A stretch of 34,342 nucleotides of DNA from Mycobacterium sp. UM_WGJ (lineage in GTDB: Bacteria > Actinomycetota > Actinomycetes > Mycobacteriales > Mycobacteriaceae): the NCBI RefSeq assembly GCF_000455125.1, contig NZ_AUWR01000006.1, positions 1-34,342 of the forward strand. The letters run 5' to 3'. Position 1 is the first letter of the stretch, and each line of letters starts with the position of its first letter. The position numbers were made by a program, and so were the translations under genes. The notes under the pieces were generated by a model that saw only the letters and a list, made by a program, of their open reading frames with translations, did no database searches and was not told the origin of the DNA. This document shows positions 1 to 34,342 of this stretch, piece by piece.

Positions 1-3000
1 ACACCACAGATCCCGTTCATTTCGACGGCGGTGGATCCCGCGGGGCCCACACCGCGACTGGACGCCGACTACTGGGTGGCCAATGTGCGCAAGCCCGCGC
101 TGGTCAGCCAGGCCGTGACGGTGGCAACGGCGGACCACGACACATTCATCGAGATCAGCCCCCACCCGCTGTTGACGCACTCCATCATCGAGACGGCCGA
201 GGCCGCCGACACGCCAGTGACAGTGGCCTCAACCCTGCGTCGGGGCGACGACGAAACGCTGAGCTTCCACGTTTCGCTCACCGAACTCGGTGGGCAGCAC
301 AGCGGCACCGGGGGCGCCAGGGCCGGCGGATTCGCCGAACTGCCCACCACCCCCTGGCAGCACAGCCGGCATTGGCTCTCCGGGCCCGGACGGGCCGGCC
401 AGGCACCGGACGTGCACCCGCTGCTCGGCGTACACGTCGAGCAGCTCACCGGCGACCACCTCTGGCAGAACGGCCTTCTTGCCGAGGCCATGCCGTGGCT
501 GGCCGAGCAGCCGGCGCACGGTCAGGCCATTGGGTCGGTGGCGGCACTGATCGAGATGGCGGTGGCGGCAGGCAGCCAGGCCCTCGGCAAGCCCGCCGAG
601 TCGATCGTGGTGACCGGCCTGCAGAGCGAACAGCCGCTGGTACTCCACAACGGAATGCAGGTCACCACCCAGTTCAGCGGGGCGGATGGCCAGAGCAGAG
701 TTGAGATCCACGCCCGCACGGCCGGCGGGGCCTGGACCCGGTATGCGGTCGCAGACATCGCAGCGGCGCCGGCGGATCAGGCGGCCTCGGAGCCTGACGA
801 GGGGACCGAGCACGGTGTGCTCACCCTGCCCGACACCGTGGCCACTCACCCCGCCTACCGCCTGCACCCGGCATTGCTCGATGCCGGGCTGCGGCAGCTG
901 GCGGCGGGCATCGGTGCCGATGACGCGGAGCACAGCGGTTACGTGCCGGTGGCGGTGGCCGGGGTGCGGGTGTTCGCACCGGCCGGACGTCAGGTGCGCT
1001 GCCACACCGAGGTGAGCCGTCCCGAAGACAAGATGGCCCTCGGCCGGGTCGTTCTGAGCGATGACACCGGCACCGCCATCGCTGAACTCACCGGTGTCGA
1101 GCTGCGGCCGCTGGATCCCCGCGCGCTGCGGGTGCCGCTGGACCAGAAGCTGTTCGCCACCGAGTGGACGCCCACGGAACTCGCTCCGACGTCCGAGGGC
1201 ACCGGTGCGGCCGCCGGCAGCTGGCTGCTGCTCACCGAAACCGACCCCGAGGGTGTGGCCGCGCAGTTCGCCGCACGGCTGTCCGCGCAGAACCGCACGG
1301 TGCTCACCGGCCCGTTCGCCGATGGCCCTGCCCTGATCGACACGGTGCGGCAGGCCGGCGCCGACCCGGCGCATCCGCCGGCCGGCATCGTCGTCTTCCT
1401 GGACCGGGTCGGGTTCGACAGCTCCGACCCCGACGCCGCATTGGCCCGCGCCCGCGAACTCGTCTGGACAGCGTCGTCGACGGCCCGCGCCGCGGTCGAC
1501 GGTTGGTCCGGCGTATCTGGGGCAACCAAACCGCGACTTTGGCTGGTCAGCCGGGGCGGTCTGGCGTTCGGCAGCGATGAGCCCGGCGACCCGGCTGTCG
1601 GTGCGCTCAAGGGCGTGGTCCGCACCTGGCGGTTCCCCGGCGAACTCGCCCGGGTGCTGGCCGATGAACCGGACCTGGGCGCCACCCTGGTCGACCTGGA
1701 GGCCTCGGCCGACGCCGCAGCCCTGGCCGACGACCTGATGGCCGAACTGGGCGCCCCGCTGCGCGACGACGTGGTCGCCTGGCGCGGTGGACGGCGCTAC
1801 ACCGAACGCCTCACCCGAGCCACCCTCGACGGTGCCGCTGACGCAGCCCAGGCTCCCCGGGCCGAGGTCCGCGCCGACGGCTCCTATCTGCTCACCGGAG
1901 GTCTGGGCGGATTGGGCATCGTGGTGGCCCGCTGGCTGGTGGCCCGCGGCGCGGGGCGAATCGTGCTCAACGGCCGCAGCGAGCCCGCCGAACAGCAGCG
2001 CGCCGTCCTCGACGAGCTGGCCGCCGGCACCGAAGTGGTCTTTGTCGCCGGCGACATCAGCTCGCCGGGGGTCGCCGACCGTCTGGTGGCTGCCGCCCAG
2101 GAGACCGGCAAGCCGCTGCGCGGCGTGGTGCACGCCGCCGGTGTGCTGGGCGACGGCCTGGTGACGGCGGTGACGCGGGAGAGCCTGGAGGGCGTCTGGT
2201 CGGCCAAGGCCCTCGGCGCCGCCCGGCTGCATGCGGCCACCGCAGCCTCCCAGCTCGACTGGTGGGTGGGCTTCTCCTCGATGGCCGCACTGCTGGGCCT
2301 GCCCGGCCAGCTCGGATACGCCACCTCCAACGCCTGGCTGGACGCACTGATGGCGTGGCGGCACGCTTCGGGCCTGCCCGCGACCGCCATCAACTGGGGT
2401 CAGTGGTCTGACGTGGGTCTGGGCCGGTCGATGACGCTGAGTGTTCTCGACCCGATCAGCCCCGACGAAGGCGTCGAGGCGCTGGACGCCGTGCTTGGTG
2501 CGGACTCCGGGCTGATCGGCGCTCGGATCGGGGTGGGACGACTGCGCATCGACCGTGCGGTCGCCACCTCGCCGGAGTTCCGGGATCTGACCTTCTTCGA
2601 AGACCTCGTCGGTGAGGCCTCTGAAGCCGGAGCGACGCTCGGGGCCGCTGGCACTGGTGAGCAGGCAAGCACCGGCGCGTCGGCGGCAGGCGCGCCGGAC
2701 TGGGCGACCATCCCCGCCGATCAGCGGCGTGAGGAGCTGGTGGTCCGGCTGCAAGCTATCCTGGCCCGCGAACTTCGGACATCTGCGTCAGCGGTCGATG
2801 TGGATCAGCCCTTCCCGGAGATGGGGCTCGATTCCATGATCGCGATGACGGTTCTGAAAGAGACACAACAGTTGGTGGGGGTGGATTTGTCGGCGTCAAT
2901 GCTGTGGAATCACCCCAGCATCTCAGCGTTGACGACGCACCTGGTGGGACTGCTGGCGTCGCGTTATGCCGAGCCGGACAGCACCGCGGGGCAAGACGAC

Positions 3001-3096
3001 GATGATTTGGAGTTCGGCTCATCCGGCGGCGTGCTGGATGAGTTGTTCGATCAGGTCGAGTCGGCTTCGACCGGTAGCGAGAGCGGTATTTATTGA
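1..3096 (+). CDS. Pps-type polyketide synthase, 5'-truncated (AT tail, degenerate DH, KR, ACP)
   Basis: This is the C-terminal 1031 residues of a modular type I PKS that begins before the window; the frame is open from base 1. Counting residues from base 1, the order is: end of an acyltransferase (1-110), DH-like region (135-370), a KR structural half without an active site (385-600), an NADPH-binding KR (627-830) and an ACP (900-980). The KR has GGLGGLG at 633-639, Lys736, Ser759/760, Tyr773 and Asn777, so it looks active. The ACP has GLDSM with the phosphopantetheine serine at 945. The DH is altered: the HxxxGxxxxP motif reads QPAHGQAIGS, with Gln170 for the catalytic His and Ser179 for Pro, although Asp294 remains. 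There is no enoylreductase. The protein ends in an acidic tail likely to dock with the next PKS, whose start overlaps this stop. By order it sits where PpsC is in M. tuberculosis, but its domain set differs. AT specificity cannot be read because that motif lies upstream of the window. Confidence 0.93.
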   Translation, partial: TPQIPFISTAVDPAGPTPRLDADYWVANVRKPALVSQAVTVATADHDTFIEISPHPLLTHSIIETAEAADTPVTVASTLRRGDDETLSFHVSLTELGGQHSGTGGARAGGFAELPTTPWQHSRHWLSGPGRAGQAPDVHPLLGVHVEQLTGDHLWQNGLLAEAMPWLAEQPAHGQAIGSVAALIEMAVAAGSQALGKPAESIVVTGLQSEQPLVLHNGMQVTTQFSGADGQSRVEIHARTAGGAWTRYAVADIAAAPADQAASEPDEGTEHGVLTLPDTVATHPAYRLHPALLDAGLRQLAAGIGADDAEHSGYVPVAVAGVRVFAPAGRQVRCHTEVSRPEDKMALGRVVLSDDTGTAIAELTGVELRPLDPRALRVPLDQKLFATEWTPTELAPTSEGTGAAAGSWLLLTETDPEGVAAQFAARLSAQNRTVLTGPFADGPALIDTVRQAGADPAHPPAGIVVFLDRVGFDSSDPDAALARARELVWTASSTARAAVDGWSGVSGATKPRLWLVSRGGLAFGSDEPGDPAVGALKGVVRTWRFPGELARVLADEPDLGATLVDLEASADAAALADDLMAELGAPLRDDVVAWRGGRRYTERLTRATLDGAADAAQAPRAEVRADGSYLLTGGLGGLGIVVARWLVARGAGRIVLNGRSEPAEQQRAVLDELAAGTEVVFVAGDISSPGVADRLVAAAQETGKPLRGVVHAAGVLGDGLVTAVTRESLEGVWSAKALGAARLHAATAASQLDWWVGFSSMAALLGLPGQLGYATSNAWLDALMAWRHASGLPATAINWGQWSDVGLGRSMTLSVLDPISPDEGVEALDAVLGADSGLIGARIGVGRLRIDRAVATSPEFRDLTFFEDLVGEASEAGATLGAAGTGEQASTGASAAGAPDWATIPADQRREELVVRLQAILARELRTSASAVDVDQPFPEMGLDSMIAMTVLKETQQLVGVDLSASMLWNHPSISALTTHLVGLLASRYAEPDSTAGQDDDDLEFGSSGGVLDELFDQVESASTGSESGIY

Positions 3097-6000
3097 TGAC
3101 GGGAATCTCGACGACGTCGATCTTCAACAGGATGTCGGCGATGGGTGCCGACAAACGGGGGGCGCTGACCGAGCAGTTCGACAAGGCGTCGCGGATCGCC
3201 GCCGCCGAACCGATCGCGGTCGTCGGGATCGGCTGCCGCTTCCCGGGTGGCGCTTCGGGCCCGGACGCCTACTGGGAGCTGTTGGAGACAGGCCGCGACG
3301 CCATCACCGAGATCCCCTCGGATCGCTGGGACGCCGACGAGTACTACGACCCGGACCCGCTGGCCCCGGGCCGGATGTCGTCGAAGTGGGGCGGGTTCAT
3401 CTCCGACGTCGCCGGATTCGACGCCGACTTCTTCGGGATCTCGCCGCGCGAAGCCGAGGCCATGGACCCGCAGCAGCGGCTGATGCTCGAGGTCGCCTGG
3501 GAGGCCCTCGAACACGCCGGACTGTCGCCGGAAACCCTGACGGGCATCCGCTCCGCGGTGATGATGGGTGTGTATTACACCGAATACCAAGGGATTTCGG
3601 CGGCCAACCCGGACGCTATCGACGGCTACTCGGCCACCGGTAACGCTCATGCCGTCGCCGTCGGCCGGATCGCCTATCTGCTGGGTCTGCGCGGTCCCGC
3701 GGTCGCGATGGACTCGGCCTGCTCGTCGTCGCTGGTCACCATCCACATGGCCTGCCAGAGCCTGCGCATGCGCGAAAGCGACCTGGCCCTGGCCGGCGGC
3801 GTCAGCCTCATCCTGCGGCCGGAAACCCAGATCGCCATGGCCAAGTGGGGCATGCTGTCTCCGCGCGGCCGCTGCCACACCTTCGACGCCGGAGCGGACG
3901 GATTCGTGCGCGGCGAGGGCGCCGGGATCGTCGTGCTCAAGCGCCTCACCGACGCCATCCGCGACGGCGACCGGGTGCTGGCGGTGGTGCGCGGTTCGGC
4001 GATCAATCAGGACGGCAAGTCCAACGGACTCACCGCCCCGAACACCATTGCCCAGATCGACGCGATCAGCCGGGCGCTGCGCAGCGCCGACGTCGCGGCG
4101 AATTCGGTGAACCTGATCGAAACTCACGGCACCGGAACAGCTTTGGGTGACCCGATCGAATTCGAGGCGCTCGCCGACGTCTACGGGCGCGGCGCTGACA
4201 AGTGTGCGCTGGGCGCGGTCAAGACCAATATCGGCCACCTTGAGGCGGCCGCCGGGATCGCCGGCTTCATCAAGGCTGCGTTGTCTGTGCAACGCGGAAA
4301 GATCCCGCCGAATCTGCACTTCACCAAGTGGAACCCGGCGATCGACCCGTCCGCGACGCGGCTGTTCGTCCCCACCGAGGTGACGCCGTGGCCGGCGGCC
4401 GAGGGACCGCGGCGTGCCGCGGTGTCATCGTTCGGGCTGGGCGGAACCAACGCGCACGTGGTGCTCGAACAGGGTCCTGACCCGGTTCCCGCGCCGGCAT
4501 CGGCCGAGCCGGTCGCAACCCTGGTGATCTCGGGCAAAACCGAGCAGCGAGTGGCGGATTGGGCTGCCACCCTGGCCGACTGGATCGCCGGGCCGGGCGC
4601 CGCTGTACCGCTGACCGACATCGCGCACACCCTCAACCACCACCGCAGCCGCTACGCCAAGTTCGCCACCGTCTGCGCACGCGACACCGAGCAGGCGTTG
4701 ACCGGGCTGCGGGCGGTCGCCGGCGGTTACCCGGCCCCCGGCGTGGTCGGCACACGCGCCGCGTTGCGTGGCAAAGGAACCGTCTTCCTGTACTCGGGCC
4801 AGGGCTCCCAGTGGGCCGGCATGGGCCGCCAACTGCTGGTCGATGAGCCGGCGTTCGCCGCCGCCGTCGACGAACTGGAGCCCGATTTCGTTGCGCAGGT
4901 CGGGTTCTCGCTGCGTCAAGTCCTCGAATCCGGCGAGCCGGTGGTCGGCATCGACCGCATCCAGCCGGTGCTGGTGGGCATGCAGCTGGCATTGACCGCG
5001 CTGTGGCGATCCCACGGCGTCGAGCCGGACGCAGTGATCGGGCACTCGATGGGGGAGGTGGCCGCGGCCGTGGTCGCCGGCGCGCTGAGCCCCGCGGACG
5101 GCCTGAAGGTGATCGCCACCCGGTCCAAGCTGATGGCCCGACTGAGCGGCCAAGGCGCGATGGCACTGCTGGAACTGGATGCCGACGCCGCCGAGAAGCT
5201 GGTCGCCGAGCACCCCGACATCACCGTGGCGGTGTACGCGGCACCGCAGCAGACCGTGATCGCGGGCCCGCCCGACCAGGTCGATGCCGTGGTCGCGATC
5301 GTCGACGCCCAGGGCAAGCTGGCCCGCCGCGTCGAGGTGGACGTGGCCTCGCATCACCCGACCGTCGACCCGATCCTGGGCGAACTGCGGACCGCGCTCG
5401 CCGGGCTGCAGCCGTCGGCGCCGAAGATCCCGCTGATCAGCACTGTCGGCCAGACACCGTCGGCATTCGACGCGGACTACTGGGTACACAACCTGCGCAA
5501 CCCGGTGCGGTTCGCCCAAGCCGTGACCGCGGCCGCCGCCGGGCACGCGACCTTCATCGAGGTCAGCTCGCATCCGCTGCTCAGTCACGCCATCAACGGC
5601 AACCTGGAAACCGCGCGGCCCGCCGGTGACAGCGTGGTGACCGGCACCCTGCTGCGCGACCAGGCCGAAGCGCTGAGCTTCCACACCAATCTGGCTACCG
5701 TGGCGCCGCCGTCGGCGGAGGCGCCGCAACCCGACGGTGGGATCGGCCGCGCCGACCTGCCGCCACGGCCGTGGCAGCACGTCCGGTACTGGGCTGCCCC
5801 GGTCGCCGCGAACCGCCACAGCGCCGACGCGCATCCGCTGCTGGGTATCCACGTCGAGCTGCCGTCGGGTCACGGCCACGTCTGGCAGGCCGACGTGGGC
5901 ACCGACCTCGTCGCGTGGATGGCCCACCACAAGGTGCACGGCCAGGTCGTGATGCCGGCCACCGGCTTCGCCGAGATGGCGTTGGCCGCGGCCGGCGAGG

Positions 6001-8522
6001 CGTTGGGGCTGCCGCCCTCGGCTGTTGCTGTGGACCGGGTCGAAGTCGAGCAGATGCTGCGCGTCGACGAACGCACCGAGGTCACCACCCGGCTGCTGCA
6101 CGATGCGGACGGATCCGATGAACTGCGCATCGAGATCCATTCCCGCCCGGCCGGCGGCAATTGGTCCCGGCATGCGGTGGCCCGTGCGGCCGCGGCACAG
6201 CCCGCTGCCGCGGCGCAACGCCCGGCCCCCAGCGGCGGCGGAACCGCGCTGTCGCCGGCGGACCTGTACACCGCACTGCGCCGCACCGGTCTGCAGCACG
6301 GGCCGGCGTTCGCCGCTCTGACCCGTATCGTCCGCAAGCCCGGCGGCGCCTCGGAGGCCGAGATCGTGCTGCCCGACGAGGCGACCGCGCACCGCGGCTA
6401 CCGCATCCACCCGGTGATGCTCGACGCCGCCCTGCAGTGCCTGGCCGCGGCGCTGCCCGACGAGTCGTTGATGGGCTCGGCCGGGATGGAAGAGGCGACC
6501 TATCTGCCGGTCGCGGTCGAGAACATCCGGATCTTCGGCGACGTCGGCCGCCGGGCCCGCGGGCACGCCGAACTGGTCAGCCACGACGACGGCGGAATCC
6601 TGGGCCGGGTCACCCTGACCGACGACGCCGGCACGGTCACCGCCGAACTGTCCGGAATCTATCTGCAGCGGGTGCAGCGCCGTACCGTGCCGCTGCCGTT
6701 GACGCAGAAGATCTTCGACACCGAGTGGGTCGACGCTGCCGCTCCCGCGCAGCCTCCGGCCGCCGCCGACGGCAGCTGGCTGGTGCTGACCGAGCCTGGC
6801 GAAACCGAGTCGCTGGCAGCCGATTTCGCCGCCCGCTTCGGCTCGGACAACCGCCGGGTGATCACCGCGGACCTGACCAGCGAACCCGCGGTGCGGGAGG
6901 CGTTCGCGCGGACCGCCGACGACCCGGACCGGCCCCCGGTCGGGGTGATCGTGTTGGCCGCCCGCAGTGCCTTCGACGGGACCGAGACCGGTGACGCGCC
7001 GGCCCGCGGTCGCGACCTGGCCTGGTCGGTGGCCTCCACGGTGCGCACCATCGTCGGCGGCTGGCACGGCACCGCGCCGCGGCTGTGGCTGGTGGGCCGC
7101 AACGGCCTGACGGTGGGGGACGAAGCGGGCGACCCGTCGATCAGCGCCCTCAAGGGGCTGGTGCGGGTGCTGGCCTACGAGCACCCGGACCTGCGCACCG
7201 GCGTGGTCGACCTGGACGCTTCGGCAGACCCGGCGGCGGCCTTGATCACCGAGTTGGGGCTGGCGAGCACCGACGACGTCGTCGCCTGGCGCGGGGAGAA
7301 CCGCTACGCCGAACGGCTCAAGCGCGCGACCCTGACCCCCACCGGCGCCCCGGCCGTGCGATCCGACGGCGCCTATGTGCTGACCGGCGGCCTGGGCGGT
7401 ATCGGGCTGGTCGTCGCCCGGTGGCTGATCGAGCACGGTGCCGCGCGGATCGTGCTCAACAGCCGGTCACAGCCGTCGCAGGAGCAGCGCGCTGTGCTGG
7501 CCGAGCTCGAGGCTCGAGCCCAGATCGCGGTCGTCTCGGGTGATCTCGCTACACCCGGTGTGGCCGAAAGCCTGGTGGCCGCCGCGGAACAGACCGGCTT
7601 GACGCTGCGCGGTGTCATCCACGGCGCCGCGGTCATCGATGACCAGATCGTGGTCGGCATCGACAAAGAGACCCTGGGCCGGGTGTGGGCGCCCAAGGCG
7701 GCGGCGGCGCTGCGACTGCACGTCGCAACCGTCGGCAAAGAGCTGGACTGGTGGGTCGGCTTCTCTTCGACCTCGTCGCTGCTGGGGGCACCCGGTCAGG
7801 CGTCCTACGCCGCGGCCAGTGCCTGGCTGGACGGCCTGGTGGCGTGGCGGCGGGCGGCCGGACTGCCGGCCATCACCATCAACTGGGGCCAATGGTCGGG
7901 TGTCGGTGTCGCCCAGGAGCTCAAGTTCAGTGCGCTGGACCCGATCAACCCCGATGAAGGCATGGAGGCGCTGGAGGCCATCCTCAGCGGTGACCTTTCC
8001 CGGGTCGGCGTCGCGCGACTGCGCCTGGACCGGGTGGCCGCGGCCTTCCCCGAACTGCAGCAGCTGGGGTACTTCGCGACGCTGGCCGAAGAGCTCGACC
8101 TCGACGACGAGGACGACGACTGGCCCGGTCCAGAAGGACTGAAGCAGCTCAGCGCCGCCGAAGCCACCAAAGCCGTTGTCGCACGGTTGGGTTCGCGGAT
8201 CATGGCCATCATGGGCTACCCCAAGGGCAGCGTCATCGACCCGGCTCGGCCGTTGACCGAGCTGGGTATGGACTCACTGATGGCGGTGCGCATCCGCAAC
8301 ACCGTTCGGGGCGACTTCGGCGCGGAGCCCCCGGTGGCACTGCTGCTGCAGGGTGCCTCACTGACCGACCTGGCCGCCGACCTGGCCCGCCAACTCGGCC
8401 TCGCCGGACTGGAGGGGGCGGACGGCGCGGGCGACGTCGGCGGTGTTCGGAGCCGAGCCCAGCAGCGTGCCGCGGCACGTCAGCGGGCCGCGGCACGGCG
8501 AAAAGTAGGAGATCGTTCGTGA
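3096..8522 (+). CDS. ppsD: PpsD-like polyketide synthase module (KS-AT-DH-KR-ACP)
   Basis: A complete one-module type I PKS of 1808 residues, close to the 1827 of M. tuberculosis PpsD and with the same domain order. The KS (about 30-450) has the DSACSSS nucleophile at Cys209 and the downstream His motifs THGTGT and NIGHLE. The AT (about 555-850) has GHSMGE with Ser651 and VASH at 750-753, a methylmalonyl-CoA signature. The DH has an intact HKVHGQVVMP motif (His945) and the DAALQ aspartate. The KR has GGLGGIG near 1431 and Tyr1571, but the usual catalytic Asn is Ser1575. The ACP serine is Ser1727. Expected chemistry is addition of a methyl-branched unit left as an alkene unless a separate enoylreductase acts in trans, as Rv2953 does for PpsD. 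The ATG at 3096 overlaps the upstream stop; a TTG at 3093 is the alternative. The last 25 residues are Arg/Ala-rich. Confidence 0.93.
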   Translation: MTGISTTSIFNRMSAMGADKRGALTEQFDKASRIAAAEPIAVVGIGCRFPGGASGPDAYWELLETGRDAITEIPSDRWDADEYYDPDPLAPGRMSSKWGGFISDVAGFDADFFGISPREAEAMDPQQRLMLEVAWEALEHAGLSPETLTGIRSAVMMGVYYTEYQGISAANPDAIDGYSATGNAHAVAVGRIAYLLGLRGPAVAMDSACSSSLVTIHMACQSLRMRESDLALAGGVSLILRPETQIAMAKWGMLSPRGRCHTFDAGADGFVRGEGAGIVVLKRLTDAIRDGDRVLAVVRGSAINQDGKSNGLTAPNTIAQIDAISRALRSADVAANSVNLIETHGTGTALGDPIEFEALADVYGRGADKCALGAVKTNIGHLEAAAGIAGFIKAALSVQRGKIPPNLHFTKWNPAIDPSATRLFVPTEVTPWPAAEGPRRAAVSSFGLGGTNAHVVLEQGPDPVPAPASAEPVATLVISGKTEQRVADWAATLADWIAGPGAAVPLTDIAHTLNHHRSRYAKFATVCARDTEQALTGLRAVAGGYPAPGVVGTRAALRGKGTVFLYSGQGSQWAGMGRQLLVDEPAFAAAVDELEPDFVAQVGFSLRQVLESGEPVVGIDRIQPVLVGMQLALTALWRSHGVEPDAVIGHSMGEVAAAVVAGALSPADGLKVIATRSKLMARLSGQGAMALLELDADAAEKLVAEHPDITVAVYAAPQQTVIAGPPDQVDAVVAIVDAQGKLARRVEVDVASHHPTVDPILGELRTALAGLQPSAPKIPLISTVGQTPSAFDADYWVHNLRNPVRFAQAVTAAAAGHATFIEVSSHPLLSHAINGNLETARPAGDSVVTGTLLRDQAEALSFHTNLATVAPPSAEAPQPDGGIGRADLPPRPWQHVRYWAAPVAANRHSADAHPLLGIHVELPSGHGHVWQADVGTDLVAWMAHHKVHGQVVMPATGFAEMALAAAGEALGLPPSAVAVDRVEVEQMLRVDERTEVTTRLLHDADGSDELRIEIHSRPAGGNWSRHAVARAAAAQPAAAAQRPAPSGGGTALSPADLYTALRRTGLQHGPAFAALTRIVRKPGGASEAEIVLPDEATAHRGYRIHPVMLDAALQCLAAALPDESLMGSAGMEEATYLPVAVENIRIFGDVGRRARGHAELVSHDDGGILGRVTLTDDAGTVTAELSGIYLQRVQRRTVPLPLTQKIFDTEWVDAAAPAQPPAAADGSWLVLTEPGETESLAADFAARFGSDNRRVITADLTSEPAVREAFARTADDPDRPPVGVIVLAARSAFDGTETGDAPARGRDLAWSVASTVRTIVGGWHGTAPRLWLVGRNGLTVGDEAGDPSISALKGLVRVLAYEHPDLRTGVVDLDASADPAAALITELGLASTDDVVAWRGENRYAERLKRATLTPTGAPAVRSDGAYVLTGGLGGIGLVVARWLIEHGAARIVLNSRSQPSQEQRAVLAELEARAQIAVVSGDLATPGVAESLVAAAEQTGLTLRGVIHGAAVIDDQIVVGIDKETLGRVWAPKAAAALRLHVATVGKELDWWVGFSSTSSLLGAPGQASYAAASAWLDGLVAWRRAAGLPAITINWGQWSGVGVAQELKFSALDPINPDEGMEALEAILSGDLSRVGVARLRLDRVAAAFPELQQLGYFATLAEELDLDDEDDDWPGPEGLKQLSAAEATKAVVARLGSRIMAIMGYPKGSVIDPARPLTELGMDSLMAVRIRNTVRGDFGAEPPVALLLQGASLTDLAADLARQLGLAGLEGADGAGDVGGVRSRAQQRAAARQRAAARRKVGDRS

Positions 8523-11500
8523 CCAACAATGAAGTGCCGCCTAACGCGATCGCGGTCGTCGGCATGGCGGGGCGCTTTCCGGGCGCCCGCACGCTGACCG
8601 GATTCTGGAACAACCTGCGCAACGGCGTCGAATCCATCGTCACGCTGTCCGAAGACGAGCTGCGTGCCAGTGGTGTGAGCGACCAGGCGCTGGCGAACCA
8701 CAACTATGTGCGGCGCGCTGCATTGCTGGAGGGCATCGACGAGTTCGATGCAAGCTTCTTCGGCTTCACCCCGCTGGCTGCTCGGACCATGGACCCGCAG
8801 CACCGGCTGTTCCTGCAGACCGCCTGGCACGCGTTGGAGGACGCCGGATACCGGCCCGGCGAGATCGAGGGATCGGTCGGCGTCTACGGCACCAGCACCA
8901 CCAGTGGCTACCTGCTGCACAACCTGATGTCGCACTACGACCCGAACCTGATCATCGGGCAGGGCGTCAGCTTCGAGATGGTCAACCTGTCGTTGCAGAA
9001 CGACAAGGACTATCTGGCCACCCGGGTGGCCCACCAGCTCGACCTGCACGGCCCGGCGCTGTCGGTGCAGACGGCCTGCTCGTCGGCGTTGGTCGCACTG
9101 CACCTGGCCTGCCAGAGCATCCTCAACGGGGAATGCGACATGGCGCTGGCCGGTGGGGCGTCCCTGCGGGTACCGCATCACGTCGGATACTGGCACGAGC
9201 CCGGCTCGATGGTCTCGGCGAGCGGGCACTGCCGGCCCTTCGACGTGCGCGCCGACGGCACCATCTTCTCCAGCGGTGTCGGTGTCGTGGTGCTCAAGTC
9301 GCTGGACGCGGCCGTCGATGACGGTGACCAGATCCATGCGGTGATCCGGGGTTCGGCGCTGAACAACGACGGCGGCACCAAGATGACCTACGCCGCGCCC
9401 ACCGCTGCCGGCCAGGCCGACGTGATCGCCGAGGCCCACGCGGTCGCCGAGGTCGATGCGTCCACCATCAGCTACATCGAGTCGCACGGCACCGCCACCC
9501 CGCTGGGTGACCCCATCGAGATCGAAGGCCTGCGACAGGCTTTCGCCGTCTCCGACGAACAGCGTTCCGGCCCCTGCTATGTGGGCTCGGTCAAGTCCAA
9601 CATCGGGCACCTGGAGTCGGCGGCCGGTATTGCCAGCCTGATCAAGACCATCCTGTGCCTCAAGCACCGGGCGATTCCCGGCACGCTGCACTACACCAGC
9701 CCGAACCCCGAGTTGCACCTCGAGGACGGGCCGTTCCGCATCCGCGGCGAGTACGGGCCGTGGGAAGCCGACGGCATCCGCCGCGCCGGGGTCAGCTCGT
9801 TCGGCGTCGGCGGCACCAACGCCCACGTCATCGTCGAGGAATGGCCCGAGGAAGACGCTGTGGCGGCGACGCCCAAACCCGGCCCCGAGGTGCTGCTGCT
9901 GTCGGCACGCACCGCCGAGGCGCTGGCGCAGGGCCGCCTCGATCTGGCTGCTGAGCTCGCCGGCGGAGGCGACGCCGAGGCGCCCAGCCTCCCCGACGTC
10001 GCCTACACACTGGCCAACCGGCACCCGCACAACCTGCGGCTGGCCGCGGTCGTCGCCGATCGCGCGGACGCAGCGGCAGTGTTGGGCGCCGAGGAGAGCG
10101 AGAACGTCTTCATCGGCGAGGGCATCGACCTGAATGACGTGGGCGAGGACGCCGCCGACCGGGTGGTGTTCCTGTTCCCGGGCCAGGGCGCTCAGCACAT
10201 CGGGATGGCCCGCGGGCTCTATGACAGCGAGCCGGTGTTCGCCGAGTACTTCGACCGCTGCGTCGCCGGTTTCGAGGCGGAGTTGGGCTACGACCTGCGC
10301 GCGATGATCTTCGAGGGCACCTCGCGTGACCTCGAGCGCACAGACCGCACCCAGCCGGCCCTGTTCACCGTGGAATACGCACTGGCGAAGCTGGTCGAGA
10401 GCTACGGCGTGCGTCCGGCGGCGCTGGTCGGTCACAGCATCGGCGAATACGCCGCGGCCACCGTCGCCGGCGTCTTCGACCTCGACACCGCGATCAAGGT
10501 GGTGGCGATGCGCGCCCGGCTGATGCATGCCGCGCCACGCGGCGTCATGGTGGCCGTCCCGATCAGTGCCGACGCGGTCGCTGCTTACCTGACCGGTGAT
10601 GTGGACCTGGCCGCGGTCAACGACCCGGACGGCTGCGTGGTCGCCGGGACCGAAGCTGACATCCGCGAGTTCTCCGATGCGCTCAAGCAGGCCGGCATCA
10701 ACGCGCGCCGGGTGCGGACCTCGCATGCGTTCCACTCCCGCCTGATGGACTCGATGATCTCGGAGTTCACCGCATTTTTGTCTCGGCAGACGCTCAACGA
10801 ACCGCAGATCCCACTGCTGTCGAATCTGACCGGCACCTGGCTGGCGCCCAGCGAGGCGACCAACCCGGCGACGTGGGCGCGCAGTGTGCGGGCCACTGTA
10901 CGTTTCGCCGACGAGATCGACACCGTGCTGGCCGACCCGCACCGGGTCCTGGTCGAGGTCGGGCCGGGCGCCACGCTGACCGCGTCGGCGGCCCGCAACC
11001 CCAAGTTCGCCAGTGGACATCGGGCCGTCCGACTGATGCGCCACCACGCCCAGAACCGCGACGACCGCGACACCTTCCTGCTGGCGCTCGGCCAACTGTG
11101 GGCGGCCGGCGTCGAAGTGGACTGGTCTGCGCTCCGCGGCGACTACCAGCCCAAGCGCGTCACTGTCCCCGGCTACCCCTTTGAACGCCAACGGCATTGG
11201 CTTGAGCACAATGCCGGTGCTACCTGGGTGTCCGGCTCGGGCACCGGTGGTGGCGGTGCAGCGGACGGGCAGCGCAACGGACAGGCGGCCGGCGGCGGCG
11301 AGTCCATGGAAGCGACGCTGCAACGGATCTGGGCGGTCTGCCTGGGGGTCGGCTCGGTGGACCGCACCGCCAACTTCTTCGACGTCGGCGGCGACTCACT
11401 GGTGGCGATCAGCGTCGCCATGGCCGCCTCGCACGAGGGCCTGGACCTCACTCCGCAGGACCTCTACGACAACCCGACCGTCGCGGCCCTGGCCAAGGCG

Positions 11501-12922
11501 CTGACCGCCCGCTACGCCGCCGGCGGGCTGGGCCGCCAGTCGCTCGGTGAGGTCGAGCACCCGCCGATTCCGCCGAACATCACCTACTTCCTGGAGAACG
11601 GCGTCCGCGAACACGGTCGCTGGCGCATCCCGTTGATCCTGCGGCTGCGGCCCGACGTCTCGGTCGACGACGTCGCCGCCGTGCTGACCGCGGTGGTCAA
11701 TCACCACGAAGCGCTGCGGGTGCGCATCACCGAGCGGGCCGGTACCTGGGAGCAGCGGATCGCCGAACCCGGCGAGTTCGGGGAGATCAGCACCCACTCG
11801 CTGCCCGAGGGACTGACCGCCGAACATGACGCGGTGCGCACGTTGCTGACCGAGCACATCCGTGACCAGGATCTGTCCAGCCCACCGCTGACGGCGCTCT
11901 ACATCCGCGGCGCGGCGGGGGACCTGTGCTACCTGGCGCTGAGTCTGCACGCAGGGGTCGGCGACGAGGCCTCCCGCGACATCCTGGTCACCGACATCTT
12001 CACCGCGTTCGGCCAGCAGCTGGGCGGCAACGACATCGAGCTGCAGCCGGTCGGGGCCGGATGGACCGAGTGGTCGCAGCGTTGCGCCGGGCTTGCGACC
12101 CACCCGGCGGTGCTGGAAAGCCGCGAATACTGGCTGAAGACAACGAAATCGGCGACGCTGCGGCTGGCCGCAGATGCCGCCGAGCCTCCTGCTGCGGCCG
12201 ATCTGTCCAAGCTCACCACGACGTTGCCCGCCGCCGACACCAGCGAGATCGACGATGCCCGTCGGCGGCTGCGGCTGCCGATCAACGAGATCCTGCTGGC
12301 CGGGCTGAGCCGGGCGGTGGCATCGGTGGTCGACGAGGGCACTCTGGCCGTCGAGATGGGGGGAGCGGGCCGTTCGGTGCTCAAGCCGGAGGTCGACCTG
12401 CGCCGTACCGTGGGCTGGTTCACCACGCTCTACCCGGTCGCGCTGGGCTGCTCCGCCGACGGCCAGCAAAGCGCCCGGCAGCTGTTGGACTCGATCCACG
12501 AAACATTGGACGGCGTGCCGCATTACGGGATCGGCTACGGCCTGCTGCGTTACCTGTACGCACCGACCGCGCGCCTGTTCGGCGCGGTCGCTCCCGCTGA
12601 TGTGCACTTCTCCTACGTCGGGGCGATTCCCGAGCCGCCGGCGCTCGGCGATTCTCCGGTGCAGTTCGACCCCGATACCGCGATGCCGGTGCGCGAGGCG
12701 ATCCCGGGGCTGGGGCATGCACTGGAGCTGCGGGCCTACCGCACCGGCGGTGTGCTGTACCTGGATTGGTGGCATGACAGCCGCCGGATCGAGGAGTCTG
12801 TGGTGCGCGCGATAGCCGACGGGTTCTCCGCGGCGGTGATGGATCTGGTCCGCGCGGCCCTCGCCGAAGAGGACATGGCCTCGCAGGGCGAGGACGAAAT
12901 GACCTTGGTCGAGCTGTCGTAG
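8519..12922 (+). CDS. ppsE: PpsE-like terminal polyketide synthase (KS-AT-ACP-condensation-like)
   Basis: A 1467-residue PKS that resembles M. tuberculosis PpsE along its whole length, including the unusual C-terminal domain. The KS (about 10-430) has QTACSSA with Cys187 and THGTAT/NIGHLE-type histidine motifs. The AT (about 540-850) has GHSIGE with Ser640 and HAFH at 736-739, which favours malonyl-CoA. The ACP has GGDSL with Ser960. Residues about 1015-1455 resemble a condensation/acyltransferase fold, but the HHxxxDG motif is not intact: only one His (1144) is kept in LHAGVGD. PpsE does the last extension in phthiocerol synthesis and has no reducing domains, so it should leave a beta-keto group. 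The GTG start shares four bases (GTGA) with the upstream stop, and AGGAG at 8507-8511 is a good ribosome site. It follows the PpsD-like gene and precedes papA5 by 26 bases, so one operon is likely. Confidence 0.95.
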   Translation: MTNNEVPPNAIAVVGMAGRFPGARTLTGFWNNLRNGVESIVTLSEDELRASGVSDQALANHNYVRRAALLEGIDEFDASFFGFTPLAARTMDPQHRLFLQTAWHALEDAGYRPGEIEGSVGVYGTSTTSGYLLHNLMSHYDPNLIIGQGVSFEMVNLSLQNDKDYLATRVAHQLDLHGPALSVQTACSSALVALHLACQSILNGECDMALAGGASLRVPHHVGYWHEPGSMVSASGHCRPFDVRADGTIFSSGVGVVVLKSLDAAVDDGDQIHAVIRGSALNNDGGTKMTYAAPTAAGQADVIAEAHAVAEVDASTISYIESHGTATPLGDPIEIEGLRQAFAVSDEQRSGPCYVGSVKSNIGHLESAAGIASLIKTILCLKHRAIPGTLHYTSPNPELHLEDGPFRIRGEYGPWEADGIRRAGVSSFGVGGTNAHVIVEEWPEEDAVAATPKPGPEVLLLSARTAEALAQGRLDLAAELAGGGDAEAPSLPDVAYTLANRHPHNLRLAAVVADRADAAAVLGAEESENVFIGEGIDLNDVGEDAADRVVFLFPGQGAQHIGMARGLYDSEPVFAEYFDRCVAGFEAELGYDLRAMIFEGTSRDLERTDRTQPALFTVEYALAKLVESYGVRPAALVGHSIGEYAAATVAGVFDLDTAIKVVAMRARLMHAAPRGVMVAVPISADAVAAYLTGDVDLAAVNDPDGCVVAGTEADIREFSDALKQAGINARRVRTSHAFHSRLMDSMISEFTAFLSRQTLNEPQIPLLSNLTGTWLAPSEATNPATWARSVRATVRFADEIDTVLADPHRVLVEVGPGATLTASAARNPKFASGHRAVRLMRHHAQNRDDRDTFLLALGQLWAAGVEVDWSALRGDYQPKRVTVPGYPFERQRHWLEHNAGATWVSGSGTGGGGAADGQRNGQAAGGGESMEATLQRIWAVCLGVGSVDRTANFFDVGGDSLVAISVAMAASHEGLDLTPQDLYDNPTVAALAKALTARYAAGGLGRQSLGEVEHPPIPPNITYFLENGVREHGRWRIPLILRLRPDVSVDDVAAVLTAVVNHHEALRVRITERAGTWEQRIAEPGEFGEISTHSLPEGLTAEHDAVRTLLTEHIRDQDLSSPPLTALYIRGAAGDLCYLALSLHAGVGDEASRDILVTDIFTAFGQQLGGNDIELQPVGAGWTEWSQRCAGLATHPAVLESREYWLKTTKSATLRLAADAAEPPAAADLSKLTTTLPAADTSEIDDARRRLRLPINEILLAGLSRAVASVVDEGTLAVEMGGAGRSVLKPEVDLRRTVGWFTTLYPVALGCSADGQQSARQLLDSIHETLDGVPHYGIGYGLLRYLYAPTARLFGAVAPADVHFSYVGAIPEPPALGDSPVQFDPDTAMPVREAIPGLGHALELRAYRTGGVLYLDWWHDSRRIEESVVRAIADGFSAAVMDLVRAALAEEDMASQGEDEMTLVELS

Positions 12923-12948
12923 TCCGTTGATTTAGGAGAGAGCCGAAA

Positions 12949-14205
12949 GTGTTTGCCACGTCGGTCATTCGGAAGCTGGCGATCAGTGAGGAGATGCTGG
13001 CCGAGACCCACAATTTCGTGGGTTTGGCCGCGCACGTCACCGGTCCGGTCGACATCGACCTGCTCTCGGAGGCCTACGAGGCGCTGCTGGAGGCGCATCC
13101 GATCCTCACCGGCCGGCTGGAGCGACTGCCCGACGGGCGGCATCAGTTCGTCACCGACGATCTGATGCCCGACGGCATCGAGGTGATCGAACTCGACGGG
13201 CCCGACGCGCAGCCGCCTGCTCCGCGCTTCGACCAGGCGGAGTCGTTGGTGGCGATGCGGGTGATCATCCGCGACGGGCAGGCTCAGCCGACCCTGTATG
13301 TGCACCATGCCGTGGCCGACGGTCACCACATGTATGCGCTGATCGAGGAGATGCTGTCCTTCTACACCGATCTGGTCACCACCGGCCGGATCGGTGCGAT
13401 CAATGTTGAGCCCGCTCCGCTGTCCATTGAGGCGGTGCTGGCCGATCGGGGGATCGAGAAGCAGCAGCGCTCCGGGATCGAGCGGTTCATGCCGGCGCTG
13501 TTCGCCTACGACCTGCCGCCGACCCGGCGGGCCGTCGGGCAGGAGACGCCGGAATCGCCGATGCTGGTGCCGATGGCGTCGACCCGGTTGACCGAAAGCC
13601 AGACTGACAACGTGGTCGCGTTCGGCCGGGCCCACGACCTGAGCCTGCACGCGGTGCTCTCGGCAGCGGTGCTGATGGCCGAATGGCAGCTGCGCGGCAA
13701 GCTGAGTATCCCGGTGCCCTACGTCTACACCGTCGACTTGAGATACTTTCTGTCACCGCCCGTTTCGGCCACCGGATGCACCAACCCGATCGGGCTGGCC
13801 ACCTACCTGGCCGAGGTTGATGCCAAGACGGACCTGGTCGAGATCGCTCGGGACATCGCCGCGAACTTCCAGAAGGACCTCGACGAAGGTGTCATCCAGC
13901 AGTCCCGGTTGCACTTCAGCCCGCAATACGTCGGAAACCCGCCAGGACTGCCCGACGTCGTCGTGCTGAGCAACAACGGTCTGGTTCCGCCGGTGCGGAC
14001 GCCGCCGGGTGTCGAGGTGACCACAACACATGGCGAGCTGTACTTCGCCGTGAGCGCGGGCATCGACATCTACTTCACCCAGATCTTCTCCGGGCAGCTC
14101 AACATCGAGTACCACTCCCACGGACCGGCGCCGGAGCGCTCGGTGGAGACGATTCGCGCGCTGCTGTGCGATATCGCCGATCGGCACGCCGCCGGCGTCA
14201 GCTGA
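12949..14205 (+). CDS. papA5: PapA5-type acyltransferase (diol esterification)
   Basis: A 418-residue protein that closely matches PapA5 (422 residues in M. tuberculosis) from the N-terminal SVIRKL block to the C-terminus. PapA5 transfers methyl-branched acyl chains from the Mas synthase onto the two hydroxyls of phthiocerol. The catalytic HHxxxDG motif is present as HHAVADGHH, with His119, His120, Asp124 and Gly125. Later shared blocks include PYVYTVDLR and the VIQQS stretch. The GTG start is preceded by AGGAGAG at 12934-12940, eight bases away. In the M. tuberculosis locus drrABC lie between ppsE and papA5; here papA5 follows ppsE directly. The stop lies inside the end of the convergent methyltransferase gene (8-base overlap). 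A diol-esterifying enzyme in this position supports a DIM-like final lipid. The acyl donor synthase (Mas type) is not in the window. Confidence 0.95.
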
Positions 14206-15028
14206 CCGGGCCGAAGGCGTAGCGGTGGTACTGCAGCATTTCGCGCAGCGGCCGCACCGCCCGGGCCAGCCGACTGGATCGCCGGAACCCGGCCGGGACC
14301 CGACTGAAGGTCTCGGCGTCGAAGAGATTGGCGGCCGCCAGCAACCGAATGCCGGTGACCTTCTCCAGAATGTCGGAGGGATCGTTGACCGCCCAATGCA
14401 GCGTTGCGCCGGACTGACGCTGCAACCGGTGGGTCTTCTGGGTCTTGATGCCGAACCAGTTGTAGAAGTCGATCTGCAGTTCGCCCGCCGGGAACTTCTC
14501 GACGATGCTCTGCAGCAATGCCACACCATCGTCTTCGGACAGGTACATGCTGATGCCCTCGGCCAACAGCAGGACCGGGCGGTCGGTGGGAATCTCGTCC
14601 AACCACGACGGGTCGGTCGCCAACGTCGCCACCAGGTGGTAACCCGGGCGGTCGGGGTACACCTGCTTGCGCAGCGCGATCACCGGCGGCTGATCCACGT
14701 CGTACCAGGCGACTTCGGGGCCGGGATCGATCCGGAAGACGCGGGCGTCCAATCCGCAGCCGAGGTGAATGACGGTCGCGTTCGGGTGGGCGGCCAAGAA
14801 CTGACGCGCCCAGATGTCGTACTGGGCGGTGCGTACCGTCACCAAGGGCGCCCAGCGGCCGGGAGCCTTGAGTGCGTCCCAGTCGAAGTCGATACGGTCG
14901 ACCGCCTCTCTGGCGTACCGATCGCCCAGCACCGGCTGGTCGAAATCGGCGTCAAGTGCCTTGAGGTAGAGCGTCGTCAGCATGGTTGCCGCGGCGCCGT
15001 GCAGGTCGACGGGGATCTTGTCTGCCAC
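14198..15028 (-). CDS. LCM/TcmP-type SAM-dependent O-methyltransferase
   Basis: A 276-residue class I methyltransferase of the leucine carboxyl methyltransferase / TcmP family. The SAM-binding block HLGCGLDAR is at 88-96, the acidic block DVDQP at 110-114 and the family block EGISMYL at 157-163. Members methylate carboxylates or polyketide hydroxyls; the substrate cannot be read from sequence. The GTG start at 15028 is chosen because [11 protein letters not shown] matches the usual N-terminal block of the family and a TAGGCT -10 box lies seven bases upstream, which suggests a leaderless transcript. A longer frame begins with ATG at 15067. The gene is convergent with papA5, overlapping it by 8 bases, and divergent from the flavodoxin-led operon. 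Being next to the PKS genes suggests, but does not show, a role in polyketide modification. Confidence 0.88.
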
Positions 15029-15035
15029 GTCGGCG

Positions 15036-15041
15036 AGCCTA
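15036..15041 (-). promoter_or_regulatory. Candidate -10 box for a leaderless methyltransferase transcript
   Basis: Read on the minus strand this is TAGGCT, a TANNNT-type -10 element, seven bases before the GTG at 15028. No convincing -35 is visible. The spacing fits transcription starting at or next to the start codon. Confidence 0.4.
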
Positions 15042-15044
15042 ATA

Positions 15045-15094
15045 CGCTGAACGGGCAGTCGATGCACCGCACGGTCGGACCCGGCGGTTCAGCG
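15045..15094. promoter_or_regulatory. Inverted repeat in a divergent promoter region
   Basis: The arms CGCTGAAC (15045-15052) and GTTCAGCG (15087-15094) are perfect complements separated by 34 bases. They lie between the minus-strand methyltransferase and the plus-strand flavodoxin gene, where a shared regulator could bind. Eight-base arms can arise by chance in GC-rich DNA, so this is only a candidate. Confidence 0.25.
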
Positions 15095-15138
15095 AGGCTC
15101 GACGTAGGAGAGCCGAAGCTGGGACCGCCGCATGAAAC

Positions 15139-15144
15139 AGGAGG
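15139..15144 (+). promoter_or_regulatory. Strong ribosome binding site that decides the flavodoxin start
   Basis: AGGAGG lies five bases before the ATG at 15150 and inside the reading frame that would follow the earlier ATG at 15132. It makes 15150 the likely start. Confidence 0.75.
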
Positions 15145-15149
15145 AACAG

Positions 15150-15830
15150 ATGGCGATTGAGGCCAGCGATCGCAACGGACGAGCGCCGCGGATCCTGTTG
15201 TTGTACTACAGCTTCTCCGGGCAGTCGCTGAAGGTGCTCGAGGCCGCCGGGGAGGTGTTCGCGCAGCGTGGCTGCGAGGTAGTCAAGGCCGGTATCGAGT
15301 TCACCGACCCGCGCTACTCGCAGCGTTTCGCGCAGTTCCCGCTGCGGCGGGTCTGGCCGGACATGCTCAGCGTGCTCAAGGCGCAGCAGCGGGGCGAGAC
15401 GGGGGAGATCCGCACGCCCGACGCGGTGCGCGATGGTGAGTACGACTTGATCTGCATCGGCTCGCCGACCTGGTGGAAGGCGCCCGCCATGCCGATCAGG
15501 TCGTTTCTCCAGACCGATGAGGCCCGAAAGCTTCTGGACGGCAAGCCGTTTGTGGTGTTCACCGTGTGCCGCGAGTTCTGGCAGGAGAACTACGCTGAGG
15601 TCTGTCGGCTCGCCGAGGGGTGCGGTGGTCGCTACCAGGACGAGATTCACCTCAGCTACCCCGGCGACCCGCTGCGCTCGATGCTTGCGCTGACCAGTTA
15701 CCTGGGCAGCGGCCGCTACCGGGAGCGCTACCTGGGCCTGCGCCTGCCACCCACCAACGTTCAGCCCGAGCAGCTCGACCGGGTCCGCAAGTTCGCCGCG
15801 GGCCTGGTGAGCCGGTTGTTCGGCAAGTGA
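15150..15830 (+). CDS. Flavodoxin-fold protein
   Basis: A 226-residue single-domain protein with the features of a flavodoxin fold. The N-terminal beta strand runs into the FMN-phosphate loop YYSFSGQS (19-26), and the second flavin loop is GSPTWWKAPAMPIRSFL (104-120). The second half has KPFVVFTVCREFW and a C-terminal helical end. The spacing of these blocks is reminiscent, from memory, of flavodoxin-fold proteins annotated as dialkylresorcinol-condensing-enzyme-like (DarA), but the likeness is weak and I do not assign that reaction. It is the first gene of a tight plus-strand set: the DUF2505 gene starts 13 bases after its stop and the nitroreductase overlaps that one. A flavin-dependent electron-transfer role with the nitroreductase is reasonable but inferred. 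Confidence 0.85.
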   Translation: MAIEASDRNGRAPRILLLYYSFSGQSLKVLEAAGEVFAQRGCEVVKAGIEFTDPRYSQRFAQFPLRRVWPDMLSVLKAQQRGETGEIRTPDAVRDGEYDLICIGSPTWWKAPAMPIRSFLQTDEARKLLDGKPFVVFTVCREFWQENYAEVCRLAEGCGGRYQDEIHLSYPGDPLRSMLALTSYLGSGRYRERYLGLRLPPTNVQPEQLDRVRKFAAGLVSRLFGK

Positions 15831-15843
15831 GAGGTCAGCGGTA

Positions 15844-16347
15844 ATGCCTCGTTCCTTTGAGGTGACATTCTCCTCACCTGCCTCGGTCGAAGAGGTCCAC
15901 CGTGCCTTCGGTGACCGGTCCTACTGGCAGGCCCGGCTGGAGGCCTTCGGCGGAAGCAAGACCCTCGACTCCCTGGATGTCGATGCCGATGGCCGCATTC
16001 GGGTCGCTGTGACCGAGGACCTGCGCCACGGCGCATTGCCCGGCATGTTGGCCAAGGTGTACCGCGGCGACCTCAACATCGTCACCACCGAGGTGTGGAC
16101 GCCGGCCGGCGACGGACGGGTCAACGGTGAGATCGCGGTCGCGGTGACCGGTGCCCCGGGGTCGGGGAGCGGCATCGCGGTGCTCGAACGTGACGGCGCC
16201 GGATCGAAGCTGGCGCTCAATGGCACGATCCGGTTCAAGGTGCCATTGGTGGGTGGCCCGATCGAGAGCTTCCTTGCCCGGGAATTCTCGCAAGGAATTC
16301 CGGAAATTCAACGGTTCACCACGACCTGGCTGGGAAAGAATGCCTGA
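15844..16347 (+). CDS. DUF2505 family protein (SRPBCC/START-like fold)
   Basis: A 167-residue protein with the pattern of the actinobacterial DUF2505 family: an N-terminal strand (RSFEVTFSSP), a VEEVHRAFGDRSYWQARL helix block, and a C-terminal amphipathic helix after VPLVGGPIESFLARE. The family is related to the START/polyketide-cyclase cavity fold that binds hydrophobic ligands, and its biochemical role is unknown. No catalytic motif is visible. It lies between the flavodoxin gene (13-base gap) and the nitroreductase gene (8-base overlap), so all three are probably made together. A hydrophobic-ligand carrier working with two flavin enzymes would fit. GAGAGG a few bases upstream can serve as the ribosome site. 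Confidence 0.85.
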   Translation: MPRSFEVTFSSPASVEEVHRAFGDRSYWQARLEAFGGSKTLDSLDVDADGRIRVAVTEDLRHGALPGMLAKVYRGDLNIVTTEVWTPAGDGRVNGEIAVAVTGAPGSGSGIAVLERDGAGSKLALNGTIRFKVPLVGGPIESFLAREFSQGIPEIQRFTTTWLGKNA

Positions 16348-17059
16348 ATCCGAGTTCACTTACAGTCACGTGCCGACCACGGCCGAGGCGTTGTCCCGGT
16401 TGGAGATGCCGCTGGCCGAGGCCATGATGACCCAGCGCGCGATCCGGCGGGTGTACTCCGACCCGGTCGACGACACGGTGGTGCTCAAGTGCATCGAGTT
16501 GGCGCTGCGTGCGCCGACTGGTAATGACGGGCAGAACTGGGAATTCATCGTTGTGAAGGATCGCCGCGTCAAAGAAGAATTGGCCAAACGTTATCGGCAG
16601 GCTTGGAAAATTCAGCGCGGCGTGGTGTTGCGGAGAAAAATCAAGACCGACGAAGCTATCGCCGGTATCGCGCGGGCGATGGAGTGGCAGATCGACCATT
16701 TCGCCGAACTTCCGGTGCTCGTGGTGGCCTGCCTGCGCCTGGGTGCGCGGGAGGGCCGGTTGCCGGTGGTGCGCATGCCGCATATCGCCGAATCCGCCTA
16801 CTGGGGGTCCATCTATCCCAGCGTTCAGAACCTGCTGCTGGCTGCCCGCGCCATGGGCTTGGGCGCATCGCTGATCACGCTTCCGCTGTGGAATCAGCGC
16901 GCCGTGCGGCGCGTCCTGCGCCTGCCGCACGAGGTCACGCCGTGTTGCATCGTGCCGCTCGGTTGGCCCCGGGGGCGCTACGGTCCCACCACCCGCAAGC
17001 CGGTCGGAGAGGTGGCTCATCTCGATGCCTATGGCGATCTCGCGTGGCTGGATAACTGA
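16340..17059 (+). CDS. Nitroreductase-family FMN oxidoreductase
   Basis: A 239-residue nitroreductase-fold protein. The N-terminal FMN-phosphate block is RAIRRVYSD (33-41), followed by the flavin-contact stretch APTGNDGQNWEF (58-69) and the C-terminal block LGASLITLPLW. Family members use NAD(P)H and FMN to reduce nitro groups, quinones, enones or flavins; the natural substrate is not evident. The ATG at 16340 overlaps the DUF2505 stop by eight bases, which indicates translational coupling. An in-frame open stretch upstream lies inside DUF2505 and is rejected as part of this gene. Bases 16550-16660 are richer in A and T than the surroundings. It is the last gene of the operon. Confidence 0.9.
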   Translation: MPESEFTYSHVPTTAEALSRLEMPLAEAMMTQRAIRRVYSDPVDDTVVLKCIELALRAPTGNDGQNWEFIVVKDRRVKEELAKRYRQAWKIQRGVVLRRKIKTDEAIAGIARAMEWQIDHFAELPVLVVACLRLGAREGRLPVVRMPHIAESAYWGSIYPSVQNLLLAARAMGLGASLITLPLWNQRAVRRVLRLPHEVTPCCIVPLGWPRGRYGPTTRKPVGEVAHLDAYGDLAWLDN

Positions 17060-17148
17060 ATGGCACCCTGGGATCCAGCTTTGCCGAAGTTTACGTGGAA
17101 CTTAGCGGAAAACATTCCTCCAGTGATGTAAGTTAATCACCACTCGCT

Positions 17149-17177
17149 TAGACACTCGGCGGTAACACCTATATGCT
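17149..17177 (+). promoter_or_regulatory. Sigma-A-type promoter for the 603-residue exported protein
   Basis: TAGACA (17149-17154, 5 of 6 to TTGACA) and TATGCT (17172-17177, TANNNT type) are separated by exactly 17 bases. Transcription would begin near 17184, leaving about 26 untranslated bases that include AAGGGGG before the GTG at 17210. The remaining 17060-17148 holds nothing else I can identify. Confidence 0.6.
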
Positions 17178-17209
17178 GTCACGGTTCGTGGGGGACACAA
17201 GGGGGATTT

Positions 17210-19021
17210 GTGATTGGTGGGGGGGCGCGTCAGCGTCGGTATACAACTGGGGGAGCGCATCGAGCGGTTCCGGGGCGTCGGTTTGCCATTGCTGGGGGGC
17301 CGGTAGCCGTCCCGCAGGGCCGGTCTGCGACTTCCGGTGCACACCGTGCAGCGCCACAGCGTCGCGCTGCGAACGCTGGTACGCGCCTTACGGCGTCGCA
17401 GCGGCGGTACACCACAGCCAGCGCCGCCGTCGCCGCCGCGACAGCCGTCGCGGCCGTCAGCCCGGTCTCTCCGGTCGCCCCGTGGGTGCCGGAGCTGACC
17501 GCTGCCGAGCGCGCGGTACAGCTGGCGGCCGAGGCGTCATTCCTCAACATCCCGTTCAACCTGTTCCAGGACTTCGTCAACATCCCGTTCAACGAGGTGT
17601 CGGCCACCAATGTCCTGGCCAACTCGTTCTTCTTCACCGGCAACTGGTTCACCCCGAGTGCCACCAATATCTGGGGTGAGGACCCGGGCGACCCGGGCCA
17701 CTTCATGGCCGTGATGGATTACATGCTGCCGTTCGCCCCGCAGCTCTCCGGCCTGTACGACCCCACGATCGACCCGGATGCGTTGGCCAACGGCACGGCG
17801 GGCTGGGGTCAGCAGTTCGCGATGTTCGCCGCGGCCCTGTTGCCGATCAGCGCGTCGTGTGACTCGATCCAGTGCTATCCGATGTCTCCGGTCGAGCCGA
17901 TCACCGGGATCACCGGCTTGGACGCGACGCTGAACTTCTTCATGAAATTCAGCAACTTTCCGAACGACGACAATCAGCTGGACCTGTTCAAGTACTGGCT
18001 CAAGGTGCCGATCCAGGACATGTTGGACGGTTACAAGTTCCCGGACAGCCCGTGGAGTGATCCCGACAACCCGACCTCCGGCGGCATCGCCAACCCGGAC
18101 GCCGGCGTCGGCCCGGGTGGGGCGGTGCCGGGCGGACCCATGTACGGCGGGCAGCCATGGTCCGGTGAAGCTCAGCCCGGGTTCGGCTACCCGGGCACCC
18201 ACCCGCTCCTCAATCCCGACGGCAGCATCTACCTCGACGAGTACGGCAATCAAGTCAACCTGATGCCGTGGGCGGGACTGACCTTCAAGCTGGACCCGTT
18301 CGGCCCCATGCAGCGATGGTTCGACAGCCTGATGCAGCCGGTCGACTGGAGCGTCAACGGCGACGACCCGCTCACCGGCTTCCACTTCGCCGGCCCGGAG
18401 GAGGTCTTCCAGGCCATGAAGGCCCTGATCGCCGGGATGGTCGTCGACTTCAACCCGTACGTCGCCGGCAGCCCGATGTGCCCGGGGCTGTGCAACATGC
18501 CGCCGGTCTCCCCGCCGTGGGGCGTGACCAGCCTGGACCTGGTCAAGTCGATCCAGGGCATCGGCGCCCCGAACCCACTGATCCAGCAGTGGATCGACCT
18601 GACCGAGCAGGAAGGCGAGAATGCCGTGGGCAACGCCAACGGCGGGACCGACGAGCAGCTCCTCGCCGGTATCTCTGCTCTGCAGACCGGGATGTTCACC
18701 TTCGACGCGGACACCCACAACCAGATCATCGACATGCTCGCCGATATCAACCCCTACCTGCCCGCCCTGGCCGTCAACGGCGGGATCTTGACCGACCCGG
18801 GCCTGCTGGGGCCGTGGCCGATCAACCCCGAGACCGGCTACTACATGCCGCCGTCCTGGAACCCCGACCTGCCACTGGACGAGCAGGAGATCGGCGACTT
18901 CGGCGGCAAGAACTCGCTGCTGCTCTGGGACGATTTCCTGCGGTTCCTCGACCCGAGCGGCGGACTCGTCACCGATCTCGACGCGTGGTGGACCGACATC
19001 GCGGGCTGGTTCACCTTCTAG
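17210..19021 (+). CDS. Uncharacterised mycobacterial exported protein with an Arg-rich N-terminal repeat
   Basis: A 603-residue protein of a family I recognise only as mycobacterial secreted proteins of unknown function. It is paralogous to the next gene: both share the LNxPxNLFQ...NIPxNE block, TNxWGEDPGD, and two cysteine pairs, here Cys217/Cys222 and Cys424/Cys428. A signal-like hydrophobic stretch (about 70-83, Ala/Val-rich) after Arg65-Arg66 is followed by SPVSPVAP, a plausible cleavage region. Unusually, about 63 residues precede it, built of four Arg-rich units similar to the n-region of the signal itself. No ATG, GTG or TTG occurs in frame between 17213 and that segment, so the extension cannot be removed by choosing a later usual start. 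Residues about 285-345 are a Gly/Pro-rich insertion absent from the paralog. The GTG has AAGGGGG just upstream. No enzymatic motif is visible; an envelope or secreted structural role is a guess. Confidence 0.85.
   Translation: MIGGGARQRRYTTGGAHRAVPGRRFAIAGGPVAVPQGRSATSGAHRAAPQRRAANAGTRLTASQRRYTTASAAVAAATAVAAVSPVSPVAPWVPELTAAERAVQLAAEASFLNIPFNLFQDFVNIPFNEVSATNVLANSFFFTGNWFTPSATNIWGEDPGDPGHFMAVMDYMLPFAPQLSGLYDPTIDPDALANGTAGWGQQFAMFAAALLPISASCDSIQCYPMSPVEPITGITGLDATLNFFMKFSNFPNDDNQLDLFKYWLKVPIQDMLDGYKFPDSPWSDPDNPTSGGIANPDAGVGPGGAVPGGPMYGGQPWSGEAQPGFGYPGTHPLLNPDGSIYLDEYGNQVNLMPWAGLTFKLDPFGPMQRWFDSLMQPVDWSVNGDDPLTGFHFAGPEEVFQAMKALIAGMVVDFNPYVAGSPMCPGLCNMPPVSPPWGVTSLDLVKSIQGIGAPNPLIQQWIDLTEQEGENAVGNANGGTDEQLLAGISALQTGMFTFDADTHNQIIDMLADINPYLPALAVNGGILTDPGLLGPWPINPETGYYMPPSWNPDLPLDEQEIGDFGGKNSLLLWDDFLRFLDPSGGLVTDLDAWWTDIAGWFTF
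17231..17437 (+). repeat. Imperfect 14-codon tandem repeats in the N-terminal coding region
   Basis: Residues 8-21, 22-36, 37-49, 50-63 and 64 onward each open with Q/G-R-R/S and continue with small residues: QRRYTT, GRRFAI, GRSATS, QRRAAN, QRRYTT. Unit lengths are 14, 15, 13 and 14 residues. The first and last units share QRRYTT. The DNA copies have diverged (cagcgtcgg, gggcgtcgg, ggccggtct, cagcgtcgc, cagcggcgg), so the pattern is older than a recent slippage event. Confidence 0.65.
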
Positions 19022-19047
19022 ATCCAGTTCGCGCCCAAGCGACGTCG

Positions 19048-19081
19048 CGGCAGCCCGGCCATTCCTACGGTCGGGCTGCCG
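19048..19081 (+). terminator. Hairpin terminator after the 603-residue exported protein gene
   Basis: Thirteen-base arms (19048-19060 and 19069-19081) pair with one G-U wobble around an eight-base loop, 26 bases after the stop. Only a weak T run (TGTGTTT) follows, as is common in mycobacteria. Confidence 0.65.
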
Positions 19082-19172
19082 TGTGTTTCGGGGGGCAGGC
19101 GCCAATGTCGCGGCGTCTTGATCTCATGCCAAATCCAGCGTCTACATCGGTTGTCAACATGTGACTCTCGAT

Positions 19173-19200
19173 TTGCGCTCAGGTAACACTTTGGTAGATT
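19173..19200 (+). promoter_or_regulatory. Candidate promoter for the 452-residue exported protein
   Basis: TTGCGC (19173-19178) and TAGATT (19195-19200) are separated by 16 bases. Transcription would begin near 19207, placing the GGAGGT site at 19250-19255 in the leader. An ATG at 19203 would be too close to the -10 box to be translated from this start. Confidence 0.45.
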
Positions 19201-19249
19201 GCATGAACCGGACGCGGTGGCGCCTCGTTCTCACTCACTTTAGCTTGTT

Positions 19250-19255
19250 GGAGGT
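19250..19255 (+). promoter_or_regulatory. Ribosome binding site that decides the 452-residue protein start
   Basis: GGAGGT lies seven bases before the ATG at 19263. Starting there gives a clean signal peptide, whereas the earlier in-frame codons at 19161 and 19203 would add residues before it. Confidence 0.75.
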
Positions 19256-19262
19256 AATCGGG

Positions 19263-20621
19263 ATGGTTGCAGCCTTGCGTTCGTACTTTTCCGCGGGGCT
19301 GGCCGTCACCACCGCCGGACTCATCGCCGTCGTTCCGCCGACGCCCGCGATGCCCGCGATGCCCGAACTGGCCACGGTTCAGCTGGACTCGCAGCTCACC
19401 GCCGGCGAGTCATGGCTCAACGTTCCGCTGAACCTGTTCCAGGCATTGGTGAACATTCCGGCGAACGAGATCCACGGGCTGGACACCCTGGCGAAGTCGC
19501 TGTTCTACAGCGGCCCCTGGATGGCCGGAAGTCCGACGAACGCCTGGGGTGAGGACCCCGGCGACATGGGGCACTTCGAGGGCATCCTTCAGATGATGTT
19601 CCCGTTCCCCTTGATCTCCGGCGCCGGTCATGAGGGGGACCGAGACTTCCCCGGCCTCGGACAGCAGCTGTCCATGCTGGCCAATGTTCAGATTCCGATC
19701 GATCTGAGCTGTGCGGGCCTGGACTGCCTGCCGGTCATGCCGACCAGCCCGATCACCGGTTTCACCTGGATCGACCAGTCCATCTGGAGCGTGCTGATCG
19801 CTCTGGGCCTGCAGTATTTCCCGCTGATCCAGAACTGGTTCCAGGTCCCGTTCTCGGACATGATGGACGGCAACCAGTTCTACTTCGACCCGAACGGACC
19901 AGGCATGGTCAACATCGGGTACGCCAACGACATGTACTACTGGGAGGGCACTCGCACCCTCGCGGAATTGGGGCTGAACCCCGAGGACTACCCCAACATC
20001 GACCCGGACGCCCCATTGCAGCCATGGGCGGGCAGCTACTACGCGATGGACTTCACCACGCCGTTCACCAACTTCTTCGACAGCCTGATGCAGCCGTTCG
20101 ACGTCAACAAGTTCGAACTGCCGGACCTGCTCGAATTCGCCCGCGCAGTGCAGTCGTTCATCGCCTCATCCCTGCTGGCCTTCAACCCGTTCATTCCGGG
20201 CAGCCCGCTGTGCCCCGGCCCGTGCCTGCTTCCCGGGCCCGGCGGCGACATCTTCAACCCTGACGACTGGAACACGCCCAGCTACTACTGGCTGGTGAAG
20301 ATCATGGACGACCTGTGGCCGGGCAACCCCGTCATCGGTGAGTGGATGGACGCTTACGACGCGGGCACCGCGAATGTCTCCAACCCGGAGATGATCGAGA
20401 CCCAAGCGTGGTTGTGGCGCCTGGGCACCGTGCTGCTCGACATCAAGAACCCGCTACCGCCGGACCCGTACATCGACACCACCGGCTTCCTGCCCACTCC
20501 TGAGCAGCTGCAGGCATTCTTCGGTGACTACTGGTACAACATCTTCGACAACTCCGGGATCATCGGGCCGTTCGACGTTCAGGGCCTGTGGGACGCGATC
20601 TTCAACATCACGCCGGAGTAG
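19263..20621 (+). CDS. Uncharacterised mycobacterial exported protein, paralog of the preceding gene
   Basis: A 452-residue protein that opens with a good Sec-type signal: MVAALRSYF, then a hydrophobic core (AGLAVTTAGLIAVV) and a Pro/Ala-rich region. The mature part matches the upstream 603-residue protein in the LNVPLNLFQALVNIPANE block, TNAWGEDPGD, the Cys150/Cys155 pair and the Cys317/Cys321 pair (CPGPC). It lacks the Gly/Pro-rich insertion and the Arg-rich extension of its paralog. Many Trp, Tyr, Asp and Pro residues and repeated FDSLMQP-type blocks suggest a rigid extracellular fold, but no catalytic residues stand out. It has its own promoter and a hairpin downstream, so it is probably a single-gene unit, convergent with the PE-PPE hydrolase. 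Function unknown. Confidence 0.88.
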   Translation: MVAALRSYFSAGLAVTTAGLIAVVPPTPAMPAMPELATVQLDSQLTAGESWLNVPLNLFQALVNIPANEIHGLDTLAKSLFYSGPWMAGSPTNAWGEDPGDMGHFEGILQMMFPFPLISGAGHEGDRDFPGLGQQLSMLANVQIPIDLSCAGLDCLPVMPTSPITGFTWIDQSIWSVLIALGLQYFPLIQNWFQVPFSDMMDGNQFYFDPNGPGMVNIGYANDMYYWEGTRTLAELGLNPEDYPNIDPDAPLQPWAGSYYAMDFTTPFTNFFDSLMQPFDVNKFELPDLLEFARAVQSFIASSLLAFNPFIPGSPLCPGPCLLPGPGGDIFNPDDWNTPSYYWLVKIMDDLWPGNPVIGEWMDAYDAGTANVSNPEMIETQAWLWRLGTVLLDIKNPLPPDPYIDTTGFLPTPEQLQAFFGDYWYNIFDNSGIIGPFDVQGLWDAIFNITPE

Positions 20622-20693
20622 CGGCTCGCCGCGCCCGCGTGCCGGTCACCTCCGGCGTGCGGGACGGCGGCACATCAGCGGATCGTCGAACAC

Positions 20694-20725
20694 CGTTGGG
20701 CGGCTCAGCATTGCGCCGCCCGACG
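20694..20725. terminator. Hairpin between convergent genes
   Basis: Eleven-base arms (20694-20704 and 20715-20725, one wobble pair) with a ten-base loop sit between the exported-protein stop and the PE-PPE hydrolase stop. They could end transcription from either side. Confidence 0.55.
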
Positions 20726-20743
20726 TTAAGGGCTGTGGGGCTG

Positions 20744-21826
20744 CTACGCGCCGATCAGGCCCGACAGGTCGGGCAGGTAGGGGTAGAGGTCCGGCAGCGC
20801 GGACTGCGGCAGTAATCCCAGATCGACCTGGGCGGCCGTCCAGCCCTGCTCGACACCGAGTTGGATATTCTGCGACACCAGATCCCAGTCGATACCCGGC
20901 ATGCCCCACGACACCGGGGTGGCGATGTCGGCGGGATCAGAACGGTCGTAGCCCAGATCGATCAACACCCGCAACGCGGGCTGGATGAAGTCAGCCATCG
21001 CCGGCCCGAACAGCGGAAACATCCGCAGCGATTCGAGCAGCGGCAGATTCATAGTGGGGATCAAGTAGATGGAGGTGTCGCCGTCGTACCCCTCTGACAT
21101 GGGCAGCTTCACCGCGTCCGCCATCGCACTCGGGTCCCAAGAACTGGGATAGCCGGTAATCAGGTACGGATGCAGATAGACGTAACCCGCCATCGAATTC
21201 GCCAGCGCCAGCAGGTTCAGCGGATATTTGGGGAAGTCGGTCGCGCCGCTGTACTCGAAGTTGTAGATGTCGGTGGTGTAGGGCGTATCGACGGGCGTGG
21301 GCGGAAGACTCCCGAAGTCCAGCGGAAAGCGCGTGAAGATTCCGCCGTTGGGCGTGTTGAGATCCTCGACCAGCACGAAATGCAGATTCGCGGGGTCGGG
21401 CGCCGATGCACCGGCCTGGGCGAGGTCGATCATCGCCTGCGTGGCGATCGATGTGGTCGAGGAGACGCCGAACACCGTCACCGGTCCGTCGTCCAGATGC
21501 CGCGCGATGTCCTGGTTCAGGGTCTTGGCGGCGTCGAGAAGGCTCTGCTGGTAATCCGAGGGATTCAGCGGCTCAACGACCGGGGTGTAGCCCGAATAAA
21601 TCGACTGGCCCGGAAAAGGATTGGCGGGGTTGATGAACAAGTCCATCACCCGTTGTTGGTAGACCGCACCGGGATCTGGCGTCAGGACATACCCCATGAT
21701 CAACGCCGTGCCGTTGCTCTCCCCGAAAGCGAACGATGCGTTGAACATCGAGGTCAGCCCCATCAGTCCGGCGCAGCCCCCCGCCAAGACACCGGCCGTC
21801 AACCATCGATAGCTGGAATGCGTCAT
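20744..21826 (-). CDS. PE-PPE-domain serine hydrolase without a PE or PPE N-terminus
   Basis: A 360-residue protein whose main part matches the PE-PPE domain (a cutinase-like alpha/beta serine hydrolase domain named for its occurrence in PE and PPE proteins). It has the LTPDPGAVYQQRV opening, the nucleophile motif G120-V-Ser122-S-Thr124 (family GxSxS, with Thr last here), the block YSGATDFPKYPLNLLA with Asp197, and YLHPY with His219; these three could form the triad. The usual YLIPTxNLPLL block is also present. Instead of a PE or PPE domain the N-terminus is short and hydrophobic (about 8-33), a signal peptide or anchor, so it is probably exported by Sec. The ATG at 21826 is preferred because GGGGGA (21831-21836) precedes it; ATG at 21838 is the alternative. 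An ester- or lipid-cleaving role at the cell surface is likely; the substrate is unknown. Confidence 0.88.
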   Translation of the reverse strand: MTHSSYRWLTAGVLAGGCAGLMGLTSMFNASFAFGESNGTALIMGYVLTPDPGAVYQQRVMDLFINPANPFPGQSIYSGYTPVVEPLNPSDYQQSLLDAAKTLNQDIARHLDDGPVTVFGVSSTTSIATQAMIDLAQAGASAPDPANLHFVLVEDLNTPNGGIFTRFPLDFGSLPPTPVDTPYTTDIYNFEYSGATDFPKYPLNLLALANSMAGYVYLHPYLITGYPSSWDPSAMADAVKLPMSEGYDGDTSIYLIPTMNLPLLESLRMFPLFGPAMADFIQPALRVLIDLGYDRSDPADIATPVSWGMPGIDWDLVSQNIQLGVEQGWTAAQVDLGLLPQSALPDLYPYLPDLSGLIGA

Positions 21827-21938
21827 CTGATCCCCCATTTATCTCAGACACATGCTCGCGTCAGCCTACACAGGCGTTGGACCCAGCGCGCGCCGAGGCG
21901 GCCAACACTGTCTCGGGCGGCGAAAGCGCGTCTGCTGT

Positions 21939-21951
21939 CGCGAATATCGCG
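21939..21951. promoter_or_regulatory. Palindrome just before the SDR-hydrolase gene
   Basis: CGCGAATATCGCG has perfect five-base arms around ATA and sits 17 bases before the GTG at 21969. Its position suits a repressor site. The evidence is symmetry only. The rest of 21827-21938 shows nothing clear. Confidence 0.25.
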
Positions 21952-21968
21952 GGAGATAAGGTGAGCGC

Positions 21969-23642
21969 GTGGTTCTACCAGGTCCGGGCGACGAAAGCGC
22001 AGCGATCGTCACCGGCGCGTCCTCCGGGATCGGTGCCGCGATGGCCCGCGAACTCGCGCGGCGTGGCCACCAGCTGATCCTGGTCGCCCGCAGCGCCGAT
22101 CGGTTGCACGCGCTGGCCGGCGAGTTGAGTGCGCTTCGACTGCGACCGGTGCACGTGCTGCCGACCGATCTGCGCAGTGCTGCCGAACGAGCCGCGCTGC
22201 CCGGCCGGATCGCTGAGCTGGGCGTGGTGCCGGATGTTCTGATCAACAACGCCGGGGTGGCGAGGGTGGGGCTGATCGCGCAATCCGGGCCGGAAGATCA
22301 GCTGGGACTGATCGAGGTGGACGTGGCCGCTGTCGTCGACCTGTGCACCCGGTTTCTGCCCGGCATGGTGGCGCGGGGGCGTGGCGCGGTGCTGAACGTG
22401 TCCTCGATCGCCGCGTTCGGCCCGCTGCCCGGCCAGGCCAGCTACGGCGCCGCCAAGGCGTTCGTCGCGTCATACACCGAAAGTTTGCGGAGTGAGCTGC
22501 GCGGGACCGGCGTCACGGCCACCGTGCTGTGCCCGGGGCCGGTCGACACCGGTCTGGATGTGGCTGCGGGATTCCGGAAGGGCGAGCGCCGGCGAGTGCT
22601 GCCGGGCGTGATGTGGAAGTCGGTGGACCACGTTGCTAGGGCAGCCGTCGACGGCGTGGCCGCGGGCAAGGGCAGGGTGACCCCGGGCTGGGCGAATCGC
22701 CTGATCGTGGGCATATGCCGTGCTGTTCCCCATGGCCCACTGCTACCGTTGCTGGCACGGCGCACGCCACTGTCGACGCGCAACGCCGGGACGGGAAAGG
22801 TCGGGCCATCGTCGAAGTCAATCAGGGGCAGGTCGCTGGACAGGGGGAGCAGTGTCGTGCTTGAGGTGATCGATAAGGGCTGCGTCAGTGAGGCACATCC
22901 GGCGCCTTTGCTGTTCGTGCACGGAGCATGGCACGCCGCGTGGTGCTGGGACGAGAATTTCCTCGGCTACTTCGCCGATCTGGGTTACCGTGCGCTGGCG
23001 GTCAGTTTCCGTGGCCACGGCAGCAGCTCCAACGACAAGCCGCTGCGACACTGCAGCGTCGAGGACTACGTCCAAGACGTCCGCTCGGTCGCCGATGAGC
23101 TGCCGGTCTCGCCGGTGGTGATCGGCCACTCGATGGGCGGGCTGATCGTGCAGAAGTACCTCGAGAGCCGGCCGGCGCCTGCCGGAGTACTGATGGCCTC
23201 GATTCCCCCGCAGGGCAACTACGGATCGAGTCTGCGCTGGCTACGCCATCGGCCGTGGCAGGCCATCAAGATGGCGGTGACCGGAAAGTCGCTGCCCTAT
23301 ATCAACACACCGGAGCTGGCCCGCGAGAAGTTCTTCTCGCCGGCGACCCCGGAGCACACCGTGTTGGAATGCGCGGCGCGGCTGCAGGAGGACAGCGCGC
23401 GGGTCAGTGTCGACTGCTTGATGCTTAAACTGCCGCATCCGAAGCGGGTAACCACACCACTGCTGGTGCTGGGTGCCGAGCAGGACGGCGCGCACACCTG
23501 CAAAGAGGTGCGGGCCACCGCGCGTGCCTACGGCACCGAAGCCGAATTCTTTCCGCGTATGGGCCACAACATGATGCTTGAACCGGGCTGGGAGGCCGTG
23601 GCCGAGCGCATTCACACCTGGCTCGGTTCCCGCGGCCTGTAA
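21969..23642 (+). CDS. Short-chain dehydrogenase fused to an alpha/beta hydrolase
   Basis: A 557-residue two-domain protein. Residues 10-265 are a classical SDR: TGASSGIG (15-22), NNAG (93-96), catalytic Ser145/146, Tyr159 and Lys163 (YGAAK). Residues about 297-557 are an alpha/beta hydrolase: VHGAWHAAW oxyanion region, nucleophile in GHSMGG (Ser388), acid Asp506 and His533 in MGHNMM. The two are joined by a basic, low-complexity linker with no stop codon. A GTG at 22857 with GGGGGAG 8 bases before it lies exactly at the hydrolase start, so a free hydrolase could also be made. These two families are normally separate proteins, so this is either a real fusion or two genes joined by loss of a stop. 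The SDR would oxidise or reduce an alcohol/ketone and the hydrolase cleave an ester or thioester; a shared lipid substrate is inference. Confidence 0.85.
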   Translation: MVLPGPGDESAAIVTGASSGIGAAMARELARRGHQLILVARSADRLHALAGELSALRLRPVHVLPTDLRSAAERAALPGRIAELGVVPDVLINNAGVARVGLIAQSGPEDQLGLIEVDVAAVVDLCTRFLPGMVARGRGAVLNVSSIAAFGPLPGQASYGAAKAFVASYTESLRSELRGTGVTATVLCPGPVDTGLDVAAGFRKGERRRVLPGVMWKSVDHVARAAVDGVAAGKGRVTPGWANRLIVGICRAVPHGPLLPLLARRTPLSTRNAGTGKVGPSSKSIRGRSLDRGSSVVLEVIDKGCVSEAHPAPLLFVHGAWHAAWCWDENFLGYFADLGYRALAVSFRGHGSSSNDKPLRHCSVEDYVQDVRSVADELPVSPVVIGHSMGGLIVQKYLESRPAPAGVLMASIPPQGNYGSSLRWLRHRPWQAIKMAVTGKSLPYINTPELAREKFFSPATPEHTVLECAARLQEDSARVSVDCLMLKLPHPKRVTTPLLVLGAEQDGAHTCKEVRATARAYGTEAEFFPRMGHNMMLEPGWEAVAERIHTWLGSRGL

Positions 23643-23657
23643 ACGCCCCAGCTGTTC

Positions 23658-23675
23658 GGGCCAGATTCGGCCCGC
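23658..23675. terminator. Hairpin between convergent genes
   Basis: CGGGCC (23658-23663) and GGCCCG (23670-23675) pair around a six-base loop in the 37-base gap between the fusion gene and the methyltransferase stop. Confidence 0.45.
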
Positions 23676-23679
23676 CCTC

Positions 23680-24501
23680 TCAGTCCTTGGTGAAGTGGTA
23701 CAGGCGGTAGACGAACTCGCCGTTCTTCAGGGCGCCGTTGAAGGTCCAGTCGGTTGCGGCGCTGGCGAAGCGGGCCAGACCACCGTGGTGGGCGATCATG
23801 TCCTGCTTGCGGGCCAGATTCTTCTCGTTTCCGCGCAGCACGTCCATGCTGATGTCCTCCTGCGACACCAGCCGCAGACCGGTGTCGGCCAGCTCGGCAT
23901 CCCAGCGGGCCAGCTCGCTGCGCCGACGGAAATCGGTGTAGAGGAAGTGACCGCCCGGGGCCAGCACCCGTGCCGCGCCGTTGAAGAACTTGGCCGGGTG
24001 CGGATACAGGTGCGATGCCTCCACTTGGAACACCACGTCGAACGAGCCGTCTTCGAAGGGCAGGTTCTCCGCGTCACCCTGCACGAAGTCCATCCCGGGC
24101 AGCTGGTGGCGTTCCCGGCAGAACTCGATGGCGGTCTCGTTGAGGTCCAGGCCGGTGTAGGAGGCGGGCTTGAAAGTGCGGGCGACATACGACGCGCCGC
24201 CGCCGTGGCCACAGCTCACCTCGAGCACCTTCTTGCCGGCCAGATCAGTCAGGGCGGCGGTGCGGTGGTACTGCTGGATGAAGAACCGGTTGGGTTCGTC
24301 GGACGCCTCCAGGGGCACCGCCATCGGCGGGTCCTCTTCATAGCCGTAGTTGAGGAACAACCAGTCGTCGCCGCTGAGCATCTTGGTCTGGGTGGAGAAC
24401 CGCTTGGTCACGAAAGACGTGAACAACAGGTGGTAGACGAACGGGTTCGTCATGACGCGGTGGGATACCGGATTGAAGATCAGGCGGTTCATCGTGACCA
24501 T
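23680..24501 (-). CDS. Rv2952-like lipid O-methyltransferase (copy 1)
   Basis: A 273-residue class I SAM-dependent methyltransferase that closely resembles M. tuberculosis Rv2952 (270 residues), which methylates the hydroxyl of phthiotriol and phenolphthiotriol dimycocerosates. Shared blocks are YEEDPPM...LEASDEPNR, the SAM loop VLEVSCGHGGGASY (92-105), ASYTGLDLN, MDFVQGDAENLPF and VEASHLYPH. Related enzymes also methylate the fatty acyl hydroxyl of glycopeptidolipids, so the exact substrate is open. The ATG at 24501 has no Shine-Dalgarno sequence but has a TACTTT -10 box four bases upstream, suggesting a leaderless transcript. A second ATG lies three codons on. It is paralogous to the methyltransferase at 26926-27759, from which it is separated by the SDR and P450 genes. 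Confidence 0.92.
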   Translation of the reverse strand: MVTMNRLIFNPVSHRVMTNPFVYHLLFTSFVTKRFSTQTKMLSGDDWLFLNYGYEEDPPMAVPLEASDEPNRFFIQQYHRTAALTDLAGKKVLEVSCGHGGGASYVARTFKPASYTGLDLNETAIEFCRERHQLPGMDFVQGDAENLPFEDGSFDVVFQVEASHLYPHPAKFFNGAARVLAPGGHFLYTDFRRRSELARWDAELADTGLRLVSQEDISMDVLRGNEKNLARKQDMIAHHGGLARFASAATDWTFNGALKNGEFVYRLYHFTKD

Positions 24502-24505
24502 CGAA

Positions 24506-24511
24506 AAAGTA
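24506..24511 (-). promoter_or_regulatory. Leaderless -10 box of methyltransferase copy 1
   Basis: TACTTT on the minus strand, four bases before the ATG at 24501. The paralog has the same hexamer at the same distance. No clear -35 is seen. Confidence 0.5.
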
Positions 24512-24563
24512 TCTCACGATTCTGGAGGGCCCGCCGTGGCCGGGTCCCAGGACAGCGACATCC

Positions 24564-25388
24564 TCAGTCGCGTAGACCGCGCATCAGAATTCGTTCCCAC
24601 ATCCGATCGGTCAACATCGCTCGCGCCAGCACGGTCGCCTTGCCGGAGAGCCCGACCACATAGCGCGGCTTGGGATTCTTGGCCCGGACCACGCGTAACA
24701 CGGCACGCGCGACCACGTCGGGTTCGATCATCACGCCGCTCTTATTGGAGAGTTCACGAGTGTTGTCCGCGTAGCGGATCTTGAAGCTGCCGTAGGGATC
24801 ATCCTCGGCGTACGACGGTCGTGCCTCTTGTTGCGAGGTGACGAACGGAGTCCGCACCGCTGTCGGGTCCAGCAGCACCACTCGCACTCCGAACGGCGCG
24901 ACTTCGGCGCGCAGCGAGAGCGACAGCGCCTCCATGCCGTACTTGACCACGTGGTAGCCGCCGGCCCCCGGACTGGCGAAACGTCCGCCGGTGCTGCCGA
25001 TGTTGACGATCACGCCGGCCCCGCGCTGGCGCATTCTCGGCAGGACCGCTTGAGCTAAGTGAAGTGTCGCAACGACATTGGTTTCGAACAATCTGCGCAG
25101 GTCATCGAGAGCCACTTGTTCGAGCGGACACGTCAGGGGAAATCCGGCGCTGTTGACCAGAACATCGACCCCGCCGTGTTCGGCGGTGATCTCCGCGATG
25201 AGCTGGTCGACCGCAACCTCATCGGTGACGTCCAGGGCGCGGGCGATCAGCCCGCGTTGCGAAAGACGTTGCAGCGCTTCGGGGTTACGGCCCACCGCGA
25301 AAACGCGGTAGCCGGCGGACTGTAGCCGATCTGCGGTCGCCTCGCCGATCCCGCTCGTCGCCCCGGTGACCAGCGCTACCGGGGTCAT
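24564..25388 (-). CDS. Short-chain dehydrogenase/reductase
   Basis: A 274-residue classical SDR with TGATSGIG for NAD(P) binding (8-15), NSAG (79-82), catalytic Ser132 and YHVVK (Tyr145, Lys149). The C-terminal region (VVRAKNPKPRYVVG and a helical end) is of the kind found in lipid- and steroid/retinol-type SDRs that associate with membranes. The start ATG shares ATGA with the P450 stop, so the two are translationally coupled. An open frame continues about 69 codons upstream but lies inside the P450 gene and has no SDR homology. A P450 making an alcohol and an SDR oxidising it would be a simple pathway; the substrate is not known. Methyltransferase copy 1 follows after 62 bases with its own -10 box. 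Confidence 0.92.
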   Translation of the reverse strand: MTPVALVTGATSGIGEATADRLQSAGYRVFAVGRNPEALQRLSQRGLIARALDVTDEVAVDQLIAEITAEHGGVDVLVNSAGFPLTCPLEQVALDDLRRLFETNVVATLHLAQAVLPRMRQRGAGVIVNIGSTGGRFASPGAGGYHVVKYGMEALSLSLRAEVAPFGVRVVLLDPTAVRTPFVTSQQEARPSYAEDDPYGSFKIRYADNTRELSNKSGVMIEPDVVARAVLRVVRAKNPKPRYVVGLSGKATVLARAMLTDRMWERILMRGLRD

Positions 25389-26743
25389 CGGGTGCCGGTG
25401 TTCCCGGAGTGCACGGGCGCGGGGTCCGCGCCGGACTCGGCAGGCACCAACTCGACGGGCAGGTGCTCCAGACCGCGCATGGTCGCATTGACCAGGTAGC
25501 GATACTCCCCGGCCAGTCGGATGGCCTTGACGTGGGGGATCAGCTGCGTCAGCACCCGGCTGACTTCGATGCGGGTCAGGTGGGTGCCCAGGCAATAGTG
25601 CGCGCCGCCGCCGAACGCCAGGTGATCGGTCGGATTGCGGTCCAGGTCGAAGGTGTCAGGATCTGGGTAGTGCGCCGGGTCCCGATTGGCGGCCGCGTAC
25701 AGGATCAGCACTCGCGCGCCGGCCGGAATGGTGTGGTCGCCGACCCGGTAGTCGCGGGTTGCGGTCCGGTAGAAACCCTGGACCGGGGAGACCAGTCGCA
25801 GTTGCTCTTCGATCGCGGCGGGGATCAGCTCAGGGTGTTCGCGTAGCCGGGTGTAGACGTCCGGACGCTGCGCCAGCGTCAGAAACAGACCCGAGATCAG
25901 GTTCGTCGTGGTCTCACTACCGGCGCCGACCAGCATAGACGCCGTCCAGAAGACCTCGTCGTCGGAGAGCGTGTCCGCACCGCTGGGCGCCGCCAGCATC
26001 GAGATCAGGTCGTCGCCGGATTCCGCGCGGCGCGCCTTGATCATCGGATCGAGGCTGCGGTGCATCGCGATGACCGCCTGGCTCGAGCGCATGTTCATCG
26101 CCATCCCACGCAGGTTCAGCGGTGCGAACGCGGCCTCATTGATGGTGTCCGCCCATTCCAGGAACTGGTGCCGGTCTTCCTGCGGTATTGCCAGCATCAT
26201 GGTGATCAGCCGGTTGGGCAGCGGCTTGGCCAGATCGGCCACGATCTCGACGCGTCCGCGCTTGATCATCGCGGCGACGAGCTCGTCGGCGGCACGATTA
26301 ATGTTGATCTCCCACGACTTCATCGCGCGGGGGGTGAAGGCACGAGACACCGACCGGCGCAGCCGGGTGTGCACCGGCGGGTCGGTGGCGTTCATGGTTT
26401 GCAGGCGGACCCGGAAGCGGGCCTGGCTCTCCGCCGACGACAGCGCCTCGTCGTCGCGCAACGCCTGGCGGACCTCGTCGTAGCCCGGGATGATCCAGAT
26501 GCCGCGCTTGCGGCTGTACCAGACCTTCGGACCGGACAGCAGCGTGCGATATCCCGGGTAGGGATCGTGCATCGTCTCGGGGGCGAACGGGTCGAAGTCG
26601 GTCAGCGGCGCGGTTTCGCGTCGGGTCAGCACATACCGGTAGGCGGTTGCCCGGTCGCGAGCCACCCCGATGAGCCCGTCGGTGCCGATCTTGAGCAGGC
26701 TGGCGCGAAAGCGAAGCCGACGCGTCAGTTCCTTCTGGTCCAT
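25385..26743 (-). CDS. Cytochrome P450
   Basis: A 452-residue soluble-type bacterial P450 with all core motifs: I-helix AGSETTT (274-280), ExxR as EEQLR (Glu313, Arg316) and the haem loop FGGGAHYCLG (377-386) with ligand Cys384. It hydroxylates or otherwise oxidises an organic substrate using electrons from a ferredoxin and reductase, neither of which is encoded in this window. About 50 N-terminal residues are basic and precede the usual fold start; there is no membrane segment. The start ATG has GAGGAGGGG 8-16 bases upstream. It forms a two-gene unit with the following SDR. A terminator upstream separates it from the methyltransferase at 26926. The genes around it suggest a lipid or polyketide substrate, which is inference. 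Confidence 0.94.
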   Translation of the reverse strand: MDQKELTRRLRFRASLLKIGTDGLIGVARDRATAYRYVLTRRETAPLTDFDPFAPETMHDPYPGYRTLLSGPKVWYSRKRGIWIIPGYDEVRQALRDDEALSSAESQARFRVRLQTMNATDPPVHTRLRRSVSRAFTPRAMKSWEININRAADELVAAMIKRGRVEIVADLAKPLPNRLITMMLAIPQEDRHQFLEWADTINEAAFAPLNLRGMAMNMRSSQAVIAMHRSLDPMIKARRAESGDDLISMLAAPSGADTLSDDEVFWTASMLVGAGSETTTNLISGLFLTLAQRPDVYTRLREHPELIPAAIEEQLRLVSPVQGFYRTATRDYRVGDHTIPAGARVLILYAAANRDPAHYPDPDTFDLDRNPTDHLAFGGGAHYCLGTHLTRIEVSRVLTQLIPHVKAIRLAGEYRYLVNATMRGLEHLPVELVPAESGADPAPVHSGNTGTR

Positions 26744-26866
26744 CTGGCGAGCCCCTCCTCAGGATCGTCGGGTGTGGAGCGATTGGCCCGCGCCTGGCCC
26801 GCGGGTGGCTAGCCGCCACCCTAGCCCGGTGGCCGCTGTCGCCTGCAGGGACGTCGGTCACGAAAG

Positions 26867-26912
26867 AAGCGCCGGAGCGCGGGGACCTCAGTCCCGACTC
26901 GCTCCGGCGCTT
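26867..26912 (-). terminator. Strong intrinsic terminator after methyltransferase copy 2
   Basis: Perfect 13-base arms (26867-26879 and 26900-26912) enclose a second small stem GGGAC/GTCCC. Read on the minus strand the hairpin is followed by TTCTTTCG, a U-rich tail. It starts 14 bases after the methyltransferase stop and blocks read-through into the P450 gene. The rest of 26744-26866 holds only the P450 leader. Confidence 0.8.
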
Positions 26913-26925
26913 CGACGCGGTGTCC

Positions 26926-27759
26926 TCAGTCTTTGACGAGGTCGAAAATGCGGTAGGTGATCTCGCCGCGGTCCAGATCGCGGTAGAACAGCGAACCCTC
27001 CACCACGGCGAACTCCCGGGCGAAGCGGCGCAGGAAGAACGGCATCCGCTCGTTGATCAGGTCGTTGGAGCGGGGCGAGTTGGCCGCCAGGCCGCGAACG
27101 ACCTCGCGGCTGATGTCGCGCTCGTTGACCAACCGCAGCGGCGGGGTGGCCAGGGTCTGCTGCCAGGACTCGATGTCTTCCTTGGCGCGGAAGTCGGTGT
27201 GCAGGAAGTGCCCACCGGGACGCAGCACCCGTCCCACTTCGCGGACGAACTGGGCGAAGTCGGGGTAGATGTGCGACGCCTCGACGTTGACCACCGCGTC
27301 GAACGAGTTGTCCGGGAACGGCAGGTTAAGTGCGTCACCCTGCACGAAGTCCAGCCCCGGCACCTGGTGGCGCTGCTGACAGAAGGCGACACCGTCCGGG
27401 TTGAAGTCCAGGCCGGTGTAAGAGGCGGGCTTGAGGGTGCGGGCTAGAAAGGAGGCGCCGCCGCCGTGGCCGGAGCTGACTTCGAGCACGTTCTTGCCGG
27501 CCAGGTCGATCTGGGTGGCGGTCTGGTGGTAGAGCTGGATTGAGTACCGGTTCTCTTCGTCGGCCTCGTCGAGCTTCAGGCCCAGCGGCGGGTCCTGCTC
27601 ATAGCCCCAGTTGAGGAAGACGACGTCGTCGTGTCCCATGCGCTTGGTCATGAACGGGTACCAGTACTTGAAGGCCTTCTTGTACAGCGGCATCGCCGAG
27701 ATGCGGTACACCAGATCGGCGCCGACTTTTTCCAAGGTCTCAGATGGGGAACGCACCAT
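26926..27759 (-). CDS. Rv2952-like lipid O-methyltransferase (copy 2)
   Basis: A 277-residue SAM-dependent methyltransferase resembling Rv2952, with the N-terminal KYWYPFMTKRMG block of that protein, EQDPPLG, the SAM loop VLEVSSGHGGGASF (91-104), ASYTGLDFN, LDFVQGDALNLPF and VEASHIYPD. It keeps the N-terminal block better than copy 1 and is probably the closer functional match to Rv2952. The ATG at 27759 has a TACTTT -10 box four bases upstream and no Shine-Dalgarno sequence; a longer frame up to 27864 overlaps the diiron oxygenase gene and is rejected. It follows the diiron oxygenase by 31 bases and is closed by a strong terminator, so it may be read both from its own promoter and from the upstream gene. 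Confidence 0.93.
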   Translation of the reverse strand: MVRSPSETLEKVGADLVYRISAMPLYKKAFKYWYPFMTKRMGHDDVVFLNWGYEQDPPLGLKLDEADEENRYSIQLYHQTATQIDLAGKNVLEVSSGHGGGASFLARTLKPASYTGLDFNPDGVAFCQQRHQVPGLDFVQGDALNLPFPDNSFDAVVNVEASHIYPDFAQFVREVGRVLRPGGHFLHTDFRAKEDIESWQQTLATPPLRLVNERDISREVVRGLAANSPRSNDLINERMPFFLRRFAREFAVVEGSLFYRDLDRGEITYRIFDLVKD

Positions 27760-27763
27760 ACCG

Positions 27764-27769
27764 AAAGTA
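27764..27769 (-). promoter_or_regulatory. Leaderless -10 box of methyltransferase copy 2
   Basis: TACTTT on the minus strand, four bases before the ATG at 27759, within the 31-base gap after the diiron oxygenase gene. Confidence 0.5.
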
Positions 27770-27790
27770 TGGCACAGCGCAGACGGAGCT

Positions 27791-28882
27791 TCAGACCTCG
27801 GTGAGCTGCGCCGGCAACTGCGCGCGTTGCGGCTCGCCGCGGTACCGCGACGGCGCACCGTCAATCTTGCAGATGCGCCACATCAACCGCGCCGCGGGAT
27901 TCATCAGTCCGAGTTCATGGCAGACCATCCGCACATCGGCGAACATGTCCCGCCAGGTCTGGCGTGCGTCCGGGTTGCCGAAGAACCACTTCTTGCGCGC
28001 CGACTTGGGAACATCGAACTCGCGGAAGAATTTGCGGGGCGGCACCACCATCGCCTGCCCGAGCATGCGCATGACGACGGGCACATAGAGCGAGAGCATG
28101 AACCGGCTGCTCCACCACAGCCGTGGCACCCGCCGCTGCAGGTACTGGTGGGCGAACGAGATGTGCCGGGCCTCTTCGGCGACGTGGATTCCGATCATCC
28201 TCCGGACGATCTCCGGGACACTGTCCTCTTCCCGAAGGGCAAGGGTCTGCAGGTAATCGAACGGGACCTCGCCCGCCAGGACCCCGAAGAAGAACGAGTT
28301 GGGCAACGGTCCGGCGTACAGCGGCACGATCGGGGAGAGCAGGCGCAGCCACCGCGGCATGCCCGGGACATCGACGCCGATGCGGTTCACCAGCTCCTGG
28401 AACATCAGCGTGTGGTTGCATTCCTCGATGCACTCGTGCAGGCAGTAGCGGTACTCCGGCGAGCCGTTGGGAACCCAGAACGTGTAGTGCATCAGGCCGC
28501 GCACCAGAATGCCCTCGAACTGCACGCCGACCTTGGCCATGTTGGCCTGACGCCACATGCCGATCGCGATCTTCTTTTCCAGGGGCTGCGCCTGGTACCA
28601 CGGGTGGCGGCCCAGCGGGTCCGCTCCTGACAGCACCCAACGGGAGTCGTCCGTCTTGACCGCGAGTTCGGGATCATTCCAGTCGATGTCCACGTACGGG
28701 TTGAAATTGCGTCGCACCGAACTTTCGGACAGCGTCGCCAAGGTTTCGCCGTAAGCCGCGTCGCCCCCGACGTACATGGCGTTCTTCAGCCGTCGAACGA
28801 AGTAGAAAAGGGCATAGGGCACCGACGCGACGGCAATCGAGCCGGCCAGCAACCAGCAGATGTCGATCACGACGGTCGGCAT
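27791..28882 (-). CDS. AurF-type diiron oxygenase
   Basis: A 363-residue protein of the AurF-like diiron oxygenase family. AurF itself oxidises an aromatic amine to a nitro group; other members are uncharacterised. The metal-ligand pattern of the family can be traced in full: Glu123 (QFEG), Glu154-x-x-His157 (EECNH), Glu205 (GEVPF) and His233-x3-Glu237-x2-His240 (HVAEEARH). Residues about 8-28 are a hydrophobic segment, so the protein is probably tethered to the membrane. The ATG at 28882 is chosen because the hydrophobic segment follows directly and GGGG lies 11-14 bases upstream; ATG at 28909 is the alternative. It is transcribed away from the monooxygenase at 29114 and towards methyltransferase copy 2. 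An amine, alcohol or alkene of a lipid could be its substrate; this is inference. Confidence 0.9.
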   Translation of the reverse strand: MPTVVIDICWLLAGSIAVASVPYALFYFVRRLKNAMYVGGDAAYGETLATLSESSVRRNFNPYVDIDWNDPELAVKTDDSRWVLSGADPLGRHPWYQAQPLEKKIAIGMWRQANMAKVGVQFEGILVRGLMHYTFWVPNGSPEYRYCLHECIEECNHTLMFQELVNRIGVDVPGMPRWLRLLSPIVPLYAGPLPNSFFFGVLAGEVPFDYLQTLALREEDSVPEIVRRMIGIHVAEEARHISFAHQYLQRRVPRLWWSSRFMLSLYVPVVMRMLGQAMVVPPRKFFREFDVPKSARKKWFFGNPDARQTWRDMFADVRMVCHELGLMNPAARLMWRICKIDGAPSRYRGEPQRAQLPAQLTEV

Positions 28883-28938
28883 ACGGACCCATTCCCCTTT
28901 TCCTGGCACGCACCTCGCGGGGCGTAGCCGAGCCGAAG

Positions 28939-28967
28939 CTTACCGTCAAGTTTGGCAAAACAGTAAG
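28939..28967. promoter_or_regulatory. Candidate operator between divergent oxygenase genes
   Basis: CTTACCGT (28939-28946) and ACAGTAAG (28960-28967) are inverted with 7 of 8 positions paired and a 13-base spacer. This resembles the size of a TetR-type operator. It lies 57 bases upstream of the diiron oxygenase start and 147 upstream of the monooxygenase start. No regulator gene is in the window. Confidence 0.4.
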
Positions 28968-29080
28968 GTTTAACCGTTCACTTGAGTGTGATCGGCATCA
29001 TGTTGGTACCAGCCGGCAGCCATTACTTTATCTTCCGGTCGCGGGCCGCTGGAAATCGGTCTGACCTGCACGTACAGCGA

Positions 29081-29086
29081 TATATT
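29081..29086 (+). promoter_or_regulatory. Candidate -10 box for the monooxygenase gene
   Basis: TATATT lies 28 bases before the ATG at 29114, in a locally AT-rich stretch of the divergent region. No good -35 is visible at 16-18 bases. Confidence 0.35.
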
Positions 29087-29113
29087 GCGGCGTTGGGGTA
29101 GCGTGTTCTCCTT

Positions 29114-30601
29114 ATGGGGACCCAGGAATATGACGCCGTCATCGTGGGCGCGGGCTTCGGCGGCATCGGTGCGGCCATCCAACTCAACAAGCTGGGCTAC
29201 GACAACATCGTGATCGTCGACCGGCTGGACGGGCTCGGCGGAACATGGCGGGTCAACCACTACCCGGGGCTCTCCGTCGATCAGCCCTCTACTACTTATT
29301 CCTACTGGTTCGAACCCAACCCCTACTGGTCGCGACTGTTTGCCCCCGGCAATGAGGTCCAGGCCTACGCCGAGCATGTGGCCGACAAGTATGACGTCAC
29401 GCGTTTCATGCGCTTCAACACGACCGTCGACGGCGCCCAGTGGGATGAGGACGCCAAACTGTGGCGGACCTCGCTGGCCGGCGGTGAGACGCTGACCTCG
29501 CAGTTCCTCATCGTTGCCACCGGCTTCCTGTGCCAGCCCAAGATCCCGGAGATCCCCGGCATCGAGTCGTTCGCCGGCCATATCGTCCACACCGCGCAGT
29601 GGGACCACGAGTACTCGATGGCGGGCCGTCGGGCGGCCGTCATCGGAACCGGGTCCACCGGGATCCAGGTGATCCCCGAGTTGGCCAAAGAGGTCGCCGA
29701 CCTGACGGTGTATCAGCGCACCCCGATCCTGGTGACCCCCAAGTCCGACGTGGTGTTCCCGCCCGTGGTGCAGCGGATGTTCGCCCGGGTGCCGTTCACT
29801 CAGCGCATCGTGCGGTGGCTGACCGACAACACCACGGACTTCATGATGGTCCTGACCATGTGGCGCTACCGGCGCTTCAAGTTCCTCAACAAGGCGATGG
29901 CGGCCCAATCGGCGCGGCATCGGCGCCGGGCGGTGCGGGATCGTGAACTCGCCGAGAAGATGCGGCCCGATTTCGACTTCGGCTGTAAGCGTCCGTCGAT
30001 CTCCAACGACTACTACCCGACGTTCGCCAGGCCGAATGTGCACCTCGTGACCGAGGGGATCGAGCGGATCGAACCCGACGGCATCGTGGCGCGGGACGGC
30101 ACCAAGCGCGAGATCGACACCTTGGTGCTGGCGACGGGATACGACGTCTGGGAGGGTAACCTGCCGGCGATCGAGGTGATCGGTCGCGGCGGGCGCAACC
30201 TGGGCAAATGGTGGCGTGAGACCCGTTTCCAGGCCTATCAGGGCATGACGGCCCCACAGTTCCCGAACTTCATCAACATGGCCAGCCCGTTCTCCTGGGT
30301 CGGGTTGTCCTGGTTCAACACCGTGGAGTACCAGACCCGGCACATGAATCGGCTGTTCGGTGAGGTGCGGCGGCGTCAGGCGCAGACGTTCGAGGTCACC
30401 GAGGAGGCCAACACCCGCTTCTACGAGCGGATGATGAGCCTGCTGGACAACTCGGTGTTCCACCTGGGCAACTGCGCGACATCGAATTCCTACTGGTTCA
30501 ACCAGACCACCGGGGAGGCGCCACTCTTCCGTCCGACCTCGGTGCGCAGCGCCGTGAAGGAGCAGGATCACTTCCCGCTCTCGGACTACCAGATCGGATA
30601 A
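29114..30601 (+). CDS. Baeyer-Villiger-type flavin monooxygenase
   Basis: A 495-residue FAD- and NADPH-dependent monooxygenase. It has two Rossmann motifs, GAGFGGIG (12-19, FAD) and GTGSTG (178-183, NADPH), with the type I Baeyer-Villiger fingerprint FxGxxxHxxxW between them as FAGHIVHTAQWD (153-164). Later blocks include LVLATGYDVWEGN. Such enzymes insert oxygen next to a ketone to make an ester or lactone, or oxidise heteroatoms. Length is normal. There is no obvious ribosome site. The gene is divergent from the diiron oxygenase and lies 75 bases upstream of MmpL on the same strand. A ketone such as the one left by PpsE-type chemistry would be a chemically sensible substrate, but nothing in the sequence proves it. 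Confidence 0.93.
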   Translation: MGTQEYDAVIVGAGFGGIGAAIQLNKLGYDNIVIVDRLDGLGGTWRVNHYPGLSVDQPSTTYSYWFEPNPYWSRLFAPGNEVQAYAEHVADKYDVTRFMRFNTTVDGAQWDEDAKLWRTSLAGGETLTSQFLIVATGFLCQPKIPEIPGIESFAGHIVHTAQWDHEYSMAGRRAAVIGTGSTGIQVIPELAKEVADLTVYQRTPILVTPKSDVVFPPVVQRMFARVPFTQRIVRWLTDNTTDFMMVLTMWRYRRFKFLNKAMAAQSARHRRRAVRDRELAEKMRPDFDFGCKRPSISNDYYPTFARPNVHLVTEGIERIEPDGIVARDGTKREIDTLVLATGYDVWEGNLPAIEVIGRGGRNLGKWWRETRFQAYQGMTAPQFPNFINMASPFSWVGLSWFNTVEYQTRHMNRLFGEVRRRQAQTFEVTEEANTRFYERMMSLLDNSVFHLGNCATSNSYWFNQTTGEAPLFRPTSVRSAVKEQDHFPLSDYQIG

Positions 30602-30661
30602 TTTCCGCTGCTACGGTCCTGAACAGGGGGTTACAGTGATCGTTTGGGCAAAATGTCGGAT

Positions 30662-30667
30662 GAGGGG
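30662..30667 (+). promoter_or_regulatory. Ribosome binding site that favours the MmpL start at 30677
   Basis: GAGGGG lies nine bases before the ATG at 30677. Earlier in-frame starts (TTG 30644, ATG 30653) have no comparable site. Confidence 0.5.
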
Positions 30668-30676
30668 CATCAGACA

Positions 30677-33600
30677 ATGACGCCTACACATCACCTGATC
30701 CAGGGGGGCGGGTCGTCCGTGGCCGCATTCGTTCGTCGCTTCGCCTTGCCGATAATCCTGGGCTGGGTGGCCCTCACCGTATTGGTGAGCGTCGCCGTGC
30801 CGCCGCTGGAGCAGGTCGCCAAGGAACATCCGGTGTCGTTGAGCGCCAAAGACTCACCGTCGATTCAGGCGATGGCACGGCTGGGGCATGTCTTCGCGGA
30901 GTCCAACACCGACAGCGCGGCGATGATCGTCATCGAAGGCGACGAGCCGCTCGGCGACGCCGCTCACCACTACTACAACGAGCTGATCGCCCAGCTCAAC
31001 GCCGACACCACACACGTGCAACACATTCAGGACTTCTGGGGTGACCCGCTGACCGCGGGTGGCGCCCAAAGTTCGGATGGCAAAGCCGCGTTGGTGCAGC
31101 TGAACCTCGCCGGAAACCAGGGCGAGGCGCTGGCCAACGATTCGGTCGAGGCGGTCCGCGACGTCGTGGCCCGCACACCCGCTCCGGCCGGGGTCCGGGC
31201 ATACGTCACCGGCCCGGCGCCGATGGTCACCGACATGAACACCAGCGGCGACCGGGCGGTGCTCAAGATCCTGGTGGCCACCGTCTCGGTGATTTCGCTG
31301 ATGCTGTTGCTGCTCTACCGATCATTCAGCACCGTCGCGCTGTTGTTGGCCGTGGTCGGGATCGAGCTGGCCGCGGCGCGCGGAATCGTCGCCGTCCTGG
31401 GGCATTACGGCCTGATCGGTCTGTCCACATTCGCGATCAACATCCTGGTCACCTTGGCGATCGCCGCCGGCACCGACTACGGCATCTTCTTCATCGGCCG
31501 CTATCACGAAGCCCGCCATGCCGGCGAAGACCCGGAGACCGCGTACTTCACCACCTATCGCGGGGTCGCCCACGTGGTGCTCGCTTCGGGCCTGACCATC
31601 GCCGGCGCCACATTCTGTCTGAGCTTCACCCGATTGCCGGTCTTCCAGACCATGGGCGCGCCCTGCGCGGTCGGCATGCTGGTCGCGGTGGCGATCGCGC
31701 TGACGCTGGTTCCGGCGGTCCTGGCCATCGCCACGCGTCACGGTCTGCTCGAACCCCGCCGCAAGATGTCCGATCGCGGCTGGCGCAAGGTGGGCACCGC
31801 GATCGTGCGCTGGCCGGCTCCGATCTTCTTGGCCGCCTGCTCGATCGCGCTTATTGGCCTGCTCGCGCTGCCGGGCTACAAAGTCAGTTACAAAGACCCG
31901 TCGTTCATCCCGCAGGACACTCCCGCCAACCTTGGCTGGGCCGCTGCGGCGCGACACTTCCCGGAATCGCGCCTGCTCCCCGAGGTGGTGTTGGTCGAGT
32001 CCGATCACGACATGCGCAACTCCGCGGACTTCCTGGTGCTCAACAAGCTGGCCAAGAGCATCTTTGCCGTCGAGGGCGTTGCCATGGTGCAGGGCGTGAC
32101 CCGCCCGGAGGGCACCCCGCTCGGTCACACCTCGATTCCGTTCCTGCTCAGCATGCAGAACGCCGGGCAGATGCAGAACCTTGACTTCGTCAAGAGCCGG
32201 GTGGCCGACATGCGCCAGCAGGCCGACGACCTCGAGGGAACCATCGCCTCGCTACAGCGGATGTACGCGCTGATGCAGCAGTTGGGCACCAGCACCCAGC
32301 ACGCGACCGGTGTCTCGCGCGAGGCGATGGACCTGGCTCAGCAGGTGCGCGGCGACATCACCGACCTGAACCAGAATTCCAAGGCGCTTCGGGAATCGGT
32401 TGAGAAGCAACAGAATTGCGGGAGCGACTCGACCTGCTTGTCGCTGCGCGCGGCGTATGCGTCGATGGACGGCACCCTGCTGCTCACCGACAAGATCAAT
32501 GAGCTGGCGCCGGACATGAGCAACATCGATGTGGTGACGCCCCAGCTACTGGAGATGATGCCGGCGCAGATCGCGGCACTTCGCAGCCTGCAGACGATGA
32601 TGCTGACGTTGCACAGCACCATGTCGGGCATCATGGCGCAGATCGAGGAGGTCGGCGGCGACTCCGCAGCGATGGGCCAGGACTTCGACGCGGCGAAGAG
32701 CGACGACTCGTTCTATCTCCCGCGGGAAGCCTTCGACAACCCGGACTTCAAGCGCGTGATCCAGCTGTTCCTGTCGCCGGACGGACACGCCGCGCGGTTC
32801 TTCGTCACGCACGATGGCTACCCGGCGACCCCGGAGGGCATGGCGCGGGTCAATCTGATCAAGAAGGCCGCCACCGAGTCGTTGAAGGGCACCCCGCTGT
32901 CTGGCGCCAAGGTCTACGTGGCGGGCACCGCAGCGCTCTTCAACGACTTGCAGGGCACCGCCGACTACGACCTGCTGATCGCCGGAATCACCTCGCTGGC
33001 AATCATTTTCATCATCATGTTGCTGATCACTCGAAGCTTCATCGCCTCCGTGGTGATCGTCGGGACGGTGCTGGCCTCGCTGGGGGCGTCGTTCGGGTTG
33101 TCGGTACTGCTGTGGCAGTACATCTTCGGCATCAACCTGCACTGGCTCGTGCTGGTGATGTCGGTGATCATCTTGTTGGCGGTGGGCTGTGACTACAACC
33201 TGCTGCTGGTCGCTCGGTTCAAAGAGGAGATGGGCGCCGGACTCAAGACCGGCATCATCCGCACCATGGGTGGTACCGGCAAGGTCGTCACAGCGGCCGG
33301 GCTGGTGTTCGCGTTCACCATGGCGTCCATGCTCGTCAGTGATCTGCGGGTGGTGGGTCAGGTGGGCACCACCATCGGGCTCGGTCTGCTGTTCGACACC
33401 CTGGTGGTGCGCTCATTCATGATGCCGTCGATGGCGGCGCTGCTGGGGCGATGGTTCTGGTGGCCACTGAACGTGCGAGAGCACCCCCCGCGGGCGCTGC
33501 CGGTCGCGGTGCCGGCCGCGGCCGCCGCCACCCAAGGCAAATCCGTAGCGCATGATCGGACATTCGAGGACATGGTCGCCACGGCGTTCCCGGAGCTGTC

Positions 33601-33694
33601 CGGCCGGCCGACGGACGAAGAGCGGCCCACTGAAGATCGATCCACCGAGGTGCTGGCCGCGATCCAGCCGCCGGAGGAAGAGACCGACCACTGA
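30677..33694 (+). CDS. MmpL-family RND lipid transporter
   Basis: A 1005-residue inner-membrane transporter of the MmpL family, which exports lipids and siderophores across the mycobacterial plasma membrane using the proton gradient. The two halves each start with one membrane helix, a periplasmic domain and a five-helix bundle. The proton-relay Asp-Tyr pairs are at 267-268 (GTDYGIFF) and 839-840 (GCDYNLLL). The second periplasmic domain carries a helical, coiled-coil-like stretch (about 500-650) with the Cys581/Cys587 pair seen in the MmpL4/5/10-type subgroup. The cytoplasmic tail is about 100 residues, charged and Pro-rich. No mmpS partner gene is adjacent. I cannot match it to a particular MmpL; it is longer than MmpL7 (about 920), the DIM exporter. 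The PKS and tailoring genes nearby suggest it exports their product. Confidence 0.92.
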
Positions 33695-33698
33695 GCCG

Positions 33699-33713
33699 GA
33701 GCCGAACCGGCTC
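33699..33713 (+). terminator. Small hairpin after mmpL
   Basis: GAGCCG and CGGCTC pair around AAC five bases after the stop. There is no T tract. A weak terminator at best. The rest of 33695-33841 shows no firm promoter. Confidence 0.3.
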
Positions 33714-33841
33714 TGGTCAGCGCGGCACCGCGTGGGCTAGATTTGCACGAGCCCCGATTGTAGAAATGATTCGCGGGGTCTGATGGGGTGCTCGACGATG
33801 CCCACCGGCGTCTGTTGAACCGCTCGGAGGGAGCGCCAGAT

Positions 33842-34315
33842 ATGTCCGATGCAGCCCTTTCTGCGGCGTTGGAGCGTGAGCATCTGCAGATCGACGCCGG
33901 GATCAGAGCCTTCCTGGAGGACCTGGAGGCCGGCAGGGTCGACGTCGACGGCCTCAGCGCCACTTTGGCTGTGCTGCGACGCCACATCTACCTGGAGGAA
34001 CAGTTGCTGTTCCCGCCGATCAGCAGCGGAGCCCACATGATGGCGGTCTTCGGGATGATCCGAGGCCATGGCGAGATCTGGCGCACTATGAACGCTCTCG
34101 ACGATCTGACGCGTGCCGGCGCCGATCATGCCACCCTGCGCGGCGCCTGTTGCCGGCTGCTGGACCAGTTGGCCGACCACAACAAGGTGGAGGAGCCGGT
34201 GATCTACCCGGCCGCCGACACCGGGCTGGCACCGGAAGTGGCCGCCGAAGTGGCCGAATTTCTTGCCGCCGGCCGGATGCCCGACGGGTGGACCTGCGCA
34301 CGAGGGGCGGCCTGA
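33842..34315 (+). CDS. Hemerythrin-like (HHE) protein
   Basis: A 157-residue four-helix protein with the hemerythrin iron-ligand pattern: His14 (EREH), His48-x3-Glu52 (RRHIYLEE), His76 (GHGEIW) and His113-x3-Glu117 (DHNKVEEP). Such proteins bind a non-haem diiron site and sense or carry oxygen, nitric oxide or peroxide. The ATG at 33842 is supported by GGAGGGAG at 33826-33833; the open frame continues upstream to 33788 without family homology. It lies 147 bases after mmpL and may be an independent gene. Whether it serves the oxygenases of this region is unknown. Confidence 0.9.
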   Translation: MSDAALSAALEREHLQIDAGIRAFLEDLEAGRVDVDGLSATLAVLRRHIYLEEQLLFPPISSGAHMMAVFGMIRGHGEIWRTMNALDDLTRAGADHATLRGACCRLLDQLADHNKVEEPVIYPAADTGLAPEVAAEVAEFLAAGRMPDGWTCARGAA

Positions 34316-34342
34316 GCCGCATCTAAGCCCGGCGGTTCAGCG

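What the first reader, a model, noticed from the sequence alone, without database searches (positions are those of the whole stretch)
505..537. Dehydratase of the first PKS has lost its catalytic histidine
The HxxxGxxxxP motif is intact in the PpsD-like PKS (HKVHGQVVMP, bases 5928 onward) but reads QPAHGQAIGS here, with Gln for the catalytic His and Ser for Pro; Arg also replaces Gln after the second catalytic Asp. The KR of the same module is intact. The module should therefore stop at the beta-hydroxyl. The fold is kept but the chemistry is lost, so the product differs from what a domain caller would predict (alkene).
Basis: partly seen in the sequence, partly recalled or inferred. Interest (0 to 1): 0.7.

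Follow-up and report, generated by a model that had tools for sequence, protein, structure and literature searches.

The report
Dead dehydratase in lipid-making enzyme
One module of a large lipid-building enzyme in a mycobacterium of the M. terrae group carries a dehydratase domain that looks dead: it lacks a piece that working copies have and has also lost its catalytic histidine, so the lipid should keep a hydroxyl group that a routine annotation would predict to be removed.

Summary
In detail: Gln (window 508-510) stands where the catalytic His should be, Ser replaces the motif Pro, Arg follows the kept Asp, and the KR is intact.

About 40 residues with the conserved GPxF motif are also missing, here and in all 18 C-type rows kept, window included. 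In a draw of 297 same-genus genomes, 19 (window included) matched at E <= 1e-55: 19 of 19 lack the segment, 7 keep the His. The segment loss most likely came first and the active site then decayed. The next module's DH keeps its active site in 16 of 16 genomes.

The window is Mycolicibacter by its relatives. Its phthiocerol-type PKS line is a mosaic: PKS 'C' has a PpsC-type head, PpsD-type DH*-KR and PpsA-type tail. Docking ends predict B -> (A or C) -> D -> E, so the dead DH would leave the second hydroxyl of a 1,3-diol for PapA5.

Inactive PKS DHs are a known kind; this mosaic with a segment-deleted DH is a new variant. The lipid was not examined.

The parts
1..3096 (+). PKS 'C', 5'-truncated at the contig edge: AT tail, DH*, KR, ACP, C-terminal docking end
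   Evidence: complete orthologue of 1828 aa in G022
415..1125 (+). pseudo-dehydratase DH* (PKS_DH_N 415-717; PS-DH 814-1125, which matches only profile positions 52-163 of 166)
508..537 (+). decayed HxxxGxxxxP motif, read as QPAHGQAIGS; Gln codon at 508-510
   Evidence: alignments
751..828 (+). linker where about 40 residues with the GPxF motif are absent (exact place of the gap uncertain)
   Evidence: poorly conserved, mean pairwise identity 0.38
880..894 (+). kept catalytic Asp (880-882) and Arg in place of Gln/His four residues on (892-894)
1879..2412 (+). ketoreductase of the same module, catalytic K, S, Y, N present
2746..2943 (+). acyl carrier protein (PP-binding), Ser codon at 2833
3031..3093 (+). 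C-terminal docking end of PpsA type (VLDELFDQVES)
3093..8522 (+). PKS 'D' (KS-AT-DH-KR-ACP), PpsB-type N-terminal docking end, PpsD-type reducing part and tail
   Evidence: types scored on the orthologues in G022, M. shimoidei and M. kumamotonensis and, for the tail, on the window itself
5928..5957 (+). intact catalytic motif of the PKS D dehydratase (control); GPxF stretch at 6288-6311, Asp at 6423
8519..12922 (+). PKS 'E', PpsE-like (KS-AT-ACP-Condensation)
12949..14205 (+). PapA5-like acyltransferase, expected to esterify the diol
   Evidence: 612.9 bits, under the equivalog cut-off of 716
26929..27864 (-). phthiotriol-type O-methyltransferase
   Evidence: 445.5 bits, cut-off 300

Best explanation
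PKS 'C' is one module of a phthiocerol-type assembly line in Mycolicibacter. Its DH is a pseudo-dehydratase of PpsD ancestry. A deletion of the GPxF segment, shared by every carrier examined, most likely came first; the catalytic His, motif Pro and +4 Gln then drifted under relaxed selection, while HPLLG, the Asp motif and most of the domain stayed under purifying selection, presumably as structure (inferred). With KR working and DH dead, the module should pass on a beta-hydroxyacyl chain. By docking type C (or its partner A) receives the chain from B and passes it to D, whose KS head is of the PpsB type that takes a hydroxyacyl chain from PpsA in the known pathway (recalled). The result should be a 1,3-diol that PapA5 can esterify twice. 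Shown: the lesions, their distribution, the selection pattern, the mosaic and the docking types. Inferred: order of events, loss of activity, the hydroxyl, the module order and the lipid.
Against: No enzyme assay and no lipid data. Seven of 19 carriers keep the His, and six of those keep the Asp too; that these are inactive rests on the missing segment alone. The Asp motif stays well conserved in C (0.86 mean pairwise identity). The whole of C evolves somewhat faster than D: its KR also exceeds D's in dN in 84 of 91 pairs, median ratio 1.5. The N-terminal half of the window's own PKS C is not in the assembly, so its head is inferred from relatives. Two of the five structure models were poor (mean pLDDT 51.5, 45.4), the best is modest (72.8; 58 around the catalytic motif), and the structure control on PKS D could not be run. 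Counted as four events, the His loss gives a sign test of only p = 0.125; the 91 pairs are not independent; several forks of both trees are weak.
Confidence: 0.85

Rival explanations
1. The DH was killed by the point loss of its His, and the missing segment is a harmless length difference.
For: The His loss alone would be expected to kill the enzyme (H959F PpsC, passage). The window has both lesions.
Against: The segment holds one of the most conserved DH motifs: identity 1.00 in PKS D, and low entropy across modular DHs (PMC6697708 passage). It is missing in 19 of 19 carriers, the His in 12 of 19.
Confidence: 0.07
2. The DH* still works with altered chemistry: the kept Asp and a new residue catalyse dehydration or another step.
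For: Asp kept in 17 of 19 carriers, its motif at 0.86 identity; dN/dS 0.41, well under 1, so the domain is still selected.
Against: The residue at the His position differs between carriers (H, Q, R, N, S, Y or absent), the column is in the least conserved fifth of the domain, and one carrier lost the Asp while keeping a His (G112). A new chemistry should fix its residues.
Confidence: 0.05
3. PKS C is a whole-gene relic; PKS A does the work at this step and C is decaying.
For: A and C have the same docking types and closely similar heads, so A could replace C. C's KR evolves about 1.5 times as fast as D's.
Against: C has an intact KR with dN/dS 0.17, an ACP Ser, no stop in its frame, and KS Cys and AT Ser motifs in its full-length orthologue in G022; the strong relaxation is in the DH only.
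Confidence: 0.1
4. The sequence is wrong: the contig edge or a collapsed repeat produced a chimeric DH.
For: The contig starts inside the A/C repeat region.
Against: The missing segment is in every relative aligned, and Gln with the missing segment is also in the single-contig genomes G022 and G115 and in named isolates.
Confidence: 0.01

Closest known systems
PpsD and PpsC of phthiocerol dimycocerosate synthesis
   Same: In G022 the DH* and KR of PKS C are closest to PpsD (33-47% over the DH windows, 53-62% over the KR windows), the docking-KS-AT head mostly to PpsC.
   Different: PpsD-type dehydratases aligned here keep the motifs. PpsC has an ER by its known layout (recalled). Neither PpsC nor PpsD of M. 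gordonae ends in a PpsA-type tail.
PpsA, described in print as ACP-KS-AT-DH-KR-ACP (PMC9210659, passages)
   Same: A Pps module with a DH-like region whose product keeps a hydroxyl (the hydroxyl is recalled knowledge of phthiocerol). Its ACP and C-terminal docking type match PKS C.
   Different: The PpsA-type DH' of M. gordonae keeps HxxxGxxxxP and is not the nearest relative of the PKS C DH*, which is PpsD-type.
Inactive DH domains in demurilactone modules 4, 6, 7 and 8 (PMC9673147, passages)
   Same: Loss of the catalytic His, or a change in GYxYGPxF, in domains held to be inactive from the product.
   Different: There point changes; here a whole segment is gone in every carrier examined and the His varies among them.
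Pseudo-domains of modular PKSs such as the psi-KR of MAS (PMC12370991, passages)
   Same: A domain kept without its chemistry.
   Different: There a pseudo-KR; here a DH.

Membership tests
Catalytically active type I PKS dehydratase | catalytic His in HxxxGxxxxP | tested here: not met
   Gln in the window; His in 7 of 18 and 7 of 19 C-type rows
Catalytically active type I PKS dehydratase | GYxYGPxF motif | tested here: not met
   segment absent in the window and in 18 of 18 and 19 of 19 C-type rows
Catalytically active type I PKS dehydratase | catalytic Asp followed by Gln or His at +4 | tested here: not met
   Asp present, but +4 is Arg in the window
Catalytically active type I PKS dehydratase | dehydrates a 3-hydroxyacyl substrate | not testable with these tools
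   no assay
PKS DH fold family (PF21089, PF14765) | family score and double-hotdog fold | tested here: met
Phthiocerol-type (pps/PDIM) assembly line | PpsE-like terminal PKS with condensation domain, and PapA5 | tested here: met
   (PapA5-like protein under its equivalog cut-off)
Phthiocerol-type (pps/PDIM) assembly line | fatty acyl-AMP ligase and PKS with N-terminal ACP | tested here: met
   PKS B with N-terminal ACP on contig C63 of the window genome; the ligase next to PKS A was identified in G022 and was not sought in G000
Phthiocerol-type (pps/PDIM) assembly line | five modules in PpsA-B-C-D-E order with an ER-bearing PpsC | tested here: not met
   heads and tails are reshuffled; in PKS A, B, C and D Pfam shows no separate ER domain (PF13561, an SDR family with 'enoyl reductase' in its title, lies on the KR)
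Phthiocerol-type (pps/PDIM) assembly line | makes a dimycocerosate-type diester lipid | not testable with these tools
   no lipid data

The most novel reading that the evidence does not exclude
PKS A and PKS C are alternative modules for one and the same step: same docking ends, and in Mycolicibacter a KS-AT head kept alike by gene conversion up to the AT/DH border, but different reducing parts. The cell would make two diols that differ, for instance, in the configuration of the second hydroxyl, and the death of the C dehydratase is what made the two modules interchangeable.
Probability: 0.25. Interest if true: 0.7.

Novelty: new variant of a known kind. Interest (0 to 1): 0.45.

Why it matters
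An annotation by domain content would read this module as alkene-forming. If the reading is right, a group of mycobacteria makes a phthiocerol-like diol with a reshuffled, perhaps one module shorter line, and the dead DH keeps the hydroxyl on which the diester depends. The carriers show different stages of decay of one PKS domain (segment gone, His kept; segment gone, His or Asp gone), a natural series for asking what a PKS module still needs from a domain that no longer reacts.

Tried and rejected
Another His in the catalytic position: none. Sequencing or assembly error: rejected, same lesions in relatives. Whole-gene decay: thought unlikely, KR and the rest conserved. KR stereotype: 17 of 17 C-type KRs aligned read xGD where PKS D and PpsD have IDD; I could not turn that into a stereochemical prediction. 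Trans-acting enoyl reductase for module D: four PF03435 matches in the genome, best 49.9 bits; whether one serves D is open. Literature: ten searches showed in their listings (cut short of all papers found) no paper on this cluster or on an inactive DH in a Mycolicibacter phthiocerol-type PKS; the library holds open-licence PMC papers only, and of the papers cited I saw passages, none whole. Of the 77 loci I aligned 27; the other 50 were not examined. MAG_CP (L057) was left out of the PKS D counts because its locus ends too soon. For M. senuensis and M. algericus the gap at the His position can be placed in more than one way; no His results either way. Pairwise gap placement around the missing segment is unstable; the His-to-Asp length and the absence of GPxF are not. 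The plain Foldseek search was not run; the second-look alignment was. The structure control on PKS D was not run.

Full report
What was checked. Window 508-537 (+) reads QPAHGQAIGS in the open frame 1-3096. Pfam finds an AT tail, two DH halves, KR and ACP in that frame, both DH halves above their cut-offs. Against solved structures the Gln sits at the catalytic His of PpsC and CurK dehydratases.

Aligned with the DH of the next gene (PKS D), this DH lacks the stretch that carries the GPxF motif. Pfam's second DH model matches only from position 52 of 166. The distance from the His position to the Asp is 125 residues here and 166 in PKS D.

Relatives. A scan of named genomes returned 77 loci, best match Mycolicibacter heraklionensis strain 1211594.5 at 85%; the window is therefore taken to be Mycolicibacter (M. 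terrae complex). Of 19 C-type rows I dropped one, L051, a second M. icosiumassiliensis copy fused to the tail of PKS A in a locus with 175 N, probably a scaffolding artefact. In the remaining 18, window included, the segment is absent in 18; the His is kept in 7 (L054, L055, L057, L060, L068, L069, G016) and is Q, R, N, Y or absent in 11; the Asp is kept in 17 (Glu in M. shimoidei). A draw of 297 genus genomes gave 19 matches at E <= 1e-55, window included: segment absent in 19 of 19, His kept in 7 of 19, Asp kept in 17 of 19 (Glu in G237, Ala in G112, which keeps a His). The two sets overlap. No C-type row with an intact segment was seen in either.

Order of events. On a 17-row tree made without the C DH, the fewest kept/lost His changes are 4, and 4 again on a 19-row KR tree, where the minimum may include regains; several forks are weakly supported. 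Because every carrier examined lacks the segment and only some lack the His, the deletion most simply came first. Loss of the segment more than once cannot be excluded.

Selection. Over 91 pairs of 14 genomes of the Mycolicibacter clade (G016 is unnamed and placed there), median dN/dS is 0.411 for the C DH*, 0.171 for the C KR, 0.150 for the D DH and 0.122 for the D KR; the C DH* exceeds the D DH in dN in 91 of 91 pairs (median ratio 3.1), but the C KR also exceeds the D KR in 84 of 91 (median ratio 1.5) (pairs are not independent). The D DH keeps His, Pro, Asp and Gln in 16 of 16 genomes and G(P/Q)xF in 16 of 16, one of them read by eye because my pattern missed it. In C the HPLLG edge stays at 0.83 mean pairwise identity and the Asp motif at 0.86, while the catalytic-His motif is at 0.60 and the His column at 0.34. 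A paired sign test over 16 genomes gives p = 0.002 (10 of 10 discordant), but over four events only p = 0.125. The domain is thus relaxed, not free.

The assembly line. In G022 the order is ligase-A-B-C-D-E-PapA5-like frame. Sliding comparison of G022 with M. gordonae and M. szulgai PpsA-E shows a mosaic: A = PpsC-type head + PpsA-type reducing part and tail; B = PpsA-type ACP and KS + PpsB-type end (its AT and KR are similar to several Pps); C = PpsC-type head + PpsD-type DH*-KR + PpsA-type ACP and tail; D = PpsB-type docking and KS, PpsC-like AT, PpsD-type reducing part and tail; E = PpsE. Docking scores agree: A and C begin like PpsC and end like PpsA (smallest margin A in G022, 54 against 28); B ends like PpsB; D begins like PpsB and ends like PpsD. 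If the pairs work as in the known line (order recalled), the chain runs B -> A or C -> D -> E. This is inference from sequence type, not from interaction data.

A and C share their head. Over 11 DNA windows of the docking-KS-AT head, A and C of one genome are 97-100% identical in 8 of 11 (G022), 99-100% in 6 of 11 (G016) and 100% in 10 of 11 (M. kumamotonensis), against 79-93% for A and 68-92% for C between G022 and G016; identity drops at the AT/DH border. Single alignments over 2.1-2.6 kb give 93.1% (G022), 92.9% (G016), 99.7% (kumamotonensis), but only 77.9% in M. shimoidei. This points to gene conversion in Mycolicibacter. It would also explain why contigs C6 and C63 of the window genome end there and why no close match to the head was found in that assembly.

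Function. PapA5-like and phthiotriol-methyltransferase genes lie in the window, and PapA5 diesterifies phthiocerol, a diol (passages of PMC3089613). A live DH in C would remove one of the two hydroxyls if C acts at that step; a dead one keeps it. PpsA is itself described as carrying a DH (passage of PMC9210659), so a DH in a hydroxyl-forming module has a precedent in this pathway (that PpsA leaves a hydroxyl is recalled). Whether the lipid of Mycolicibacter is really a phthiocerol-like diester is not shown by anything here.

Noticed in passing
G022, G016, M. kumamotonensis PKS A and C (L037, L038, L040, L041, L132, L133): Docking-KS-AT heads of PKS A and C are far more alike within a genome than between species over much of their length, with a sharp drop at the AT/DH border: likely gene conversion.
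   Followed up: partly
window 3093-8522: KR of PKS D has Ser in place of the Asn of the Y-x3-N motif (also in G022 and M. shimoidei), while PpsD of M. gordonae and M. szulgai has Asn.
   Followed up: no
L051 and L050 (M. icosiumassiliensis NZ_LT546166.1): A second copy of PKS C is fused to the tail of PKS A in a locus that holds 175 N; probably a scaffolding artefact over the A/C repeat.
   Followed up: partly
G104:C49 and G105:C25: The first PKS of the M. szulgai pps cluster has a frame of 1664 aa and gave no match to the DH' of PKS A, whereas that of M. gordonae has 1857 aa and did.
   Followed up: no
window 27791-28909 (-) and 25385-26743 (-): An AurF-type N-oxygenase and a cytochrome P450 lie beside the methyltransferase gene; their link to the lipid is unknown.
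   Followed up: no
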